A DNA stretch of 64,000 nt from a virus. The translations under genes and the position numbers were made by a program. The stretch is from the IMG/VR virus record IMGVR_UViG_3300021963_007714, positions 1 to 64,000 of that record. One strand, given 5' to 3'. Each line of letters opens with the position of its first letter. Within the stretch, counting starts at the first letter, position 1. Shown piece after piece: positions 1 to 64,000 of the stretch. Below the pieces are notes generated by a model. That model did no database searches, was not told the origin of the DNA, and saw only the letters and a program-made list of their open reading frames with translations.

Positions 1-5
1 ATACT

Positions 6-126
6 CCCACAATGTTCCCACAATGTTCCCACAATGTTCCCACAATGTTCCCACAATGTTCCCACGGTATTCCCTCGATGTTTCCAAGGTATTCACACTA
101 TGTTCCCACGGTATTCCCCAGGTGTC
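6..126. repeat. 11-bp tandem repeat (minisatellite)
   Basis: Eleven consecutive 11-bp units. The first five (6-60) are identical CCCACAATGTT. The next six keep the 11-bp phase but drift (for example CCCACGGTATT at 61-71 and again at 105-115, CACACTATGTT at 94-104). Drift grows toward the small gene at 127. The period is not a multiple of three and no convincing gene covers it, so it is more likely non-coding. The window begins inside or next to it, so its true extent is unknown. Confidence 0.85.
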
Positions 127-285
127 TCAGCGTGATCTCCACCAGCGATCAGTCTCTGTAAAGGTTGGCCCGCAGTCTCTACAACTGTAGTAGCCCGGAT
201 GTGGGTCGTCAGTAAGTTCTTCGATTCCGTAGCCTAGAATAGCCCCAAGGAACAAGCAAAGTAGAATGCCAGGAATTACGTTCAT
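127..285 (-). CDS. Small single-pass membrane protein with CxxC
   Basis: A 52-residue protein of unknown function. Residues 3-19 are a hydrophobic helix (VIPGILLCLFLGAILGY). A short soluble tail follows with a Cys-x-x-Cys pair (SCRDCG) and a Trp-rich basic end (DRWWRSR). It is the last gene of the minus-strand group that starts at 2356. A pair of 13-bp direct repeats lies just upstream. A weak AGAG precedes the ATG. Composition and position fit the tiny membrane genes common in T4-like phages. No family was recognised. Confidence 0.55.
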   Translation of the reverse strand: MNVIPGILLCLFLGAILGYGIEELTDDPHPGYYSCRDCGPTFTETDRWWRSR

Positions 286-294
286 AAATCTCTA

Positions 295-333
295 TAGCGG
301 GGTATTTGCTATATATGCTCTAGCGGGGTATTT
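295..333 (-). repeat. Two 13-bp direct repeats, possible tandem promoter
   Basis: TAGCGGGGTATTT occurs at 295-307 and at 321-333, with starts 26 bp apart. On the minus strand each copy reads AAATACCCCGCTA. The upstream copy sits in GTAAATACC, which overlaps the stop codon of the galactosyltransferase-like gene. The AAATA core resembles the late box used elsewhere in the window. The pair could therefore be a tandem promoter or binding site for the gene at 127-285. Confidence 0.4.
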
Positions 334-1072
334 ACCATTGACTATGATCCAGTCTAACCTGGATTCTAGTGATCTTTGGTGATATTCTATCTTGGCCAAT
401 CAATCTATAGCGCGATTCTATACGATTGACGCCGTCTCTCATGTTTTCCCACTGTCTATCACTAGCACTGAGATTCAGTCTATGAGTATATAGTGCCTGA
501 TTGCTCACTGAGTCATTTCTCAGTTCTCCATCACTGTCGAATCCCTGACTGGGATGATCTAGTGCTAGGAACACACCTGGTCTTTGAGCCAAAGTCAGTC
601 CCTGATCTTGTAGTCTCAGTCCCAGATCTGTGTCTTCCCATCCCCAGTTTGGGTAGTGATTACTATAGCCGTTCACAGAGAGGAATTGTTGTCTAGGCAT
701 CATCAGTACACTGCCCCAGAAGTTGTCCAGATCGTTGTGATATTCTCTCAAACCTTGTGTGATCAGTCTAGTTGGTTGTGCGCAGGGTGAGTAATCTGCG
801 GAGATAGGCACATAGTCGCAGTCGTGAAAGCAGATCTGATCGCCTGTGGTCAGTGCTGCGCCTATATTGCGAATCAGTCCTCTATTAAATTCATAGTCAC
901 CCATGATAGGCACACGTTCTACAATGGTTATATCATAGTCTAGTTCAGAGTGGTTACTGTCCAGGTATGCGGTCAGTTCACGTAGCAGCACATGTAGTTG
1001 TTGTTGTCTATCCGAGTAGATATCTGTTCGTTGGGGGTCTTGTTCTCCGTAGGGAATAATTATGTCTAGCAT
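332..1072 (-). CDS. GT7-like (beta-1,4-galactosyltransferase-like) glycosyltransferase
   Basis: A 246-residue glycosyltransferase, probably sugar-nucleotide and metal dependent. The pattern is that of family GT7, in order: FNRG (62-65) followed by RNIG; the metal-binding FHDCD (82-86, in place of the classical DVD); FWGSV (118-122); and NGYSNHYPNWGWEDTDL (134-150), which matches the NGfpN...GWGgEDdD acceptor and catalytic block. His173 may complete the metal site. There is no signal peptide or membrane segment, unlike animal Golgi members, so it should act in the host cytoplasm. It starts 7 nt after the 2OG-oxygenase-like gene in a three-gene run with a GT9-like enzyme, pointing to glycan modification. 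Donor and acceptor are unknown. Confidence 0.75.
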   Translation of the reverse strand: MLDIIIPYGEQDPQRTDIYSDRQQQLHVLLRELTAYLDSNHSELDYDITIVERVPIMGDYEFNRGLIRNIGAALTTGDQICFHDCDYVPISADYSPCAQPTRLITQGLREYHNDLDNFWGSVLMMPRQQFLSVNGYSNHYPNWGWEDTDLGLRLQDQGLTLAQRPGVFLALDHPSQGFDSDGELRNDSVSNQALYTHRLNLSASDRQWENMRDGVNRIESRYRLIGQDRISPKITRIQVRLDHSQW

Positions 1073-1079
1073 ACAGTAT

Positions 1080-1589
1080 TTATTCTGGGTCTATGCTGAG
1101 ATTTGCCAGGATCACTGTTTTACTGTCAGCAGATACCAATGCTGTGCTACGATGACTCAGTGTGCTCATCATTATGACCACATCGCCTTCACTAGCTGGT
1201 ATTGATCTGGGGGTAGTGTCAAAAGGTCTACGATATTCTGTTCTAGGAGCTGTAGGGGGTAGATCTAGGTAGTAGATCAGGTTATAGTTATATTCTCCCC
1301 TATGGTCGTGCCAATCGTGGAAGTTATTGGTTTCATATTGTTGATACCATATGGCTATAATATCTATCACGTGCCGGTCAAAATTAAGATTGAGAAAGCG
1401 CATGATTTCTCTATGGAACAGGTCTTTATAGGCAGAATCTAGGCTGTATCTGGGCCAATCTGTGCGATTGATATCATTGTCTCTTGATCTGTAGTCAGTG
1501 GCGTGATCCTCACTGATCATGGTCAGCAGGCGGGGTTTGAGCAGATCATGCTGCGGCCAAGGCTTCAGCCAATACCACGGGTCTGTCAC
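1080..1589 (-). CDS. 2OG-Fe(II) oxygenase-like protein
   Basis: A 169-residue protein with the layout of the phage putative 2OG-Fe(II) oxygenases (2OG-FeII_Oxy_5 type). It has an iron-ligand region HDWHDH (91-96), then YNYNLIYYLDLP (100-111), an EGDVVIMMS strand (134-142), a distal His146 in LSHRS, and a basic residue (Lys157) where 2-oxoglutarate would bind. The start is GTG. Its GTGA overlaps the stop of the GT9-like gene by 4 nt, indicating coupled translation. The substrate is unknown. The surrounding glycosyltransferases suggest a sugar or lipid-linked target. The exact iron triad (His91/94/96, His146) is uncertain from sequence alone. Confidence 0.6.
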   Translation of the reverse strand: MTDPWYWLKPWPQHDLLKPRLLTMISEDHATDYRSRDNDINRTDWPRYSLDSAYKDLFHREIMRFLNLNFDRHVIDIIAIWYQQYETNNFHDWHDHRGEYNYNLIYYLDLPPTAPRTEYRRPFDTTPRSIPASEGDVVIMMSTLSHRSTALVSADSKTVILANLSIDPE

Positions 1590-2356
1590 TGGTTGACCCG
1601 GATGGTTTTATGCTGGGGATTCAGCTGTAGATTTTCCAGCCAGTGCCAGTGTTCTCCCAATACGGGAGTAAGACCTATGTGACTGCGGGGGATAAAATAC
1701 CTGCTGTCTGCGTCCAATAATCTCATTTGATCTATCACATTGCTGAACACGCTGTCCACACAGATCACACAATGAGCCTGTTCTATGGCTCCAAGCCAAT
1801 CAAACACCGAGTGAGTCAGAGCTGTGATTTCAATCACTGGTATGTCTGGGGGCAGTATGCCAGTGTCAAATTCAGCACGATGATCTGATCCGTCTAGATG
1901 TACCAAGATATAGGGTTGATCCTCATGGTCTAGGTTCTGTCTGATGAGGTCTAAGAGAGGTTGTTCACGATCTGGTCTACGTGTGATACAGGCCGCCAGC
2001 TGCCATTTATGGGCGAAGGGCACGCCAGCTTGTATGTACTTGTATTGATCAAATCCAGTGTGCTGAAACCACACTCGCTCGTGAAAACTCTGACCAGTCA
2101 GGGCCTGATAAAGGCACAGTTCTTGGTCTATACCCAGTTGTTGATAGATTGCTCGGGGCTGTTCCAAGAAGAACGAACCCTGATCTGTGCGCAGTGCATG
2201 CCAAGTGATCCAAGGCACATAGGGTTCAACATGTGGGATAAATTCACTACAGATTGCCCAGTGTATGTCATGCCCTTGTTCTTGATAGAATCGAGCTATG
2301 GGCAGGGCTATGACGATGTCACCCAAGCCTCGACTTTGTATGATGCCTATTTTCAT
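1586..2356 (-). CDS. GT9-like (heptosyltransferase-like) glycosyltransferase
   Basis: A 256-residue protein of GT-B type. The N-terminus MKIGIIQSRGLGDIVIALP with a following ARFY helix is characteristic of the ADP-heptose:LPS heptosyltransferase superfamily. CVDSVFSNVIDQM (about 199-211) corresponds to the nucleotide-sugar-binding loop, where cellular enzymes usually have DSG plus a His. It is shorter than bacterial WaaC/WaaF (about 320-350), so it may be minimal or use another donor. It is the first gene of the minus-strand operon, and its stop overlaps the next start. Confidence 0.65.
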   Translation of the reverse strand: MKIGIIQSRGLGDIVIALPIARFYQEQGHDIHWAICSEFIPHVEPYVPWITWHALRTDQGSFFLEQPRAIYQQLGIDQELCLYQALTGQSFHERVWFQHTGFDQYKYIQAGVPFAHKWQLAACITRRPDREQPLLDLIRQNLDHEDQPYILVHLDGSDHRAEFDTGILPPDIPVIEITALTHSVFDWLGAIEQAHCVICVDSVFSNVIDQMRLLDADSRYFIPRSHIGLTPVLGEHWHWLENLQLNPQHKTIRVNQ

Positions 2357-2380
2357 GATGATCTCAAAGTAATTTAAGCA

Positions 2381-2388
2381 TATTTAAA
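2381..2388 (-). promoter_or_regulatory. Putative late promoter box (TTTAAATA)
   Basis: TTTAAATA on the minus strand, 24 nt before the ATG of the GT9-like gene. With T4-type spacing transcription would begin near 2375, giving a leader of about 19 nt. It lies back to back with the plus-strand box at 2418. It is a weaker match than the exact TATAAATA copies elsewhere. Confidence 0.4.
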
Positions 2389-2417
2389 GACTTTGCCTAG
2401 TCAGGGTCTCAATCATG

Positions 2418-2425
2418 AATAAATA
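2418..2425 (+). promoter_or_regulatory. Late promoter box (AATAAATA), near-leaderless
   Basis: AATAAATA ends exactly 7 nt before the ATG of the gene at 2433. With T4-type spacing (start 6 nt after the last A) the mRNA would begin 2 nt before the AUG. No Shine-Dalgarno sequence precedes the ATG. The same arrangement occurs at 31157, 37479 and 57143. Confidence 0.6.
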
Positions 2426-2432
2426 GCTGATC

Positions 2433-3800
2433 ATGCCAATAACCATTTCATCTGGCACAGTGATCTTGGCCACTGTGACCACAGCCATTGCCTCGACTGC
2501 CACAGACATCATAGGACTAGGCTCAGACGGTTATGGATTAACCACATATACATCGTTTCCCACTCGTGCGGGCAACAGAATCAGTCAAAATCAACTACAG
2601 GGTATATTTCGTGATCTCAACACTATCACACAGCATGTCAGTGGGCAGTTTACTACCACCATAGTGATCACCACTGGTTCACTGATCACTACCAGTACAT
2701 TCAGTGATCTTTGGCGACTCAAAGAGTATGTGAGCATGGCCAGATACACACTACATCCCAGTCAGCGCAGCACCTATACTGGTACTAGTGGCAGTGTGGA
2801 AGACATTTGGCTACAGAATAGCACCAGCACACGCAGTCAACTGTGGCCCACTACGCCTGTGGCCTGGACCACCAGTACGATCACGCACAGAACCAGAGTT
2901 CAATGGGTAACTACCAGTCTGGCTCAGTATTTTTTCAACTCAGGCGGTGATCTAGTGTTCAAGCCCTACTGGACCACAGGTACTGGGGCCATGAGTACCA
3001 GTTCTAGCACATTCAAATTGATTGACAATGCCTGGGCTAGGTTTGTGAATACAGGACAAAGTTTTGTCACAGATTGGACCTATCGTAGGTCTGACTACGT
3101 TAATTATGTTACTACAAGTCGTAGTTGGGGGTCAGCTAGTACACTCAGCGTCACAGTCACAGCAGTTAAGGTAGATGGACGGACTATAGACTTTGCCGTA
3201 GACTATAGTACCTACGTCAGTGGTGGCATATGGTATGATGATGCTGTCACAGTGATCAGCCAGCCCCCTGTGGTCATTGACAACGTGACCAATAGCTTTG
3301 ACAGCAGTGGTGATCCTAACCCCAGTATAGATCTACAAGGGGGTGATGGTATAGGTGATGGTATAGGTGATGGTGCTGGAGGGGGTGGTGGAGCCAAGGT
3401 GATCTGTACTGAATTATACCACCAGGGATTATTGGATAGAGACATATACCTATTGGATCAACAATTTGGTCGTTGGTTGTTGATCAATGATCCTCAAACA
3501 TATTGGGGCTATAGAGCATGGGCAGATATATTGGTTAGGTACATGCGGGGTCAAGGTAGGCCCATCATACCCAAGCTGCTGTTTTGGCAAAGTGAACAGC
3601 AGCAACAGATCCTTAGCCAGCGCCTAGCTCAATGGATAGCCCGAAAGCTGGCTGAGCCCTTTGCCTATGAATTGGCACGTAGGGTAGATGGTCAAACTAG
3701 ACCATTTAGGCTCAGTGGTTATCTAGTGGTCAGCGTGGGCCTACCCATTTGTAGATTGATAGGTCGTTTTGGCCTAAAAGGAAAAAGTCATGTTGTTTAA
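2433..3800 (+). CDS. Tail/fibre-like virion protein with conserved C-terminal domain
   Basis: A 455-residue protein. Residues 1-300 are very rich in Thr, Ser and Tyr and look beta-structured, like fibre proteins; no repeat unit is obvious. A Gly/Asp-rich linker (about 303-325, GGDGIGDGIGDGAGGGGG) leads to a different C-terminal domain with ICTELYHQGLLDRDIYLLDQ and then WGYRAWADILVRYM. I know this module by pattern from C-termini of other phage structural proteins but cannot name it. The 3' end overlaps the next small gene by 11 nt. It is the first gene of the coupled run 2433-13880. Probably a tail or baseplate component. Confidence 0.6.
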   Translation: MPITISSGTVILATVTTAIASTATDIIGLGSDGYGLTTYTSFPTRAGNRISQNQLQGIFRDLNTITQHVSGQFTTTIVITTGSLITTSTFSDLWRLKEYVSMARYTLHPSQRSTYTGTSGSVEDIWLQNSTSTRSQLWPTTPVAWTTSTITHRTRVQWVTTSLAQYFFNSGGDLVFKPYWTTGTGAMSTSSSTFKLIDNAWARFVNTGQSFVTDWTYRRSDYVNYVTTSRSWGSASTLSVTVTAVKVDGRTIDFAVDYSTYVSGGIWYDDAVTVISQPPVVIDNVTNSFDSSGDPNPSIDLQGGDGIGDGIGDGAGGGGGAKVICTELYHQGLLDRDIYLLDQQFGRWLLINDPQTYWGYRAWADILVRYMRGQGRPIIPKLLFWQSEQQQQILSQRLAQWIARKLAEPFAYELARRVDGQTRPFRLSGYLVVSVGLPICRLIGRFGLKGKSHVV

Positions 3801-3963
3801 CACTACACAAGCTGAATTTTATCAAAGGCTAGACAGCCTCACAGAAGAACAAAGAATGACCCTATTCATGGGTATCACCAAAGAAGCAGCAGAAATCATG
3901 GCCTTACTGTTACCCGATGAGCCCATGGTAGCAGAATTGCTAGCATTTAAGCGTATGACCTAA
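3790..3963 (+). CDS. Small helical protein of unknown function
   Basis: A 57-residue protein that begins inside the end of the preceding gene (11-nt overlap) and ends in TAATG, sharing one base with the next start. It is predicted to be almost entirely helical and mildly acidic, with paired Met/Leu residues (TLFMGITKEAAEIMALLLP). No motif was recognised. Double overlap with two structural genes supports it being real. It may be a chaperone or adaptor for one of them; that is a guess. Confidence 0.6.
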   Translation: MLFNTTQAEFYQRLDSLTEEQRMTLFMGITKEAAEIMALLLPDEPMVAELLAFKRMT

Positions 3964-5453
3964 TGACCATACAGTACATAACAACCAGCAGCCTAACCAA
4001 TTATGTCAGCAGCCTAACCATTGGCAGCAGCATAGGCTATAGGATCAGTGGTGGGGGTATATTGGGCCCTAAACCCTATATGCAGACTACATCAACCTTG
4101 GATGGTACCCTAATTAGTTTTTCAACCGTGAATACAGAAACTAGGATATTGGTAGTAACAGAAGCAGATCCACAGGGTCGTTTTGAAGCCTACACAGGAG
4201 TAGAGGGTACACGCAAGGCTATCACTTTGACCAATATAGGTAATAGCACCATGCTGGTAGAAGCGCCTGTGTTCAGCAATCGTTTGACTCAGGCTCACCC
4301 TCGTTATCTACGCCTGATGAGGCCGCCTTGGAACATAGCCTCTGGAACTAGTAGAACTTTTCTATTGAGCTATAGTGGACTAGAAGAGGGCACCTTCAGT
4401 GAAAGCATATTTTTCCCTACTCCTACAGCTACCCTACCTTATTATAGAATGGACACCGAAGTGGTCAGCAGATCGGGCTATACCTATTCCGTTGAGCCAT
4501 ATGGTTGGAATACTACCACATTTAGAATAGGTGAAAACTCACTAGTTGACTATACGATAACACCTAGATATTTTGGAGTAGAGGCTGAAGGTTATGAAGT
4601 CCCTATTAGCACAACACTAGTTGGAGATCCTGCTTGGAGTTATGACTACATAGGATCTAATCGTGTTACAGTGAGATTTAGCAGCAGAGGGTTGACCAAT
4701 AATACAACGACCTATGTCAGCACCTTAACCATAGTTACACCTAATGAAACCTTTACCAGAGTCAATACGGCCACTCATAGTGTCAACCTTGCCCTAAACT
4801 ATAATACCAGCACATGGATCAGTGCTCTGTGTTTACCTGATGTCATTGTAGGAATGCGTATAGATCAAGTACAGACATCATCTACAACCACAGCTACAAC
4901 AAGGTTGTTGACCATAGGAGTAGGCAGCGGAGCTGATGGAGCTCCTACCTATGCCCAAGGTGGTAGTCTATATTTCGATCCTGCTAACCTACAGCCAATG
5001 GAAGGCTCTGCCAAGTTACCATTTGCCTATTGGCAGACAGTGTACCAAATACCATTGGTTGGTACTGCTAGTTTAAAAACCTATCTCAGCGGTGATTATA
5101 AGGTAAAAACACAAGAACCTCAGGCCAGGGATTATGATTACTATTTTGGAGTAGACAGTGATCAGGGCAGCATGTTTACCATACGAGAAGACAGTGAGGG
5201 TTATGTTTCTGTGATCATTAATCAGTTGCGAGAAACCAGTGGTGATGCTACACGAGATCTAACATTAACTAGACTGAGCAAGGTATTCTACTATGCTGTG
5301 CCCAGTTTATATTCATATTATCCCAATGGTTGGTTAGGACAAACCATAGACGAATTTGGACAGCCAGACCCCAATGGAACCAATTGTTGGCTATTTGTGG
5401 GATTTGATAATCGCGGTCAAGTACAGCTCAATTTAGTGCCATTACCTAACTGA
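3963..5453 (+). CDS. Beta-rich virion protein of unknown function
   Basis: A 496-residue protein coupled to the previous gene through TAATG. It is rich in Thr, Ser, Tyr and Asn with alternating hydrophobic residues, typical of beta-structured fibre or adhesin proteins. It has no signal peptide, and only two Cys residues were noticed (LCLPD near 287, NCWLF near 475). The C-terminal third (from about 330, KLPFAYWQTVYQIPL onward) differs in composition and may be a receptor-binding head. No domain family was recognised. Context between a fibre-like gene and a repeat/glycosyltransferase gene favours a virion role. Confidence 0.55.
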   Translation: MTIQYITTSSLTNYVSSLTIGSSIGYRISGGGILGPKPYMQTTSTLDGTLISFSTVNTETRILVVTEADPQGRFEAYTGVEGTRKAITLTNIGNSTMLVEAPVFSNRLTQAHPRYLRLMRPPWNIASGTSRTFLLSYSGLEEGTFSESIFFPTPTATLPYYRMDTEVVSRSGYTYSVEPYGWNTTTFRIGENSLVDYTITPRYFGVEAEGYEVPISTTLVGDPAWSYDYIGSNRVTVRFSSRGLTNNTTTYVSTLTIVTPNETFTRVNTATHSVNLALNYNTSTWISALCLPDVIVGMRIDQVQTSSTTTATTRLLTIGVGSGADGAPTYAQGGSLYFDPANLQPMEGSAKLPFAYWQTVYQIPLVGTASLKTYLSGDYKVKTQEPQARDYDYYFGVDSDQGSMFTIREDSEGYVSVIINQLRETSGDATRDLTLTRLSKVFYYAVPSLYSYYPNGWLGQTIDEFGQPDPNGTNCWLFVGFDNRGQVQLNLVPLPN

Positions 5454-5472
5454 TTTTTGATAATTAGTTGTC

Positions 5473-7260
5473 ATGCTGATAGATAGTATTCCTCAAATTA
5501 CCTATGAACAAGTCGCCAGTATAGAATATCAAGGTGACCATTTACAGTACGACTCTGCTCTAGCTGAACTTGTCACTGAACATGATTATGCTATAGTTAA
5601 AAATCCCAACCTTGCCAATCCAAATTTGGTTTATTTTATAGACAGTATCCCTGATAATCAAAGACAGTGTATAGTATATTATTATAAAGATGAATGGTTA
5701 GCCAAGATCTTCTATCGTGGTTGGACTGCTGATAAAGGTTACAAATCTATTAACATACGAAGTCCACAAGTCGTATGGAGAAAAAACCCAGACCTAGATA
5801 ACTCAATGACATTTATTGACACACCATTTGGCCAATGGGAACCAGAACCATGGGATGTTGAATATACTATGACATGGTATATGGATCCACAGTTTAATCC
5901 CACCTCAGACCGTGTTTGGGTTATGACCTGTGAAGTAATAGGTACTAGCATCAAAGGCATCAAAGATATGGGTTACCTTAGTCCTGAGGTTAACATTGAA
6001 TACAATCCTATGATACCTGCCTTGCTTATTGATCTGGATGGTGCTTTACCTGCCTATTGGGATTTGTCTTATACCTGCGCATACTACCTAGATCCTAGTC
6101 ATTGTGATGCTGATAATGAAAAAGTATGGTTAGTTAAGATTGAGCCTAGTTATAGAAAAACTAAAGATTGGAAATGGTTGGGGATGATCACACCTAGTCC
6201 GGACATTATATATAATCCTACACTTGGCATAGTAAATTATGATATAGACATCGGTCAAACTCATTTTAGCGACTTTGCTTATGAAAATCAATACCTATTA
6301 GACAGAAAGCATCTAGACAACGACCATGATGACATTTGGGCATTTAAAGTATTGTGGTATAGAGAAACACAAGGTCTTAAAGTTATGGGCTATGCCAGCC
6401 CCTTGGTTAATACAGAGGTCAATAGAGATTTGGGCGTTGATCTAGACCTAGATTATGTAATACAGAAAAAAGAATTTGATCGTACATTGGTTTGGTATAT
6501 TGACCCTAAACTGTCTAATATGAATAAAATTTGGGCCCTAAAGAAATGGATAGGGTCAGCAGGACCTGAGCTAGACCAAGGTCTTGTTGATCTAGACATT
6601 GAACAAGAATTTGACGTGGTCTTTATAGACTATGACGAGCCTAATGCTGAAACTAATTGGCAAAGATTACAATCTATAGCGCCTAAGGCATTGAGAGTAA
6701 CTGGCATCAAAGGTATTCTAGAGGCTCACAAGGCAGCAGCTAGAAAATCAACTACAGAAATGTTCTGGGTAGTTGATGCTGATTGTTATCTACAAGATGA
6801 CTGGTCGTTTGATTATATTCCCAGTGTATTTGATAGGGATTGTGTATTTGTTTGGCATAGTCTTAACCCTGTTACCGATCTTCAGTATGGCCATGGCGGT
6901 ATCAAACTCTTACCGAGACAACTGCTAATAGACTTGACAGATTGGGGTACTGATCTCACTCAGAGTATAAGCAAAAAGATAAAAGTTATAGATCGCATCA
7001 GTAATGTTACAGCATTCAATACATCTGAATTTGCCACATGGCGCAGTGCTTTCCGCGAAGTGGCCAAACTCAGTCAAATGAATTCGGCAACAGCACACGA
7101 AAGAATTCAAAGATGGTTGTCACCTAGATCAGATGCTAGGTTTGCTATATGGGCAGAAAAAGGTGCTAGAGATGCATTGAAATGGGTTAAATCAAATCCT
7201 ATTAATCTTATCAACAATTATGATTATCTAGCAGAACATTTTAAGAAAAACTATGAATGA
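5473..7260 (+). CDS. Repeat protein fused to GT-A glycosyltransferase-like domain
   Basis: A 595-residue two-part protein. Residues about 50-360 contain four to five degenerate repeats of 70-75 residues built on a W/Y-x-DP...W...G-Y/M-x-SP...N-x pattern (WYMDPQF 135-141 with MGYLSPEVN 166-174; YYLDPSH 204-210 with LGMITPSPD; LLDRKH 275-280 with MGYASPLVN; WYIDPKL 341-347). Residues about 378-595 form a GT-A-like domain found in marine T4-like phages: DVVFIDYDEPNAETNW (381-396) and FWVVDADC (431-438), whose DAD would bind the metal and nucleotide sugar. The repeats could hold the acceptor. Its 3' end overlaps the first radical SAM gene by 8 nt. Confidence 0.65.
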   Translation: MLIDSIPQITYEQVASIEYQGDHLQYDSALAELVTEHDYAIVKNPNLANPNLVYFIDSIPDNQRQCIVYYYKDEWLAKIFYRGWTADKGYKSINIRSPQVVWRKNPDLDNSMTFIDTPFGQWEPEPWDVEYTMTWYMDPQFNPTSDRVWVMTCEVIGTSIKGIKDMGYLSPEVNIEYNPMIPALLIDLDGALPAYWDLSYTCAYYLDPSHCDADNEKVWLVKIEPSYRKTKDWKWLGMITPSPDIIYNPTLGIVNYDIDIGQTHFSDFAYENQYLLDRKHLDNDHDDIWAFKVLWYRETQGLKVMGYASPLVNTEVNRDLGVDLDLDYVIQKKEFDRTLVWYIDPKLSNMNKIWALKKWIGSAGPELDQGLVDLDIEQEFDVVFIDYDEPNAETNWQRLQSIAPKALRVTGIKGILEAHKAAARKSTTEMFWVVDADCYLQDDWSFDYIPSVFDRDCVFVWHSLNPVTDLQYGHGGIKLLPRQLLIDLTDWGTDLTQSISKKIKVIDRISNVTAFNTSEFATWRSAFREVAKLSQMNSATAHERIQRWLSPRSDARFAIWAEKGARDALKWVKSNPINLINNYDYLAEHFKKNYE

Positions 7261-8572
7261 TCTAGATCAATATAAGAATAATAATAGTTTTTGTGCTGTT
7301 CCCTTTGTCAGCATGATGGTCAATACTGACACCACTATAAGATATTGTTGTATGGTGAAGGGCACAGCCAATAAGATTAGAAAGACAGATGGTACGTTTT
7401 ATCATTGCCAAGACAATTTTATCAAGGACGCATGGAACAGTTCTGATATGAAGACCATTAGACTGAACATGATTCAGGGTAATAAGATTGAAGGTTGTTC
7501 AGTATGCTACCTACAAGAAGAAAGCGGAAGAGTCAGCAACAGACAACATGCCAACAGAGAATGGAGCTACAGATTAGGTGCTGATAAATTAGTTGATCTT
7601 ATTCAGCAAGCAGAGAATAATCAAGGACAATTAGCGGATGATATAGTTTATCTAGACCTACGACTTGGAAATCTTTGTAATCTCAAATGCAGGATGTGTA
7701 ATCCTTGGAACAGCAGTCAAATAGCCAAAGAACATATGGTGTTGAACAATACTGATTCTGCCTACGCTGAAGTTTGGAAAAAGACATTTGGTAAATTTCC
7801 TATATCAGTTTTAGAAAATCAAAGTTGGTTTGAAAGTGATATACTATGGGATCAGGTCATAGCTCTTATACCATCTCTTAAAAAAGTTTATATGACTGGT
7901 GGTGAACCTACATTGATTGAGCATAATCAAACATTCATGCAAAGTTGTATAGATCAAGGTCGAACAGATATTGAACTGTTCTTTAACACTAATTGTACCA
8001 ACATCAATAAAAGATTTTTAGAATTGATCAAGCAATTTAGCACAGTGTCTATAAATGCCAGCGTTGATGGTGTAGGCATTGTAAATGAATATATTAGACC
8101 ACCTAGTAGATGGAGTCAGTTGTCCTCGAATATTGAAAAACTAGCACAAATGCCCAATGTTAAACTGGGTCTTACACCAACTGTACAAGTTTATAACATA
8201 CTCAACCTTGTTGATGTTTTAAGATATGTTGATCAACTCAATGACAAATACCGCAATAATATCTTTGTGGATTTTTTAATAAATGTACATCCATATCATC
8301 TCAGTGCCACAATACTACCTGATCATATTAAATTGCGAGCAAGGCAACAATTAGAAAACTATGTTGATCTGGAGATGTCAAGTCAAACACATGAGTTGAC
8401 AAAAAATAGTATTAGAGGCATCGTCGGTCTTCTTCAAAAGACAGCTCCGGAGGACTGTGAGGAGCAGGTTAGAAGGTTAAGAATTTACACAGAGAGTCTA
8501 GACAGGGAAAGGGCACAGAGTTCTAATGATCTAGGGCCCGAACTAAGAGAATTTTTACATGGAAAAATCTAA
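7253..8572 (+). CDS. Twitch-type radical SAM protein A
   Basis: A 439-residue radical SAM enzyme. The cluster motif is CNLKCRMC (Cys142, 146, 149), followed by the SAM-binding GGEPT at about 218-222. Ahead of the radical SAM core is an extra Cys-rich N-terminus (C14, C32-C33, C82-x-x-C85) like the twitch/SPASM auxiliary-cluster set, but placed N-terminally. The reaction is unknown; family members modify peptides, sugars or cofactors. It overlaps the GT gene by 8 nt and its paralogue by 14 nt, so all three are probably one translational unit. It would need an intact [4Fe-4S] supply, and Fe-S genes lie near 20.6-22.1 kb. Confidence 0.85.
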   Translation: MNDLDQYKNNNSFCAVPFVSMMVNTDTTIRYCCMVKGTANKIRKTDGTFYHCQDNFIKDAWNSSDMKTIRLNMIQGNKIEGCSVCYLQEESGRVSNRQHANREWSYRLGADKLVDLIQQAENNQGQLADDIVYLDLRLGNLCNLKCRMCNPWNSSQIAKEHMVLNNTDSAYAEVWKKTFGKFPISVLENQSWFESDILWDQVIALIPSLKKVYMTGGEPTLIEHNQTFMQSCIDQGRTDIELFFNTNCTNINKRFLELIKQFSTVSINASVDGVGIVNEYIRPPSRWSQLSSNIEKLAQMPNVKLGLTPTVQVYNILNLVDVLRYVDQLNDKYRNNIFVDFLINVHPYHLSATILPDHIKLRARQQLENYVDLEMSSQTHELTKNSIRGIVGLLQKTAPEDCEEQVRRLRIYTESLDRERAQSSNDLGPELREFLHGKI

Positions 8573-9830
8573 GACCTTTTGCATCCTACCGTGGATTCAT
8601 GCTGCGACCTATACAGATGGCAGTGTATTATTGTGTTGCGTAGCCAAAAATTCAGGATCAATCAATCTCAATCATCAGAATTGGCAGCAGGCATGGAACA
8701 GTGATCATTTCAAACAGGCCAGGCTGGCCATGTTAGAAGGGCGTGCGTTTAATGCCTGTGATCATTGTTATAAAGAAGAAGCGGCAGGAATTCGTAGCCA
8801 TAGACAAAATGAAAATAACCTATGGTATAGAGAGTTAGGTAGTGAGTATCTGGACAATCTAGTTCAAGCAACTCGTGCTGATGGTCATGTTGACAATGAT
8901 ATTATTACAATTGATCTCAGATTGGGCAATACCTGTAATCTACAATGTGTTATGTGTAGACCTGTAGATAGCAGTAAATGGGTACGAGATGCTAACATAT
9001 TAGCGAATGAACTTCAAACCGATGCCAAATATGATTGGAAATATAAACTAGAAAATTTTGCCATAGATAATTTTGATTGGTATAAAGACCCAGAGTTTTG
9101 GAATAGCTTTTTTGAATCTGCCAAGGATATTAGGCACATCATTTTAGCAGGTGGCGAACCTCTTTATATTAAAGAGCATAAAGAAATACTTACTCAACTG
9201 GTTAACAAGGGATTCAGTAAAAACATTGAATTAAGATATCATACCAATGGTACAATTTACAATCAGTCCATAGTTGATCTTTGGCAAGAATTTCGCAGAG
9301 TTGAAGTTATGATCAGCTTGGATGGTCATGGAGAAGTTAATTCTTATATTAGATATCCAGCAGATTGGCATCTACTAGAAAAAAATTTAGAACTTTATGA
9401 TTGTACTCCTGATGTTGTAGATCCTAAAATATTGTGTACAGTACAGGCACTAAACATTTATTGGCTTCCAGAATTCGCCGATTGGTTGATAAGCAAGAAT
9501 TTTAAAAAGATAAGCAAGAAACATCACAAAGGATTATTTCATCCAGGCATTCTTCATTGGCCGCAATACCTTAGCATAAAAGTATTTCCGATAGAGATTA
9601 AAAAACAAATCTCACACAAGTTAACTCAGTATTGCCAACAATATCCTAATAACCATCAGATTCAAAAATTTTTAGGTCTTGTTGATTTTATGAATAGTGA
9701 AGATCATAGTCATAAATTTTCAGAAATGATAGAGTATTTAGAAAAATTAGATGATCTACATAATACAGATTATCATACAATTTTAGATTGGATTTCCTAT
9801 GGCATTGATGACAATAAACTTTTTAGATGA
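8559..9830 (+). CDS. Twitch-type radical SAM protein B (paralogue of A)
   Basis: A 423-residue paralogue of the preceding gene. Cluster motif CNLQCVMC (Cys126, 130, 133); SAM loop AGGEP near 202. It has the same N-terminal Cys set (C8, C26-C27, C67-x-x-C70) within matching text: FCILPWIHA here, FCAVPFVSM in A. The tandem arrangement suggests duplication followed by specialisation, perhaps a heterodimer or two successive steps. The next gene begins inside its 3' end. Confidence 0.85.
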   Translation: MEKSKTFCILPWIHAATYTDGSVLLCCVAKNSGSINLNHQNWQQAWNSDHFKQARLAMLEGRAFNACDHCYKEEAAGIRSHRQNENNLWYRELGSEYLDNLVQATRADGHVDNDIITIDLRLGNTCNLQCVMCRPVDSSKWVRDANILANELQTDAKYDWKYKLENFAIDNFDWYKDPEFWNSFFESAKDIRHIILAGGEPLYIKEHKEILTQLVNKGFSKNIELRYHTNGTIYNQSIVDLWQEFRRVEVMISLDGHGEVNSYIRYPADWHLLEKNLELYDCTPDVVDPKILCTVQALNIYWLPEFADWLISKNFKKISKKHHKGLFHPGILHWPQYLSIKVFPIEIKKQISHKLTQYCQQYPNNHQIQKFLGLVDFMNSEDHSHKFSEMIEYLEKLDDLHNTDYHTILDWISYGIDDNKLFR

Positions 9831-10743
9831 TAACAATGAAACTCATAAAATTAGGTTTTACATTTATAAATCTAATCTTGCTCACAGATGGAGAAAAATG
9901 GTTATGGCAAACCAAGAGCAGGAAAAAGAATTAAATTATAAATTTACAAATAGGACCTACGATCAAATTAGTAAAGTAAGACAAGACCTTAATCTCGTTG
10001 TTCAAAATATAAATTTAACGTATGATAAAAAATTACCTATTTTTGACGATGTTGAAGTTCTCAACACAGACATTTTAAATTATCTTCATGAAGAATTTGA
10101 AGAATATGGAGATAGAATACCAGAGTTAACTAATCCAGTAACCTGGTGGACTAAAGAACTACATGATTATTTCTTAAAGTTAAACGAGTTGATTCATTTA
10201 CACGAGGATGTTTTGAAAAGTAAAGATGCTGCCTTTGCCAACATGGCATTATTATTTGATTATTATCCTCAAGAAATATTCAGCCCTATATTGGAAAGAG
10301 ACAAGTTATTTTTAAAGGCAGATTTACATTGGGGCAAAGTATATCTAGGATACAACACCTTAGGTAAAGATTGGTTAAAAGTTCATTTAGACAATGATAT
10401 AGAAGTCCTAAAGAGAGGACAGGTTAGACCCCAAAAGAGGTTCGCTGCAGAAACGTGGATCAATTTTGGCCCGGACGGGTCTCCTTATTATCAATATCAA
10501 TCTTTTGAACAATGGTACATGAGTCTTGATAGCGAACTTCAAAAGTTAGTCCCTATAGATAATCTTAATGAACTATGTTTAGGTAGATTTATAATTGGTG
10601 AGGTCATAATAGATAATTACTTTTTAGCATTTGATCCTATCAAAGAAAATTGGCTGATACCAAGCAGTAGTACAAAAAAACGATGGAACCAACAAGTTTT
10701 TTCTAAGTTTCGAAAAATTAAAGAAATCTACATCAATGAATAG
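9799..10743 (+). CDS. Unknown protein of the radical SAM operon
   Basis: A 314-residue soluble protein, rich in Lys, Glu, Asp, Tyr and Trp, without recognisable motifs, Cys clusters or membrane segments. It may start at ATG 9799 (GGA six bases upstream) or ATG 9808; both overlap the radical SAM B gene. Its 3' end overlaps radical SAM C by 8 nt. Its position between two radical SAM genes suggests a partner or accessory enzyme for them. I do not recognise the family. Confidence 0.6.
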   Translation: MALMTINFLDDNNETHKIRFYIYKSNLAHRWRKMVMANQEQEKELNYKFTNRTYDQISKVRQDLNLVVQNINLTYDKKLPIFDDVEVLNTDILNYLHEEFEEYGDRIPELTNPVTWWTKELHDYFLKLNELIHLHEDVLKSKDAAFANMALLFDYYPQEIFSPILERDKLFLKADLHWGKVYLGYNTLGKDWLKVHLDNDIEVLKRGQVRPQKRFAAETWINFGPDGSPYYQYQSFEQWYMSLDSELQKLVPIDNLNELCLGRFIIGEVIIDNYFLAFDPIKENWLIPSSSTKKRWNQQVFSKFRKIKEIYINE

Positions 10744-11821
10744 AAAATTAATACAAATTCGTCAGGCTGAAAATGTTTTACAATTGACCTGGATATTAAA
10801 CAATATCTGTACTAATCATTGCGACTATTGCCCTCCCACTTTACACTCTGGTACCAATCACCATTATGATTGGAAATACGCAAAAAGTTTTGTAGAAAGA
10901 TTATTGAAAAGATATTCTAAAATACATTGTAGTATCAGTGGTGGGGAACCTACTCTAAGCCCGTTTTTTCCTGAATTAGTTAAAATGTTTCATTCTTCAG
11001 GTCATACTGTAGGTATCACAACGAATGGTGCTAGAAGTGTTAGATACATTGAAGAAGTTGCTCCATTTTTAAGTTATATTTGTTTCAGTTATCATCCTCA
11101 ATATGATGATCCTAAGTTAATTGACAAAGTTTTAGCGGCTAGTAATCATACTCATGTCTCTGTTCGAGTGATGATGGACGACAGATATTGGGACAGATCT
11201 AAGGCAATGTTTGAAAGACTGTTACAATACCAAGAGATAAGAGTAGAAAGTGTTAAGATATTAGCAGAAATGGCAGATAGACACATAGGAGATAGCTATA
11301 CAGATGAACAATTGAAATGGTTAGCAGAAAATAATGGACGTCATGCAACTGTTCATCCGTATCTTTTCAAAAATCCTAATTGGAGGAAGTCGCAAACAGG
11401 CACAGTATTTTACTATGACAACGGGGATATCGATATCTCAGGAGACACAAATTATCTAATCAATACGGGACAAAATGATTTTAGAGGATGGAGTTGTAAT
11501 ATCGGATTAGAAAGTCTGTTTGTACATTTTAATGGTTATGTCAAAAAAGGAAATTGTTTTCAAGGTGGGGATTTATTTCATATAGACAATCATGAGAGGT
11601 TCGAACTACCTACTAAGGCAGAAGTCTGCCTCCAGCATATTTGCCATTGTGGTACTGATGTTATGATAAGTAAAGTTCCAGTGTTTGATAAAGATAGTGC
11701 ATGGATTAGAGATAATCTTAATCTAAGAACTCCTAAATCAGAGAAAGAATATCAAGATACCTATAATGAAATATCAAAAAAGAGAAAACCGGTCATCAAA
11801 ATTGTTCCAGAAAATCTATGA
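10736..11821 (+). CDS. Radical SAM protein C
   Basis: A 361-residue radical SAM enzyme of a different subtype from A and B. The cluster motif is near the N-terminus (CTNHCDYC, Cys25, 29, 32), then SISGGEPT (about 69-76). The C-terminal third has further cysteines (WSCN, GNCF, EVCLQHICHC) that could bind an auxiliary cluster in SPASM fashion. ATG overlaps the previous gene by 8 nt and its stop shares ATGA with the hydroxylase-like gene. Substrate unknown. Three radical SAM enzymes in one coupled run suggests a dedicated modification pathway. Confidence 0.85.
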   Translation: MNRKLIQIRQAENVLQLTWILNNICTNHCDYCPPTLHSGTNHHYDWKYAKSFVERLLKRYSKIHCSISGGEPTLSPFFPELVKMFHSSGHTVGITTNGARSVRYIEEVAPFLSYICFSYHPQYDDPKLIDKVLAASNHTHVSVRVMMDDRYWDRSKAMFERLLQYQEIRVESVKILAEMADRHIGDSYTDEQLKWLAENNGRHATVHPYLFKNPNWRKSQTGTVFYYDNGDIDISGDTNYLINTGQNDFRGWSCNIGLESLFVHFNGYVKKGNCFQGGDLFHIDNHERFELPTKAEVCLQHICHCGTDVMISKVPVFDKDSAWIRDNLNLRTPKSEKEYQDTYNEISKKRKPVIKIVPENL

Positions 11822-12498
11822 ATACTGAATTACTATCCTTTATTGAAATCAACAAAAAATTTAATTGGCGCCCGGAAAAAATCTTACCTCAGAATCTATG
11901 GTCATCTGATTGGCCGTGGGTGCCCGTGTTTCCTTCAAAGTTTGATTATCAATCTATTATGTTAGAAATGGATGAGATAGATTACCTTTTTGTTCCGCAT
12001 AGGGATAAGGACAAGATTAATAGTTATGGACATGAGGGGTGGTATTCTATTACACTTCATGGAATATCACATGATAAGACTGAAAATTTTGATAGATATG
12101 GATTCAGCAGTCAAGAAGAAGCTGGATATGATTGGACAGAGGTATGTAACCTTATACCTAAAACCATAGAGTTAGTTAAAAACTTTCCTTTTAGGAACTA
12201 TGGTAGAATACGGATAATGAGGTTATCTCCTGGGGGGTATATAATGCCGCATACAGATGGCCCTTCAAGAATGTTTGGACCTTTTAATTTTGCGCTGTCA
12301 AACCCTGAAGGTTGTGAATTTATATTTGAAAATTTCGGATTGGTTCCATTTCGAACAGGTAGAGGATTTATGTTAGATATAGGAAACAGGCACTGTGTGT
12401 TTAATCAATCAAATCAATATAGATATCATGTTATTATTCATGGTGAACCTATGCCACAAATTAATGAACATATCTTAAAGTCTATGGCGTTATTATGA
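11818..12498 (+). CDS. Aspartyl/asparaginyl beta-hydroxylase-like 2OG oxygenase
   Basis: A 226-residue protein with the double-stranded beta-helix ligands of the Asp/Asn beta-hydroxylase family: IMRLSPGGYIMPHTDGPS (133-150) gives His145-x-Asp147, and NRHCVFNQSNQYRYHVIIHG (190-209) gives the distal His192 and the 2-oxoglutarate Arg202. It should be a non-haem Fe(II)/2-oxoglutarate dioxygenase. ATGA overlaps on both sides couple it to radical SAM C and to the next gene. It likely acts on the same substrate as the radical SAM enzymes (inference). Confidence 0.75.
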   Translation: MNTELLSFIEINKKFNWRPEKILPQNLWSSDWPWVPVFPSKFDYQSIMLEMDEIDYLFVPHRDKDKINSYGHEGWYSITLHGISHDKTENFDRYGFSSQEEAGYDWTEVCNLIPKTIELVKNFPFRNYGRIRIMRLSPGGYIMPHTDGPSRMFGPFNFALSNPEGCEFIFENFGLVPFRTGRGFMLDIGNRHCVFNQSNQYRYHVIIHGEPMPQINEHILKSMALL

Positions 12499-13880
12499 AC
12501 ATTATTACAGAACCATTTGTTAATGATATTGGACTGTCTATCTGTATATTTCCTGCAGATACCCTACATAATCAAGAATTAATTGATAGAATGACCGAAT
12601 ATACGACTTTCTACGCATTAAGATTTGCCCAGTTATCAAATGACAGAAATCCTCCAGTAGAAGTTTTCCACGCTATGAATATAGAGTCTGGTCTACATGA
12701 TCTATCTGATCAATTTGAGCATATTTTGTTTATGGCCGCAGGGGTAAGAATATATGATATGAGTATTATTTTCGATATAAAAAATATTATTCAACAAAAT
12801 CATAATTATTTGGCTGCTGCTCATATTTTAGAATGGCAAGAAAGGTGGTATGAACTACATCATCAATTTATATTGATTAATACTAAAAAATGGATTGCCG
12901 CAGGAAGCCCAGATTTTGGAGGATGGGAGGAACGAGTTGATAGTCTGCCTATTATTGAGCGAAGCATAGAAAATTTTCATGATCATTATACACCATTATG
13001 GATAAGATTTACGGGTGAATATAAAGAACAAAAACATCAAAAGCAGGGATGGAATTTTATCAACCAAGCAGCAAGAAACGGATTTGATATTATAAATTGG
13101 GATAATAATGTTAGATCAAAACGAACATATTATTATCCAGAAGATAATAGCGAACGATTTTTACATAGTCTAAAGACTTTAGAAATTGATCCTAAGGCTA
13201 ATGCTAACCAACGAAATCTTATTAATCAATTGAAAATAGTCAGTAGTCAAATATGGCTTTTAAATTCTGAAAATATGGATTTGGAGTTGAACGGTGAGAA
13301 ATTCGATACGATTGCTTTACCTGCTGCAGGATTTAAGTTTTTACATTGTTTGCTAACGCAATCACTGTCACAAGGAGGTAAGCTATTAATTTACGATTAT
13401 AACCCCTTGAGTATATCCTGGATTGAATTTATATATAATTCTAAAGATAGAAAAATTGATGATTTGATAAAATCATTTGAATATAAGCATTTTTTTAAGT
13501 TTTTTAAGAATAATGTTTTTGGTAAAGAAGGTTTATATACTAAAGAATTTAATGATAGCCTTAAAATTACCAAGGAGTTTTTCGGCGGGGCAGACGAATT
13601 TGAAAAACTTCTTAATATTTTTAGAACTACAGATGTTGAATTTATTACTTTAGACTTGTTATCAGATCCACAATTATTAACAGATAAATTTCTTGGAAAA
13701 ACGGTAGTAAATATTTCTAATATTTTTTGTACTGATTTTAGTAATGCTTACTTAGGTATGAAATTGACCACGGAAAAGTTACGAAATTTTTTAGGCTCTA
13801 TTAAAACAGAAACATTAGTTTTAGGACAAGACTCTTATTGCAGGCCAATTAAAAAGCGTATTAAATATGCTCAAGTATAA
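12495..13880 (+). CDS. Large unknown protein, possible transferase with Rossmann-like C-terminus
   Basis: A 461-residue protein, start overlapping the hydroxylase-like gene (ATGA). Residues 1-200 include FEHILFMAAGVRIYD, reminiscent of a GT-A nucleotide-binding strand but without a clear DxD. Residues 265-420 contain FDTIALPAAGFKFLH and LSQGGKLLIYDYNPLS, a layout seen in degenerate SAM-dependent methyltransferases, though the Gly-rich motif I is missing. Either assignment is tentative. The last 20 nt overlap, tail to tail, the end of the minus-strand radical SAM gene, so transcription converges here without an obvious terminator. Confidence 0.55.
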   Translation: MNIITEPFVNDIGLSICIFPADTLHNQELIDRMTEYTTFYALRFAQLSNDRNPPVEVFHAMNIESGLHDLSDQFEHILFMAAGVRIYDMSIIFDIKNIIQQNHNYLAAAHILEWQERWYELHHQFILINTKKWIAAGSPDFGGWEERVDSLPIIERSIENFHDHYTPLWIRFTGEYKEQKHQKQGWNFINQAARNGFDIINWDNNVRSKRTYYYPEDNSERFLHSLKTLEIDPKANANQRNLINQLKIVSSQIWLLNSENMDLELNGEKFDTIALPAAGFKFLHCLLTQSLSQGGKLLIYDYNPLSISWIEFIYNSKDRKIDDLIKSFEYKHFFKFFKNNVFGKEGLYTKEFNDSLKITKEFFGGADEFEKLLNIFRTTDVEFITLDLLSDPQLLTDKFLGKTVVNISNIFCTDFSNAYLGMKLTTEKLRNFLGSIKTETLVLGQDSYCRPIKKRIKYAQV

Positions 13881-15861
13881 AAATTCGTTTTGTTTTTCCT
13901 TTTTCTATCTTTTTGTCTAAGGAAGAAGTAATGATGTCTTTTTCTGAACAATAGTCTGCCCATGCCTGTTCTTTGATAACATTAATGTAGGTTTGTTTTT
14001 CATCCCAGTGCCCATTACCCTCCCATTCGAAATGAAAACTTTTACTTCCGTCTAGCCACCATTCTCCTTCATGATGAAATTTAGACTTGTGCCTAACTGT
14101 AAAATTACCCTGTGTATCTATTTTAATATAGTGATATCCTTCATAATTATCAGATAGATAATCACCAAATTCGTTGGCATCTCTAACTTTGTCAAAAGTT
14201 ATCTCAAATTCGAAACCACCCTTAACTCTCCATAACATTCTTATAAATCCCCAAATTTCATTTACAATGGTGTCAGCAAATGGACCGAGATTTGGTTTAA
14301 AAATATTATGATCAAACTCCTCATATTGAATTTCATCTAAAAATAAGTCATTGTCAAACTTTAATGAAAAATGATTAATTATATCAGGTCGTTCTTGATT
14401 ATTATCAATTATCCCATATTGTTTACATACTCTTAACCAAATATTAAAATATTTTAATCTAATGAAACGATGTAATTTTGTGTTGGTCCAGTCTAACGAC
14501 CACCACTTATGTAAAAATGTTTTTTCCCAAGGACTCATATTATAACGATCTCTATTAAATTCATAATCAGTTTGCATACTGTCACCTAATGTAACTCCTG
14601 GACTAATACCTCCTATCCTATTCCTATGATTCCATATTAAATTTAGGCTATGAGCCATTGCTTGAATATCCTCAGCAGGTGCCCCTACAATCCAATTAGC
14701 ATGACTAAAAATTCCTACCTTAGATGCGTTTATAAGGTTTTCATTAATGTCCTTAATTTTTACATTTTTCCTCATAAGATCTAAAACTTTTTGACTACCG
14801 CTTTCGATCCCGTAACTTAAATTAGCACATCCGCTGGCTTTCAGGTCTTTATAATAATCTAGGTCCATTCTTCCGTCACATCTTGCATACCCCATCCATT
14901 GAATTTTCAGTCCTCGTTCTACCACACCTTTGGAAAATTCACGTAATTCTTTCAAATTACCATTTGTAAGACTATCTATGAACCAAACAAAGTTAATTCC
15001 ATAGGTCTTACTCTGATACTCTAGTTCGTCTAGAATATTATCAGCTTTTCTATCTCTGTATTTCCAAAACCATGTCTCTCTACAAAAACTACATTTTGCT
15101 ACACATCCTCTACTTAACTCCGCACTTATTCCATAGCTACTTGTATATTTTGAGAAATCATAATCGCTGTAATCTGGTATAGGTAGACTATCTAGATCTA
15201 TTCTTGTCTCTCCAAAAGTTTTTCCTAATTTTCGCTCAGTGACTAGTTTGTTGTTTTCAACATTTTGTAAGTAGTCAATTAATACTTGCTCGCCTTCACC
15301 TGCAACCCAATGGTCTACTGAAGGACATGGTATATAATCAGGCATATGACATTGAGGTCCTCCGCAGATTATTTTTAAATCTGGTCTAACTTTTTTTAAT
15401 TCAGTTGCCAGCCATTCTGTGGGCTCTCTGTTAGTATCATATACACTAAACCCTATTACATCCGGATTTTCTAATAAAATTTTTTCTAAATATTGTCTAA
15501 GTATAGGTTCTAGGGTAGGGTGTATTCGTTTCTGATATTCTCCGTTGAACCACCAATAATGGTTATTAGCATCCCACGCTGCATCAAGTCCTGAAGGCTT
15601 TAGATCATAATAACTTTCTATGTTAAGATCAAACACCTTAGTGTAGTATCCTGCATCTCTAGTCAAAGCAGATAGTCTTGCTAGGTTATAGGGAGGAAAG
15701 TAAACTCCCCAACATCCTAATATACATAATACCAGTTTAGTCTTTCTAGTGACATTATGATACGTTATTGCTGATAGATTTTGTCTTCTAGGCTTATAGT
15801 TTTGCTTAGGCAATACCGTTTCCGCTAACCAAACATGTTTATCTTTAACTTCTGTAGTCAT
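13861..15861 (-). CDS. B12-binding-type radical SAM protein
   Basis: A 666-residue protein with a class B (cobalamin-dependent) layout. An N-terminal Rossmann-like domain spans about 40-200 (KLVLCILGCWGVYFPPYNLARL, with FPPYNLARLSAL, DVIGFSVYDT and IICGGPQ typical of B12-binding radical SAM enzymes). The radical SAM core follows, with CVAKCSFC (Cys253, 257, 260). The classical DxHxxG cobalamin motif is not evident, so the base-off ligand may be absent. The last 170 residues are acidic and unrecognised. Known relatives methylate unactivated carbons or rearrange rings. It is read against its neighbours and its start abuts a TATAAATA box facing the other way. Confidence 0.8.
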   Translation of the reverse strand: MTTEVKDKHVWLAETVLPKQNYKPRRQNLSAITYHNVTRKTKLVLCILGCWGVYFPPYNLARLSALTRDAGYYTKVFDLNIESYYDLKPSGLDAAWDANNHYWWFNGEYQKRIHPTLEPILRQYLEKILLENPDVIGFSVYDTNREPTEWLATELKKVRPDLKIICGGPQCHMPDYIPCPSVDHWVAGEGEQVLIDYLQNVENNKLVTERKLGKTFGETRIDLDSLPIPDYSDYDFSKYTSSYGISAELSRGCVAKCSFCRETWFWKYRDRKADNILDELEYQSKTYGINFVWFIDSLTNGNLKELREFSKGVVERGLKIQWMGYARCDGRMDLDYYKDLKASGCANLSYGIESGSQKVLDLMRKNVKIKDINENLINASKVGIFSHANWIVGAPAEDIQAMAHSLNLIWNHRNRIGGISPGVTLGDSMQTDYEFNRDRYNMSPWEKTFLHKWWSLDWTNTKLHRFIRLKYFNIWLRVCKQYGIIDNNQERPDIINHFSLKFDNDLFLDEIQYEEFDHNIFKPNLGPFADTIVNEIWGFIRMLWRVKGGFEFEITFDKVRDANEFGDYLSDNYEGYHYIKIDTQGNFTVRHKSKFHHEGEWWLDGSKSFHFEWEGNGHWDEKQTYINVIKEQAWADYCSEKDIITSSLDKKIEKGKTKRIFILEHI

Positions 15862-15868
15862 ATAAATA
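15861..15868 (+). promoter_or_regulatory. Late promoter box (exact TATAAATA)
   Basis: An exact T4-type late box whose first base is also the first base of the divergent B12-type radical SAM start codon. Predicted transcription start is near 15874, leaving a 15-nt leader with GGAG (15879-15882) before ATG 15889. Confidence 0.7.
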
Positions 15869-15888
15869 TTTTCGCTTTGGAGTATTTA

Positions 15889-16758
15889 ATGAAGAAATAC
15901 AATCATATCGCAGTAATGATTAGAGGGCTACCTAGAACATGGAATTACGCTAAACACTCTATCTTTTATACTTATAGCAAAATTGCCTATAATATAGATT
16001 ACTATTTTTCAACTTGGGATTTGGATTATATAGATGAAAATGTTATCAGATATGATTTTAAAGGTAAAAACCTTGTTGCCCTTGTTAAATGCCCTATAAT
16101 AGAAGAGTATAGAGATGTTTTTAGAAGTCCCGGATGGTTCTCCTATAATCTTCTACCAGCTATGCGTTTAAGAGATCAGGAAATTCAATATGAGGCAATT
16201 TTTGATCAAAGGACAGATTGTATCAATTATATATTTGGGGATCATTTCGATATAACCCCAAATACCTACCATACCGAATGGGTATGCCCGGAACAACGAT
16301 CTATACGGCATGTCTGTGATTGTAATTTTGCATGTGATTCTAACACTTATGAAAAATTAGCACTACGATTTTTAAAAACTGAAATGGAGTTAGGGCAAGT
16401 GAATTGGCGAGATCTTGATTTTAATTGGAGTAATGCTATAAGGTCAAACAATCCTATACTACTACCTGGGAAAACTATTATATTGAACACAGAAGCAGTG
16501 ATGTTTAACTTTATAAGGCAGGCTAGGATAGAAATTAAGGTTAACAGATTAATAAATTCCATCTTATGTAGGCCATCTATGATAGAGAAATGCCCAGATC
16601 CTTTACAAATTTGTTTTTTACCAAGACCTTGGGAATGGTATAGATTTTTTAGCAATGGTATTGTTAATGAATGGGATACTATGAATAATGAAGATAAAGT
16701 TAATTTGTGTCTCAAGCATAACATCAATCCTAGCGAATATTTTCTTAGTCAACCTTAA
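15889..16758 (+). CDS. Glycan-type protein of unknown function
   Basis: A 289-residue protein beginning MKKYNHIAVMIRGLPRTWNYAK. This start was chosen because GGAG lies 6 nt upstream and a TATAAATA box precedes it; an upstream in-frame ATG at 15835 would overlap the divergent gene. The opening (hydrophobic strand, then RG-x-x-RTW) followed by IDYYFSTWDLD resembles proteins found near glycosyltransferases in marine phages and bacterial polysaccharide loci. DQRTDC (about 107-112) could be a catalytic DxD-like site. No firm family assignment. First gene of the run 15889-18955. Confidence 0.5.
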   Translation: MKKYNHIAVMIRGLPRTWNYAKHSIFYTYSKIAYNIDYYFSTWDLDYIDENVIRYDFKGKNLVALVKCPIIEEYRDVFRSPGWFSYNLLPAMRLRDQEIQYEAIFDQRTDCINYIFGDHFDITPNTYHTEWVCPEQRSIRHVCDCNFACDSNTYEKLALRFLKTEMELGQVNWRDLDFNWSNAIRSNNPILLPGKTIILNTEAVMFNFIRQARIEIKVNRLINSILCRPSMIEKCPDPLQICFLPRPWEWYRFFSNGIVNEWDTMNNEDKVNLCLKHNINPSEYFLSQP

Positions 16759-16765
16759 ATAACTC

Positions 16766-16882
16766 ATGTTTACACATATCTTAGAAGCTATAAAAAAATT
16801 GATTTTCAAAATTAAAATTAGAAATCAATATAGAAAAAGAAAAAAAGAATTACAAAAAAAAGATCCTTACCTTTATAAATGA
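16766..16882 (+). CDS. 38-residue lysine-rich peptide
   Basis: A very small, strongly basic ORF (about 15 Lys/Arg in 38 residues) with an amphipathic N-terminal helix (THILEAIKKLIFKIKI) and an end of KKDPYLYK. Its stop shares ATGA with the downstream methyltransferase start, a sign of translational coupling, and it fills an otherwise empty 120-nt gap. It could be an RNA- or membrane-binding factor, a partner of the methyltransferase, or a peptide substrate for nearby radical SAM enzymes; nothing here decides among these. The region is very A-rich, so chance is not excluded. Confidence 0.45.
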   Translation: MFTHILEAIKKLIFKIKIRNQYRKRKKELQKKDPYLYK

Positions 16883-17568
16883 ATGATGACCTTATAAAAA
16901 CCTTTTATGATACTATTAGATTTCCTGGACCTTATTCTTTTGAATCTTTCGAAGTATACAGAGAAGAAATTATTAATCCTTATATTAATCTAATAGACAT
17001 ATATACATCTAAAATTTCCAACTTGTTAGATGTAGGCTGCGGAACTGGTTTTATTACTAATTTTTTGGCACAGAGGTATCAGAATTTAGAAATACAAGGT
17101 TTAGATTTTTCTGAAAGTATTGCCTATGCTGCACATTTTGCTAAAGAACATAATTTACAATCTCAATTTATTAGGCAAAATTTTTTAGAGTTTGATTCTG
17201 ATAAAAAATATCAATTAGTCCTATGTCAAGGAGTTTTACATCATATTCCAGAATTCAACAAAGCATTAGACAAATTGAAATATATCACCGAACCTAACGG
17301 ATATTTAATTTTAGGACTGTATCATCCGTTTGGTAAGTTACTTAAAAAATTCTTTAATCTAAAATATAAAAATAATATTTTGGAAAAAGATCAAGAAGAA
17401 AATGTCTATGAAAGAAGTTACTTTAAAAACAGTATTGTTAATGCTGTCGGACCTAATTTTAAACTTATAGATCAGACACCAAATAATATAATTAAAAATT
17501 TTATAATTAATCCGATCAATTTTAGCATTAGCGGCGGACTGGTTACCTATGTTTTTCAAAAGGCATGA
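16879..17568 (+). CDS. Class I SAM-dependent methyltransferase
   Basis: A 229-residue methyltransferase with motif I LLDVGCGTGF (49-58), an acidic strand-2 end (GLDFSE), and LCQGVLHHIPE (motif IV/post-I region), resembling small-molecule or lipid methyltransferases (Methyltransf_11/25 type). Its start overlaps the 38-residue gene and its stop overlaps the SGNH hydrolase start, both by ATGA. The C-terminal LLKKFFNLKYK stretch is basic and could touch membrane or nucleic acid. Substrate unknown; context favours a glycan or its precursor. Confidence 0.8.
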   Translation: MNDDLIKTFYDTIRFPGPYSFESFEVYREEIINPYINLIDIYTSKISNLLDVGCGTGFITNFLAQRYQNLEIQGLDFSESIAYAAHFAKEHNLQSQFIRQNFLEFDSDKKYQLVLCQGVLHHIPEFNKALDKLKYITEPNGYLILGLYHPFGKLLKKFFNLKYKNNILEKDQEENVYERSYFKNSIVNAVGPNFKLIDQTPNNIIKNFIINPINFSISGGLVTYVFQKA

Positions 17569-18395
17569 GATATATTATGAATAAAAATACGATTTTCATT
17601 TATGGAGACAGTGCTAGTGCTTCTGAATTAGATCACATCGCACCCGGTTGGGCAAAAATGCTGTCAGACAGGTTAGATTTTGAATTATTGAACAGGGCAG
17701 TTTCTGGTGGAAGCACAGAAAATGCCTTCAATAATTTTACAGGTGATTACCTGTCATCCCTATTTAAAGATGGAGATTTGATAGTTTTTCAATTTAGTAC
17801 AGTAGGACGTTTGTTCTTAAATCATCAAACAGAATTTCCTAGAACCGCCTCATTATATTTAAATCCTCCTAAATTTTTAGATAAAAAAGAACATCGTTGG
17901 TATTTTGAAAATAAAGAATATTTGGAATGGTACGTTGTTAACCATAATCTAAGAATCAATGATATCAGTCAAGCTGCATATAAACATGTACTTAAAAATT
18001 TAGCCGAATCAAACCCCGGAGTCACCATTGTAATATTAGAACTTGACAAAAAACAGATTGATTTTCCGTTAGGTAACATACCAACTAATTTTTTTGCCCC
18101 AAATTTCGAACTTCATAAAGTGTTTAGCAACGAAATAAAATCTAGATTACAATATTTTGATTGGGTAAAATATACAGGATGGGATCCTAGAATTAATCAC
18201 ATGTCAATTCCAAATTTGATCAAAGTTGCGAATTTGATTTATGATCTCTATACCCGAAGAATTGATATTGAAGACTATAACGGATATTTCATTGAAGATT
18301 GTTTTGAGCAGATCAAAAATAAAGAAGATTATAAGAGTTATGCCAGGCATGGTCTTTTATATGATTATGAATTTGAAGGCTTCAAATTTGCTTAG
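17565..18395 (+). CDS. SGNH/GDSL-type hydrolase
   Basis: A 276-residue protein with SGNH-hydrolase blocks: block I IYGDSASASE (12-21, Ser16 nucleophile), block II SGGSTENAFNN (47-57, Gly/Asn oxyanion residues), a block III-like region FQFSTVGRL, and block V DPRINHMS (about 206-213) carrying the His. Members are esterases, often deacetylating or transferring acetyl groups on sugars. There is no signal peptide, so cytoplasmic action on a precursor is likely. Start ATG 17565 is coupled to the methyltransferase by ATGA; a second ATG at 17577 is possible. Confidence 0.7.
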   Translation: MRYIMNKNTIFIYGDSASASELDHIAPGWAKMLSDRLDFELLNRAVSGGSTENAFNNFTGDYLSSLFKDGDLIVFQFSTVGRLFLNHQTEFPRTASLYLNPPKFLDKKEHRWYFENKEYLEWYVVNHNLRINDISQAAYKHVLKNLAESNPGVTIVILELDKKQIDFPLGNIPTNFFAPNFELHKVFSNEIKSRLQYFDWVKYTGWDPRINHMSIPNLIKVANLIYDLYTRRIDIEDYNGYFIEDCFEQIKNKEDYKSYARHGLLYDYEFEGFKFA

Positions 18396-18400
18396 ATTTT

Positions 18401-18955
18401 ATGATTATAAATCTTAACGATGCTTTTAGTAGCGGCCAAATAGGTAGTAAATTATGGTTATGTGAAGAATCTGAAAAATGTTTTGAAACCATAGACACAA
18501 TCTGGATATATGGTGGGTGGTATGGACTAACTGCTTTTCTATTAAAATCTAGAAATAAAATTAACATAGGAAAAATTAGAAGTTTTGATATAGATCCTAG
18601 CTGTGAATCTACAGCAGATTTGATAAACGAAAATTGGGTTTACTCTGATTGGCAATTTAAGGCAACTACCAAAGATTGTTGTGAATTATTTCCTAATTTG
18701 AACGAAACTGATTGTATTATCAACACCAGCACAGAACACTTTCAGAACCTTAGTTGGTTTAACAATTTGCCCAAAGGCATGACAGTAATTTTACAAGGTG
18801 CTGATATGGAACATATTGATCATGTTTTTAGATTCAATGACTTATCACAATTTATCGAAACTTTTAGTCTCACTAAAACTTACTATGTAGGTGAAAAACT
18901 ATTTAATTATCCAGAATGGAGTTTTAAACGTTTCATGCTCATTGGTGTAAAATAA
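18401..18955 (+). CDS. Methyltransferase-like protein
   Basis: A 184-residue protein with a Rossmann-like start IWIYGGWYGLTAFLL (34-48), FDIDPSC (62-68) and INTSTEHF (107-114). In order these fit motif I, the acidic SAM-ribose residue and the catalytic loop of a class I methyltransferase, although motif I is the unusual GGWYG. It resembles a conserved protein of marine T4-like phages that I know by pattern only. It follows the SGNH hydrolase by 5 nt and closes the run, after which a sigma70-like promoter begins the lysis genes. Confidence 0.6.
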   Translation: MIINLNDAFSSGQIGSKLWLCEESEKCFETIDTIWIYGGWYGLTAFLLKSRNKINIGKIRSFDIDPSCESTADLINENWVYSDWQFKATTKDCCELFPNLNETDCIINTSTEHFQNLSWFNNLPKGMTVILQGADMEHIDHVFRFNDLSQFIETFSLTKTYYVGEKLFNYPEWSFKRFMLIGVK

Positions 18956-18981
18956 ACCTAAACTGCTTGTTTTAAAGCCTT

Positions 18982-19001
18982 TTTGACATTATAATGTCAA
19001 A
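18982..19001. promoter_or_regulatory. 20-bp perfect palindrome, putative operator
   Basis: TTTGACATTATAATGTCAAA is perfectly self-complementary over 20 bp. It contains the -35 hexamer of the sigma70-like promoter, so a dimeric repressor bound here would block RNA polymerase. No T-run follows, so a terminator is unlikely. Confidence 0.6.
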
Positions 19002-19011
19002 TTGATATAAA
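18983..19011 (+). promoter_or_regulatory. Sigma70-like promoter before the lysis genes
   Basis: A consensus -35 TTGACA (18983-18988) and -10 TATAAA (19006-19011) are separated by exactly 17 bp, the optimal spacing for host RNA polymerase. It lies 32 bp before the SleB-like gene. No TATAAATA late box is nearby (a TATAAATT is part of the -10), which sets this promoter apart from most others in the window. Confidence 0.65.
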
Positions 19012-19043
19012 TTATCTTACCCTTACAAGAAAAGGAGGTCTTT

Positions 19044-19619
19044 ATGACTGAAATTACTATTGATGGAGTAAAGGATAAGACTACAATTAGGTTATCCATT
19101 TGTATTGGCATCCTTTTGATGTTAATTGGGATATTCATGGTCTTTAAATTGACGACTTGGGCAATCAACCTAAGATTATCTTCTGTTGAAATTGTTGAAC
19201 CTAATCAGATCACAGCAGAAGTGAGAGAAAGACAATTAGCCTGCCTTGCTAAAAATATCTACCATGAAGCTGGTGCAGAGCCCTTTGAAGGTAAAGTAGC
19301 TATAGCACAGGTAACGTTGAATAGAGCAAACAGTGATGGAAAATTTCCAGGTGATATCTGTCGTGTTGTCTACCAGAAGAACATGTTCTATGACAAGGTA
19401 TTGTGTCAGTTTAGTTGGGTCTGCGATAGACAGGCAAATTTCAAACCAAAGTATCCTGATGTATATGAACAAAGTATGGAAGTGGCTAAAAAAGTCTTAC
19501 TAGAAGGATTTAGATTACCGAGCCTTACAGAAGCATTATATTTTCATGCTGATTATATTAACCCAGGATGGAAACATCAACGTGTGGCCAAAATTGGTCG
19601 TCATATTTTTTACAAATAA
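19044..19619 (+). CDS. SleB-like cell wall hydrolase with N-terminal membrane anchor
   Basis: A 191-residue putative endolysin. Residues 15-37 form a hydrophobic helix (RLSICIGILLMLIGIFMVFKL) that could be a membrane anchor or signal-arrest-release segment. Residues 66-190 match the Hydrolase_2/SleB family: CLAKNIYHEAGAEPFEGK with catalytic-type Glu75, then VAIAQVTLNR (85-94), and FHADYINPGW near the end. SleB-family enzymes cut the glycan strands of peptidoglycan. A perfect AGGAGG at 19033-19038, 5 nt before ATG, is the strongest ribosome binding site seen in the window. The sigma70-like promoter and palindrome lie just upstream; a multi-pass membrane protein follows. Confidence 0.8.
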   Translation: MTEITIDGVKDKTTIRLSICIGILLMLIGIFMVFKLTTWAINLRLSSVEIVEPNQITAEVRERQLACLAKNIYHEAGAEPFEGKVAIAQVTLNRANSDGKFPGDICRVVYQKNMFYDKVLCQFSWVCDRQANFKPKYPDVYEQSMEVAKKVLLEGFRLPSLTEALYFHADYINPGWKHQRVAKIGRHIFYK

Positions 19620-19628
19620 GGAATAAAA

Positions 19629-19961
19629 ATGAATCACCTAGAACAACTTTTGGCATTTCTAAAAAGTCTACCTGTTTTAATCTATAATTGGTTAAAAGAA
19701 CATCTAGGACATATTAGTGCTAGGACCTTGGGTTGGTTGACTATTATTCTACTACATCTTGCTAGTATACCCACCCTGCTATCAGTTTTGATGGCACAAA
19801 ATGACAAGTTACCTCCTGTTGACCTAATGATTTTTGTTTGGAGCGGATTGATTACTTTGTTCTTTAAAAGTCTTATTGAGCGTAACTTTCTCTACATAGC
19901 CACAATCTGTATGGGGTTTTGTGCCCAGACAGTAATCATGTCATTGATTCTTTTCAAATAA
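19629..19961 (+). CDS. Three-helix membrane protein, putative holin
   Basis: A 110-residue protein with three hydrophobic stretches: about 36-56 (LGWLTIILLHLASIPTLLSV), 66-82 (DLMIFVWSGLITLFFKS) and 88-108 (LYIATICMGFCAQTVIMSL). It has a short amphipathic N-terminus. The size and topology fit class I holins. It lies 9 nt after the SleB-like hydrolase and shares its promoter, so permeabilising the inner membrane for lysis is the simplest role. No family signature was recognised; a general membrane protein is the alternative. Confidence 0.55.
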   Translation: MNHLEQLLAFLKSLPVLIYNWLKEHLGHISARTLGWLTIILLHLASIPTLLSVLMAQNDKLPPVDLMIFVWSGLITLFFKSLIERNFLYIATICMGFCAQTVIMSLILFK

Positions 19962-19964
19962 ATA
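19957..19964 (+). promoter_or_regulatory. Putative late box (AATAAATA)
   Basis: AATAAATA overlaps the stop of the putative holin gene and ends 5 nt before ATG 19970. A transcript starting at T4 spacing would begin on the A of the start codon itself. No other ribosome binding site precedes the gene. Confidence 0.4.
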
Positions 19965-19969
19965 GTTTG

Positions 19970-20215
19970 ATGCGTATAGAAGAATTATTAGAAAAGATTG
20001 CCGCACCTACAGCCAGTCAATGTTCTGTAGGAAAAAGCCGCCTAAGCAATGTAAGGTATAGCCAGTGTGTGAGTAGAGGTCTACTCAAGCATGATAGTGA
20101 TCATACAGCCGGCACAGGCAAACAAGGCAAAAAAGGCAGTGGAGTAAGACTTAAAGGCAAGAAGATGAAGAGTGAGATACACGGTGGTCCTGTAAAGGAC
20201 TATGACAGTAAGTAA
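19970..20215 (+). CDS. Small basic conserved-looking protein
   Basis: An 81-residue protein starting MRIEELLEKI. A longer reading from 19919 would overlap the holin-like gene and is not preferred. The middle, SQCSVGKSRLSNVRYSQC, carries two Cys spaced 17 apart. The C-terminal half is Gly/Lys-rich (GKQGKKGSGVRLKGKKMK), suggesting nucleic acid binding or a disordered tail. Function unknown. Its end overlaps a convergent minus-strand gene by 16 nt. Confidence 0.5.
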   Translation: MRIEELLEKIAAPTASQCSVGKSRLSNVRYSQCVSRGLLKHDSDHTAGTGKQGKKGSGVRLKGKKMKSEIHGGPVKDYDSK

Positions 20216-20556
20216 CCGCCCCAATCTTGGCTTTTTTCTATAAGCATTCGTAGAATTTCTTCATGATCTAGATTTTGAAATTCTGGACATACATTGTAGG
20301 TTTTATCTATATTAGAATCTTCTAGATCAGTTAACCCTACAATTTCTACTATTTCTTGAAAAGTGATATATTCGTTTCGCATACTGCTGACCCAAATACA
20401 ACTTATTAGACAGCACATCAATACTTTTTTGTTTTCCCAAATTCCATTGTTTTCACACCATTCTACAGTTCTTCGCAGATAATAATTTAGATCTTCTAAT
20501 CTACTTTCGACTAGGTGTATGTATTCTCTTGTATTATCTCTAGACCAATAAGTCAT
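20200..20556 (-). CDS. Unknown cytoplasmic protein
   Basis: A 118-residue acidic, helical protein with several Cys (WCENNG, LMCCLISC, NVCPE) and many Glu/Asp. No recognised motif. It follows the ErpA-like gene by 2 nt on the minus strand and so probably shares its transcript. The grouped cysteines next to an Fe-S carrier gene raise the possibility of a metal or cluster ligand, but spacing matches no known motif. Confidence 0.55.
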   Translation of the reverse strand: MTYWSRDNTREYIHLVESRLEDLNYYLRRTVEWCENNGIWENKKVLMCCLISCIWVSSMRNEYITFQEIVEIVGLTDLEDSNIDKTYNVCPEFQNLDHEEILRMLIEKSQDWGGYLLS

Positions 20557-20558
20557 GG

Positions 20559-20882
20559 CTATATACTGAAACTAGCACCACATCCACATGTGGAAACGGC
20601 ATTTGGATTGCGGATGACAAATTGACTGCCATTTAGATCATCTTTATAATCTATTTCAGCGTCGTGTAGATAGGTCATACTCATTGAATCTACAACTATT
20701 TTATAATGACCTAGCGGAAATTCCCAATCATCATCAGCCTGATCTTCGTCGAAGGTAAATCCATATTGAAAACCTGAACATCCACCACCTTGTACAAAGG
20801 TTCTTAACTTAAGATTGGGATTACCTTCTTCATCTAGTAATTCGGTTATCCTAACTCTTGCTGAATCACTGATTGTTAGCAT
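20559..20882 (-). CDS. erpA: ErpA/IscA-type Fe-S carrier protein
   Basis: A 107-residue A-type carrier with the three conserved cysteines at Cys35 (GGGCSGFQY) and Cys99-x-Cys101 ([11 protein letters not shown]). The length matches bacterial ErpA (about 110-115). The [11 protein letters not shown] signature and a long acidic loop ([12 protein letters not shown]) point to ErpA rather than IscA. These proteins receive clusters from the IscU scaffold and pass them to apo-enzymes. It is read opposite to IscU/IscA 0.5 kb away. Radical SAM enzymes of the same phage are plausible clients. Confidence 0.85.
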
Positions 20883-20898
20883 ATAATTATTTATAGCC

Positions 20899-20906
20899 TA
20901 TAAATA
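20899..20906 (+). promoter_or_regulatory. Late promoter box (exact TATAAATA)
   Basis: An exact T4-type late box in the gap between the divergent ErpA-like gene and the gene at 20932. The predicted 20-nt leader contains GGAGG (20922-20926). It may drive the plus-strand run through IscU, IscA, ligase and IF-1. Confidence 0.7.
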
Positions 20907-20931
20907 TTCTTATAGACAAACGGAGGCGGTA

Positions 20932-21066
20932 ATGTTTGATATTGCTGTTGGTATACTTATTGGTGCATTTATAGGATGGCACGTTCCAGAACCATTTTGG
21001 GCTAAGGTAATAAAACAGAAAATAAAAGATTGGCTAGACCGCCAAGACAGTAAACCAGTTGTTTAG
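20932..21066 (+). CDS. 44-residue single-pass membrane protein
   Basis: A small protein with an N-terminal hydrophobic segment (DIAVGILIGAFIGWHVP, residues 3-19) and a charged, amphipathic cytoplasmic-type tail (FWAKVIKQKIKDWLDRQ). A good ribosome binding site (GGAGG) and an exact late promoter box precede it. Proteins of this size and layout are frequent in T4-like phages and are usually of unknown function. Confidence 0.65.
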   Translation: MFDIAVGILIGAFIGWHVPEPFWAKVIKQKIKDWLDRQDSKPVV

Positions 21067-21096
21067 TGAGGCGTTATATATAAAAAGGATACTGAT

Positions 21097-21402
21097 ATGA
21101 AAACATTTATCGCAGCCTTAGCTTTATCAGTCAGCAGTGTTGTTATGGCTGGCCCGCATCATCATGCGCACAGACATTATGTACATAGACATTGGCAGAG
21201 TCCTCCAATACACCATTGGGTCGTACCTGCTCTAATTGGAGGTGCTGTGGTCTATGCTGCCACTCGTCCTGATCCTGTGATTGTTCAGCAGCAGCCTACA
21301 CTGGTTCTCCAACCTAATCAGGTTGTTATAGATGGTATAATCTATACCAAACAGATTATGATTGTTAATGGTGTTCAACAAGAAGTTCTCGTGAGGCAGT
21401 AA
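21097..21402 (+). CDS. Exported His-rich protein
   Basis: A 101-residue protein with a Sec-type signal peptide (residues 1-18, MKTFIAALALSVSSVVMA, cleavage before GPHHH). The mature N-terminus is remarkably His-rich (HHHAHRHYVHRHW, then HHW), followed by a hydrophobic stretch VVPALIGGAVVYAA and a Gln/Val-rich C-terminus. It probably sits in the periplasm or envelope; the histidines could bind metal ions. Its stop overlaps the IscU start (TAATG), so it is coupled to Fe-S assembly genes. A role in metal handling is a guess. Confidence 0.6.
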   Translation: MKTFIAALALSVSSVVMAGPHHHAHRHYVHRHWQSPPIHHWVVPALIGGAVVYAATRPDPVIVQQQPTLVLQPNQVVIDGIIYTKQIMIVNGVQQEVLVRQ

Positions 21403-21788
21403 TGTCATATTCAGAAAAAGTTTTAGACCATTACGAAAATCCACGCAATGTTGGTAGCTTTGCCAAGAATGATACCAATATAGGCACAGGTATGGTGGGA
21501 GCTCCGGCATGCGGGGATGTAATGAAGTTACAAATCAAAGTAGACAGTAAAACAGGCATTATTACGGATGCTAAGTTTAAAACCTATGGTTGTGGTTCGG
21601 CAATCGCTTCAAGTTCACTGGTCACCGAATGGGTAAAGGGTAAATCTCTAGAAGCAGCAGGTGAGATTAAAAACACACAGATCGCACAAGAACTGGCTCT
21701 TCCCCCTGTGAAGATTCACTGTTCGATATTAGCGGAAGATGCTATCAAAGCAGCAATAAAGGATTATAAAGATAAACATGTTGGTTAG
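21402..21788 (+). CDS. iscU: Fe-S cluster scaffold IscU
   Basis: A 128-residue full-length IscU, close to the cellular length. All key residues are present: Cys37 and Asp39 (GAPACGDVMK), Cys64 (KTYGCGSAIASSS), His106 and Cys107 (KIHCSILAEDA), and the LPPVK motif (100-104) that HscA recognises. It therefore looks functional and able to work with the host IscS and HscA/HscB, none of which is in the window. Sequence is very like proteobacterial IscU, a sign of acquisition from a host-type genome. It starts at TAATG with the His-rich gene and overlaps IscA by 11 nt. Confidence 0.95.
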   Translation: MSYSEKVLDHYENPRNVGSFAKNDTNIGTGMVGAPACGDVMKLQIKVDSKTGIITDAKFKTYGCGSAIASSSLVTEWVKGKSLEAAGEIKNTQIAQELALPPVKIHCSILAEDAIKAAIKDYKDKHVG

Positions 21789-22095
21789 TGAAATTGCTGC
21801 TCAAAAAATAAAAGAAAATATTCATAAACGGGGCAAAGGGTTAGGAATAAAAATTGGTGTAAAGACCACAGGCTGTAGTGGGTTAGCTTATGTGCTAGAA
21901 TATGTAGATAGCATAGATGCTACTTTGGCAGTATTTCAGGACAAAGGGGTGATGATCTTTATTGATCCAAAACATCAACCCTATCTCACAGGTACATTGA
22001 TTGATTATCAACGCAAGGGATTAAATGAAGGATTTGAATTTGTCAATCCAAATGAAAAAGATAGATGTGGCTGTGGCGAAAGTTTCACAATCTAA
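21778..22095 (+). CDS. iscA: A-type Fe-S carrier IscA
   Basis: A 105-residue A-type carrier with Cys33 (TTGCSGLAY), Cys97 and Cys99 (DRCGCGESFTI), the three ligands of the IscA/HesB family. GVKTTGCSGLAYVLEY and the NEKDRCGCG end match IscA more than ErpA, so the phage carries both branches. The start lies within the end of iscU (11-nt overlap), keeping the usual bacterial iscU-iscA order. It would deliver clusters to apo-proteins. Confidence 0.9.
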   Translation: MLVSEIAAQKIKENIHKRGKGLGIKIGVKTTGCSGLAYVLEYVDSIDATLAVFQDKGVMIFIDPKHQPYLTGTLIDYQRKGLNEGFEFVNPNEKDRCGCGESFTI

Positions 22096-22098
22096 TAA

Positions 22099-23466
22099 AT
22101 GATTGACATAGATCAAAACCTATCATATAATATTGATATCATAAACAACACGATATTAACGCCAATGAAAGATCCCTGTCAAAGTGTTATTAGTGCCCTA
22201 GAAACTCATCCAAGTCGCCTTAATAAAGAAGCTATCTTAGAGCATCAAGCAGAACAAGACAATCAAGAATTGTTTGAGGGTTTAAGATATGCTCTTAGTC
22301 CTTTTATCACCTTTGGAGTAAAGAAGGTTCCTTCGCATGGTGGTCCAGATGGACAAGGATTACCTTGGGATGCCTTTAAACAATTGTTAGATCTGCTTAG
22401 AACTCGTCAGTTAACCGGTGACGCAGCACGAGAAGCTATTGAGCTAGCCCTGTCAGCTAGCACTCAAAGTCAATGGAATGGTTGGTATCGTCGTATCCTT
22501 ATTAAAGATCTACGTTGTGGTGTTAGCGAAAAGACCATCAATAAAGTTAAAAAGAATGCTGTACCTGTGTTTGAGTGTATGTTAGCTCATGACGGTGCCA
22601 ATCACGAAAAGAAAATCGCAGGCAAAAAACTGCTAGAACCCAAACTAGATGGTGTTCGTGTTATCACCATTGTTGATCCACCCAACCGAACTGTTACACA
22701 GTATAGTCGCAATGGCAAAGTTTTGGAAAACTTTACTCACATCACTGATAGCATCTTGGCCAATATTGATCTCATCGAGCGACCTATGGTCTTTGATGGT
22801 GAGATTGTGAGTTCCAGTTTTCAAGCATTGATGAAGCAGGTCCACCGTAAGGACAATGTCCAAGCCAGTGATGCCCGTCTGATGTTGTTCGACATTCTAC
22901 CTCTCAGTGAGTTTGAAGTAGGAGTTAGTGTGTTAGGCCAGCGTCGCAGAACCAATCTTCTCAAGTCAATGAAAAAGATCTTTGACAAGATTGGTAGCAT
23001 TGACATTATTCCACAGGAAGAAATTGATTTAGATACCTACGTAGGTGAACTACAATTTAAGGAATTCAACAAAACAGCCATCGAACAGGGTTTCGAGGGC
23101 ATTATGATCAAGGACCCGGATGCCAAATATGAATGTAAGAGATCAACTTCGTGGCTTAAACAGAAACCTTTCATCGAAGTATCACTTCAAGTCGTTGAAG
23201 TTGAAGAGGGCACGGGAAGGAACGTGGGCAAACTTGGTGCATTGGTCTTGGAAGGTGTGGATGATGACAAGGCAATCCGAGTTAACTGCGGTTCGGGTTT
23301 TAGTGACGCTGACCGTGATACATTTTGGACAGGGCGTGATACGCTACCTGGTCAAGTAGTAGAGGTTAGAGCAGATGCTATTACTCAAAATCAAGATGGT
23401 TCTTACTCGCTTAGGTTTCCACGTTTCCTACGGTTCCGCGGATTTACAGCAGGGGAGAAACTGTAG
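22099..23466 (+). CDS. ATP-dependent DNA ligase (T4 gp30-like)
   Basis: A 455-residue ligase. Motif I is LLEPKLDGVRV with adenylated Lys182; motif III VFDGEI (231-236); motif IV EGIMIKD; motif V SWLKQKP; then an OB-fold ending RFPRFLRFRGF (motif VI region, Arg-rich). Residues 1-160 form the helical N-terminal domain of T4-type ligases (SQWNGWYRRILIKDLRCGVS). Start at 22099 is not firm: ATG 22165 (MKDPCQSV) would place the lysine at residue 160, near T4 Lys159. Neither start has a clear ribosome binding site. It seals nicks during replication and recombination. Confidence 0.9.
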   Translation: MIDIDQNLSYNIDIINNTILTPMKDPCQSVISALETHPSRLNKEAILEHQAEQDNQELFEGLRYALSPFITFGVKKVPSHGGPDGQGLPWDAFKQLLDLLRTRQLTGDAAREAIELALSASTQSQWNGWYRRILIKDLRCGVSEKTINKVKKNAVPVFECMLAHDGANHEKKIAGKKLLEPKLDGVRVITIVDPPNRTVTQYSRNGKVLENFTHITDSILANIDLIERPMVFDGEIVSSSFQALMKQVHRKDNVQASDARLMLFDILPLSEFEVGVSVLGQRRRTNLLKSMKKIFDKIGSIDIIPQEEIDLDTYVGELQFKEFNKTAIEQGFEGIMIKDPDAKYECKRSTSWLKQKPFIEVSLQVVEVEEGTGRNVGKLGALVLEGVDDDKAIRVNCGSGFSDADRDTFWTGRDTLPGQVVEVRADAITQNQDGSYSLRFPRFLRFRGFTAGEKL

Positions 23467-23467
23467 T

Positions 23468-23710
23468 TTGGATAAAGCAGCATTGAAGAATATTCTATAC
23501 GGCAGTCTAGCAGAACTGGCTAAGGACCGTAGATATTATCATTACAGCGAATTTGGCGAAAAGTTTTGTCATTTTACTGATGAAGGTAATCAAGTTGTAT
23601 TAGAAATTCTACAGACCTGGACTGCTAAGTTGATGGAAGAAGAAAAGAGATCGTTAGATAAACGAGCCAAAGAACTAGTATTAAAAGGTTTAAAAGGAGA
23701 AGAAACTTAA
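23468..23710 (+). CDS. Small conserved-looking phage protein
   Basis: An 80-residue soluble protein read from TTG at 23468, just after the ligase stop, with AGGGGAG (23451-23457) upstream. An in-frame ATG at 23375 would overlap the ligase heavily and is less likely. Features: LKNILYGSLAELAKDRRYYH, a GEKFCHFTDEG centre, and a Lys/Glu-rich helix. I recall similar small proteins in cyanophage-type myoviruses but no function. The IF-1 gene follows with no gap. Confidence 0.6.
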   Translation: MDKAALKNILYGSLAELAKDRRYYHYSEFGEKFCHFTDEGNQVVLEILQTWTAKLMEEEKRSLDKRAKELVLKGLKGEET

Positions 23711-23929
23711 GTGCCTAAAGATGATGTAATCAGTATGGACGGAGAGGTCCAGGAAGTGTTGCCCAACGCAATGTTTAGGGTAAAATTACAGCAGGGACCA
23801 GTTGTCCTTGGACATATTAGCGGCAAGATGCGCCAAAATAAAATTCAAATTCTTACCGGTGATAGAGTGAAAATAGAGATGAGTCCATACGATCTAACTC
23901 GTGGGCGCATAGTTTATAGAGACAAATAA
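23711..23929 (+). CDS. infA: Translation initiation factor IF-1
   Basis: A 72-residue protein, exactly the length of bacterial IF-1, with the whole OB-fold conserved: [53 protein letters not shown]-1 sits in the 30S A site and helps IF-2 and IF-3 choose the initiator tRNA and start codon. Bacterial IF-1 is essential and cellular, so a phage copy is uncommon. It could tune host ribosomes toward phage messages, many of which here have weak or no leaders or use GTG and TTG starts. Start is GTG, right after the preceding stop. A terminator follows at once. Confidence 0.95.
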
Positions 23930-23951
23930 AAAAGAGCCCTAAGGCCCTTTT
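23930..23951. terminator. Bidirectional rho-independent terminator
   Basis: AAAAGAGCC, loop CTAA, GGCCCTTTT: a 9-bp stem with one mismatch, flanked by A-run and T-run. It lies between the convergent IF-1 and HNH genes and overlaps the HNH stop, so it can end transcription both ways. Confidence 0.75.
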
Positions 23952-24459
23952 ATCCTATATAGTCCTTCCAACTATGGTGTAGATAATCCCATTGTAATTT
24001 TCTACGCTTTTCTGCTAGCTCAAAATAACTAGGCTTATGCGGTTTCATTTTGGGTTTTATCTTGTGATTGTTACCCTTACGGCTATTACACACAGAGCAG
24101 CTACAACAGGTATTTTCCCACTGGGTTTTACCTCCGTGGCTAATTGGTAGAATATGATCTAGAGTTGCTGTCTTTTTGTTGACATCTACTCCACAGTATT
24201 GACAGCGATATTGATCACGTAAGAATACATTTTGCTTACTGTAGCGAACACTGGTTTTCTTTTTTTGATATTCTTTAAGAATCATAACCGCGGGAACCTG
24301 CGTACTCCAAGTTGGGCTACGGACAATCCAATGTTCATACCACTCTAGCACAGTGGCCTTGTCAGAAACCATGTATTTGATAGCTTCTTCCCAACTGATT
24401 GTGCTTAAGGGAACTAGGCTGATTGGAGCAGCGTCTGCGTTTAAGATTAGACAAGTCAT
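23950..24459 (-). CDS. HNH endonuclease
   Basis: A 169-residue nuclease. The HNH core spans about 76-130: zinc-type Cys pair CQYC (86-89), catalytic LDHILPISHGG (Asp101-His102, His108), and WENTCCSCSVCNSRKG with the second Cys pair and the metal-binding Asn. Residues 1-70 (MTCLILNADAAPISLVPL then SWEEAIKY) are a conserved N-terminal extension seen in phage and cyanobacterial HNH proteins. It could act in packaging, as a homing enzyme or against other DNA; no interrupted gene is seen beside it. Confidence 0.85.
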   Translation of the reverse strand: MTCLILNADAAPISLVPLSTISWEEAIKYMVSDKATVLEWYEHWIVRSPTWSTQVPAVMILKEYQKKKTSVRYSKQNVFLRDQYRCQYCGVDVNKKTATLDHILPISHGGKTQWENTCCSCSVCNSRKGNNHKIKPKMKPHKPSYFELAEKRRKLQWDYLHHSWKDYIG

Positions 24460-24520
24460 TTTACATATTTATCTAGGGGTTTAACTCATTGTAGTGTAAC
24501 ATCAATATAGTCAAAGAGCA

Positions 24521-24528
24521 ACTAAATA
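24521..24528 (+). promoter_or_regulatory. Putative late promoter box (ACTAAATA)
   Basis: ACTAAATA lies 28 nt before ATG 24557 in the 97-nt gap between the divergent HNH gene and the fibre gene. A weaker match than TATAAATA, but it is the only box in this gap. Confidence 0.45.
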
Positions 24529-24556
24529 AGAAAAATACCAAGACTTTGGAATCAAT

Positions 24557-26761
24557 ATGACCATTTTATACGTTAATACAGGTTCTACTGCCAATGCAGG
24601 CGATGGAGATAGCATTCGTGCAGCATTCACTAAAATAAATGAAAATTTTAGATTTATCAGCACGATTACTGTGAATAGTAATACACAGTATCAAAACATT
24701 ATCCCGTTAACTAGCTCTACATACATTATAGGTGGAACCTACACAACTTTTAAAAGCGTATATCTCAATGACAGCATATCATTAAAAGGTCAATTAATTT
24801 CTGTTAATACAGCAGGATCACTTACGTATAAAGGTATTCCTATAGGTATTACATCCACAGCCCCCACTCCTCCTGTAGATGCTAGTACTGGCACAACTTG
24901 GTATGATCCTACTCTAGGAAAACTGTTTATATATTATGATGATTATTGGGTTGACATTGGATCAGGGACAGGAGGGGGAGGCAGTAACCTTTTAACTGTC
25001 AATTCAGATATTTTACCAATTACCGATAACATTTATGATATTGGGTCAACATCTACTAGGTTTAGATCTGCTCATTTAGGAACGGCTCTATATCTAGGCA
25101 CTGGTACAGTGACCTATAATGGAATTTTAAGAGTAAATGGTTTACCTGTTGATGGTCCATCAGGACCAACAGGCCCTTCAGGTCCACAAGGATTATTAGG
25201 TGGTTTGAACTATGTAGTAACAGCCTCTGGAGTGGCTAATTTTCTTGTAAATGGATTACCTGACCCTGCGGTAACCTTGCTTAGGGGTTTTACATATTAT
25301 TTCAATGTTAACGCACCGGCTACACCGTTTTGGATTAAAACTGTACCTTCTACAGGTACATCATTTGCCTATTCTTCGGGTGTTTCTAATAATGGTACAG
25401 ATACAGGCGTAATTCAATTTACTGTTCCTGATAATGCTCCTAGCACGCTGTATTACATCAGTCAAAATTACGGAAACATGCAGGGAGTATTCAATGTAAT
25501 TACCAGTTCGGCAGCAGGACCTACTGGTCCTTCTGGCCCACAAGGCCCTGCTCTAGGATTTGATCAAGACCTATTTACAACCAGTTCAGTTATATTTGAA
25601 AATTTGACAGTAAACGGTAGTAGTACATTTTTTGGCAAAGCCTTGTTTTTAAATACTGTAACCTATGTAGCAAGTACAAATACCTATGTTACAGATAATC
25701 TCTTTGATATACATACTCCTCCGGAAAATCTAGGACCTAGCTGGACTTTTGACGATGGTCAAGACATAGGTATCAGAATGCACTATTGGGGAGCCATTAC
25801 CAGCGCCTATACAGGTACTTTAACAGTAACTAATAGTGGTACATCTGCTTGGATCATAGATGGTGCTATCAATCCTCCGCTGGATTTGATTTCAGGATAC
25901 ACCTATACATTCAATGTTAATTCTCCGGGGCATCCTTTTTACATCAAATATACTGCCACTCCGGGATCAGCAGGCGCTTATCCAAATGTAACCAATAATG
26001 GTACAGAAACAGGTCTTGTTACCTTTGTAGCACCATATGGTATAGCACCTCTATATTATGTTTGTGGTATTCATACCAGTATGAATAACACTTTAACATT
26101 TATAGGAGATGGGAATACAGGTACGACAGCAGCACTTTATATAGATAATACCACTAAGTATTTGGAATTTAAAGAATCTGGATTTGAGACTGCGGGCGAC
26201 TTTGGTGGCGGTGAATACGGCACATTTAAGGCCAAACACGTCAAGGTTACACAAACTGTGGAATTTGGTGATACCTCAGTACAAACCACGGCATTTACTG
26301 GTAGTGCTGTCTATGCTACGTCAGCTGGGTATGCTTCTACTGCTTCTACAGCATCGGTTGCCTTAAGTGTACAGGGAGGGACTGTAGTAGGAAATGTTCC
26401 TGTAAATAACACCAATCAATTACAGGTTGGTTATCTTGCTGTCCCACAGGTGGCTACAAATACAAATTACACTCTGCAACTCACCGATCAAGGTAAGCAT
26501 GTCTATAGTACCACAGCCACAGTTGGGCAGACTGTAACCATTCCAGATAGCGTCAGTGTGCCATTTCCGTTAGGAACAGCAGTAACTATAGTTTTGAAAG
26601 GCACAGGTACTATAGCAATTTCAACAGGAACTGGTGTTAGTTTATATTTGGCAGGTAGTGAAGATGCGCCATCAAATAGATTGTTATCTGCTAATGGTAT
26701 GGCTACTATATTAAAGGTCGAGAATAATACATGGTTCATTAATGGCACTGGGTTAACATAA
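24557..26761 (+). CDS. Fibre protein with two cupredoxin-like domains and short collagen segments
   Basis: A 734-residue virion adhesin. The start (MTILYVNTGSTANAGDGDSI then FTKINENF, residues 1-31) is a recurrent N-terminus of marine T4-like phage fibres. Collagen-like GPSGPTGPSGPQG occurs at about 200-212 and again at 321-331. Two similar domains of about 100 residues (217-315 and 418-516) have a cupredoxin-like pattern. The second keeps His459, Cys503, His506 and Met509, a complete type-1 copper ligand set; the first has Thr, Ser and Tyr in place of three of these. IHTPPENLGPSWTFDDGQDIG (385-405) is another fibre module. Stop shares TAATG with the next gene. Confidence 0.75.
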   Translation: MTILYVNTGSTANAGDGDSIRAAFTKINENFRFISTITVNSNTQYQNIIPLTSSTYIIGGTYTTFKSVYLNDSISLKGQLISVNTAGSLTYKGIPIGITSTAPTPPVDASTGTTWYDPTLGKLFIYYDDYWVDIGSGTGGGGSNLLTVNSDILPITDNIYDIGSTSTRFRSAHLGTALYLGTGTVTYNGILRVNGLPVDGPSGPTGPSGPQGLLGGLNYVVTASGVANFLVNGLPDPAVTLLRGFTYYFNVNAPATPFWIKTVPSTGTSFAYSSGVSNNGTDTGVIQFTVPDNAPSTLYYISQNYGNMQGVFNVITSSAAGPTGPSGPQGPALGFDQDLFTTSSVIFENLTVNGSSTFFGKALFLNTVTYVASTNTYVTDNLFDIHTPPENLGPSWTFDDGQDIGIRMHYWGAITSAYTGTLTVTNSGTSAWIIDGAINPPLDLISGYTYTFNVNSPGHPFYIKYTATPGSAGAYPNVTNNGTETGLVTFVAPYGIAPLYYVCGIHTSMNNTLTFIGDGNTGTTAALYIDNTTKYLEFKESGFETAGDFGGGEYGTFKAKHVKVTQTVEFGDTSVQTTAFTGSAVYATSAGYASTASTASVALSVQGGTVVGNVPVNNTNQLQVGYLAVPQVATNTNYTLQLTDQGKHVYSTTATVGQTVTIPDSVSVPFPLGTAVTIVLKGTGTIAISTGTGVSLYLAGSEDAPSNRLLSANGMATILKVENNTWFINGTGLT

Positions 26762-28218
26762 TGACTGGTATTACACAGATGGTCCTTTCGGGGGCAGATC
26801 CAATTTATGGATTTAGAGGTTTAATATCAAATTCTAACAGTATGTTATTTGGAGAACAAGCGGGCACAACTCTCCAAGTTAACGATAATAACCTTATGTC
26901 ATCTCTAACTGTAGGAGGTCTTCCTGGGTTCGGCACAAGTGCCTTTTCAATAGAATATTGGGTATACTTTACTAATAATCAATTCAGTGAAGGCATAGTC
27001 CATCAAAATGGACAGGTCATATTAGGCAGTGCCAGTGTTACAGGAGGGTTGGCCATTGCGCACAATGCTTCTGGTATATACGTACACAATTACCTTTTAG
27101 TGAATAATGTATTGACCATTCCTGCAACCGCAGCCCCTACCCAATCATGGGAATTAGAGACCTGGTATCATGTGGCTATCAGCCGTGATTCCTCTAATCA
27201 ATTAACTATGTGGGTAAATGGTTTTAGAACGCCAAATGGAGTTCTTTCTAATTCAACAAATTATTATATTGTCCCTACAATATTAGGTTCTTGGCGTACA
27301 ACATATGGATTTGGAACAACAAATAATCTTATTGGTAGATTATACAATTTGCGCATTGTTCAAGGTGCCGCAGCATATAATCCGTCTATCAGTACCATCA
27401 CTGTGCCTTCAGCGCCTCTAGGACTTTATTCAAATACTACAAAATTATTATTGCGATCACCTACAGGAAATAACTTTCAAGATACTTCTTTAACTTCAAC
27501 AGTCACACCACGAGCTGGCACAGTTAACCAATCATTGTCTACACCTTTTAATGATAGACCTAACCTCGTAGGCGCTAAAAATAATTTAAGCAGTCCTTTT
27601 AACACTGCGCAGTCTGGTAGTATTCTGCTTAGGGGCATCAATACTTTTGCTTTTTATACAGGTGGGCAGGGTATGGCTTTTGGAACTGGAGACTTTACCA
27701 TTGAATGGTTTAGTTTCAGTTTAGATCAATATGCCTACAGTACACCTTGGTGGTATGGAACCACTGCTAGTCCTACAATAGGTATAAGTTTTGAAGTTGT
27801 TGGTGCAAATACCAACATAAAATTATATTTTGGCGTATCTAGTATAACACTGGCAACGGTGGCTAAATCAACCTATGATAAGAAATGGGTACACTGGGCT
27901 TTGGTAAGAATAAGTGGTATTTTGTATTATTATAGAGATGGTGTTTTATTGAATGTAGGTGGAACAGCCCATAATCAAAATTACACTGATGTTTCAAGTA
28001 ATTTATTTTTAGGGAAAAAAGGTTTGTCTGCGCAGGTAAATGAAGCATTTGTTGGACCACTTACTAATTTTAGGGTGTCCAAGGGTGTCGGAGTCTACAC
28101 CGGATCATTTACCAGACCTACCAGTAATCTACTGAGGATACAAACTGCTAACCCATACGGTGGATCTAACACAGTTGCTTTGCGTAGTGATCAGGTTCCT
28201 TATCTATTAGTGCCATAA
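26761..28218 (+). CDS. LamG-like (concanavalin A-fold) virion adhesin
   Basis: A 485-residue protein with two laminin-G/concanavalin-like jellyroll domains. The first (about 55-235) contains FSIEYWVYFTNN, WYHVAISRDSSNQLTMWVNG and IGRLYNLRIVQGAAAY. The second (about 300-465) contains FTIEWFSFSLD, WVHWALVRISGILYYYRDG and VGPLTNFRVSKGVGVYTG. Such domains bind carbohydrates, so host surface recognition is likely. Coupled to the preceding fibre gene by TAATG. Beyond the domain repeat no internal oddity was seen. Confidence 0.75.
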   Translation: MTGITQMVLSGADPIYGFRGLISNSNSMLFGEQAGTTLQVNDNNLMSSLTVGGLPGFGTSAFSIEYWVYFTNNQFSEGIVHQNGQVILGSASVTGGLAIAHNASGIYVHNYLLVNNVLTIPATAAPTQSWELETWYHVAISRDSSNQLTMWVNGFRTPNGVLSNSTNYYIVPTILGSWRTTYGFGTTNNLIGRLYNLRIVQGAAAYNPSISTITVPSAPLGLYSNTTKLLLRSPTGNNFQDTSLTSTVTPRAGTVNQSLSTPFNDRPNLVGAKNNLSSPFNTAQSGSILLRGINTFAFYTGGQGMAFGTGDFTIEWFSFSLDQYAYSTPWWYGTTASPTIGISFEVVGANTNIKLYFGVSSITLATVAKSTYDKKWVHWALVRISGILYYYRDGVLLNVGGTAHNQNYTDVSSNLFLGKKGLSAQVNEAFVGPLTNFRVSKGVGVYTGSFTRPTSNLLRIQTANPYGGSNTVALRSDQVPYLLVP

Positions 28219-28221
28219 ATA
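28214..28221 (+). promoter_or_regulatory. Late promoter box (CATAAATA)
   Basis: CATAAATA overlaps the stop of the LamG-like gene and ends 19 nt before ATG 28241. The predicted leader includes AGGAA. It probably starts a transcript for the small virion genes 28241-30584. Confidence 0.55.
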
Positions 28222-28240
28222 TACAAAAATAGGAAACAAT

Positions 28241-28612
28241 ATGCCATTAAATTTTCCTTCTGGAGCAACAACTGGTACAATTTATACCGGAACAAATAGT
28301 GTTGTCTATGTCTACGACGGCATAAGATGGAGAATCAATGCTACGGGAGAAGTTGATCCTATCTATAGCACAGGAACAGCCAGTGCTATTACCGCAACCA
28401 ATATATCAAATTGGAATACTTCCTATAGTTGGGGTAATCATGCTACAAGGGGATACTTAACTGCTACAAACACCGTAAATTTTTCAACGAAGCCAATAAG
28501 TTCAACTTCAACTGGTGCTGCTGGTTCCCTGGCAGTAGATGGCAGTTATCTATACATATGTACAGCTACCAATGCTTGGAAGAGAATAGGCTGGGATACA
28601 AACTCCTGGTAA
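28241..28612 (+). CDS. Small fibre-type virion protein
   Basis: A 123-residue Thr/Ser/Trp-rich protein. The N-terminal PLNFPSGATTGTIYTG is followed by VYVYDGIRWR, a short repeat-like pattern common in phage fibre proteins that display small beta modules. ISNWNTSYSWGNHATRGYL (58-76) and AVDGSYLYICTATNAWKR (98-115) are likewise typical of fibre and peptidase-associated phage proteins. No signal peptide. Probably a tail-fibre or head-decoration accessory. Confidence 0.6.
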   Translation: MPLNFPSGATTGTIYTGTNSVVYVYDGIRWRINATGEVDPIYSTGTASAITATNISNWNTSYSWGNHATRGYLTATNTVNFSTKPISSTSTGAAGSLAVDGSYLYICTATNAWKRIGWDTNSW

Positions 28613-28621
28613 ATAGCTATT

Positions 28622-28930
28622 ATGAAAGCCACAGATATAATTAGAGGTGTTTTAGATCTTATTGATGACATAGATTGTCATAACTCAGATGTAGAACCTG
28701 ATGAGATTGTCACCGGGTCTGATACAAACAGATTTAAGCATATCTTTGATTTATTAAGTAAAGAACATGAACAGATGTATAATAACAGCCCTGCTGAAAA
28801 AATTGCTAGCATTGATTCTGTAACAGTGGATGCAGGTGGTGGATGGAATGGTCCTAAAAATCCTGCCGATATGAGATCAAATAGTGTTAGTCTATTTCCG
28901 GGATATCAAGCAGAGAATAAAGGACAATAA
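28622..28930 (+). CDS. Acidic small phage protein
   Basis: A 102-residue acidic protein. MKATDIIRGVLDLIDDID opens with a helix, followed by an Asp/Glu-rich region (DVEPDEIVTGSD) and a helix (RFKHIFDLLSKEHEQMY). The second half is polar and Gly/Asn-rich. Similar openings occur in small virion-associated proteins of marine myoviruses, but function is unknown. It lies between fibre genes with 9- and 2-nt gaps. Confidence 0.55.
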   Translation: MKATDIIRGVLDLIDDIDCHNSDVEPDEIVTGSDTNRFKHIFDLLSKEHEQMYNNSPAEKIASIDSVTVDAGGGWNGPKNPADMRSNSVSLFPGYQAENKGQ

Positions 28931-28932
28931 AA

Positions 28933-29220
28933 ATGAGTAGATATATGACCCCTTATACCAGTGCTGGCGTACCCAAATTCGCCACGCTAGTAACAAATAC
29001 AAGCAGTGTAAACACAGCTACAACAGCTAGGAGAATCACTGTATTAGTAGGTGCGGTCCCACACTTCATGACATTTGGTACTAGCACTGTGGTAGCGACA
29101 GCAGCTGGTGTGGTTCTTCCAGCACATAGTTGTCTAGATTTTAATATGACCACAGGAACTCATATAGCTTTCTTAAGTTCAAGTGGAGCAAGCACAGTCA
29201 CAGTAATTGATGCTGACTAA
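28933..29220 (+). CDS. Small virion protein of unknown function
   Basis: A 95-residue Thr/Ala/Val-rich protein, predicted all-beta, beginning MSRYMTPYTSAGVPKFATLV. It has no motif, signal peptide or charged region. Size, composition and position fit a head-decoration or fibre-tip protein. Confidence 0.5.
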   Translation: MSRYMTPYTSAGVPKFATLVTNTSSVNTATTARRITVLVGAVPHFMTFGTSTVVATAAGVVLPAHSCLDFNMTTGTHIAFLSSSGASTVTVIDAD

Positions 29221-29225
29221 TAGTA

Positions 29226-30584
29226 ATGCCTGTTGATCGATATCTAAACACTGGATCAAATTACGTTCATCCGCAGGAGAGTAATCTATTAAATGTCCAT
29301 AAGGCCATGGAGTATAATGCTCTAGGACAACCTGTTCTTAGGGCGAATGTTAATTTAGTAGGTTCTGGAGAAGGGTCTGGAGTTATTTCCAGCATAGACA
29401 CCAAAGGTCGTCTCAAAGTCCAAACACAGGAGACAATATTTTTTAATACGTTCCAGTATGGCAAAGAAACAGATGTTTGGGATGAATCGGCAGTAAACGG
29501 TGCATCTGCTACCTTTGATTCAAGTTTAAGTCAAATCCGTATGGCCGTTACTAACCAAGTAGGATCTAAGGTAATACGTCAAACACGCAACGTTCAACGT
29601 TATACACCTGGCCGGCAACAGACCATTGCGTTTGCTGTAAGACTACAAACGCCGGTAACTGGTATACGCCGTAGATTTGGGATGTTTGATGGCAATGACG
29701 GATTTTTCTTTGAAGACTGCGGAACCGTGGATGCCACAACAGGACTACCGCAATATGCCTGTGTGGTTATTAACAGTGACGGCGGCACACCTACAGTAGA
29801 AAGAATATATCGAGATCAATGGAACGGTGACAAATTAGATGGCACTGGTCCCAGCGGTATAGTTGCTAATCCGCAGGCACAACAATTAGTAATGATGGAC
29901 TACGAATGGTATGGCGCTGGACATATAGTTTTCATGTTTGTCATTAATGGGCTACCAAGGGTTATACACACCGTTCAAAATGGTAACAGACTACAGAGTC
30001 CTTGGGCCAAAACACCTTTCTTGCCCATTAGATTAGAGATAGAAAATCTCACAGGAGCGGCAGGAACACACTATCTTTATCAGGGAAGTAACAGTTTATT
30101 ATCAGAGGGATCTGTAGAAAAATTAGGGATTGCAGTCAGCCTAATAACCCCTTTGGCAGGCATCAATATGCCACTAAGCAATACATTTTATCCTATAGTA
30201 AGCATAAGATTAAAGAGCACGGCACTTACAGGAATTTTACTGCCGACTTTTTTCCAGGCCAGCACAGTAGATAATACAGATATATATTTTAAACTAATTC
30301 GAAATGCCACGGTTAATGGCACCTGGGTAGATCATCCAGATACTAATTCTTTTACACAATATAACTATACAAGCACAGGTGCTATTACCGATGGGATTGA
30401 GTTAACATCTGGTATTATCACTGCGGGCAGTAGTGGAAGTGGAATTAGAGTAGATGCAGATACAGTTTATCAAGTGGGCAGAGGCAGTCTTGGCACTGTG
30501 AGCGATACATTGACTTTGGCAATCGCCGCAAAAAATGCTAACAAAAATGCCGTTGCTTCAATGACCTGGATTGAACAGAGATAA
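29226..30584 (+). CDS. Virion structural protein, paralogous core with the gene at 53976
   Basis: A 452-residue protein. The core (about 115-250) shares a distinctive layout with the 1039-residue protein at 53976: IRQTRNVQRYTPGRQQTIAF and FGMFDGNDGFFFEDCG, then DQWNGDKLDGTGPSGI and DYEWYGAGHIVFMF. In the other protein these read IRQTRRYFRYQSGKGIQF, LGMFDNQNGFFFEYDG, WNIDKMDGTGESGF and DYTWYGAGAIRWGF. I know this core from structural proteins of marine T4-like phages; its exact role is not known to me. The N-terminus lacks the long leader modules of the paralogue. Confidence 0.7.
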   Translation: MPVDRYLNTGSNYVHPQESNLLNVHKAMEYNALGQPVLRANVNLVGSGEGSGVISSIDTKGRLKVQTQETIFFNTFQYGKETDVWDESAVNGASATFDSSLSQIRMAVTNQVGSKVIRQTRNVQRYTPGRQQTIAFAVRLQTPVTGIRRRFGMFDGNDGFFFEDCGTVDATTGLPQYACVVINSDGGTPTVERIYRDQWNGDKLDGTGPSGIVANPQAQQLVMMDYEWYGAGHIVFMFVINGLPRVIHTVQNGNRLQSPWAKTPFLPIRLEIENLTGAAGTHYLYQGSNSLLSEGSVEKLGIAVSLITPLAGINMPLSNTFYPIVSIRLKSTALTGILLPTFFQASTVDNTDIYFKLIRNATVNGTWVDHPDTNSFTQYNYTSTGAITDGIELTSGIITAGSSGSGIRVDADTVYQVGRGSLGTVSDTLTLAIAAKNANKNAVASMTWIEQR

Positions 30585-30593
30585 AGGAAAAAT

Positions 30594-31028
30594 ATGAAAA
30601 AATTATTAATTATCCTTGCTATGCTACCATTGTTAGCATTTGCACAGAAAACACCACAGGGGGTAACCTATGATGCAAAAATTATCCGTGTTAATGATGG
30701 AGATACTGTGGTCATTGCAGCACCATTCTTGCCAGCACCGCTCAAACCAGAATTAGCAGTTCGCATCTACGGAGTAGACACCCCTGAAAAAGGCTTCAGA
30801 GCACAGTGCCCAAGTGAAGATCAGCGTGGACAAGCAGCCACAGCATTTACTAAAAAAGCAGTAGAATCAACTCAAAAGCATCAGGTCGTGCTCTATGGAT
30901 GGGACAAGTTTGGTGGTCGTGTGTTAGGTGACATGATTCTAAACGGTGTTAGTCTCAGAGCAGAATTGATCAAAAATGGCTATGCCCGCGAATATTTCGG
31001 TGAAGCAAAGCAGAGTTGGTGTAACTAG
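30594..31028 (+). CDS. Secreted thermonuclease (SNase family)
   Basis: A 144-residue nuclease with a Sec signal peptide (1-17, MKKLLIILAMLPLLAFA). The staphylococcal nuclease pattern is complete: RVNDGDTVV (32-40), RIYGVDTPEKG (57-67, with Arg57, Asp62 and Glu65), DQRGQAA (76-82), and WDKFGGRVLGD (103-113, Arg109). It is a Ca2+-dependent, sugar-nonspecific DNase/RNase acting in the periplasm or outside the cell. Two Cys (Cys72, Cys143) could form a disulfide. An exported nuclease placed among fibre genes suggests a role against incoming foreign DNA or in nucleotide scavenging. AAGGA precedes the ATG. Confidence 0.85.
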   Translation: MKKLLIILAMLPLLAFAQKTPQGVTYDAKIIRVNDGDTVVIAAPFLPAPLKPELAVRIYGVDTPEKGFRAQCPSEDQRGQAATAFTKKAVESTQKHQVVLYGWDKFGGRVLGDMILNGVSLRAELIKNGYAREYFGEAKQSWCN

Positions 31029-31156
31029 TGCCCTGGTATATACATATATATCATTTTATATGGTTAATAATTTGTCTTGCCTTGGGCTTATATATTAGTT
31101 ATTGGATACCATTACTAATTGTGGTAGCAATAGTGTTCTACGGAATGAAGTATTAA
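31028..31156 (+). CDS. 42-residue membrane protein
   Basis: A small hydrophobic protein read from GTG inside the nuclease stop (TAGTG overlap). Two hydrophobic stretches (HFIWLIICLALGLYISYW and PLLIVVAIVFYGM) could make one or two helices. Direct coupling to the secreted thermonuclease hints at a partner such as an immunity or localisation protein. No family was recognised. Confidence 0.5.
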   Translation: MPWYIHIYHFIWLIICLALGLYISYWIPLLIVVAIVFYGMKY

Positions 31157-31164
31157 CATAAATA
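31157..31164 (+). promoter_or_regulatory. Late promoter box (CATAAATA), near-leaderless
   Basis: CATAAATA ends 7 nt before ATG 31172, the same spacing as at 2418, 37479 and 57143. Predicted transcription start is 2 nt before the ATG, and no Shine-Dalgarno sequence is present. Confidence 0.55.
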
Positions 31165-31171
31165 CCTTATT

Positions 31172-31426
31172 ATGAGAGCCAGAGAATTTGTAATAAATGT
31201 GCCTATAACCATTAAGATTAATGGAGACGGAGATCCAGAATTAGATATGGGTCAGGGCAGCAAAGATCAACCCGCTGATCCTAGCCAACTTAAACAAGAT
31301 CCTGTAATGGTTCCTCCATTACAGCAACAGATTGAACTACAAAAAGCAGAAGCAGGTAAATTAAGCCCTGTCATAGCAGATCTAACACAAGACGAAGTAG
31401 ATCCAGACACCAAACAACTGCCTTAA
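31172..31426 (+). CDS. Small virion-type protein
   Basis: An 84-residue acidic, Gln/Pro-rich protein. MRAREFVINVPITIKIN opens with the MRAREF start that recurs in T4-like marine phages, and DPVMVPPLQQQIELQKAEAG (43-62) is a recognisable conserved core. Function unknown; likely virion-associated or an assembly factor for the large fibre gene that follows. A near-leaderless late promoter precedes it. Confidence 0.6.
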   Translation: MRAREFVINVPITIKINGDGDPELDMGQGSKDQPADPSQLKQDPVMVPPLQQQIELQKAEAGKLSPVIADLTQDEVDPDTKQLP

Positions 31427-31448
31427 AGGGCCCTAAAGGACAAGCCCA

Positions 31449-34406
31449 ATGCCTATACGCAAGATAGAAGCAGGCAGGATAATAACCGTACAGTCAGACC
31501 AATGGGTAGGCCCATATGGTACCATTTGGTATGATGAAACACTGGGTGATCTACGCATAGGTGATGATGTAACTCCTGGTGGTAGGCAAATAAGTTTTGG
31601 TGGCAGTGCGACAGATCTAACCGCTGTTACCACAAACATATTACCAGCAAGCACTTATTCTGGTGTTTTAAACATAGGCAGTCCATCAAATCCGTGGAAT
31701 ACTCTTTATCTAAGCTCTAGCAGTTTTGTATTAGGTGGTAATACCGTTGCTGTGATAGGTGGCGGAATCTATGTTAACGGTAGTCTAGTAACTGGTAGCA
31801 TAGGACCTCAAGGACCTCAAGGTGTAGTTGGACCATCTGGTCCAACTGGTGTTAGCGTAACTGGCCCCCAAGGACCTACAGGAGCTACAGGACCGCAAGG
31901 CATAGTAGGACCTAGTGGACCTAGCGGAGTTACTGTAACTGGCCCTCAGGGACCTCAGGGAATTACAGGTCCAACTGGAGTCCAGGGTAATATAGGACCA
32001 TCAGGAGCAATAGGTCCTAGTGGTGTTCAGGGACCACAGGGTGCTCAAGGAGATACAGGCTCGCAAGGACCACAAGGGCCTACAGGTCTAACAGGTGCAA
32101 CAGGAGTAACAGGTCCTCAGGGCATCCAGGGCGATCAAGGCATAACAGGCCCACAAGGTGTTCAGGGAGCAACCGGTCCCCAAGGAGCGCAAGGTAATGT
32201 TGGTCCACAAGGTCCACAAGGTCTTACTGGTCCACAAGGTCTTACTGGTCCTCAAGGAGCACAAGGGCAGACAGGTCCGCAGGGTCCACAAGGTGTACCT
32301 GGACAGAGTTCTAGTATTTTTCAATTCAAGGCAAATACAACAGCAACTATAGGTGATCCTGGTTCAGGACATTTGATATGGAACAGTATTACACAAACTT
32401 CGGCGACAAGTATTACCTTAAGCCACCTTACTAGCAACAGTTTAGATATAGAATATCTTTTAGGATTCTTACAAAATAATGATACTATTAGAATCCAAGA
32501 ATCTGGTGTAAGTGAGAATTTCCAAAGTTGGCGTGTTATAGGAAATAGCACTGTTACAGTTGGTAGTTATGTAAGTGTACCAGTTTCGTTATTATCTAGC
32601 AGTTATTCATTTACTAGCGAACAAGATCTTATAGTTGTTGTAACATATCCAGGACCAACTGGCCCACAGGGTCCTACAGGATTAACAGGAGCCACGGGAG
32701 CAACAGGACCACAAGGTCCCACTGGTGCTGATGGTACTAGTGTTACTATAGTAGGTACAACTTCTACTCAATCAGGATTGCCATTCCCATATGGAGGAGC
32801 TACGGGTGATGGTTATATTACATCAGGCGATGGGCATCTTTGGATTTATGGTTCTGGAACTTGGACTGATGTAGGAACCATTGTAGGTCCAGAAGGACCT
32901 AGTGGTGTACAAGGACCTCAAGGTCCGATTGGTGTACAAGGACCACAAGGAGCCAGTGGCGTTAGTGGACCACAGGGTGTTAGAGGTCTACAAGGACCTC
33001 AAGGACCAAGCGGTGCTTCTGGAGTTCAAGGTCCTCAAGGAATAGCCGGCCCACAAGGCATAACTGGACCACAAGGAGCTAGTGGAGCTACAGGGCAGGA
33101 TGGTCCACAGGGTGTAACTGGTCCACAAGGAGCTAGTGGTGTAAGCGGGCCACAGGGACCTATAGGCGCTACGGGTGTTGCTGGACCACAAGGGGTACAA
33201 GGGCCACAAGGAGTCAGTGGACCACAAGGCATAGCAGGACCGGAAGGTATACAAGGACCGGAGGGACCACAGGGCCTAACTGGACCACAAGGCTTACAAG
33301 GACCACAAGGAGTAAGTGGACCACAAGGGGCACAGGGGAATACAGGTACTACGGCTACTATAACAATAGGTGTAGTTACTAGTGGAACAACTGCTTCTGT
33401 AACAAATACAGGTAATCAATATGAAGCTGTTCTGAATTTTGTTGTACCTGTAGGTCCTCAAGGGCCTCAAGGTCCAGCTGGGGCTACTGGGACAGAAGGT
33501 CCACAAGGGCCGAGTGGAGCAAGTGGTGTCAGTGGGCCATCTGGTCCCCAAGGTGTAAAAGGTGACACTGCTACTCTCACAGTAAGTTTAATCAGTATTG
33601 CTGGAACTTATTCAAATACTGTTACAAATGTTTCTGCTTTAAGATTTGATAGCGATAGTGGTTTTGATGTAATTGACCTTGGTTCTGGTAATGCTAAGAT
33701 ACAACTTAATTCTACATTTAAGTATTGGAATGTAGATGGAAATCCTGGATTAGTTGCCGAAGGATTAGATACTGTAAATTTCATAGCCAGTACAGGCTCA
33801 CAGATTGTTGCTCTTATATCTGGAACTAACAAGTCCATAACTTTTTCAATAAGACCGGCTACTACATCTAGTCTTGGTGGTATTAAAGTAGGTTCCGGCC
33901 TAAGCATTACACCAGACGGAACTCTCAGCGCATTTGGTGGTGATTATAATACGTTAATCAATAAACCTTTTATACCAAGCACTTTAAACGACTTAAGTGA
34001 TGTAAACACAAGCGGAGCTCTTTCTGGGCAAGTGCTAAAATATGATGGATCTAACTGGACGCCTCAGGCTGATCTAGTAGGATCCGGTGCTCTTACAACA
34101 ATAAAAACATTCAATGTGCTAGGTAGATTTAATGCGCCTGTGCTTGGAAAAGCAATATTTGTACCCCCTACAGCAGATACCATTAGATCAATAACACTCA
34201 CTAACGGAGGGGGCGTTGTAGGCAATGATCTTATGGTAGGATTATATAGAAATAACGAATTATTGAATTTCTTTACAATTCCTGCAGGATATTTTAGGCA
34301 AAATTATTCAGGATTAAATTTTTATATTAGTACTACTGATTATATCACAGTCAGTGTGGTGGCAGGACAAGGGGAAAACTTCTCGATGACCCTACTGAAC
34401 GCATGA
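31449..34406 (+). CDS. Collagen-like tail fibre
   Basis: A 985-residue fibre. The N-terminus ([19 protein letters not shown], then [17 protein letters not shown]) is a recurrent large-phage fibre start. Four blocks of Gly-x-Y triplets, mostly GPQ/GPS/GAT, form collagen-type triple helices: about 116-287, 401-431, 480-633 and 669-706. Between them are beta-rich inserts, including [20 protein letters not shown] (about 431-450) and [20 protein letters not shown]. The last 130 residues (from [18 protein letters not shown]) look like a globular tip. Collagen stalks give a long, stiff but flexible fibre; the tip would bind the host. Confidence 0.85.
31794..33568 (+). repeat. Collagen-triplet DNA repeats within the fibre gene
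   Basis: Degenerate 9-bp and 18-bp repeats encode Gly-Pro-Gln and related triplets, as in GGTCCACAAGGT at 32223-32234 and again at 32238-32249. Blocks run at about 31794-32307, 32649-32741, 32886-33350 and 33452-33568. These stretches are richer in G and C than neighbouring genes. Long antisense reading frames across them are by-products of the triplet code. Confidence 0.8.
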
Positions 34407-34410
34407 TTTT

Positions 34411-34418
34411 TATAAATA
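34411..34418 (+). promoter_or_regulatory. Late promoter box (exact TATAAATA)
   Basis: An exact late box 5 nt after the collagen-like fibre stop. Predicted transcription start is near 34424, giving a 44-nt leader that holds the hairpin at 34436 and AGGAG at 34455. Confidence 0.7.
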
Positions 34419-34435
34419 AATAAAATAAAAAGTAC

Positions 34436-34450
34436 GTTGGAAAGTCCAAC
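34436..34450 (+). other. 5' leader hairpin
   Basis: GTTGGA, loop AAG, TCCAAC: a perfect 6-bp stem about 12 nt from the predicted mRNA 5' end and 5 nt before the AGGAG. It could protect the message from decay or shape ribosome access. A weaker hairpin of the same kind (AGCAT...ATGCT, 62401-62416) lies in the leader of the gene at 62439. Confidence 0.5.
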
Positions 34451-34467
34451 AATTAGGAGAAATTTAA

Positions 34468-37428
34468 ATGGCAACATTGAACGAATTAGGTAGAAATAGT
34501 GCCGCAATCACATATGGACCAAGCAGTTTAGGTGCTGATTCTTGGCCAACTCTGACACTTTGGGATCAGTGGTTGAGAAACGACACACTACAGGGCACAG
34601 CTACCGCATCATCTACCACAGTAACTGGTGTAGGTTCAGTATATTTGACACAATTGAGAGCAGGAGATGTTGTTCTCATTGCAGGTCAACAAAGAACTGT
34701 AGCATCTGTGGCCAGTGACACAAGCTTTTCTGTTACAGTAGCATTTAGTCCTGCTATTACAGTGGCAAGTGCTGTGAAATTTATTAATACAACACTTACA
34801 GGAACAGCTGGTGCAACTGTTCGTCAAAGTACCAATGGTACTGTGTCTGTGGTCAGTGGACTAACGCAGGTTGTAGGTACAGGTACTTATTTCTTAAGTG
34901 ATATGACAAGTGCTGTGACTACTGGCAGCGCAATGGCAGGAACTATCAGCATTGACGTTAGTGGTAATGTAACAGGTTCTGGTACATCATTCTTAACTGG
35001 CGCCAGTGCTAATCAATTACAGCCAGGTGACTGTCTATGGATTAACACAGCTACAACTTCATATCTAGTAGTTGCTTCTGTGGTAAGTGATACTACTGCA
35101 ACAGTTGTAACTGCACCTAGCGGAGCGATTTCAGGTGGAACATATGCTAAAGCGACCAACGGTGTAATTGGAAGATATATCAGTATCAATGGTAGATTCC
35201 GCCAGGTTACTAGCATTGAGAATAATACCAGTATGTATGTTAATGCAGCTTGGGATTTCACTGACAGCGGCATGAAAGTAAAAACTTTCCCAAGGGGTAC
35301 AGTGGCAGTAAGTGCCGGAACATCTAATGTGACAGGATCAAATACAAACTTTTTCTGGGATTTTGTTTCAGGTGACCAAGTTTGGTTTGGTGATGAATTA
35401 CGTACAATGACTTTTAGTTCCCCCACAGTAGCTACAATTACTGATTATTCAGGATATTCAGGAACTGCTATTGGTGTTCTGCGTCAAGGCTTTTCAGGAT
35501 TACCACTACACAGGGAAGATACATACATCACGGGTTCAGGAACAGCATTTTTAACAGAATTGCGAGTTGGTGATGATCTAATTATTAATGGCACTGAATG
35601 TACGGTAACACAAATTTTAAGTAATACCTTAATGAGAGTCAATATAGATTGGACGCATACTATTAGTGGACAAACTATATATAAGAAACGTAAAGTGCAT
35701 GGTTGGATATTAGAGGGTACAAGAGAGGGTTCTGGTTCTGCAGGTAAGTTTACTACAAGTGATAGCATGTTGATCACAGCAAATACCTTTGCTATAGCAG
35801 GAACAAACACAATTACATTAAATAATGCTAGTTCATTTAACCAATATGCTTTTGTTAAGATTCAAGGTGCTGGTGGACCTCCTGTTGCCCTAAGTGGACA
35901 AATTAATACTGTTAGTGGTAGCACTACTATTACAGGTGTTAATACTCTGTTTACAAGCCAATTACACGTAGGTGCTGAAATCTGTATTGCTGGTCAATAT
36001 TTTACTGTTACAGCGATTGCCAGTGATACCAGCCTTACAGTGAATGCTTCAATGAGTGTTACTGGTCCTACTCCAATATATAGGACTACACCGTTGTATA
36101 CCTATATTGCCAGTAAGGTCTCAAATACATTAACATTGGGTACCACAATCAAAAATACATTGACATCCACAGGTGCTAATCCTCCATTGGTATATACTCC
36201 TAGTGCTGCTACAGACTTTTTAGAGTATGTCTATAGTGCTCCCAATAAGACAGCAGAAGCTAGCGTTACATTGTTTAACACGAGCTTAGATCGCAAGTAT
36301 ATGGGCGTTAGATTTTATCCATTAGCTACTGGTGGCGGTTCTGGTAATACATTGGCAACTGCCGGTGCAGCATACAATACCACAGTATATGAGCGTTGGA
36401 CAGCAACTCATGCTCAAACAAATGGTGTTGGTATCAATCAAGCTGATCGTAGTGGTAATACTGATGCACTAAGTGGTGTAACTGATATTACAAGTTGCTA
36501 CCAAACAACAGGTGGATTCTTATATCTATTTGCCAAGCCTCGATATTTTATCGTACAGGGCAAGTCATTTAGTAACCTATTCCAACCATGGGTAGGATGT
36601 GTAGAATTTGAGCGTGCTCAACCAGAAGATACAGGTACAGGCTTAGGTGTAAGTACAGGTATTAGTTTTGCTACTGCTCCGACCACTACAACAGCTTTAT
36701 CAGGTACCCCTGCTATAGCTCCATGGCCTTGCTTTGCATATTTCCATAGCAATAGATTCCCATTGGGCAGCGAACAGACACCTACAGCACCTGTAAACTT
36801 TACTACTGGTCATGCTGTACACGGTGGTATATTTGCTGTTCCTAGAATTAGATCAAGCACTGGTGATTTGGTTGGATTAAATGCTCATGTTTATAGTGCA
36901 GCTACAATTACAACTGGACGTTGGGGACACTTATACGACCTACGTGCTGGCGGTTCTTACAATGATCCTACTACTGCTATTGCTGGTGGTGCAATTACAG
37001 CAACAGCCAATACTGTACCTCAACCACACCTTGGACATTTGGTGCCAGTGAACACTAACATTTACAATGCTAAACGTTTTATGTTTAGCCCAGTGGTAGT
37101 ATTAGGTCCAAGTTATGATCCAGATATCCGTGGTAGAATTTATGGATTAAAGATTATACCTGCTGGTTTAGGAACATTGATGGATACCGTTAGTGTTACA
37201 ATAGACAGTAATGATTTTTATGATTCGACACAATCAGCGCAGGATCATTGGGTGGTTACTGTTGCCAATCAATCTTCTGGATTGCCTAGCATTTTAACTT
37301 ATAGATTCTATCTAAATAGTAACCTTGCTCCACAGGCATATAGAAGTATTGAGGATGTTGGTGCGGCTACATCAGCTAACACTAAGACCACATTCGCTAA
37401 TAACTTTAGATTTGCTATACCGGCTTAA
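34468..37428 (+). CDS. Virion protein with repeated small beta modules
   Basis: A 986-residue structural protein. It contains about seven copies of a short beta module patterned as T-x-VTG-x-GT-x-F-x-x-QL-x-x-GD-x-x-I-x-G-x-x-x-TV-x-x-I-x-SDT-x-x-x-V: for example VTGVGSVYLTQLRAGDVVLI then SVASDTSFSVTVAFS; GTGTYFLSDM; GSGTSFLTGA; GSNTNFFWDF; GSGTAFLTELRVGDDLII; and ITGVNTLFTSQLHVGAEICI then AIASDTSLTVNASMS. One copy also occurs in the protein at 53976 (VTGVNSKWSSQLSPGDFIVV). The second half is different and probably forms a large head or tail domain. Strong AGGAG 8 nt before ATG suggests high expression. Confidence 0.7.
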   Translation: MATLNELGRNSAAITYGPSSLGADSWPTLTLWDQWLRNDTLQGTATASSTTVTGVGSVYLTQLRAGDVVLIAGQQRTVASVASDTSFSVTVAFSPAITVASAVKFINTTLTGTAGATVRQSTNGTVSVVSGLTQVVGTGTYFLSDMTSAVTTGSAMAGTISIDVSGNVTGSGTSFLTGASANQLQPGDCLWINTATTSYLVVASVVSDTTATVVTAPSGAISGGTYAKATNGVIGRYISINGRFRQVTSIENNTSMYVNAAWDFTDSGMKVKTFPRGTVAVSAGTSNVTGSNTNFFWDFVSGDQVWFGDELRTMTFSSPTVATITDYSGYSGTAIGVLRQGFSGLPLHREDTYITGSGTAFLTELRVGDDLIINGTECTVTQILSNTLMRVNIDWTHTISGQTIYKKRKVHGWILEGTREGSGSAGKFTTSDSMLITANTFAIAGTNTITLNNASSFNQYAFVKIQGAGGPPVALSGQINTVSGSTTITGVNTLFTSQLHVGAEICIAGQYFTVTAIASDTSLTVNASMSVTGPTPIYRTTPLYTYIASKVSNTLTLGTTIKNTLTSTGANPPLVYTPSAATDFLEYVYSAPNKTAEASVTLFNTSLDRKYMGVRFYPLATGGGSGNTLATAGAAYNTTVYERWTATHAQTNGVGINQADRSGNTDALSGVTDITSCYQTTGGFLYLFAKPRYFIVQGKSFSNLFQPWVGCVEFERAQPEDTGTGLGVSTGISFATAPTTTTALSGTPAIAPWPCFAYFHSNRFPLGSEQTPTAPVNFTTGHAVHGGIFAVPRIRSSTGDLVGLNAHVYSAATITTGRWGHLYDLRAGGSYNDPTTAIAGGAITATANTVPQPHLGHLVPVNTNIYNAKRFMFSPVVVLGPSYDPDIRGRIYGLKIIPAGLGTLMDTVSVTIDSNDFYDSTQSAQDHWVVTVANQSSGLPSILTYRFYLNSNLAPQAYRSIEDVGAATSANTKTTFANNFRFAIPA

Positions 37429-37445
37429 CGGCGTCTAGAGCATAG

Positions 37446-37478
37446 AAAAAGCCAGCAGAACACGCTGGCTTTTTTTTT
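37446..37478 (+). terminator. Strong rho-independent terminator
   Basis: GCCAGC (37451-37456), loop AGAACAC, GCTGGC (37464-37469), then nine T. An A-run precedes the stem. It separates the structural gene from the giant gene, which starts with its own promoter box right after the T-run. Confidence 0.9.
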
Positions 37479-37486
37479 GGTAAATA
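37479..37486 (+). promoter_or_regulatory. Late promoter box (GGTAAATA), near-leaderless
   Basis: GGTAAATA directly abuts the terminator T-run and ends 7 nt before ATG 37494 of the giant gene. At T4 spacing the message would start 2 nt before the AUG, and no Shine-Dalgarno sequence is present. The bases ATCATGC around the start match those at 2433 and 57158. Confidence 0.6.
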
Positions 37487-37493
37487 TGATATC

Positions 37494-40400
37494 ATGCCGA
37501 TCTTAGTGTTTCCTCCTCCCGGTTCACCCGGTTCACAAGCTTTAACTGCTACCTTCGTAGTAGTAGTACCAGAAGCTGGAACACCTAAACAAGTCCTTCA
37601 AAGTATATCAACCTCTACTGTAACTGTTTTTATACAGGAAGGTATTCCAGTCACCAGTCAACCTGCGTATTATTCAGCAGATGTAGTTAATTGGTATATA
37701 AATGATAATACATTGTTGCCATTAACACCAGTAAGTCAAAGCACTATTACTTTGACCTATAGGTCAACACCTATCTACAATCCATTAAACAAGATTAAGA
37801 TAAGATCGTCTAGTTATGAATTTCCTATAATTGTTACACCTACTACAGTAACTAGCACTTCTCTTAGTTTTACCAATCCTATTGAACTTAATTTGCCAGT
37901 AATAAGCGATGCTAGGATATATTTTGGAGAAAATACAACTGTAGAGACGCCTAGGTATTCTGGAGATAGTGTCCCTACGTACGAATTAAAATACACAGGA
38001 AGAAAATTTCCTAAGATACCTGTGTTGGAAATTCCAGAGCGTGGATACCAACTAACTACCGTTACCAACACCACAGCTACCCTTGGACCAACAGTTGGGG
38101 TTCCTATAGTAAATCAAACATATTTTGATTCATCGAATTATGTTAATTACTACCTATATGATTCAGATATCTTTACTGTAACTCATAGTGTCCCGCCAAC
38201 GATAACAGTAAATTTTGTCTACGATCAGCGTATAAAAATTACCAACCTGATTAGAGTTGCCAATCAAGAATATACGTACCCTAGAGTTTTGACCCTAACA
38301 AGTTCAACTAATTCCAGTATAACATTTAATAATCCTGGAGATTTTGGTGTTTGGTCTCAAGGGTACATTTACTTTCAAGAAATCAATTCTATTCAAATAG
38401 CTAGTTACACAGCTACCAATAACACAGTACTATTGGGCAACTTTGATCTTGTAGCAAGAAGAAAAGTTAGAATTGGAGTAGAGTTAGCAGAACTGCCAAA
38501 CTTACCAAACGCAGAAGTTGTCCAAAAAAATGATCAGCTTAGGGCAATAGGATATCAATTTGGAAAGCCAGGCCCGAGTTTTCAAAATATCACAACCTCT
38601 AGTATTGTTATATTCCCTAATCCTGGATATTCAGCATTAACACAATCGGCCTATTACAGTTCTGACATTGTACGTAATTATATCTATGATGAAGATTTAT
38701 TCCCGTTAACTGCGTCAACAGAGTCAACTGTAGTTCTAACATTTAATCCTGTAGAATATATTAATTTAGTTAACAAAGTAAGAATTAGTGGAAGTAGCTA
38801 CACCTATCCAACTATACTAAATCTTACCAGTGCAACAAACACATCAGTTTCATTTGTCAATCCTGGTGATTTCCCAATTATATCAGAACCAGTAATTTAT
38901 TTTGGTCAGGACAGCATAACAGAAAATGTAAGATATTCAAGTGATCTAGTATCTGAATTTAGTTCGGCTTTGGTTTCAAATCCAGTTTTTAGAATTGTAC
39001 AACCATTATTTGAATTACGTCCTAGAGCAGCAATTTTAGTTACAGTAACTAACTATACCAGCACAATGTTTTCTAGTATAGGTATACCTATATTAAATCA
39101 AACTGCCTATTATACTTCAAATGTTGTAGATTACTATATAAATGATAATGATCTGTTGCCTTTGACCGCAATAAGCACAGCATCAATTACAATATCTTTC
39201 TTTAATAGCATATATACCAATCAGCTTAACAGAGTAAGAATAGCTAACGAAACTTATGAATATCCTAGAGTAATTAACCTCACAACATCAAATTCTACCA
39301 GTATAACTTTTAATAACCCTGGAGATTTTGGTATCATATCTGAAGGAAAAATCTATTTTCAAGAATCTGTGACACAGGTAAATTCAGTTTATAGTGAGTC
39401 ACCTTACCAGTTTAATATCGCCTATCCTACTCTAGATGTGAAGCGACATGTAAGAATAGGAGAACAATTTGTAGATACAACTCTAAGGGTAGGTAGCCAA
39501 GAATTATCAACTGTAACATCATCAGCTACCATTGTATACCCTGGACCAGCAATACCTATACCTTATTTGGAAAGTAAGTATTTGGCAGATGTGGTGAATT
39601 ATTATATCAATGATAATGATCTATTACCATTAACCAATTTAACTACGGCTTCGATCAGACTGAACTTTGCCTATACAACATTTCAAAACCCTATCAATAA
39701 AATTAGGATCTTTGGACCGGAGTATAACTATCCTAGATTAATCACGATAACCAGTGCTACAAATACCTATGTAGAATTCGCTAACCCCGGTGATTTACCA
39801 GTTATCAGTGATCCTAAATTTCAATTTGCTGAAAACAGTCAAATAGATACAGCTATCTACATAAGCCGAGATTTTGCTAATTTTACCTATCTGCCATATA
39901 GAAAAGTTAAATTAGGTAATGAAATAAAAGCCAGTTCTACCAGTACTATAACATCGGGTGCTGTGGCTAGATATAAATTTTCCTTACCACTTACTACACA
40001 ATTTTCTAATCAACTGCCTCCAAACATAGGTGCTATTAATGTATGGACAGCATTAGATCACGATCTACCATTCTTTAATACACCTCTCGTATATAATATT
40101 GCTCAAACAATTTATACAACTGGTTTTCCTGCTCCCGGTTTTTATACCTATACATCAGTTCAACGTGGAGATGTGGCCAGAGGCCTAGCACCAATAACTA
40201 TTCCAGGTGACATTGCTAGCTATACCAATAATTATTTGGTTTTCTTAGGCAGGGCTCCTTTAAGAGAACCTGCAGCAGGTTTGGTAAAAATAGGGCAAGG
40301 AGCACTTACAAGAAGAATAGTTGAACCAATTAGATTTACTCGTCCTAATATCTACATCACTGTTACATCAGCTACATCATTTGCTAGATCAGTTAACCTT

Positions 40401-43400
40401 CAAGATATACCTGCCAAATATACTAGTGATTATGTTTCATATTATCTTTATGATAATGACATTTTTACTATAACAAATCTTAGCACTGTAACTAGTTATG
40501 TATTGCCATTTATAGACAGCAATGTCAATTTAGATTTGTATACACCAGATAGCACAATACAATTGGCAAATAGAGATTCTGGGTATATCTATCCTAGTCC
40601 TATAACATTTACAAGCTATGATACTACTAGTGTTTCTATAACATTAGCTAGTGAATTGCCTATCATAAGTGGTCCTAGACTATTGTTTATACAGCCATCT
40701 AGTGTAGATATTTTATTAACTCAATCTACAGCTAGCTTTATAACAGCTCAAGGTAGCGTAGGTTCGCTCTATACACAAAGTCTGGTTTCTTCTATTCTAC
40801 CACCTGTATCACCTAGAGAAAGATTATTTTACAGCAGACTGGCACCTGGATATGGATTAAGAGGTATACCTATCGCGGAAAGTACCAGAAGCCAAATTTA
40901 TCCTATAGCGACAGTTACCACACCAAGAGTAGGCGAACATGTAGTAATAGGTGATCCATTCGCCAGCGTAGAACCTACACTAGGGTTAGGCAATTTTACA
41001 TTAAAGCCTAGACGCTCTCTTGTAGTCGGTGATGGCATCGCCATTGCTGGAAATATATTCCAGCCTAATAGAATTGAATATAGCAGATTCCCTGGAGTAT
41101 CACCAGGTGTAGATTTTGGTGTATATATAAGAACTCTATCCACTGTCACATCTAGCGCAGCGATAGTTTACCCAGGTCCGATTATACGAGTTCCTTACTT
41201 AGATAGTAATTACACCAGTGATGTAGTTAATTGGTATATTAATGAAGAAACTCTTTTACCTTTAACAGCAGTTTCTACAAGTACAATAAGGTTAACTTTT
41301 CAAAATACCAGTTATGTCAACCCGCTGAATAAGATACGTGTCTTTAATTCAAATTACACCTATCCTAATTCTATAACGCCAGGATTAATTAATTTAACCA
41401 GTGCTACAAACAACTACATTGAGTTTGCCAATCCAGGTAATTTTCCTGTAATAAGTGAACCAAGATTCCAGTTTGCAGAAATTAGTTCTGTAGATGTTGC
41501 CTTATTCTCTACAAGTGCAACTATTGTTCGTCCAATAGCATCTATATTGACTTCCACGTTGGTTACTGCAACTGTGTTTATGTCTTCGCTAGGAGCGGTT
41601 GATCTTATTACACGCCGTGTAAAAACAAACAACTTTATCAGTACAGATATTACAATTAGTTCTGGTGCTACAACACTTGACTATAGAAGAAAAAATCTAT
41701 TAGGATCAAATATTGCAGATGTACTGAGTACAGCTACACAGCTAACAGCAGGGACACTTACAACTAGAAGAAGTCTGCGTATTGGGGCGATTCTACAAGA
41801 TACACAAATTTCTACACCTGTAATAGCTAAATTTGATTTTATTGTTGCCCGTGCTAGAAGAATTTATAGTCAATGGGAAGGTTTTTACTCTAGTGCTACA
41901 CAAACTATCACACAAATTACTACCACTGCTACAATAAGATATCCTAATGTTGGTATTCCTATTATTTCGCAGCAGGCCAAGTACTCATCAGATGCTGTCA
42001 GCTGGTATATATATGATAATAATACACTGCCTATAAATCAAATTACAACAAGTTCTATAACCTATTTCTTTGATCCTTTTGCTTACATCAACCCAGATAA
42101 TGTGTTTAAAGCAGTAAATGAGCGTACTGGAGTAACACATGCGCCCTTATATGTTACGACTAGCACAGCTGGCAGCGTGACATTTGCAAATACAAGTATA
42201 CCTGTAGTTAGTGATCTAAAGATATATTTTGGCAGTTCATCTACACAAGATATAGTAACCTACAGCAGTCCTATTTTCCTACCTCGTACAGAATCATATG
42301 CTGACCAATTTACAGCAGTCAATAGAGCTAGTGTCCCTAGTGCTTTAAGAAATTATTACATGCACAAGATAGCTCCTGGGTACAACAGCGTGCAGGCAGT
42401 TTCATTTACTCATTTAACTGTGGGAGGTAGACCTCCTAGTCAATTAGACAACTATATTGGTACTGATGTTATTACTAATGAATCTGTCAACCTAGGTGCA
42501 TTACCAAGTAATAGGTATGATGTAGTTAATCAATATATCTATGATACAAATGTTCCACAAAGAACAACAGGTTACGATAGCAATATTACATTGAATTTTG
42601 ATAATAATAATGTTCCAGGAGTAACACCACTGAGATTTAAGCTTGGTCAAACTGTTAGATTTACCCAAAGTGAAAGCACATATACCGGTACAGCTACAAT
42701 AACAATATCAAACCTACAAGGCGTAACGTTTTCAACACCATCTGGATTTCCTGTCCTTGGCGGCATTGTAGTAACCAATATTACCACAGCCAGTTACAGC
42801 GTGGATTGGGCCTTTAGAGATTTATCAGACAAAGTTACATTTAGGAATAATACAAGGGTTTTAGAAAATCTTGCGCAGGTTGGAAGAAAACCTAATCTAA
42901 GAGGAATCAGTATTTTCTTAGAAAGAGGTATAACACATCAGCATACTTTACATAAAACAACCAGTGACGGTCTAGATTTTTATCGTGATTCGAGATTAGA
43001 GGGAGATTACCCTGTACAAACTACAGGAAGGTCTGCGGCTGAACCAATATTAATACCTACACCTGATCTGCGTAATCCTTATAATATTATTAATTCCTAT
43101 ATTTTTGATGATAATATTATTACCAATAATGCCAGAGCTGATAGAATACAATACAATGCTGTACAAAATTATATCTATGACAATGAAATATTTACAAGGT
43201 CAGTGATATCAGCATTTACAGGTACTAACCTCGTTACCTATGATTTTGATAGGAGAGATTTCAATACATTCCCAGCTGGTAGTATGATAAGGTTAAAGTA
43301 TGGTCTTAACCAAATTACTACAGCAACGGTAGTGAGCAGTACCGTATATGGAGTTACAATTCAAGATATAAAACAGTTTCCCGGTGCTAACAATCTAACT

Positions 43401-46400
43401 ATTTCTAGATATCCAGCTACTCTAGCCAATCAATTTACTGATAATTTCACAATTGATAACAAGGGGTATGCCATTTACAATTATTTGCTGGCTAGAATGG
43501 CCCCTGGTATTAGAAAAGGTTATACCAGTAACATATTTTACGCCAGTGAAACAAGTAGATTAGGGCCTTTACCTAAGTTATCAAGTAGTATTGTAGTCAA
43601 ACCAGATTCATGGTATGCTAGTAGAACAGTTACATCTGTCCAAACAAGTTCTACTATTGTATATCCTAATGGCAGGATTGAAATAACAGGTCGTAGTCAA
43701 GAATATACCAATAACACAGTTAACCAATACATCTTTGATAGAGATATATTTGTTGGTTCTTATATACTGTTCAATTCAACATATCTATTAGATAGCAATC
43801 AATACGCTACACCCAATGCAGATCGAATTCAATACAACAGTGTGAATATATACACTTATGATTTAGAATTATATTCAAGAACCAATATATTCCTAGACAG
43901 ATCAGTTATAACCTTGTATTTTAATAAGAATACCATAGTAATTAATCCTAACAACATCGTTAGAGTTAGTAACCAGATTACAGGATACAGCAACACCTTT
44001 ACAATTTTTAATGTTACATCTAGATCAGTTGACCTGCTGAATCCTAATCCATATAGTACATTCCCATCTATAAGTAACCTATTTTTAGAATTTGGTGTAG
44101 TAACAACAAGCGATTCGGCAAGCTTCAGTAATTATAATCGCATACCGATTCTTACACAATCTAATCTACCTGTGAGATCTCCTAGTGTAAGAAGAATCGA
44201 AACCAGTGCTACAACAATGGTTATGAGCTTGCCTACATATAGAGATAGGCTAACCACTGCTGCGAAGGTAATTGCTCCTACACAAATTTCTACTCAGGTA
44301 GCTAAGTCTTCTATAAAGATCAGTATAGGGTCAACTGTAGTAAGTCAAAATTTCAATAGAACTCTAACAGGTATAACCACTTCTACCTCAATTGTCTATC
44401 ATAGTTCAAGAGTGGCGCAAGTTACCGCTATAGGCAATAAATTCACGAACAATATTGTAAGCCTGTACACATTTGAAAGAGATATAATTGTTACTCAAAC
44501 TATTATCAGTCCTACTATAGATGTTTACTATCAAAACATTGTTCCTACTCTTAACTATGATAAGGTAAAAATTGAGCGTGCCGATACAGGTTACTCATTT
44601 GAAAGTAACATAATCAGTTTCCATGCTGGTGTTAGCGGTCTTCCACCTTATATAAAATTACCAGTAAGTATAGGATTCCCTGAAGTCAGCGCAACTCCTA
44701 TATTTTTATCGTTTGGTATTGCTATTCAAAATAATACTCCAATTTATACTGATAGTAACCAAATTGGTTATGTACCTTTACAGAGATATATTAGACAGAA
44801 AAATCAAATATTAACCCCAGTAGTTCAGGCCATTGATGTACCAATGGATCTGCGCAAAACTTGGACTGGTTCTACTGCTAGTAGTGTTATATCATATAGC
44901 GGTAATTATGGATTATTACCTGCTCCGGCAAGTTACACAAGTGATTATGTTTCCACCTATATCAATGATAGTGATATTTTTGTAATCACTCCGTTGGCCT
45001 CTACATCAACCGTTGTTTTAAATTTCCAAACTCACTTAGATATAGTGACTAATTTGAATGAAAACAATGTGATTAGGTTAAGCAACGGAACTAACGAATG
45101 GCAAGCTATTCTTACTCCTACAAATGTGTCAACGACTGCAATCACTTTTACTTACGTTAATTTTCCAGTGATTAGTGAACCTCAGGTATCGTTCCAAAGA
45201 ACCAGTAGTATTGCTACAGCAACTTATACAATGTCAAGAAGTGGCATCTATGTGGAATCTTTGTCCAAACAGACTGTACAGGTTAAAGCAGTAGAGCGTC
45301 GTCCAGAATATGCTGTTACTCGTCAAGGCATAAAATTAATTGGAGAAATAAGTTATCCAGTTAGAACTCTAAGCACTGTAACATCTACCGCCACAATAAG
45401 TTATCCTGGACCTGGCATTGAAATCATAGCTAGAAACAATTTTGATGTCTATAACATTGTATCAGAATATACGTTTGATAGTAATATAATAAGGTCTACA
45501 TCTGTATTAGACACAGTTCAATATAATACTGTTAATCTTTATACCTTCGACAGAGATATATGGATTAGATCGGTCATACGAGAAAACATTACATTATTTT
45601 ATACATTAAACGGACCAAATCCTAGCAACATAATCAAACTATACAAGACTAATACAGGTTATGAAGCAACACCTACTGTACTAGCATTTACTAATTACGA
45701 AGATGGGAAAAAATCAGTTACCATAGCCTATGAACCTAACTTCCCATCAATAAGCAATATGTTTATTCAGTTTGGGTTCAACAGTATTTCTAGCACACCA
45801 ATTTACTTAGATAATAATAGAATACCGTTGGTTACTGGTCCTAGATTCTTAACCAAGAACTATAGGATTCTAAGTTTTGTTCCTGAAGTTAAAGAAGTAT
45901 ATAACCAAAAACAAACACTGACTACTGTAACAACTACTGCTACACAGGTTTTTCCAAATTATGGAATACATACAAGTCATATACCTGCTACCTACACCAG
46001 TGACTATGTAACTTACTATACATATGATAATGATCTGTTCCCACTGACTACAATTAGTCAACCTGGTAATATTACTCTATTCTTTACACCAACTGATTAT
46101 ATTAACAATACCAATCAAATAAGATTAGGTAATAAAGAATATACCTATCCTAGTGTAATAAATTTAACCAGTGCTACTAATACCAGTGTTAGCTTTAACA
46201 TTGTGGGATCATTCCCTATTATATCAGACCCCACAATATTTTTTGCCGAAAACTCGTATATCGACACGGCTATCTATACAGTCTCATCTAGACCTATCAC
46301 CTATGATATTATTAAGCCACAAGGTATAAAATTACAGGATCCATCCAGACCGATTATCACTAAATCAACACTAACAACATTTGTAACTCCTGTAACACAG

Positions 46401-49400
46401 AGATCCAGCATTCCAATAACAGGAATAATTCAGTCTCGAAATAATTTTATTCCTAGTATATATGTACGTGACAATGAAATCTTAAGTTTTACAACTAGCA
46501 CAGCTAATATCAGTGACTTTGTATCGGTGTATACTTTTGATAGAGATATAATAACGGTAAGCAGCTTCAATGCTATAACGCTACAATTTACCTATCCAGG
46601 ATTTAGACAAATTACCGATAAAATCGCAGTGACTAATGTTAACAGCGGATACAGAACAATTCATACTGTATTAACCAGTAGTGAACGCACAGTGACATTT
46701 GCTTCAACCAGTAATTTCCCAAGTGTTTCTGAACTGTATATTGACTTTAATTGGATTAGTTCAACAGCTACAATTTCATACAATGACAGCATCAGCAGTA
46801 TTGCTCTATATCAGCCTAGTCTAATGAGCGAAGGGCAAGTTAGACCAAATGTTATCAACGGAGCCAATGTAAGAGAAGCCTACTTTAAGAGCCTGTTACA
46901 ACCATCAAGAGCTGGTCGCAGATCATTTGTTTATACTACAGAGATCACACCTATAACATATAATCCAAGAATCGAATCTCTACGTACTGTGAATCAACTT
47001 AGAGCCGATAATAGTTATGCCACTAGACAATTAACAGGGCTGTCAACTTCTACAAATATTACCTATCCAAACGCCTCTGTTCCAGTAACTGCTAGAAGTG
47101 GTTTGTTTAATTATAATATTGTGAGAGATTACATCTTTGACAATAATATTTTACCTAGAGAGTCTAGAACAATCAGTGCCATAACATTGTTCTTTGATAA
47201 GAACACTCAATTAGTTACTAACTTGGTAAAAATACAAAGTCCAAGTTTAGGTTATAGTTTTGAAATTACAGCTCTAAGCACAAGTCAAAATAGCATTACA
47301 ATACCAGCTATTCCTTTGCCAGATATATTAGATCTAGTTGTTTATTTTGGAGTTAGTGTGAGCACTAATACACCGATTTACCTAGATTATAATAGGGTAC
47401 CTAATGTAGGTAATCCTAGAGCATTGACCAATAAAAATCAAATACTGAGCCCTGTAGTTTCTAATATAGCGGATATCTCAAACCAGTTTAAAAATTTAAA
47501 CACTGTCACTACAACAAGTACATTGGTATTTCCTAACATAGGTATTCCTATCACTAACCAGGCAGCACAGTATACCAGTGATGTAGTCTCTTACTATATC
47601 TATGATAATGATCTATTACCTATTACGCAGTTAGCATCTACTTCAACAGTTACTCTGTTCTTTAACACCACCACCTACATTAATACTGACAATAAGATTA
47701 AGATTGTTAATCCAAACTGGGAATCATCGGTATACAACCTAACATCTGCCACAAGTTCGTATATAACTTTTGAAGCTGCGAATTTTGGTATTGTAAGTGA
47801 GGGAAGAATATTATTTGCCCAGACTTCTACAATAGACACTGCTGTATACTCTGAGATTAAGATAGCTACTCCTGTGGCTAAACTTTGGACCGGCATTGTT
47901 GTTAAGGATCCTAGCACTCCTAGAATTACTGTAAGACAAACCAGTCAAACTGTGTTTACACCAATAAGGATAAGTGGTGCTATTCCTGTTACCGGAATAA
48001 GATCTAGATCAAATAATTTCGTCAATACCTATATCTATGATACTGAATTCTTAACGTTTACAACATCAAATAATATCACCATAACCTTCGATGCTGTCAG
48101 TGCTGCTCAAGTCGGAAACAGTGTAATTATACATAATGGTCTAGGTTATGTCTCATCGTTCAGTCTCACATCTGCTACCACAAGATTAGCCACTTTTGTT
48201 AATCCAGGTAATTTCCCAGAAATCACCGGAATGTATTTTTATTACTATACCACACAATCTTCTGCTGTGACAATAGGCAATTACGATATAGTTAATAACA
48301 TTACAACAACCACAAGTCAATTAAGTTACTCAAATCAAAGTCCATTCTTTTATCATAGACTTGGTGTAAAGGGAATACCATTCCAGCGTAATCAACTGGC
48401 TACCCAAAATACTCCTGTGGCAAATTATGTCAAGCAGGGGCTAAAGGTTGTTGCGGACAGTTCATATCCTGCTAGATCATTGATTTCAGTTACAACTTCT
48501 TCGGACATAGTTTACATTGGTAATCCAATTTATATCACAGCTAGAAGCACAGAATATACTAATAATGTAGTGAGCCAATATATATTCGAAACAGATAGAT
48601 TTATAGGTAATAGAATTGTTACTGCTACTATTACACTCAGCTTCTACCCGACTGTTTATATAAATCCATTGAACAAGATTAGGCTGGTAAATCCTAATAA
48701 CGGGTATAGCCAAGATATCAACATCAGTAGTTCTACAAATAGAACGATTACCTTTACTCCGCCTTTGGGTGATTTTCCTGCGATCAGTGATTTATACTTC
48801 TTATTTGGACAGACATCAATTTCTTCCACACCGATATATACTGACAACAACAAGGTTACATTAATAGCAGCAATGGCCGCTGTAAGACCAAAATCTGTTA
48901 GAGCATTAATGACTTTACCTGAAGTTGTTGATATTGATAGAGTTTTTCAAACACTGACAACAGTTACTTCGACTAGTTCTTTGGTATTCCCAGGCAGTGG
49001 CACGCCGATATTAAATCAATATCCCACAAATACAACCACAGCAGTGACATGGTACTATAATGATGAGGATATCTTATATGTAACTCAAAATACCAGCAGC
49101 ACTATACGTTTGGCTTTCGAGTCTTCGACTTACATTAATCCTGTCAATAAGATTAAGATCGCACATGATGGATATGAATATCAAAGCATTATTTCTTTGA
49201 CTAGCGCCACTGATACCTACATTGAATTCGCTGACCCAGGTAATTTCCCAGTAGTAATTAATTCTAGAATTTACTTTGCTCAAAGCACCACACAAGATAT
49301 TGCTGTGTATGGACAGGGACGAAGTCCTGTGCGTATTGAAAAATATAGAGATATTAGTATTCTAAAAGAAATTAGATCGACTATAACTTTTAGAACTACA

Positions 49401-52400
49401 AGTACAGTTTATCAAACGCCTACAGGTGCAGTATATCCATTAGCCCTAACTGGTCAGACTGATCTAGTTAATGATAATGTGGTCAATTGGTACATCTATG
49501 ATTACGATACTATAACATTTACTCCAATCACTACAAGCACCATTACCTATAGCTTTGCTACAGGTACTAATTTAATACCGTTAATAAAAAATTCTACTAT
49601 CTACATTTTTAACGAAAATACAAAAATTGGGCAAACTGCGGCAATCGTTGGATTTACTACCAGTACCTTAACTGTAACAAGACCTGGATTACTACCTGAA
49701 ATAAGCGGTACTACTATATATCTAAACTTTACAAGTACTACAGCAGTCAGCACATATTCAGATGATGTACAGAAGATTGCAGGTATTGAAACAAGTGACA
49801 GCTATAAGACTATTTTTGAACCGAGAAATCAAAAGGAAGCTCTATATTGGTCCCTGTTAGCACCTGGAAAGTATGGTCAAACTTTTCCAGCACAGGGTAA
49901 GTCATTAACCGAATTAATCGATAGAAATAAAACTGCGGCATTTTTTAACAAGCTGGTATATAGACCTATAGAAGTTAAAATAACAGACATTAATAATAGT
50001 CTGTCTAGTCCAATTACTGTAACGTCAACTGCCCTTACTTTCTTAAATCCGGGCTATGAAATTGTTGCGCAACTTCCAACGAGCCAATCGATGGACATAG
50101 TAAATTGGTACATAAACGAAAATACTTTATTGCCTATAACAGCCATTACTACCACAAGTTATCAATTAAACTTCTATGGCAACGTTTATCAAAATCCTCT
50201 AAACAAAGTTAGGATTGTAAAAGGAAATTATACAAGTGCTGTATTGACTGTGACCAATTCTATACCAAATCAAATTACAGTTAATGCACCTCTAGGACTT
50301 CCACCAGTTTCTGGAGGGTTCATCTACTTCGCAGACAACATCAGTATTGACACTGCTAGCTACACTGATGTAAAACGTGTGCCTGTCACCGGTAACTTAC
50401 TTACCCAATCAAGTATCGTAACTAATTTAGCACCTATAACACCTCAGCAACATTTATTTTGGAGCCTATTAAGTCCTAGTAGTTATGGTAGAAGTGAAAT
50501 CATAATTGGCAAGCAGACTGCTCCTATTGTTGGCGCTAGAGATATTAATCCTACTGTACAATCTGCTGTATATGGTACAAGCACGGTTATCTATATCACT
50601 AATCCAGTATCAGTTAATGGCAGATCAAATGAATTTACCAATAATGTTGTGAACGATTATATCTATGATAATGATATCAGTATCTTCGTTCCGATAACTA
50701 CCAGCACAGTGACATTATTCTACGATAATGATCAGGCCATAACTAGTAATTACATTAGGTTGGTGAAAAATTTCACAGGATATACACAAGATTTTAATGC
50801 TATAACAGTCACTAATTCACAAACTACCTTCGTAACAACAAGTAGTTTGCCTGCTATAAGTGAAATGCAAATTTACTTTGGCTATCCAACAATTACCGAT
50901 GTTATTACTTACAATGATACCGGAAGAGTGGAGAATATAGCCGCTATTTCTAGTATACCAAAACTTCAGCTCATTACATTGGGTATAAAAGGTTATAACG
51001 GTATTACACTAAATCCGTTAGATAAGGTGTTAAGAGAAAGTGATCCTTTCTATAAAATTAAAACTTTAACCTCTGTTTCATCTACTTCCACTATTGTATA
51101 TCCTAATCAAGGTTATGAACCTATCGCTGTAACAGATTCTATCAGTGATAATTTTGTAACTGTATATACCTACGATCAAGAAGTATTGTTACAGACCTAT
51201 ACCACAAGTTCGTTTATTACCTATGACTTTTATGCCACAGGATACTATATAAATCCAAATAACACTGTAAGAATAGTCAATAGCAATAATGGATTTGACA
51301 GAATTTACAGTATTGTATCTGCTACTAATTATTCTATCACAGTTTCTAATACCGGTGATCTTCCAGATGTTTCAGGAACAAGATTGTTCTTTGGCATTAA
51401 TACAACTATTGATACAGATAATTATTCATATAGTGTACAGAACTTCGATAATCTAATTGGTAATTTAACTCAAGCGTCACAAAGACTTGGAGAGGCTGTT
51501 TCTGGAATAAAATTATCTAGCTTTAGTTTACAAAATTATGATAACCCGGGATTCATATTAGATCCTTATTATGGAATTGTATCAGACTCAACCTATCAAA
51601 ATAATTCTTTAGAATATATTACCTATGATAAAGATGTTTTTGTTACAGGGATATTAAGTCGTGGAGTAACAACTACACTCTATATCAATAATCCATATAA
51701 TAAGATCTATGATCCAAAATTATTGTTTTATCCAACAAACTATGCCAAGTTAACCTTAGGTACCTTTACTAGTGTGGTTTACCTGTTGGCAACTGATTAT
51801 TATACAGTGACATTTAATACTGTAGCAGGTATGCCAGTAGAAGTTAATGGTATGACAATTGTAAATGTCAGCTATGCTTACTATCCACAAAGTGAAGCTA
51901 ATAAGATTGTATTGACCAATGGTATTTTATTCCAGCCTACTACTCCTAAGCAGGCACTAGCCAGCAGTTTGTACAATCCATTAAGGGGTATTGATTATAA
52001 CATTGATCGGGTTCTTCATCAACCTACTACAATACTGAAATACGATCCTAAACTCAGTACTTTCTATAGTAGTAGAATACCTGGAGATTTCAGTCATGTA
52101 TTGCTAGATCAAACATCAAATACTAGGGAAATATATGACATTCCTACCTGGTATGAATATGATCGTGACCTACTAACATATTCTACAGGTTCTGTATCTA
52201 CTAAGAAGCTAAGTTTCAATACTATTGTAGGTGTACCATTTCCTGCTGGTAGATCTATAAGAATTCGTAATGACAGCATTAATCTAAATTACATTACTAC
52301 AGTTACAGAAGCTGCAGTTGGATATGTTATTATAAATCAACCTACTGTGACCTTCCCAACAGCTGGTACTTTTGTAGAATTGGTTGAATCTGTGCTTTAT

Positions 52401-53672
52401 CCACAGAGTATGGTTGTAACCACTGTGTCTCCCCAATCCGCCAAAGAAAATCTGTATTACTTTGACAGAAGTCCAGGTTTAAGGGCTACTAAAGGACCAC
52501 CAGTTGCTAGTCTACAGACTTTATTAGATAGCGGCTCTGGAATAAGAAAAGACAGTACCATCATAAAGGGTGACGTTTTACGTTTTGATGTAGGAAAAAT
52601 CCTACAACCTATCAAAATCATCGCAGTAGATAATAGAGTTTCGGTGGCAAGTACTAAGATTAAATTGACTGCACGTAGTGTTCAAGATGATCGTAGAATA
52701 GTTGGCAAGCTAAGAAGTGCTATCACAGTAAGAGCTGATAGTTCAACCATTGTCTATGGTAAGTTGGCCGAAAGACGTATAGTACCTAACCTAGTGTCTG
52801 TGAGAGATAACCTGTCAGTGTCTAAACTTACCAACTATGAAAACATAGGTGAAGTTACTGGACCATATATCACTATAACTTCACATACAGATCTAGGAAG
52901 AACAGTTACAGGATATAGTCAAGAGTGGGCAGATAACTTTACCACAGTATATGCCTTTGACCAAGACATAATTACTCAAACCTATGTTAGAACTGACACT
53001 GTTCAAATATTTTATAATGCTGGTAATGATATAACACCCCTATTCCCTACAGGGTCAGAGTTTTACCTACAAGACCTTAACACCGGATATCAACGACAAT
53101 TTATAGCTTTAGAAGGCAATATTGGAAACGTAGTGATTAATAATCCAGGGTTCTTACCTGGTATCAGCAACATGCAGATAGTTTCAACTGCCTCTAGTTA
53201 TCCAATAACATTGACATTTGGTCAACAGGTACTACAGCCTTATTATGTGGGTAGTTATATCAGTGTAATTAATAGCATTGGCCAAAGTGTGAAAGTGGTT
53301 TTAACCGCAGCGACTAGAAGTAGTGTAACCTATGTTAAAAATTATTCTTACAGAGACTTTAGGTTTGCGCCAGGCAGTGTTAGTCTAGCCAGCTTGAGCG
53401 TACCAGTATACCCAAGTGCTACAGTTAGACCGACAAGCAAACCTACAAATATCAGAGAAAACTTATTCTTTGTAAGCCTGGCACCAAATTACGAGCACAG
53501 AGCAGAATTAGAATTTACCTACAGCAATTTGGTTGATGATGTCAGCGTGCTGTCCTATGATAGTGCTACCGGAATCATTAATAAATATATGGTTGGTGAT
53601 ACTGCTAAGGGCCAAACTGGAGTTACAGATCCTAGCGCCAGAAGAGTAGAACCCATACAGTTCTGGAGCTAA
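37494..53672 (+). CDS. Giant repeat protein (5392 residues)
   Basis: One uninterrupted 16.2-kb frame, a quarter of the window. It is built of about 28 degenerate modules, roughly 130-200 residues apart, each with a signature like S-D-V-V-x-Y-Y-I-Y-D-N-D-L-L-P-L, then x-N-P-x-N-K-I-R-I, YTYP, LTSATNTSV-x-F, NPGDFP-x-ISEP and IYFAE. A second motif, KENLYYSLLAPGYG-like, occurs about ten times from the second fifth to the end (LFYSRLAPGYG near 40825; LFFVSLAPNYE near 53465). It is very rich in Thr, Ser, Tyr, Ile and Asn; I noticed no cysteine, signal peptide or catalytic motif. Neighbours are virion fibre genes, so a very long whisker, fibre or tail-sheathing polymer is likely. Function unproven; I know no close family. 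Confidence 0.8.
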   Translation: MPILVFPPPGSPGSQALTATFVVVVPEAGTPKQVLQSISTSTVTVFIQEGIPVTSQPAYYSADVVNWYINDNTLLPLTPVSQSTITLTYRSTPIYNPLNKIKIRSSSYEFPIIVTPTTVTSTSLSFTNPIELNLPVISDARIYFGENTTVETPRYSGDSVPTYELKYTGRKFPKIPVLEIPERGYQLTTVTNTTATLGPTVGVPIVNQTYFDSSNYVNYYLYDSDIFTVTHSVPPTITVNFVYDQRIKITNLIRVANQEYTYPRVLTLTSSTNSSITFNNPGDFGVWSQGYIYFQEINSIQIASYTATNNTVLLGNFDLVARRKVRIGVELAELPNLPNAEVVQKNDQLRAIGYQFGKPGPSFQNITTSSIVIFPNPGYSALTQSAYYSSDIVRNYIYDEDLFPLTASTESTVVLTFNPVEYINLVNKVRISGSSYTYPTILNLTSATNTSVSFVNPGDFPIISEPVIYFGQDSITENVRYSSDLVSEFSSALVSNPVFRIVQPLFELRPRAAILVTVTNYTSTMFSSIGIPILNQTAYYTSNVVDYYINDNDLLPLTAISTASITISFFNSIYTNQLNRVRIANETYEYPRVINLTTSNSTSITFNNPGDFGIISEGKIYFQESVTQVNSVYSESPYQFNIAYPTLDVKRHVRIGEQFVDTTLRVGSQELSTVTSSATIVYPGPAIPIPYLESKYLADVVNYYINDNDLLPLTNLTTASIRLNFAYTTFQNPINKIRIFGPEYNYPRLITITSATNTYVEFANPGDLPVISDPKFQFAENSQIDTAIYISRDFANFTYLPYRKVKLGNEIKASSTSTITSGAVARYKFSLPLTTQFSNQLPPNIGAINVWTALDHDLPFFNTPLVYNIAQTIYTTGFPAPGFYTYTSVQRGDVARGLAPITIPGDIASYTNNYLVFLGRAPLREPAAGLVKIGQGALTRRIVEPIRFTRPNIYITVTSATSFARSVNLQDIPAKYTSDYVSYYLYDNDIFTITNLSTVTSYVLPFIDSNVNLDLYTPDSTIQLANRDSGYIYPSPITFTSYDTTSVSITLASELPIISGPRLLFIQPSSVDILLTQSTASFITAQGSVGSLYTQSLVSSILPPVSPRERLFYSRLAPGYGLRGIPIAESTRSQIYPIATVTTPRVGEHVVIGDPFASVEPTLGLGNFTLKPRRSLVVGDGIAIAGNIFQPNRIEYSRFPGVSPGVDFGVYIRTLSTVTSSAAIVYPGPIIRVPYLDSNYTSDVVNWYINEETLLPLTAVSTSTIRLTFQNTSYVNPLNKIRVFNSNYTYPNSITPGLINLTSATNNYIEFANPGNFPVISEPRFQFAEISSVDVALFSTSATIVRPIASILTSTLVTATVFMSSLGAVDLITRRVKTNNFISTDITISSGATTLDYRRKNLLGSNIADVLSTATQLTAGTLTTRRSLRIGAILQDTQISTPVIAKFDFIVARARRIYSQWEGFYSSATQTITQITTTATIRYPNVGIPIISQQAKYSSDAVSWYIYDNNTLPINQITTSSITYFFDPFAYINPDNVFKAVNERTGVTHAPLYVTTSTAGSVTFANTSIPVVSDLKIYFGSSSTQDIVTYSSPIFLPRTESYADQFTAVNRASVPSALRNYYMHKIAPGYNSVQAVSFTHLTVGGRPPSQLDNYIGTDVITNESVNLGALPSNRYDVVNQYIYDTNVPQRTTGYDSNITLNFDNNNVPGVTPLRFKLGQTVRFTQSESTYTGTATITISNLQGVTFSTPSGFPVLGGIVVTNITTASYSVDWAFRDLSDKVTFRNNTRVLENLAQVGRKPNLRGISIFLERGITHQHTLHKTTSDGLDFYRDSRLEGDYPVQTTGRSAAEPILIPTPDLRNPYNIINSYIFDDNIITNNARADRIQYNAVQNYIYDNEIFTRSVISAFTGTNLVTYDFDRRDFNTFPAGSMIRLKYGLNQITTATVVSSTVYGVTIQDIKQFPGANNLTISRYPATLANQFTDNFTIDNKGYAIYNYLLARMAPGIRKGYTSNIFYASETSRLGPLPKLSSSIVVKPDSWYASRTVTSVQTSSTIVYPNGRIEITGRSQEYTNNTVNQYIFDRDIFVGSYILFNSTYLLDSNQYATPNADRIQYNSVNIYTYDLELYSRTNIFLDRSVITLYFNKNTIVINPNNIVRVSNQITGYSNTFTIFNVTSRSVDLLNPNPYSTFPSISNLFLEFGVVTTSDSASFSNYNRIPILTQSNLPVRSPSVRRIETSATTMVMSLPTYRDRLTTAAKVIAPTQISTQVAKSSIKISIGSTVVSQNFNRTLTGITTSTSIVYHSSRVAQVTAIGNKFTNNIVSLYTFERDIIVTQTIISPTIDVYYQNIVPTLNYDKVKIERADTGYSFESNIISFHAGVSGLPPYIKLPVSIGFPEVSATPIFLSFGIAIQNNTPIYTDSNQIGYVPLQRYIRQKNQILTPVVQAIDVPMDLRKTWTGSTASSVISYSGNYGLLPAPASYTSDYVSTYINDSDIFVITPLASTSTVVLNFQTHLDIVTNLNENNVIRLSNGTNEWQAILTPTNVSTTAITFTYVNFPVISEPQVSFQRTSSIATATYTMSRSGIYVESLSKQTVQVKAVERRPEYAVTRQGIKLIGEISYPVRTLSTVTSTATISYPGPGIEIIARNNFDVYNIVSEYTFDSNIIRSTSVLDTVQYNTVNLYTFDRDIWIRSVIRENITLFYTLNGPNPSNIIKLYKTNTGYEATPTVLAFTNYEDGKKSVTIAYEPNFPSISNMFIQFGFNSISSTPIYLDNNRIPLVTGPRFLTKNYRILSFVPEVKEVYNQKQTLTTVTTTATQVFPNYGIHTSHIPATYTSDYVTYYTYDNDLFPLTTISQPGNITLFFTPTDYINNTNQIRLGNKEYTYPSVINLTSATNTSVSFNIVGSFPIISDPTIFFAENSYIDTAIYTVSSRPITYDIIKPQGIKLQDPSRPIITKSTLTTFVTPVTQRSSIPITGIIQSRNNFIPSIYVRDNEILSFTTSTANISDFVSVYTFDRDIITVSSFNAITLQFTYPGFRQITDKIAVTNVNSGYRTIHTVLTSSERTVTFASTSNFPSVSELYIDFNWISSTATISYNDSISSIALYQPSLMSEGQVRPNVINGANVREAYFKSLLQPSRAGRRSFVYTTEITPITYNPRIESLRTVNQLRADNSYATRQLTGLSTSTNITYPNASVPVTARSGLFNYNIVRDYIFDNNILPRESRTISAITLFFDKNTQLVTNLVKIQSPSLGYSFEITALSTSQNSITIPAIPLPDILDLVVYFGVSVSTNTPIYLDYNRVPNVGNPRALTNKNQILSPVVSNIADISNQFKNLNTVTTTSTLVFPNIGIPITNQAAQYTSDVVSYYIYDNDLLPITQLASTSTVTLFFNTTTYINTDNKIKIVNPNWESSVYNLTSATSSYITFEAANFGIVSEGRILFAQTSTIDTAVYSEIKIATPVAKLWTGIVVKDPSTPRITVRQTSQTVFTPIRISGAIPVTGIRSRSNNFVNTYIYDTEFLTFTTSNNITITFDAVSAAQVGNSVIIHNGLGYVSSFSLTSATTRLATFVNPGNFPEITGMYFYYYTTQSSAVTIGNYDIVNNITTTTSQLSYSNQSPFFYHRLGVKGIPFQRNQLATQNTPVANYVKQGLKVVADSSYPARSLISVTTSSDIVYIGNPIYITARSTEYTNNVVSQYIFETDRFIGNRIVTATITLSFYPTVYINPLNKIRLVNPNNGYSQDINISSSTNRTITFTPPLGDFPAISDLYFLFGQTSISSTPIYTDNNKVTLIAAMAAVRPKSVRALMTLPEVVDIDRVFQTLTTVTSTSSLVFPGSGTPILNQYPTNTTTAVTWYYNDEDILYVTQNTSSTIRLAFESSTYINPVNKIKIAHDGYEYQSIISLTSATDTYIEFADPGNFPVVINSRIYFAQSTTQDIAVYGQGRSPVRIEKYRDISILKEIRSTITFRTTSTVYQTPTGAVYPLALTGQTDLVNDNVVNWYIYDYDTITFTPITTSTITYSFATGTNLIPLIKNSTIYIFNENTKIGQTAAIVGFTTSTLTVTRPGLLPEISGTTIYLNFTSTTAVSTYSDDVQKIAGIETSDSYKTIFEPRNQKEALYWSLLAPGKYGQTFPAQGKSLTELIDRNKTAAFFNKLVYRPIEVKITDINNSLSSPITVTSTALTFLNPGYEIVAQLPTSQSMDIVNWYINENTLLPITAITTTSYQLNFYGNVYQNPLNKVRIVKGNYTSAVLTVTNSIPNQITVNAPLGLPPVSGGFIYFADNISIDTASYTDVKRVPVTGNLLTQSSIVTNLAPITPQQHLFWSLLSPSSYGRSEIIIGKQTAPIVGARDINPTVQSAVYGTSTVIYITNPVSVNGRSNEFTNNVVNDYIYDNDISIFVPITTSTVTLFYDNDQAITSNYIRLVKNFTGYTQDFNAITVTNSQTTFVTTSSLPAISEMQIYFGYPTITDVITYNDTGRVENIAAISSIPKLQLITLGIKGYNGITLNPLDKVLRESDPFYKIKTLTSVSSTSTIVYPNQGYEPIAVTDSISDNFVTVYTYDQEVLLQTYTTSSFITYDFYATGYYINPNNTVRIVNSNNGFDRIYSIVSATNYSITVSNTGDLPDVSGTRLFFGINTTIDTDNYSYSVQNFDNLIGNLTQASQRLGEAVSGIKLSSFSLQNYDNPGFILDPYYGIVSDSTYQNNSLEYITYDKDVFVTGILSRGVTTTLYINNPYNKIYDPKLLFYPTNYAKLTLGTFTSVVYLLATDYYTVTFNTVAGMPVEVNGMTIVNVSYAYYPQSEANKIVLTNGILFQPTTPKQALASSLYNPLRGIDYNIDRVLHQPTTILKYDPKLSTFYSSRIPGDFSHVLLDQTSNTREIYDIPTWYEYDRDLLTYSTGSVSTKKLSFNTIVGVPFPAGRSIRIRNDSINLNYITTVTEAAVGYVIINQPTVTFPTAGTFVELVESVLYPQSMVVTTVSPQSAKENLYYFDRSPGLRATKGPPVASLQTLLDSGSGIRKDSTIIKGDVLRFDVGKILQPIKIIAVDNRVSVASTKIKLTARSVQDDRRIVGKLRSAITVRADSSTIVYGKLAERRIVPNLVSVRDNLSVSKLTNYENIGEVTGPYITITSHTDLGRTVTGYSQEWADNFTTVYAFDQDIITQTYVRTDTVQIFYNAGNDITPLFPTGSEFYLQDLNTGYQRQFIALEGNIGNVVINNPGFLPGISNMQIVSTASSYPITLTFGQQVLQPYYVGSYISVINSIGQSVKVVLTAATRSSVTYVKNYSYRDFRFAPGSVSLASLSVPVYPSATVRPTSKPTNIRENLFFVSLAPNYEHRAELEFTYSNLVDDVSVLSYDSATGIINKYMVGDTAKGQTGVTDPSARRVEPIQFWS

Positions 53673-53684
53673 ATAGACAGAAAT

Positions 53685-53692
53685 GCTAAATA
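53685..53692 (+). promoter_or_regulatory. Putative late promoter box (GCTAAATA)
   Basis: GCTAAATA lies 17 nt before ATG 53710 and 12 nt after the giant gene stop. The predicted 12-nt leader contains AAGGA. Confidence 0.5.
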
Positions 53693-53709
53693 AATGAAAG
53701 GATCTAAGC

Positions 53710-53958
53710 ATGTTTGAAGAATTAGACAAAATGTTTCCTGGACATGGACATTTTTATGAAGTAGCAGGATTTACCGTAAATGAGGCACTAGAAAGATGTG
53801 CTAGACTTACTGTAGACGGCGACGATTATGTTACTCAGGTGAACGGAAAAATTATTTTTGTGAGTAAAACAAAATTAGATGTTAATGGAATTCCATGGCT
53901 TAATCCTGTAGCAGGGACTCCTGTAGATGTTGACGCAAGCCCAGTCAACCCAGAATAA
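53710..53958 (+). CDS. Small acidic protein of unknown function
   Basis: An 82-residue acidic protein. MFEELDKMFPGHGHFYEVAG leads to a helix (NEALERCARLTVDGDDYV) and strands (KIIFVSKTKL), with a Pro/Asp-rich tail. No motif was recognised. It sits between the giant gene and another virion gene, 17 nt upstream of the latter, and may be an assembly factor or minor virion protein. Confidence 0.5.
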   Translation: MFEELDKMFPGHGHFYEVAGFTVNEALERCARLTVDGDDYVTQVNGKIIFVSKTKLDVNGIPWLNPVAGTPVDVDASPVNPE

Positions 53959-53975
53959 TGAGGAATAATTAAAAA

Positions 53976-56900
53976 ATGGCCAAGCATATAATTCAAGAAA
54001 GTTATACATTTACACCAGGATCAAATACAATTGTATTACAAAATAGATTCCTGCGTCGTGAACAACTGGTTTTGATTACTAATGTTACAACTAACACGGT
54101 AATCTATAACTTCGCAGATTCGGCACTAAGAGCAACAACATTTACAACTAGTATTGTTGCCAACGTCGAAACAACTACAATCGTTCTCAACTATAACACA
54201 AGCTCAATGAGCAGCACAGACAAGCTGGCCATTTTGGTAGAAGAAACCAATGAAACATTTATGCCAGCTGAAGTGTACATTGATCCTGTTCAGAAATTAC
54301 GTGTTTCAACACCACAGAGTTTGATTGATACTGACTTCGAATATGGAGTGCAGCCAACCAAGTGGGAAACATTGAATCTAATGAATAATAGACCAAGTGG
54401 TTTTTATGACCCTACAGCACCTGTTACTATCACTTCTGTTTCAGGTAACGGTACAAGAGTAGTTACAGTGCTACTAGCAAACACTACTGGTATTATCGCG
54501 GGTAACCCAATTTATATTCAAGATACAATTGATCCTAATGCTAATGGTTACTTTATCATTGCGTCAGTTAGTACTAACGTTAACTTTACATATAACGCAG
54601 GAGCAAACGTAACCAACGGTATTATTTTCGATCAAACTAAAACATATGTATTCAATGCGATTCCATATACTGGCGCAGGGGTGGCTGTAACAACCACAGG
54701 TGGTGGTTCCTTTGTCAGATCAGCATTGAACGAAGTTACTGTAACAACTAAAGATAATCATGGATTGTCTGTAGGTGATGCGATCTTTGTCTGTAACACA
54801 ACAGCTTCTAGTAATCCACCAAATGGTGCTTGGTTTGTTCGTCGTACACCTACAACTAACACATTTATCTATGACACTATTGCAGATCCAACAGGTACTA
54901 TTACAGCCCAAGCCTCTGGTAGTGGTTTGACTGTTAATACCACAGTAGATGCTTCAGGTCGTATTATTGCTGTGGCAGTGAACGCTGCTGGTACACTATA
55001 TGCAGTGGGTGACATTGCTACAATTTCCGGTGGTGGCGGTAATGCTCGTGTTAAAGTTACAGCTATTATTCCATCAGCTACTGGTTCTTTAGTTGGTGCG
55101 GTGAACGGTGTACAGGTTAACCAACCTGGTACAGGTTATTCAGGTGCTTCAGGTGTAGCTACTACACTAAACTTCAGTGGTGGTACACTCTATGTTCGTC
55201 CATGGGGTAGTGCTATTCATAGACCATTTGACGGTGGTGTGTATTTTACTGCTGGTGTTCCTTATCACGGCAATCAGTTAATTCGTCAAACACGTCGTTA
55301 TTTCCGTTATCAATCTGGTAAAGGCATTCAGTTCTCAACTGGATCTAATATGACTTCACCGTTTATTGTTGATAACGTAACATCGTCAGGTTCTACTGTT
55401 ACTGTAACAACCAAGTTTCCACATAATTTATTTACAGGTGCTAACATTCGTGTTAGTGGCTGTAATGAATCAGCATATAACGGAACATTCAATGTTACAT
55501 TTTTAACTGCTACAACATTTAGCTACACTGCCTTATCAACACCAAGTGCTAGTCCTGCCACAGGTAGTCCGACTGTACAGCCTAATACATGGTTTGGATC
55601 ATTCATTCGTCTAGGTATGTTTGATAACCAGAATGGATTTTTCTTTGAATACGATGGTCAAGCACTATTTGCCTGCCGCCGTTCAAGTACAAATCAACTT
55701 TCTGGTTATGTAAGTGCTTTAGGTACAGGTGAACAGTCAGTAACTGGTGTTAACAGTAAATGGTCAAGTCAGTTGAGTCCTGGTGATTTTATTGTAGTAC
55801 GTGGTATGAGCTATACTGTAGTCAGTATTGAAAGTGATACAGCGATGACAATTTACCCAGATTACCGTGGTACTGCTATTGTTCCTCCGACGCAGTTAAT
55901 TATCAGTAGAACTGATACTCTACGTATGCAACAAAACACATGGAATATTGATAAGATGGATGGAACTGGAGAATCTGGTTTCAATATTGATATCAATAAG
56001 ATGCAGATGTGGTATATTGACTATACATGGTACGGTGCTGGTGCTATTCGTTGGGGATTTAGAACACAACGCGGTACAGTAGCATACGCACATAGGCTAG
56101 CACACGGTAATAACATGACAGAGGCTTACATGCGTACTGGTAACTTACCAGCTCGTTATGAAGTTTCAACAATTGCGCCCGTAACAAAATTAGCAGCCAC
56201 GTTAAGTAACTCAGAAACAGGCACAATCACAGTAGCAAGCACAACAGGTTTCCCAAATAGTGGAACATTGATCATCAACGCCAGTGGTAATACAGGCGCT
56301 GCTATCGAATATATTAGTTATACTGGAAAAACAGCTACAACATTTACTACATTGACCAGAGCATTAACAAACCTTACAGGTCCTCAAGGCCTAGCAAGTG
56401 GAGGTGGTGCTACTACAGCACAGACATTTACATTTAGTGCTACAGCACCTCACTCAGTGAGTTATTTTAGTCCACAATGTAGTAATACAATCAGTCACTG
56501 GGGTAGTTCTGTGATGATGGATGGTAGGTTTGATGATGATAAATCTATCGTGTTTATCGCAGGTATGACCACAGCCTACTCAAACATTGGCGCAAGTGTA
56601 CTCGTTCCATTATTGAGCATACGTATTAGCCCAAGTGTAGACAGTGGTTTAACTGGTGTTATTGGTGCTAGAGAACTTGTCAATAGGATGCAATTGGTTT
56701 TACGTTCAGCTGGTATCCAAACTTCTGGTACAAACTTTCTAATTACAGGACGTTTAAATGCTAGGATTACTGGTGGTACTGCTACTAGTTTTACTAGCGC
56801 TGGTGGTTCAAGCCTAGCTCAAGTGAATTACCACGCAAGTAACAATTCCGTGTCAGGTGGTGAGATTTGCTTTGGTGCTTTCACAGCACCTGGTGTTAAC

Positions 56901-57095
56901 GTACTAGACCTGTCTGTTGTACGTGACCTAGGTAATAGTATATTAGGTGGTGGTGCTGCTCTAAGTCATCCAGCTAGTGATTTAAACAAGTACCCAGATG
57001 GTCCGGACATTCTAACACTATGTGCTCAAAATACTGGTGGTGTTACAACTAACAGTATTATTGCTCGTATTGGTTGGACAGAAGCTCAAGCTTAA
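53976..57095 (+). CDS. Virion structural protein, long paralogue of the gene at 29226
   Basis: A 1039-residue virion protein. N-terminal 1-100 is strand-rich (YTFTPGSNTIVLQNRFLRRE). Central NTFIYDTIADPTGT belongs to a small module. The core at about 420-720 is the one shared with 29226 (FDNQNGFFFEYDG, WNIDKMDGTGESGF and DYTWYGAGAIRWGF). Inserted in the core are QSVTGVNSKWSSQLSPGDF, which is a module of the 34468 protein, and SGSTVTVTTKFPHNLFTGA, a loop-type insert seen in marine phage fibres. GAGGA upstream of an A-rich leader suggests strong translation. Followed at once by a terminator. Role: probably tail or fibre base; not settled. Confidence 0.7.
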   Translation: MAKHIIQESYTFTPGSNTIVLQNRFLRREQLVLITNVTTNTVIYNFADSALRATTFTTSIVANVETTTIVLNYNTSSMSSTDKLAILVEETNETFMPAEVYIDPVQKLRVSTPQSLIDTDFEYGVQPTKWETLNLMNNRPSGFYDPTAPVTITSVSGNGTRVVTVLLANTTGIIAGNPIYIQDTIDPNANGYFIIASVSTNVNFTYNAGANVTNGIIFDQTKTYVFNAIPYTGAGVAVTTTGGGSFVRSALNEVTVTTKDNHGLSVGDAIFVCNTTASSNPPNGAWFVRRTPTTNTFIYDTIADPTGTITAQASGSGLTVNTTVDASGRIIAVAVNAAGTLYAVGDIATISGGGGNARVKVTAIIPSATGSLVGAVNGVQVNQPGTGYSGASGVATTLNFSGGTLYVRPWGSAIHRPFDGGVYFTAGVPYHGNQLIRQTRRYFRYQSGKGIQFSTGSNMTSPFIVDNVTSSGSTVTVTTKFPHNLFTGANIRVSGCNESAYNGTFNVTFLTATTFSYTALSTPSASPATGSPTVQPNTWFGSFIRLGMFDNQNGFFFEYDGQALFACRRSSTNQLSGYVSALGTGEQSVTGVNSKWSSQLSPGDFIVVRGMSYTVVSIESDTAMTIYPDYRGTAIVPPTQLIISRTDTLRMQQNTWNIDKMDGTGESGFNIDINKMQMWYIDYTWYGAGAIRWGFRTQRGTVAYAHRLAHGNNMTEAYMRTGNLPARYEVSTIAPVTKLAATLSNSETGTITVASTTGFPNSGTLIINASGNTGAAIEYISYTGKTATTFTTLTRALTNLTGPQGLASGGGATTAQTFTFSATAPHSVSYFSPQCSNTISHWGSSVMMDGRFDDDKSIVFIAGMTTAYSNIGASVLVPLLSIRISPSVDSGLTGVIGARELVNRMQLVLRSAGIQTSGTNFLITGRLNARITGGTATSFTSAGGSSLAQVNYHASNNSVSGGEICFGAFTAPGVNVLDLSVVRDLGNSILGGGAALSHPASDLNKYPDGPDILTLCAQNTGGVTTNSIIARIGWTEAQA

Positions 57096-57114
57096 AAGCA
57101 TAAGCATAGAAAAG

Positions 57115-57142
57115 AAGGCTGCTATACGCAGCCTTTCTTTTT
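57115..57142 (+). terminator. Rho-independent terminator
   Basis: AAGGCTGC, loop TATAC, GCAGCCTT, then TCTTTTT: an 8-bp perfect stem with a T-rich tail. It lies 20 nt after the virion gene stop and just before the next late promoter box, as at 37446. Confidence 0.85.
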
Positions 57143-57150
57143 AATAAATA
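57143..57150 (+). promoter_or_regulatory. Late promoter box (AATAAATA), near-leaderless
   Basis: AATAAATA ends 7 nt before ATG 57158 and begins at the end of the preceding terminator. Predicted transcription start is 2 nt upstream of the AUG. The ATCATGC start context is shared with 2433 and 37494. Confidence 0.6.
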
Positions 57151-57157
57151 TAAGATC

Positions 57158-60100
57158 ATGCGATTAGAAGACATCAAAGAAGGCAGCAGAGTTGATCATC
57201 AACATCAATTCAAAGAGATGTTTGCTAGATTCCTACCTATTGCTATAGAAATTCTCAATCTAAAATCTCTGCCTGAATTTCACTTTGAAGCATTTTTAGA
57301 TCATCCTCAACAACCTACCTTCGGTATGTATGTCAACGGTGAAAATAAATTGTATGTAGGCCTAAGTGGTCGTCATCCTAATGACATCTTTAGAACCATA
57401 GCACATGAATTAACTCACTACAAACAAGACACTGAACACATGCTGGATGATCGCAGCGGCGAGACTGGTAGTCCTATTGAAAACCAAGCCAATGCCATGG
57501 CTGGTATCATCATGCGTCATTTTAACAAAACCTATCCTGACTATCTTCGCAGTAAACCTGTTATGGAAGATATTGATGTCACTGATGAAAGTCTCAAAGG
57601 TTTGGCTGCTGCTGGACTAATAGGTCTAGGCATGTTAGGTGGTCCCAAAGATGTAGCCAGTGGTAACCTACCACAAGACCTACAAAAGGCACAGCAGCAA
57701 CACCGTGTTCAAATGGCTAAGAAACCTATGGCCAAACCCGCAGCGACAAAACCAGCAGCAGCTAAACCTTTACCAGCTAAAGCGACCCCTTTGTTAAAAG
57801 TAGCCAAGGCTAATGGTATTAAAGGCGTAGAACTAGCACAGTTTTTGGCACAAATGGAACATGAAAGTCTTGACTTTAAGAAGATGAAGGAGTTAGGTAA
57901 ATCGACCTACTTCAACAAATATGATCCAAAACATAACCCTAAATTAGCTAATAAATTAGGAAACAAATTCAAGGGTGACGGACTACAATTTAGAGGTCGT
58001 GGCTTTATACAATTAACAGGCAGAGAAAACTATACACAGGCCAGTCGTGACATATTTGGTGATGATAGGTTAGTTAAGAAACCAGACCTAGCAGCACAGC
58101 CAGATATAGCAGCACGTATAGCAGTATGGTATTGGACTGATCGTGTGAAACCTTTGGTCAAAGACTTTTCAGATACTACTCGTGTTACAAAGATTATCAA
58201 TGGTGGACTAAACGGACTTGAAGATAGAGAAAATAATTTCAGAGACTATATGGCCAGTCTTGGCCTAATGGAAAAATGGTCAATGAAGTATAAAAAGAGT
58301 ATCAATTGCGCCAATCCCAAAGGGTTCAGTCAGCGTGCTCACTGTCAAGGTCGTAAGAAAACAGAAGATGTAGAACAAGATCCAGGAGATCCTATACCTT
58401 TTCCAGCAGGCACTACTTCGGTAGATGTTAGTGATCCCTATGATTGGTATAAACTAGGCATGGTAATAAGTGATCTAGATGATGCCAATCCTCAAGCATT
58501 TGGACGAGGTGGTCCCAGCACTGTGATTGCCTTTGGCAGTGAAGATGAAGAACATAGACTGCTGCCATACCTTAAAAGACTTGGACTTAAACTAAAAGAC
58601 ATTGACAAACCCAGTGACACTAGAAAAATTGTGCCCGCCAAGGCTGTGTTAGACAAATTGGAAGAAGGTTTTAAACTAGACGAACTTAATATTAATCAAA
58701 CGCTGGCCTTTATCAAACAGGCACATGGTGATCAACTCTATGGCAAACTGCCCTATTGGACCCATCCTCGTGCTGTAGCCATGACAGGCAAAAAGATCTT
58801 TGGCAACAAGTTTAATAGTGATGCTGTAAAGGTTGCCTTCTTACATGATGTGGTAGAAGATACTAATATAAGTATAGATGAATTAGGCAAGTTAGACTTT
58901 TCACCACAGGTCATTGAAGCAGTGAGCCTGCTGACAAAGAACAAGACATTGACCTATCGTCAAAATATAGAAAACATTATCAACAGCGGCAACCCTTTGG
59001 CCATGATGGTCAAATATGCTGACAACTATGAAAACTATTCAGGTGATAAGAGCGACTGGGATTCTGCTCGAGCAGCCAGCAGTCAAAAGAAATACTTGAT
59101 GAGCCTTAATATGTTAGGGAGTAAGTTAGGTGTAAAACATCACGAGCAAAATTTAAAAGAACTAGGAACTACACAATATAAAGTAACAGAACCTAGAGAC
59201 ATGGTCAACGTTGATTTTAGATCCAAGCAAATTACCTACAAAGTTTTTAAATTCAAAGTAGATAAGCAGGTATTTCTAATTGTGCTCACTGTAAAAGACC
59301 AGGCAATGCCGGGCTCTAAGAAAAAGGTTCCAACCCTAAATGTAGCGTTTGGTAGGCAAGATAAAAACGGTTGGGACGTTGACGATATTGACACTAACCT
59401 AACTGGTGATAATCAAAATCAATTTCAAATCTATTCCACTGTGATCAAGGCCATACAAAAGTTTATTACTCAATTGAATCCTAATGTAGCACAAATTATA
59501 ATAAAAGGAGACAATGAGAGACAACAGGTAATGTATGATAGATTTTTTAATTCACGCTACTTGGAGAAATTTTTTCCAGGTTGGCAATTAAACCCAACAA
59601 CTAAAACTCTAATAAAAAATCAAAGTCAAAATTTAAAGGAACTTTTGGACCCTAAATTAGCCATAGATCTTGATTGGGCAGAGGGTAGTGATTATATTGC
59701 TGCCAGAGGTTATGTCACAGTGACTGATCAATATGGCAACAAAGAAGATGTAGAATTAGAAGTAGAATTCGGGGAATTTCCACAAAGAAATCGTAAAGAA
59801 TACGAAGTTCAATTTAAAGTAGGCGATAGTTATGATATAACAGGTGGTGGCAACGCTAATGTGATTTTTGCCACGGTTATACAGGCCTGTAAAGATTTCG
59901 TGGAAATGTATAAACCAGATCGATTATTCTTCACAGCAAAAGAGCAGTCTAGAGCAAGAATGTATGATACACTGACTAAACGTGTGGCCAAGCAGGTAGG
60001 ATGGCACGTTATACCATTTGATGAAATACAAAAGGATCCATTGTATAGAAATAACAGTGATAATGGGTTCGTGTTTGTCATAGGGAAAGGTGCTGCACCT

Positions 60101-60547
60101 GAAAAATGGTCCAGTGCTCAACAGCCACAACACGGTAGTTTTATGCCTATTTTCTATGTATATAATGTAGATAAAGATACACCTACTGTGGCAGTTAAGG
60201 TTAGGGCCCCAAATAGGGAGACTGCTGTTCAGCACGCTATGAAAATAGAACCCAGTTTTAAAGATTTGGATTTAATGCAGATACACGCCTTGAACAGCCT
60301 ACCCAAGCGTGAAGTCACTGATGTAATAGATGGTGGCACAGCAGAAGATCCTAGAAAGGTAGGAGAAAACTTTGCTGATGGTAAGAATCCACAGGATAAA
60401 GGTGATAGTGGTAGACACGGCATAAAAAAAGGTATTACAATAGCACAACTAAAAAAGATTAGATCCAGTGACTCAGCCAGTCCAAGAAAAAAGCAGTTGG
60501 CACACTGGCAGATCAATATGAGACAGGGGCGTAGTAAAAAAGGATAA
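57158..60547 (+). CDS. Multidomain enzyme: HExxH zincin, GH19-like muramidase, RelA/SpoT-like HD domain
   Basis: A 1129-residue protein with several unlike domains. Residues 1-135: zincin-type metalloprotease, IAHELTHYKQD with HELTH at 83-87. Residues 185-210: Lys/Ala/Pro linker. Residues 212-372: GH19/muramidase-like, MEHESLDF (233-240) with a candidate catalytic Glu and GLQFRGRGFIQLTGRENY (275-292). Residues 382-400: NCANPKGFSQRAHCQGRKK, a motif I recall from virion proteins of marine phages. Residues 513-660: HD hydrolase like RelA/SpoT, THPRAVAM, HDVVEDT (563-569), KYADN (619-623). Residues about 670-830 and 835-1010: two copies of an unknown module. C-terminus GRHGIKKG then AHWQINMRQGR is another recurrent motif. 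It may be packaged and cut by proteolysis. Confidence 0.75.
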   Translation: MRLEDIKEGSRVDHQHQFKEMFARFLPIAIEILNLKSLPEFHFEAFLDHPQQPTFGMYVNGENKLYVGLSGRHPNDIFRTIAHELTHYKQDTEHMLDDRSGETGSPIENQANAMAGIIMRHFNKTYPDYLRSKPVMEDIDVTDESLKGLAAAGLIGLGMLGGPKDVASGNLPQDLQKAQQQHRVQMAKKPMAKPAATKPAAAKPLPAKATPLLKVAKANGIKGVELAQFLAQMEHESLDFKKMKELGKSTYFNKYDPKHNPKLANKLGNKFKGDGLQFRGRGFIQLTGRENYTQASRDIFGDDRLVKKPDLAAQPDIAARIAVWYWTDRVKPLVKDFSDTTRVTKIINGGLNGLEDRENNFRDYMASLGLMEKWSMKYKKSINCANPKGFSQRAHCQGRKKTEDVEQDPGDPIPFPAGTTSVDVSDPYDWYKLGMVISDLDDANPQAFGRGGPSTVIAFGSEDEEHRLLPYLKRLGLKLKDIDKPSDTRKIVPAKAVLDKLEEGFKLDELNINQTLAFIKQAHGDQLYGKLPYWTHPRAVAMTGKKIFGNKFNSDAVKVAFLHDVVEDTNISIDELGKLDFSPQVIEAVSLLTKNKTLTYRQNIENIINSGNPLAMMVKYADNYENYSGDKSDWDSARAASSQKKYLMSLNMLGSKLGVKHHEQNLKELGTTQYKVTEPRDMVNVDFRSKQITYKVFKFKVDKQVFLIVLTVKDQAMPGSKKKVPTLNVAFGRQDKNGWDVDDIDTNLTGDNQNQFQIYSTVIKAIQKFITQLNPNVAQIIIKGDNERQQVMYDRFFNSRYLEKFFPGWQLNPTTKTLIKNQSQNLKELLDPKLAIDLDWAEGSDYIAARGYVTVTDQYGNKEDVELEVEFGEFPQRNRKEYEVQFKVGDSYDITGGGNANVIFATVIQACKDFVEMYKPDRLFFTAKEQSRARMYDTLTKRVAKQVGWHVIPFDEIQKDPLYRNNSDNGFVFVIGKGAAPEKWSSAQQPQHGSFMPIFYVYNVDKDTPTVAVKVRAPNRETAVQHAMKIEPSFKDLDLMQIHALNSLPKREVTDVIDGGTAEDPRKVGENFADGKNPQDKGDSGRHGIKKGITIAQLKKIRSSDSASPRKKQLAHWQINMRQGRSKKG

Positions 60548-60549
60548 CG

Positions 60550-60762
60550 ATGTTTCTAAATACCATAGCAGTAATTTTTATTACGTATGCCATTTTAATT
60601 TTATTTTCAACCAAAGACGGAATTAGCAAGCAGGTAAGACAAGCCCTGGGCCCAGAAGATTTGGAAAGACTTCAAACTGAGCTCGACTATCGCGAATATT
60701 GGGCTGTTTTATTATTCCTATTTGGTTTATTAATCTTACTACCTAAATTAATAATGTGGTAA
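60550..60762 (+). CDS. Two-helix membrane protein
   Basis: A 70-residue protein with hydrophobic helices at about 4-19 (NTIAVIFITYAILILF) and 50-69 (YWAVLLFLFGLLILLPKLIM). A charged segment lies between (KDGISKQVRQALGPEDLERL). It begins 2 nt after the large enzyme gene and ends before a terminator. A holin-like or spanin-like role with the upstream muramidase is possible but not shown by any motif. Confidence 0.55.
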   Translation: MFLNTIAVIFITYAILILFSTKDGISKQVRQALGPEDLERLQTELDYREYWAVLLFLFGLLILLPKLIMW

Positions 60763-60764
60763 AA

Positions 60765-60784
60765 AAAGGGCCTTATGGCCCTTT
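60765..60784. terminator. Bidirectional rho-independent terminator
   Basis: AAAGGGCC, loop TTAT, GGCCCTTT: a perfect 8-bp stem with A-run before and T-run in the stem end. It lies between convergent genes. Its core resembles that of the terminator at 23930. Confidence 0.8.
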
Positions 60785-60803
60785 AAATCTCTATGAGATA
60801 GGT

Positions 60804-61088
60804 TTATCTTCTGCCGCCTGCAGCATTAACAAATTGATACATTTTTTCAGCAGTCTCTAGAACTTTGTCTAGTCCCGGGAACTCAGGCATACCAACTGAT
60901 GTTACAATCTGACCTGTCTTTTCGTCACGTTTGACAGAGCTTTCCCAACCTTGCCATTTGTAGGTATATTCAGCTTGGACAAGATCTTTTGCCATGGCTA
61001 GGATGTCGGTGCGGATTTCATATCCGTTCTTATTGAACTTTACTTCGGGCATTTTTAATTCTGGTAAAATACGATCTGAATTAGACAT
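60804..61088 (-). CDS. Small phasin-like or virion-type protein
   Basis: A 94-residue protein. ATG at 61088 was chosen because GGAG lies 6 nt upstream (an ATG 3 nt earlier has too short spacing, and longer readings overlap the next gene). YEIRTDILAMAKDLVQAEY and YKWQGWESSVKRDEKTG lead to MPEFPGLDKVLETAEKMYQF, a helix-rich pattern I recall from marine phage genomes. Weak resemblance to phasin-family helical proteins. Function unknown. It follows the next listed gene in a minus-strand run. Confidence 0.55.
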   Translation of the reverse strand: MSNSDRILPELKMPEVKFNKNGYEIRTDILAMAKDLVQAEYTYKWQGWESSVKRDEKTGQIVTSVGMPEFPGLDKVLETAEKMYQFVNAAGGRR

Positions 61089-61120
61089 CATTTTCTCCTT
61101 ATGTGTGTATGTCTTTATTG

Positions 61121-61411
61121 TTAGGATTTTTGTGCTGCACGACTTTGCGCAGACCAGGCATCCCAACCTGCCTTGAACCAGTCAATGCTAAAAGGATTGA
61201 CCAATTTTTCTACTTTGGTATGTAAAATTTCTCTGCCACATGTTGATATAATATTGCTTGTGGCTTCTATAGCAGAGTGCAAAAATTTAGTTTGTGCATC
61301 TATATAGATAATCATGTCTGCTTTGATATCTTGATGACGCACATATTTTTCTACAAATTGTCGCTTGGCATTCTGCATGCTGTCGATAAACAGTAAAGGT
61401 TGATTAAACAT
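61121..61411 (-). CDS. Phasin-like helical protein
   Basis: A 96-residue helical protein starting MFNQPLLFIDSMQNAKRQF. The start was set by GGAG 6 nt upstream; a longer frame reaches 61462. The sequence (KRQFVEKYVRHQDIK, then YIDAQTKFLHSAIEATSN) resembles phasin-type or phage-encoded phasin-like proteins that coat polyhydroxyalkanoate granules, but the similarity is by pattern only. An exact late promoter box precedes it, so it is expressed late. Confidence 0.5.
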   Translation of the reverse strand: MFNQPLLFIDSMQNAKRQFVEKYVRHQDIKADMIIYIDAQTKFLHSAIEATSNIISTCGREILHTKVEKLVNPFSIDWFKAGWDAWSAQSRAAQKS

Positions 61412-61445
61412 TGTTGTCTCCCTGTGTGTATAATAGTATACGGTG

Positions 61446-61592
61446 TTATTTATATATGTCAATAGATCTTGGCTTAAAATTTATTCTAGTAAAATCCCAT
61501 TCCTCACCTAAAACCGGTTTACGTTCTAACATTTCGTCAATAGCCACTACCATTAATAAAAAAGCAAATATCATTATTGAAGTTATAATCAT
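61446..61592 (-). CDS. 48-residue membrane protein
   Basis: Small protein with an N-terminal hydrophobic helix (IITSIMIFAFLLMVVAI) and a polar tail (LERKPVLGEEWDFTRINFK). ATGA overlap with the preceding micro-ORF supports translation. The late promoter box TATAAATA for the phasin-like gene is embedded in its last codons and stop. No function is known. Confidence 0.5.
   Translation of the reverse strand: MIITSIMIFAFLLMVVAIDEMLERKPVLGEEWDFTRINFKPRSIDIYK
61447..61454 (-). promoter_or_regulatory. Late promoter box (exact TATAAATA)
   Basis: TATAAATA on the minus strand, inside the stop region of the 48-residue gene. Predicted start near 61441 gives a 30-nt leader with GGAG before ATG 61411. It drives the phasin-like gene and probably the one after it. 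Confidence 0.65.
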
Positions 61593-61696
61593 TTGTTCAT
61601 TAACCTCACAGCACTTTGCCACTTACCACGGCGAGTTAGGTGACTGGCCAATAGTCCAGAGCACCATACATCATAAATCAACTTTAATATTTTCAT
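61589..61696 (-). CDS. 35-residue basic micro-protein
   Basis: Sequence in outline: MKILKLIYDVWCSGLLA, then SHLTRRGKWQSAVRLM. It is basic, amphipathic and helical, with an ASHL-x-RRG-x-W-x-x-AV-x-L pattern. It overlaps both neighbours by ATGA. GGAG lies 7 nt before its ATG inside the upstream gene. No function is known. Confidence 0.45.
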   Translation of the reverse strand: MKILKLIYDVWCSGLLASHLTRRGKWQSAVRLMNK

Positions 61697-61806
61697 TGCC
61701 ATGCTCCTTTATTATGGGTGGTCATATATCTACGGGCACGAGCTCGGCCGCTGGCTTCTAGGACTAGAAATATTTTGTGAAATACTGCTAAGATATAGGT
61801 AATCAT
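61693..61806 (-). CDS. 37-residue micro-protein
   Basis: Opens MITYILAVFHKIFLVLEA, then SGRARARRYMTTHNKG: a hydrophobic helix followed by an Arg-rich segment. The layout (helix, E-A-x-x-RARA-x-RY) resembles small DUF1127-like or phage micro-proteins. It starts 4 nt after the stop of the upstream gene and overlaps the next by ATGA. Function unknown. Confidence 0.45.
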   Translation of the reverse strand: MITYILAVFHKIFLVLEASGRARARRYMTTHNKGAWQ

Positions 61807-61810
61807 TTTA

Positions 61811-61981
61811 TTATTCCTTATGGGATTTGTATTCATACTCTTTCATATAATTTTCAAGAGTGGCTGCATCTGTAATGCTTTTTGTGCTTAAATATTGATC
61901 CAGTCTGCTCTGGTAAGAATCAGATGGAAACATCTCAGCAAGGCGCTCAAGGATATTGAGCATTATAGTTGATATAGACAT
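61811..61981 (-). CDS. 56-residue micro-protein, possibly DUF3563-like
   Basis: First gene of the minus-strand micro-ORF chain. LNILERLAEMFPSDSYQSRL then DQYLSTKSITDAATLENYM resembles the DUF3563 pattern (YL-x-x-A-x-D-x-x-x-LE-x-R) known mainly from Burkholderiales and some phages, though the match is loose. AGGAG lies 11 nt before the ATG, a long spacing. A TAAATA box is upstream at 62021. Confidence 0.5.
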   Translation of the reverse strand: MSISTIMLNILERLAEMFPSDSYQSRLDQYLSTKSITDAATLENYMKEYEYKSHKE

Positions 61982-62020
61982 TTGTTATATTTCTCCTATA
62001 TGTATATGTGTATATGATTA

Positions 62021-62028
62021 TATTTAGC
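62021..62028 (-). promoter_or_regulatory. Putative late promoter box (GCTAAATA)
   Basis: GCTAAATA on the minus strand, 39 nt before ATG 61981. The predicted leader of about 34 nt contains AGGAG. It would start the micro-ORF chain. Confidence 0.5.
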
Positions 62029-62081
62029 GCAGTTTTTGTTGCGATGCCACATTATAAATGTTTTTTTAATCAGTGTCTAGC

Positions 62082-62089
62082 GATAAATA
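62082..62089 (+). promoter_or_regulatory. Late promoter box (GATAAATA)
   Basis: GATAAATA, 17 nt before the TTG start at 62107. The leader of about 12 nt begins with GGAG (62095-62098). Confidence 0.5.
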
Positions 62090-62106
62090 GTTTTGGAGAA
62101 CTAAAA

Positions 62107-62364
62107 TTGAAAAAAGTTACTAAAAGCTTATTAGAAGAACTTAATAGTATATCTTCAAAGCGTGATAAAGAAGCTATAATAGAAAGTCGTGCTACCCATG
62201 TCATCAATAGTGCCATCAATCTGTTGCAGTTGATAAAAGAAAATTATAATGAAACTGACGCAGGTGAATTAGAAAGAAGATTATTAAACAGCATAAAAGG
62301 GTCGGATCCTAATAAGTTTTCTAGAGGTATTAGAAAGTTGAAAGAAACAAAAGCTAGGCAATGA
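62107..62364 (+). CDS. Small helical phage protein (TTG start)
   Basis: An 85-residue basic, helical protein read from TTG at 62107. A longer frame from ATG 62008 would include the promoter box and a Cys-rich stretch and is rejected. GGAG lies 8 nt upstream. KSLLEELNSISSKRDKEAII and ESRATHVINSAINLLQLI, then ELERRLLNSIKGSD, form a pattern I recall from cyanophage genomes. Function unknown. Confidence 0.6.
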   Translation: MKKVTKSLLEELNSISSKRDKEAIIESRATHVINSAINLLQLIKENYNETDAGELERRLLNSIKGSDPNKFSRGIRKLKETKARQ

Positions 62365-62384
62365 GTTATTTTTATTACAACTGG

Positions 62385-62392
62385 AATAAATA
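62385..62392 (+). promoter_or_regulatory. Late promoter box (AATAAATA)
   Basis: AATAAATA, 46 nt before ATG 62439. The leader of about 41 nt holds a 5-bp hairpin (62401-62416) and AAGGAG at 62425-62430. The layout matches that of the gene at 34468. Confidence 0.6.
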
Positions 62393-62438
62393 AACATATT
62401 AGCATCACGGAATGCTTGCCAATTAAGGAGAAATTAAA

Positions 62439-62846
62439 ATGGCTGAGTTAGTTAAAAAGAATGAATCTGTAGCACTTCCTTTGTTCAAGAATGGTGTTAG
62501 CCTACAGTTTTTCAAAGTTACATTTGCATCAGACGTTAGCGCAAAGCTTGCTGCTACTACTGCTGGTGTTAAGAGCCCAGTAGTACAGGCTTTAGAAGCA
62601 ATTCAAGCTCGTGTAAGCGTTGAAGTTATGGCCCCATTACAAACAGGTGGTACAGTATTACCTATCGCCGTAGCTGCGATTGGTGGTGATTACCCAAGTG
62701 ATAACTATGATGGTACAAGTGGTAACGAAACACTAGCTGCTTATCTACAGACATTAGTTCAGGCTGCTGGTACAACTACAGGTTCTTTACAAAGCGTAGC
62801 AAATACAGCAACAACTGTTCTAGCAGGTTGGCCAGCACTGGCTTAA
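62439..62846 (+). CDS. Small, probably abundant virion protein
   Basis: A 135-residue Ala/Thr/Val-rich protein of low complexity, starting MAELVKKNESVALPLFKNG. AAGGAG 8 nt before ATG, a late promoter box and a strong terminator isolate it as its own transcription unit, the pattern of a highly expressed structural protein such as a tail tube or decoration subunit. No family was recognised. Two small helices flank an A/V-rich core (VVQALEAIQARVSVEVMAPL). Confidence 0.6.
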   Translation: MAELVKKNESVALPLFKNGVSLQFFKVTFASDVSAKLAATTAGVKSPVVQALEAIQARVSVEVMAPLQTGGTVLPIAVAAIGGDYPSDNYDGTSGNETLAAYLQTLVQAAGTTTGSLQSVANTATTVLAGWPALA

Positions 62847-62865
62847 TTTTGCTCATGAGCAATTC

Positions 62866-62889
62866 AAAAGCGGCTTCGGCCGCTTTTTT
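62866..62889 (+). terminator. Rho-independent terminator with UUCG loop
   Basis: AAAAGCGGC, loop TTCG, GCCGCTTTT and two more T. The C(UUCG)G tetraloop is exceptionally stable. It isolates the gene at 62439 from the next unit. Confidence 0.9.
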
Positions 62890-62893
62890 GTGC

Positions 62894-62901
62894 TATAAAT
62901 A
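62894..62901 (+). promoter_or_regulatory. Late promoter box (exact TATAAATA)
   Basis: An exact late box 4 nt after the terminator. Predicted start near 62907 gives a 16-nt leader before ATG 62923 with little Shine-Dalgarno character. Confidence 0.7.
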
Positions 62902-62922
62902 TCGTAAAATAGGTATTTAATT

Positions 62923-63348
62923 ATGCACACAGTAGAAATACAAACTCTAATTGACATAACAGAAACTGGCGTAAATCGTCCTCATAGAGATCGTATGAAG
63001 GAATATGACCAGCAGAGAAATTTTATAACTTTGAAACAATGCCTAGAACTACGTTCTAATATAAGTTATACAATAGATCCTGTTATGGAAATAAAAGATG
63101 TAAAAGGCCTAGAATTTGGATCGAAATACAAGGGAAAACAGGCTATATGGACGTTTAGATTTTCAACTGATAGAAGTAATGTGTACACGGACGATTATGA
63201 TGAATTAGGATTATTAATTAATGATTTACATGGAGTTCCTATTATTCAAAATCTTACCGAATCGATAAATATTGAAAAGCCCATATTCGATTTAAAGAAT
63301 TTGGAATACAAAAATACACTCATTAAGGCACTTAAAGGCATTTTTTAG
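62923..63348 (+). CDS. Unknown late protein
   Basis: A 141-residue soluble, charged protein starting MHTVEIQTLIDITETGVNR. It has no signal peptide, Cys or recognised motif. TFRFSTDRSNVYTDDYDELG suggests a compact alpha/beta fold. It is transcribed from its own late box. Proteins of this length with an IQTLIDITETG start are common in T4-like marine phages by my recollection; function unknown. Confidence 0.55.
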   Translation: MHTVEIQTLIDITETGVNRPHRDRMKEYDQQRNFITLKQCLELRSNISYTIDPVMEIKDVKGLEFGSKYKGKQAIWTFRFSTDRSNVYTDDYDELGLLINDLHGVPIIQNLTESINIEKPIFDLKNLEYKNTLIKALKGIF

Positions 63349-63378
63349 GCATCGCAGTATTATATCTAGGAGAGTTAA

Positions 63379-63615
63379 GTGTCTGGACCAACAGATATTG
63401 AAAAAGAAAATCTTGAGGCACATGTAGAACTTTGTGCTGTCAGATATAAAGAAATAGAAAATAGATTAAGTGCGATTGAGGGCAGTGTTTCTAGCCTCAA
63501 AAAAACTGTAGAAGAAAGCCACATGAATACTATTAAAGTTTTAATAGGAACAGCTGGCACAGTAGTTGCCAGTGTGTTAGGTGTTTTAGTTGTCGTTCTA
63601 CAGAAAATGTCATGA
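63379..63615 (+). CDS. XhlA-like membrane protein
   Basis: A 78-residue protein from GTG at 63379 with AGGAG upstream. Residues 8-46 are a charged coiled-coil-like helix (HVELCAVRYKEIENRLSAIE); residues 53-74 are a membrane helix (VLIGTAGTVVASVLGVLVVV). This is the layout of XhlA/hemolysin-type phage proteins, which assist holins or anchor to the membrane. Its stop overlaps the next start by ATGA. Confidence 0.6.
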   Translation: MSGPTDIEKENLEAHVELCAVRYKEIENRLSAIEGSVSSLKKTVEESHMNTIKVLIGTAGTVVASVLGVLVVVLQKMS

Positions 63616-63998
63616 AAATACAAGAGCTATTAGGCGAACAAACCATAGGAACTTCAGGCTCTACTACAGGACCGGTAGGAACTGTATCACAGGTTAGTCA
63701 AAAACCCAGTGATAAACCTATGACCGCTACTAGCACACAACAAGACTCAACTACAAAAAATCTAGACAATCTATTAAAACAAAATCAAATCAATGTGAAA
63801 AATACAGATGATTTTTTAAGAGCTTTTGACGCCATACAACAAAAGCAACCTATCAATAATCTTCCACCTGAGCAACAAAAGGCCATAGGTGACTATACCA
63901 AAGCTACTATTAATCGTCCTGGTTTACCTACACAAATGGCTTCTATAATGAAGTCTATAAAAACTGCTAATACAAACAACACAGCTAAACCTGCTTGA
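63612..63998 (+). CDS. Disordered Gln/Thr-rich protein
   Basis: A 128-residue polar protein starting MKIQELLGEQTIGTSGS. Residues 10-50 are Thr/Ser/Gly/Gln-rich and probably disordered; residues 52-115 could form helices (LDNLLKQNQINVKN and DDFLRAFDAIQQKQ). ATGA couples it to the XhlA-like gene. MKIQELL-type openings recur in virion or assembly proteins of marine T4-like phages. Function unknown. It ends 2 nt before the window edge. Confidence 0.55.
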   Translation: MKIQELLGEQTIGTSGSTTGPVGTVSQVSQKPSDKPMTATSTQQDSTTKNLDNLLKQNQINVKNTDDFLRAFDAIQQKQPINNLPPEQQKAIGDYTKATINRPGLPTQMASIMKSIKTANTNNTAKPA

Positions 63999-64000
63999 TA

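What the first reader, a model, noticed from the sequence alone, without database searches (positions are those of the whole stretch)
5473..13880. Seven-gene translationally coupled pathway: repeat-GT, three radical SAM proteins, hydroxylase and two unknowns
Every junction from 7253 to 12495 overlaps (8, 14, 32 or 23, 8, 4 and 4 nt). The genes encode a repeat protein with a GT-A domain, radical SAM A and B, an unknown, radical SAM C, an Asp/Asn hydroxylase-like 2OG enzyme and another unknown. Such coupling usually means one pathway or complex. The mix of sugar transfer, radical chemistry and hydroxylation does not match a phage pathway I know.
Basis: partly seen in the sequence, partly recalled or inferred. 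Interest (0 to 1): 0.75.

Follow-up and report, generated by a model that had tools for sequence, protein, structure and literature searches.

The report
Phage enzyme-tailoring gene cluster, product unknown
Many uncultured tailed phages carry a tightly packed set of oxidising, radical-forming and sugar-transferring enzymes, built around three proteins that are repeatedly fused to one another in different ways, so they very probably work as one machine that chemically decorates some molecule, perhaps a surface sugar chain, that nobody has yet identified.

Summary
In this record all 6 junctions in the run overlap, against 15 of 70 elsewhere. Relatives show a layered cluster. The core is a trio: U4 (9799-10743, undescribed family), OX (11818-12498, Fe/2OG oxygenase, PF05118) and U7 (12495-13880, undescribed; GT-A-like plus methyltransferase-like fold). 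Of 27 dereplicated viral U4 loci with full flanks, 25 keep OX and U7 nearby. The trio's genes are fused pairwise in all combinations across viruses and Bdellovibrionota, and once all together as U4-OX-U7. The two N-twitch radical SAMs and the repeat-GT come and go. Catalytic residues of OX and the radical SAMs are invariant. The substrate is unknown; a surface glycan is my leading guess, a peptide or virion protein the main rival. Radical SAM cassettes in marine phage host-recognition regions are already reported (PMC7029224, passages read); I found no description of the trio.

The parts
5473..7260 (+). G1: 595-aa protein, repeated N-terminal modules plus C-terminal GT-A-like domain with D-x-D (D435, D437)
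   Evidence: ORF; alignment with L001/L002, D435 and D437 invariant in 4 of 4 rows; no Pfam/PHROG/NCBIfam hit
7253..8572 (+). RA: N-terminal-twitch radical SAM protein
   Evidence: NF033640, 351 bits (cut-off 170); Cys 14,33,82,85,142,146,149 invariant among 128-129 relatives scored
8559..9830 (+). RB: second N-terminal-twitch radical SAM protein
   Evidence: NF033640, 378 bits
9799..10743 (+). U4: undescribed family; cyclophilin-like barrel with helical insertion carrying conserved N94, H97, E101, N129, H133, E136
   Evidence: no curated family
10736..11821 (+). RC: radical SAM protein with C-terminal Cys-rich (SPASM/twitch-like) part; fused to U4 in five relative clusters
   Evidence: PF04055; U4-RC fusion; 8 invariant Cys
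11818..12498 (+). OX: Fe(II)/2OG oxygenase of the Asp_Arg_Hydrox family
   Evidence: PF05118, 46 bits, cut-off 22.6; H145, D147 and R130 70/70, H192 and R202 69/69
12495..13880 (+). U7: undescribed family; GT-A-like N domain without D-x-D, NNMT-like methyltransferase-type C domain
   Evidence: no curated family
13861..15861 (-). B12-binding radical SAM protein, convergent with U7 (20-nt overlap of the 3' ends); fused to U7 in relatives
   Evidence: PF02310, PF04055; U7-B12 fusion, four clusters; same convergent arrangement in L085
15835..16758 (+). W9: unknown protein; a homologue lies just before RA in L003, so it probably belongs to the wider island
   Evidence: no Pfam hit
3963..5453 (+). 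496-aa unknown protein ending 19 nt before G1 (candidate virion protein; listed as neighbour only)
   Evidence: no Pfam/PHROG hit

Best explanation
The run encodes a modular tailoring pathway built round a three-protein enzyme complex, U4-OX-U7. Shown: the three genes travel together, are fused in every pairing and once all three, and OX and the radical SAM enzymes keep every catalytic residue. Inferred: U4 binds the shared substrate or an intermediate (it is fused N-terminally to OX in some phages and to RC in others) and may hold a metal or catalytic centre of its own (N/H/E cluster); OX hydroxylates an unactivated carbon with Fe(II), 2-oxoglutarate and O2; U7 acts next through its methyltransferase-type domain, its GT-A domain having lost D-x-D and probably serving to bind substrate; RA, RB, RC and the B12 enzyme are add-on radical modules that dehydrogenate, epimerise, cross-link or C-methylate the same scaffold; G1 adds a sugar. 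The most likely target is a surface glycan or glycolipid of the host (or a glycan on the virion), changed so as to alter phage adsorption, for example to exclude superinfection. Confidence by step: one complex (trio) 0.85; all belong to one pathway in this phage 0.7; surface-glycan target 0.45.
For: Fusions in viral contigs, by dereplicated cluster: OX-U7 22, U4-RC 5, U4-OX 3, U7-B12 4; in Bdellovibrionota: U7-U4 (G002), U4-OX-U7 in one 1072-aa ORF (G031), OX-U7 (G009, G010, G202, G205, G206). Linkage: 25 of 27 U4 clusters with full 6-kb flanks have OX and U7; 28 of 29 U7 clusters have OX and 25 of 29 have U4. Pairwise identities correlate: U4-OX 0.90, U4-U7 0.92, OX-U7 0.91 (56 clusters, 0 of 2000 permutations as high), against 0.57-0.67 for RC with the trio (24 clusters). 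The contiguous order twitch-twitch-U4-RC-OX-U7 recurs in 9 other clusters, and with the GT in front in L085, L103 and L132. Catalytic residues invariant. For a glycan: bacterial OX-U7 inside a run of GT2, GT2, GT1 and epimerase genes (L225), with GT2 and carbamoyltransferase in L229 and GT2 in L194; viral neighbours include GT-like (16 clusters) and carbamoyltransferase (10 clusters) families (names by eye except L087's carbamoyltransferase); PMC7029224 (passages) links such regions to O-chain change.
Against: No protein was shown to bind another and no substrate was found. U4 also occurs alone: 37 of 368 Bdellovibrionota genomes have U4 but only 13 have U7, and 17 of 20 U4 neighbourhoods fetched show no radical SAM within two genes, so U4 is not a part made only for this pathway. 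In core-only phage loci the trio sits among replication genes, with no GT or radical SAM beside it (names by eye). Bacterial trios beside methylmalonyl-CoA mutase-like genes (L223) or alone (L219) give no glycan context. Three of 13 U7 genomes have no detectable U4. Correlated identities partly reflect shared phage ancestry.
Confidence: 0.5

Rival explanations
1. Peptide or protein tailoring: the cassette works like a RiPP (proteusin-type) maturation set, or modifies a phage virion protein such as a tail-fibre or tip protein; U4 plays the role that leader-binding domains play in RiPP enzymes.
For: The same mix, a PF05118-type hydroxylase (EreI), a radical SAM enzyme (EreD), a B12 radical SAM methyltransferase (EreB) and a methylating enzyme (EreM), acts on one peptide in the pythonamide pathway (PMC9259500, passages read). 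The B12 enzyme's best NCBIfam match is ApyD, a RiPP enzyme (104 bits, below its cut-off 750). U4's barrel resembles cyclophilins, which bind peptides. U4 is fused to two different modifying enzymes. In the window G1 starts 19 nt after a 496-aa candidate virion protein.
Against: No conserved small gene was found beside the trio: the commonest small neighbours are phage-lineage specific (ORFs under 60 aa not tested). Pfam found no PqqD-like domain. Bacterial trios have no virion protein to modify.
Confidence: 0.33
2. Nucleobase or nucleoside modification: the enzymes decorate phage DNA or make a modified nucleoside.
For: Phages are known to combine 2OG oxygenases, glycosyltransferases and carbamoyltransferases for DNA hypermodification (recalled, not tested). 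Core-only trios lie among replication genes. [quoted passage not shown]
Against: OX belongs to PF05118, not to the TET/JBP or AlkB families. The trio also sits in bacterial chromosomes, in one case next to surface-glycan genes.
Confidence: 0.08
3. Accretion without common function: a variable region near the tail genes collects useful enzyme genes, and overlap reflects dense packing.
For: 44% of other neighbouring junctions also overlap; G1, RA, RB and RC come and go.
Against: Does not explain fusions of every trio pair, the triple fusion, the same trio in bacteria, or the excess of overlaps inside the families.
Confidence: 0.09

Closest known systems
Radical SAM cassettes in the host-recognition cluster of pelagimyophages (PMC7029224, passages read)
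   Same: Large marine myophage, cassette near tail genes, radical SAM genes with glycosyltransferases; an aspartyl/asparaginyl beta-hydroxylase is named as core in those phages
   Different: The passages read do not describe U4, U7, the fusions or the trio, and propose no chemistry for the radical SAM genes
Pythonamide (ere) proteusin pathway (PMC9259500, passages read)
   Same: PF05118-type hydroxylase, radical SAM, B12 radical SAM and a methylating enzyme acting on one substrate
   Different: No precursor peptide found here; U4 and U7 have no counterpart named in those passages; this cluster also has a GT
Collagen-modifying hydroxylase/glycosyltransferases (LH3, COLGALT1) and PBCV-1 capsid GT
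   Same: GT-A fold resembling U7's N domain (Z 9.2-9.9); hydroxylase and GT-like domains in one polypeptide (LH3), as in OX-U7
   Different: U7 lacks D-x-D; OX is PF05118, a different 2OG family (recalled); no sequence relationship found
AspH, aspartyl/asparaginyl beta-hydroxylase (5apa and others)
   Same: Same Pfam family, alignable core (E 0.0015)
   Different: OX has a canonical H-x-D...H triad where the aligned AspH reads H-T-G

Membership tests
N_Twi_rSAM (NF033640) | Whole-protein score above curated cut-off (170 bits) | tested here: met
   RA 351, RB 378 bits
Radical SAM superfamily (PF04055) | CxxxCxxC site binding the radical cluster | tested here: met
   RA C142/C146/C149, RC C25/C29/C32, B12 enzyme C253/C257/C260 invariant in all relatives scored
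Asp_Arg_Hydrox (PF05118) | Score above cut-off and intact metal ligands | tested here: met
   46 vs 22.6 bits; H145, D147 70/70 and H192 69/69
AspH proper | H-T-G in place of H-x-D at the iron site | tested here: not met
   HTDG in OX against HT-G in 5apa
GT-A glycosyltransferase (U7 N domain) | D-x-D nucleotide-sugar/metal motif | tested here: not met
   [AS]-[AS]-G or similar at the expected place in sequence order; Asp at position 83 in 2 of 45 rows and no D-x-D. Fold match only
Class I SAM methyltransferase (U7 C domain) | Glycine-rich motif I and acidic residue after beta 2 | tested here: inconclusive
   NNMT-like fold Z 9.8; D301 45/45 but motif I reads A-[AS]-G-F-K
Cyclophilin-like fold (U4) | Cyclophilin barrel | tested here: inconclusive
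   Z 8-10 to several cyclophilins, 128-148 residues; no Foldseek PDB hit at E 0.001
RiPP biosynthesis pathway | Precursor peptide gene | tested here: inconclusive
   No conserved small neighbour across lineages; ORFs under 60 aa not tested
RiPP biosynthesis pathway | Leader-binding (PqqD-like) domain | tested here: inconclusive
   No such Pfam hit at E 0.1 in the proteins scanned
Prokaryotic viperin (RC, RA, RB) | Score above cut-off (180 bits) | tested here: not met
   RC 36.9 bits; PADLOC pVip 42 bits at best
TET/JBP-type DNA hypermodification system | TET/JBP oxygenase and modified virion DNA | not testable with these tools
   OX falls in PF05118; base composition of virion DNA cannot be read from sequence

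The most novel reading that the evidence does not exclude
U4-OX-U7 is a new kind of three-part tailoring enzyme: a metal-bearing helical insertion in a cyclophilin-like barrel (U4), an Fe/2OG oxygenase (OX) and a re-purposed glycosyltransferase/methyltransferase (U7) acting in sequence on one substrate, with radical SAM enzymes plugged into it through U4 and U7. It is spread through uncultured phages and Bdellovibrionota and makes a class of compound not yet described.
Probability: 0.3. Interest if true: 0.82.

Novelty: new variant of a known kind. Interest (0 to 1): 0.62.

Why it matters
Radical SAM genes are repeatedly reported as abundant 'auxiliary metabolic genes' in marine viromes without a firm role (PMC7150976 and PMC9301287, passages read). 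This work ties one group of them to a defined three-protein core with two undescribed families, gives fusions that predict which proteins touch, and points to forms small enough to express (one 1072-aa U4-OX-U7 ORF in a Bdellovibrionota genome; U4 plus a ~670-aa OX-U7 fusion in phages). That makes the chemistry directly testable. It also warns that such phage radical SAM genes may be mislabelled from weak matches (for example to heme-synthesis enzymes: RB matches the AhbD model at 21 bits against a cut-off of 500).

Tried and rejected
Rejected or weakened: (1) All seven genes as an obligate unit: rejected, GT, RA, RB and RC vary. (2) Overlap as proof of a pathway: weak, see the controls. (3) Known defence system: only sub-threshold viperin-like hits for RA, RB and RC and one PDC-M51A candidate-system hit (45 bits) for the B12 enzyme. 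(4) U4 as a part dedicated to OX/RC: weakened by stand-alone U4 genes in Bdellovibrionota. (5) Cyanophage-type variable ORF before U4 as substrate: seen only in core-only loci of one phage type. (6) Promoter and terminator scan: no more sites than in shuffles. (7) U4, U7, G1 and the L067 U4 and OX-U7 proteins by tblastn in 50,697 phage records: no match; RA: 4 weak matches. U4 profile in genome contigs: none, but only one short pattern was used, and a wider profile search of one phylum then found 37 of 368. (8) Foldseek of U4 against PDB: nothing at E 0.001. (9) PDB sequence searches: A6 one hit and A5 seven, all at E above 0.05 and in unrelated proteins; A3 none. (10) Atu_ph07: U4-like by fold (BFVD A0A2L0UZJ4); the profile alignment of the 300-aa gene there is not significant, and that this gene is the BFVD entry is inferred from its length. 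(11) Literature: searches gave no description of the trio; the library holds open-licence papers only, and of the papers listed I read passages of four.

Limits: the locus sets are the best 80 of 148 (U4) and 80 of 164 (U7) matches plus 40 RC loci; loci L005/L006 of the window's own record were dropped, and 188 loci plus the first 24 kb of the window were clustered into 91 groups by shared 31-mers. ORFs were called by a simple script (longest first, small overlapping ORFs dropped); domain thresholds are. Names such as gp45/gp46, clamp loader, GT8-like, SGNH, mutase and NodU that are not backed by a cited Pfam call are by eye or recalled.
Full report
OBSERVATION. The seven ORFs, their ATG starts and the overlaps of 8, 14, 32 (or 23), 8, 4 and 4 nt are in the sequence as described. 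In the 109,028-bp virus record that holds the window, 6 of 6 junctions in the run overlap against 15 of 70 other same-strand junctions. In relatives, 273 of 316 junctions between members of these families overlap, against 448 of 1027 others. So the packing is unusual, but overlap by itself is common in these phages. The record is a tailed phage with contractile-tail features: baseplate wedge, tail fibre and virion structural proteins and DNA ligase, DNA polymerase and ribonucleotide reductase.

WHAT THE GENES ARE. RA and RB are N-terminal-twitch radical SAM proteins (NF033640, 351 and 378 bits, cut-off 170). RC is a radical SAM protein with a Cys-rich C terminus; OX is a PF05118 Fe/2OG oxygenase. 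Across dereplicated relatives OX keeps H145 and D147 (70 of 70) and H192 and R202 (69 of 69); RC keeps C25/C29/C32 and C254/C274/C298/C303/C305; the twitch enzymes keep C14/C33/C82/C85 and C142/C146/C149. G1 has an intact D-x-D (4 of 4 rows) but no curated family. U4 and U7 match no Pfam, NCBIfam or PHROG family credibly. On the opposite strand, overlapping U7's end by 20 nt, is a B12-binding radical SAM gene (13861-15861).

STRUCTURES. U4 was predicted at mean pLDDT 94.9, pTM 0.88. It has a barrel that aligns with cyclophilins (Z 8-10, 128-148 residues, rmsd 3.2-3.7) interrupted by helices 52-144; Foldseek alone found nothing in PDB at E 0.001. In BFVD it matches nine uncultured Caudovirales proteins and one of Agrobacterium phage Atu_ph07 at E 0.001 or better. 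The insertion carries N94, H97, E101 and N129, H133, E136 on two helices, conserved in 46-51 of 51 viral rows and in 19-23 of 23 bacterial ones, which suggests a metal or catalytic site (inference). U7 was predicted at pLDDT 93.5, pTM 0.90: residues 1-245 resemble GT-A enzymes (LARGE1 Z 10.0, PBCV-1 capsid GT 9.9, LH3 9.4, COLGALT1 9.2) and 246-461 resemble NNMT-type methyltransferases (Z 9.8). Where D-x-D is expected by sequence order U7 reads AAG or SAG or the like, and none of 45 rows has D-x-D there; the methyltransferase part keeps D301 in 45 of 45 but lacks the usual glycine motif. So U7 looks like a pseudo-glycosyltransferase joined to a possible methyltransferase.

COMPARATIVE GENOMICS. 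Profile scans of IMG/VR gave 148 loci for U4, 164 for U7 and 41 for RC (the best 80, 80 and 40 kept). After grouping near-identical contigs (91 groups): of 27 U4 groups with full 6-kb flanks, 25 have OX and U7; of 29 such U7 groups, 28 have OX and 25 have U4; of 25 RC groups (all, whatever their flanks), 12 have U4 and 22 a twitch radical SAM. The contiguous order twitch-twitch-U4-RC-OX-U7 occurs in 9 groups besides the window, with the GT in front in L085, L103 and L132; L085 also has the convergent B12 gene. Exceptions: L016 and L028 have U4 with radical SAMs but no OX or U7 nearby, and groups L157, L160 and L164 carry only the U4-RC fusion.

FUSIONS. By group: OX-U7 22, U4-RC 5, U4-OX 3, U7-B12 radical SAM 4. 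In L101 the B12 part is split over two ORFs.

BACTERIA. The U7 profile found three Bdellovibrionota MAGs and then 13 of 368 genomes of that phylum. There, OX is beside or fused to U7 in the neighbourhoods read except L230, where none was seen; G002 has OX next to a U7-U4 fusion; G031 has one 1072-aa ORF with U4, OX and U7 in the phage gene order, near an RC relative; G010 has U4 next to OX-U7. U4 was found in 37 of 368: in 10 of the 13 U7 genomes and 27 of the other 355 (Fisher p 7e-9, relatedness not controlled). Most stand-alone U4 genes lie in unrelated surroundings: 17 of 20 neighbourhoods fetched have no radical SAM within two genes. This is the main fact against U4 being a dedicated adaptor.

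CO-INHERITANCE. Pairwise identities of the trio correlate at 0.90-0.92 over 56 groups, with 0 of 2000 permutations as high; RC correlates at 0.57-0.67 over 24 groups. Shared phage ancestry inflates all these values; the contrast with RC is the informative part.

MECHANISM. Best reading: U4 presents a substrate, OX hydroxylates it, U7 acts next; RC, RA, RB and the B12 enzyme are optional radical steps; G1 adds a sugar. The protein associations are strongly indicated, the order of steps is inference. For the substrate I put a surface glycan first (0.45): bacterial OX-U7 sits among two GT2, a GT1 and an epimerase gene in L225, and L229 and L194 have GT2, with a carbamoyltransferase confirmed in L229; phage neighbours include GT-like and carbamoyltransferase families; and published work links such phage regions to O-chain change (PMC7029224, passages). 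Peptide or virion-protein tailoring comes second (0.33), with the pythonamide pathway as a near analogue in enzyme make-up (PMC9259500, passages). DNA or nucleoside modification and mere accretion are less likely (0.08, 0.09).

PRECEDENT AND NOVELTY. Radical SAM cassettes in host-recognition regions of pelagimyophages, and a core aspartyl/asparaginyl beta-hydroxylase there, were reported in 2020 (PMC7029224). Viral radical SAM genes are called abundant but of unknown or doubtful role (PMC7150976, PMC9301287; passages). Nine searches of the open-licence library showed nothing on the trio or its fusions. I class it as a new variant of a known kind (phage-borne tailoring islands) whose core enzyme complex appears undescribed.

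CULTURED HANDLES. Agrobacterium phage Atu_ph07 has four radical SAM-like genes round a 300-aa gene that may be its U4-like BFVD entry, near a 13-kb structural gene. Vibrio phage K566 has an array of twitch radical SAM genes. No U7 or PF05118 gene was found in Atu_ph07.

Noticed in passing
window 37494-53672: A single 5392-aa ORF downstream of the tail-fibre-like genes, probably a giant structural protein; Atu_ph07 has a comparable 13-kb structural gene near its radical SAM array.
   Followed up: no
L234 (Atu_ph07 116-123 kb): Cultured jumbo phage with four radical SAM-like ORFs around a 300-aa ORF that may be a remote U4 relative, all annotated hypothetical.
   Followed up: partly
L235 (Vibrio phage K566 158-178 kb): Four ORFs matching the twitch radical SAM profile in about 7 kb of a named phage genome record; no U4, OX or U7 seen there.
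   Followed up: partly
Bdellovibrionota genomes, e.g. L240-L259: U4 occurs as a stand-alone gene, sometimes in two copies, with its N/H/E residues conserved; function unknown.
   Followed up: partly
L099 11353-11898 and relatives: A ~200-aa unknown protein (methyltransferase-like by eye) is the commonest neighbour family, in 24 groups; no Pfam hit for this member.
   Followed up: no
window 15835-16758: W9, unknown protein whose homologue lies just upstream of RA in L003; no Pfam match.
   Followed up: partly
L192 17487-18500 (record 101487-102500): Phosphate-transporter-subunit-like gene (PHROG 5385) in the same phage record.
   Followed up: no
L220, L221, L228 (Bdellovibrionota): Arrays of several twitch radical SAM genes around OX-U7 or partial U7 genes, among the largest arrays seen.
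   Followed up: no

Follow-up and report, generated by a model that had tools for sequence, protein, structure and literature searches.

We identified an intact open reading frame (57158..60547, ATG start) encoding a 1129-residue multidomain protein of an uncultured giant T4-like (T4-type jumbo) phage. It lies in a window of 64,000 nucleotides, positions 1 to 64,000 of IMG/VR record IMGVR_UViG_3300021963_007714, and the coordinate ranges given below are on its plus strand. The chain opens with a gluzincin-like metallopeptidase followed by a GH19 domain; a SpoT/Mesh1-type HD domain comes next, then a pair of GNAT-like modules and, at the C-terminus, a basic tag. We consider it probable that the protein is a late, head-packaged polyprotein of internal-head-protein modules processed by a gp21-type protease.

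A sequence-only reading of this DNA had claimed a zincin with the motif HELTH, a GH19-like domain, a RelA/SpoT-like HD domain and a basic C-terminal motif, and our comparisons confirm each of them. HELTH occupies residues 83-87 of module Z (residues 9-138, 57182..57571), in which the HExxH residues H83, E84 and H87 and the downstream Glu ligand E108 are invariant in 12 homologues. Matches to family libraries are weak (phrog_87 metallo-protease, 1.1e-3; Peptidase_M78, 0.13), a sequence search of solved structures with this module gave no match, and tblastn with the zincin alone recovered only 7 loci. The GH19 domain is of the endolysin type (residues 206-370, 57773..58267) and matches phrog_181 endolysin (1.5e-41, residues 207-376), Pfam Glyco_hydro_19 (6.6e-8) and the PWe2 endolysin in the PDB (4.8e-22). 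Its putative catalytic residues E236 and E245, accompanied by a Thr in GRGFIQLTG, align in sequence with the HES and LQE of the SPN1S endolysin (4ok7), in which we take the HES Glu and the second Glu to be catalytic. That this domain serves as a lysis endolysin only is less likely because a separate cell-wall hydrolase gene (Hydrolase_2) is present at 19044. The AlphaFold model of the full-length chain was poor (mean pLDDT = 56), and GH19 and much of the HD domain were therefore assessed by sequence.

The HD module (residues 510-664, 58685..59149) matches phrog_990 metal-dependent phosphohydrolases (4.2e-29, residues 512-678), TIGR00691 spoT_relA (2.2e-9) and the PDB structures of Lmo0812, RelSeq and MESH1. 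Missing metal ligands had been named as grounds for abandoning this assignment; the Mn ligands (H536, H563-D564 and D622) and catalytic E567-D568 of the SpoT/Mesh1 family are all present, as is N626, and these residues are conserved among close homologues. The base-clamping R-K found before PYxxHP in RelSeq and Mesh1 (R44-K45 in RelSeq) is missing, the aligned residues in QLYGKLPYWTHP being Y-G, with Tyr in place of the guanine-clamping Arg. For this reason we lower the claim of a (p)ppGpp hydrolase and retain that of an HD phosphohydrolase; (p)ppGpp is a plausible but unproven substrate. The alarmone removal proposed earlier draws on this homology and is made less likely by the Tyr substitution.

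The remaining modules are found widely in related phages. Basic module C (the KWS module; KWSMKYKKSINCANPKGFSQRAHCQGRKK, residues 373-404, 58274..58369, net charge +7) was located with a DNA pattern in at least 120 viral contigs, including those of cultured cyanophages. Module U (residues 405-503, 58370..58666), to which we assign no function, recurs across many of the tagged proteins that related phages encode. Modules D1 (residues 669-825, 59162..59632) and D2 (residues 829-1063, 59642..60346) may be acetyltransferase-like, as Foldseek returned GNAT matches whose probability reached 1.0, although at E ~2e-3 and TM ~0.4. They had been described as two copies of an unknown module; they do have the same predicted, GNAT-like secondary-structure order, but D2 is DUF6934 (1.4e-11) and their sequence similarity is not significant (BLASTP E 1.8), so that the sequence gives no support for a recent tandem duplication. 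Of 26 related phage contigs, 23 encode C-terminal module T (residues 1071-1129, 60368..60544, net charge +11), each a single time; the module is also encoded in 474 IMG/VR stretches, and cultured phages gave no match. This single copy per record rules out that module T tags many proteins of a genome for packaging.

The fusion is not an assembly chimera, because a protein on another contig (L002, 95% identical) has the same order, lacking only the HD cassette, and L003 holds a subset of the same modules. Elsewhere among uncultured phages the modules stand alone, change their order or are fused anew; G004, for example, encodes zincin-HD and D2-T on two proteins. The combination had been called unusual, and while the fusion is real, it is less isolated than this implies, as polyvalent proteins are known and each module turns up in further combinations as well.

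Standalone copies of the modules usually lie behind a peptide similar to the capsid-targeting sequence (CTS) of T4 with its gp21 cleavage motif, such as MRAFEFLTE/KWS (a slash marks the proposed cut or module start). In T4, the CTS function and the cleavage rule L/I-X-E have been described (PMC9026906). The standalone HD homologue L033 begins MKSFTEHLTE/N, and standalone D2 homologues begin MRFREIIKE/LLDPKLAVD. The 1129-residue protein itself starts with a short CTS-like peptide ending in (L/I)xE, as do T4-type CTS proteins (MRLEDIKE/G, residues 1-8, 57158..57181, IxE/G). Counted in residues to the first conserved helix, this peptide aligns with the standalone zincin tag MRAREFVVE/S (L047) and with an internal VNE/D in L003; in L002, L004 and L034, which are close zincin relatives, M-R-x-x-E-(L/F) is retained and IxE is not.

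Internal copies of module C keep only the cleavage half of the tag (L/I/V/F/M-x-E), with Glu at P1 in 75 of 77, a hydrophobic residue at P3 in 74 of 77 and variable P2 and P4-P10, against a background for [LIVMF]xE of 1.5% per position. Candidate processing sites in our protein are LME/K at the start of the KWS module (residues 370-372, 58265..58273), LDE/L at the start of HD (507-509, 58676..58684), LKE/L (666-668, 59153..59161; LQE/L in L002), LKE/L at the start of D2 (826-828, 59633..59641) and VGE/N at the start of module T (1068-1070, 60359..60367), the internal D1/D2 sites being based on two related sequences. Before module T, P1 is Glu in 66/66 and P3 is V/I/L/M in 62/66; evidence for this site is weaker because standalone T begins MKE/N and the Glu may belong to the module. 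Across the whole chain [LIVMF]xE occurs 18 times (14.8 expected), sometimes inside domains, as with VVE567 in the HD active site, and not every occurrence is a cleavage site. Cleavage at the internal sites is moderately supported by these patterns and has been demonstrated in no phage searched.

The same motifs could be uncut fusion remnants of CTS tags in a polyvalent protein that is injected intact and acts whole, or that is cut by its own zincin after injection. The standalone tags do reveal a source for the internal motifs, and zincins are frequent in polyvalent proteins and proposed to process the chain (PMC5512222). We nevertheless regard this reading as unlikely, because drifting remnants would not hold P1 Glu and hydrophobic P3 at 96-97% while P2 and P4 onward randomize; the zincin, moreover, is absent from many fused relatives.

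The genomic context is consistent with late expression. A TAAATA box, the T4-type late-promoter core, lies 13 nt upstream of the ATG (57145..57150), predicting a near-leaderless mRNA. Among 36 genes on the plus strand, 5 have TAAATA 12-13 nt upstream of the start codon, against an expectation of 0.08 per 5-nt bin, and the box also precedes tagged genes at 19970, 28622, 31172 and 85683; it is this positional test that shows enrichment, whereas TAAATATA by itself is not enriched within the window. Directly readable from the sequence is an intrinsic-terminator-like hairpin (GAAGGCTGC-TATAC-GCAGCCTTTC followed by a T run, 57114..57137) between the gene and an upstream 1039-aa gene. The gene adjoins tail-fibre genes.

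Related genomes contain a gp22/gp23 cluster and a gp21-family protease. Peptidase_S77 (gp21) is present in 5 of 26 records (G004, G009, G013, G022 and G024), which are five of the six records >130 kb. No gp21 was detected in the 109-kb record that carries the fusion (G000, a partial genome), and protease and proposed substrate were thus not seen in one contig. In G013, gp23 contains KYLSE/SATAGATSAGN and a tagged 86-aa protein begins MKISDILRE/TATAGATSAGN. Published virion mass spectrometry supports packaging of tagged proteins in related phages, the clearest tagged proteins of the cultured cyanophages covered being virion proteins. In S-CREM2, the tag is found in 6 of 28 non-structural or hypothetical virion proteins (two of the six matches weak), 0 of 24 structural proteins and 3 of 165 undetected proteins (Fisher p=3.5e-4). 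Virions of S-SCSM1 and S-SZBM1 contain NMNAT/cytidylyltransferase proteins that begin MKSFLQFLKE/A and MRFRQFIIE/A, respectively. The packaging and cleavage suggested in the sequence-only reading now have independent support from the CTS-like N-terminal tag, the [LIVFM]xE motifs kept where modules begin, the gp21 homologues of large related genomes, the cyanophage virions and the late-promoter box; packaging of this protein is a well-supported inference.

It is improbable that the protein is not a head protein and is instead a soluble late enzyme or a tail or lysis protein, with GH19 as endolysin, the other domains acting in the producing cell and a coincidental likeness to a CTS. The endolysin matches of GH19, the adjoining tail-fibre genes and the degenerate tag motif (~3-fold over shuffles in G013, 16 vs 5.6) fit such a protein; the hydrolase gene at 19044, a standalone GH19 ORF next to the fused one in related loci and the presence of tagged cyanophage proteins in virions argue against it. 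Very unlikely is a structural or linker role for [LIV]xE, such as a helix cap for the KWS and ENFADG folds with no link to proteolysis: T modules at protein starts do still carry MKENF, but the motif falls at the CTS cleavage position in Z, C, HD and D2, four modules that are unrelated, and the Glu is not intrinsic to module C because it is missing from six KWS copies that begin directly at the initiator Met or beside it (M/GWSEKYK, MA/GWSDKYK).

In the packaged-polyprotein model that we favor, MRLEDIKE would act as a T4-CTS-like signal that takes the chain into the prohead core. A gp21-type prohead protease would then remove the tag and cut after Glu at the [LIV]xE module starts (LME372/K, LDE509/L, LKE668/L, LKE828/L and perhaps VGE1070/N), yielding fragments (zincin-GH19, KWS-tag, HD, GNAT-like and T) that would remain inside the capsid until they pass into the host together with the DNA. 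In the host, GH19 would help to open the wall, the zincin would target proteins of the host or the phage, and HD would hydrolyze an alarmone or related nucleotide. We give roughly even chances to the broader proposition that T4-type jumbo phages fuse capsid-targeted enzymes behind one targeting peptide, each retaining a prohead-protease site of its own, with the result that a single packaging event followed by head maturation delivers several injected enzymes, including a nucleotide-signal hydrolase. If true, an N-terminal M[KR]...[LI]xE together with [LIVFM]xE at module starts would predict, among the many unknown proteins of T4-like phages, those that are packaged and injected and their cut positions, and would supply first-minute effector candidates (wall hydrolase, protease, alarmone-type hydrolase and acetyltransferase-like domains) without phage culture. 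It would also point to phages assembling polyprotein-like cargo for maturation inside the head.

Modular injected phage proteins are already known as polyvalent proteins (Iyer et al. 2017, PMC5512222), large multidomain proteins with zincin, lysozyme, GNAT and nucleotide-signalling domains for which injection is predicted. Our protein likewise has several enzymatically disparate domains per chain, but its RelA/SpoT-type domain is an HD hydrolase rather than a synthetase NTase, and processing, credited there to the zincin, is here more likely due to the prohead protease; the terms 'HD domain' and 'chitinase' are absent from the text of that paper. Phage small alarmone hydrolases of phrog_990 (e.g. 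Pseudomonas phage Adele, PMC12846349) share the SpoT/Mesh1-like HD..ED..D ligands but are annotated as separate ORFs, whereas here the domain is fused into cargo or, as in L033 (MKSFTEHLTE), stands behind a CTS. In SPN3US and phiKZ, many injected head proteins are matured after Glu by a gp21-related protease (PMC5694885, PMC10052503), as proposed here, although in another phage lineage and with another cleavage consensus; our searches found no multi-enzyme polyprotein of this kind. S-CREM2, S-SCSM1 and S-SZBM1 carry tagged non-structural enzymes in virions by mass spectrometry (SAM hydrolase, APH kinase, NMNAT/cytidylyltransferase), as separate proteins rather than fused; the source papers call these enzymes possibly virion-carried, in passages that do not mention a targeting peptide. 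T4 IPI-III and Alt share with our protein the short N-terminal M[KR]-...-[LI]xE, late expression, here predicted from the promoter box, and, in related genomes, a gp21-family protease, Alt-type proteins match the fold of D2 (E 5e-4 to 1e-2), and injected T4 internal proteins act on the host, as proposed here. In T4 the mature region of a cargo protein remains a single main chain, with Alt trimmed from both ends, whereas the 1129-residue protein has several domains, each with a candidate internal cut site, and modules that shuffle between proteins.

The ORF at 57158-60547 (+) reads unbroken and gives a product of 1129 residues (P0001), and the three enzymatic domains proposed in the sequence-only reading are borne out. 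An endolysin-type GH19 domain was located at residues 207-376 by family and structure searches (phrog_181, 1.5e-41; PDB 9ms7, 4.8e-22), a SpoT/Mesh1-type HD domain lies at 512-678 (phrog_990, 4.2e-29; TIGR00691, 2.2e-9), and a family search matched DUF6934 at 861-946 (1.4e-11). The N-terminal HELTH segment, read earlier as a zincin, gave weak library matches; H83, E84, H87 and E108 are invariant in 12 homologues, which is the gluzincin pattern. The HD domain has its metal-binding and catalytic residues (H536, H563-D564, E567-D568, D622, N626), and close homologues conserve them, so the loss of metal ligands that would have told against the RelA/SpoT-like reading is not observed. One HD feature does not fit the (p)ppGpp hydrolases: Y-G occupies the position of the R-K preceding PYxxHP in RelSeq/Mesh1, the base clamp. 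Hydrolysis of (p)ppGpp, or of an alarmone related to it, is a plausible but tentative role for the domain.

The fusion is real, and it is built of modules. L002, a relative from a different contig with 95% identity, encodes the same chain minus the HD cassette, which is cleanly missing from the DNA, and in locus L003 everything between segment U, which precedes HD, and the C-terminal tag is missing. L018 has HD ahead of GH19. In the 400-kb record G004, zincin and HD form one 297-residue protein at 381 kb, and D2, the second of two modules following HD, forms a separate protein with the C-terminal tag at 285 kb. Standalone copies were found for HD (L033, 202 aa), D2 (L005, L006), zincin (L047, L048) and, likewise among relatives, the KWS motif that follows GH19. 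Each part of P0001 is therefore an exchangeable module.

Standalone modules typically start with a peptide like MRAREFVVE/S, MRFREIIKE/L, MKSFTEHLTE/N or MRAFEFLTE/K (slash, candidate cut), which resembles the T4 capsid-targeting sequence (CTS). In the T4 CTS, targeting depends on the N-terminal residues and processing by the prohead protease gp21 on residues 8 and 10; the protease follows the cleavage rule L/I-X-E (PMC9026906). Internal module copies have lost the targeting half and retain [LIVFM]xE at the same place. In the best-sampled module, KWSxKYKxSINCxNPKGFSQxAHC, P1 is Glu in 75 of 77 distinct internal contexts and P3 is L, V, I, F or M in 74/77, the background of [LIVMF]xE being 1.5% per position; hydrophobic residues occupy P2 in about 10% of contexts and P4 in 20%, with no further upstream conservation. 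Six copies at or beside the initiator Met (M/GWSEKYK and similar) lack the Glu, which is therefore not part of the module fold. The HD module has P3 L or V and P1 E in 9 of 10 contexts, the tenth (L033) carrying LTE one residue N-terminal of the scored column. Contexts of the C-terminal tag have Glu at P1 (66/66) and V, I, L or M at P3 (62/66), but this junction weighs less because standalone tags begin MKE/N. The candidate sites in P0001 are IKE8/G, LME372/K, LDE509/L, LKE668/L, LKE828/L and VGE1070/N. These putative sites rest on position and conservation and not on motif number, as the whole chain holds 18 [LIVMF]xE versus 14.8 expected, some within domains. The KWS module is widespread (at least 120 IMG/VR contigs, mostly starting after [LIVFM]xE) and also occurs in the Synechococcus/Prochlorococcus phages S-SM2, Bellamy, P-TIM68 and S-CAM9.

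A search of 26 related records found a gp21-type Peptidase_S77 in five, which are five of the six longer than 130 kb (131-400 kb), and none in the 109-kb fragment containing the window. In G013, by reading and gene order, Peptidase_S77 lies within a canonical gp21-gp22-gp23 cluster. The major capsid protein of this phage (91917-93095, -) contains KYLSE/SATAGATSAGN, and a tagged 86-residue protein (174382-174642, -) reads MKISDILRE/TATAGATSAGN; the two share [ST]ATAGATSAGN after the candidate cut. Tag-like N-termini are enriched among the G013 ORFs (16, versus 5.6 in shuffles and a maximum of 14 over 2000 of them). Protease and genomic context fit gp21-type processing.

In the published S-CREM2 cyanophage virion proteome (PMC10665884), the tag occurs on 6/28 non-structural or hypothetical virion proteins, 0/24 structural and 3/165 undetected proteins (Fisher p = 3.5e-4). 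All four clear tags sit on virion proteins (SAM hydrolase, MKDFDSFLEE; kinase, MKRFDAFLTE; cytidylyltransferase, MKNFSSFLTE; a small protein, MKDLHSFLTE), the other two matches among the six being weak. The S-SCSM1 NMNAT (MKSFLQFLKE/A) and S-SZBM1 cytidylyltransferase (MRFRQFIIE/A) are likewise virion proteins in two further studies (PMC9602691, PMC9146016). In cultured relatives, then, the tag is a predictor of packaging. Packaging of P0001 remains inferential, in part because its close relatives L002, L004 and L034 keep MRxxE[LF] without IxE. In S-CREM2 (OR473000), a Cas9-like nuclease, the SAM hydrolase and the kinase, all packaged in the virion, are encoded close together within gp6-gp17, several neighbours having a CTS-like tag.

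TAAATA, the T4 late-promoter core, lies 13 nt upstream of the P0001 ATG. At 12-13 nt it precedes 5/36 plus-strand window genes (expected, 0.08 per 5-nt bin); it is also shared by the tagged genes at 19970, 28622, 31172 and 85683. At 11-13 nt upstream of the ATG, the box picks out putative T4-type late genes that would be near-leaderless, many of them CTS-tagged or structural, at 2433, 19970, 28622, 31172, 37494 and 57158 in the window and at 85683 and 104109 in the record.

Modules D1 and D2 have strands and helices in the same order. Against PDB, D2 matched GNAT acetyltransferases (E about 2e-3, despite probabilities reaching 1.0), and against a viral library many phage proteins, including Alt-type ADP-ribosyltransferases (E 5e-4 to 1e-2). 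Alt is a classical injected protein of T4. The KWS motif and C-terminal tag are strongly basic and could keep fragments on packaged DNA. The C-terminal tag, one copy per record, is encoded by 474 IMG/VR stretches and had no match among 50,697 cultured phage records.

Elsewhere, the window holds a gene run at 7253-11821 that includes three genes with matches to phage radical-SAM families (QueE-like and others), a NifU_N/IscU-like gene with two A-type Fe-S carrier genes (Fe-S_biosyn) at 20559-22095 on the same record as that cluster, and a 5392-residue protein within the tail-fibre region (37494-53672). The 109-kb record encodes curli-type CsgG, a curlin-repeat protein and a FecR-domain protein at 89121-93927 (L082, 9622-14431), with a 613-aa protein having similar repeats by reading alone. 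At 99138-106163 (L083, 639-7664), possibly a host-virus junction, are a PhoX phosphatase (Pfam, 4.7e-127), a PstS-like protein and a CHASE2-adenylate/guanylate cyclase with TAAATA 13 nt upstream of its ATG.

Most likely, P0001 would be synthesised late, be brought into the prohead core by its CTS and be cut by a gp21-type protease at the N-terminal tag and retained module sites; the fragments would stay with the DNA and, after injection, open the wall, cleave proteins and hydrolyse a nucleotide signal. We hold packaging to be quite likely, and internal processing somewhat probable. A literature search covering few subscription journals found no description of a cargo polyprotein of this kind. 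In the polyvalent protein survey the RelA/SpoT domain is a synthetase (PMC5512222). P0001 would work like T4 internal proteins and polyvalent proteins combined (PMC5512222), but differs in its retained internal sites and its HD hydrolase domain.
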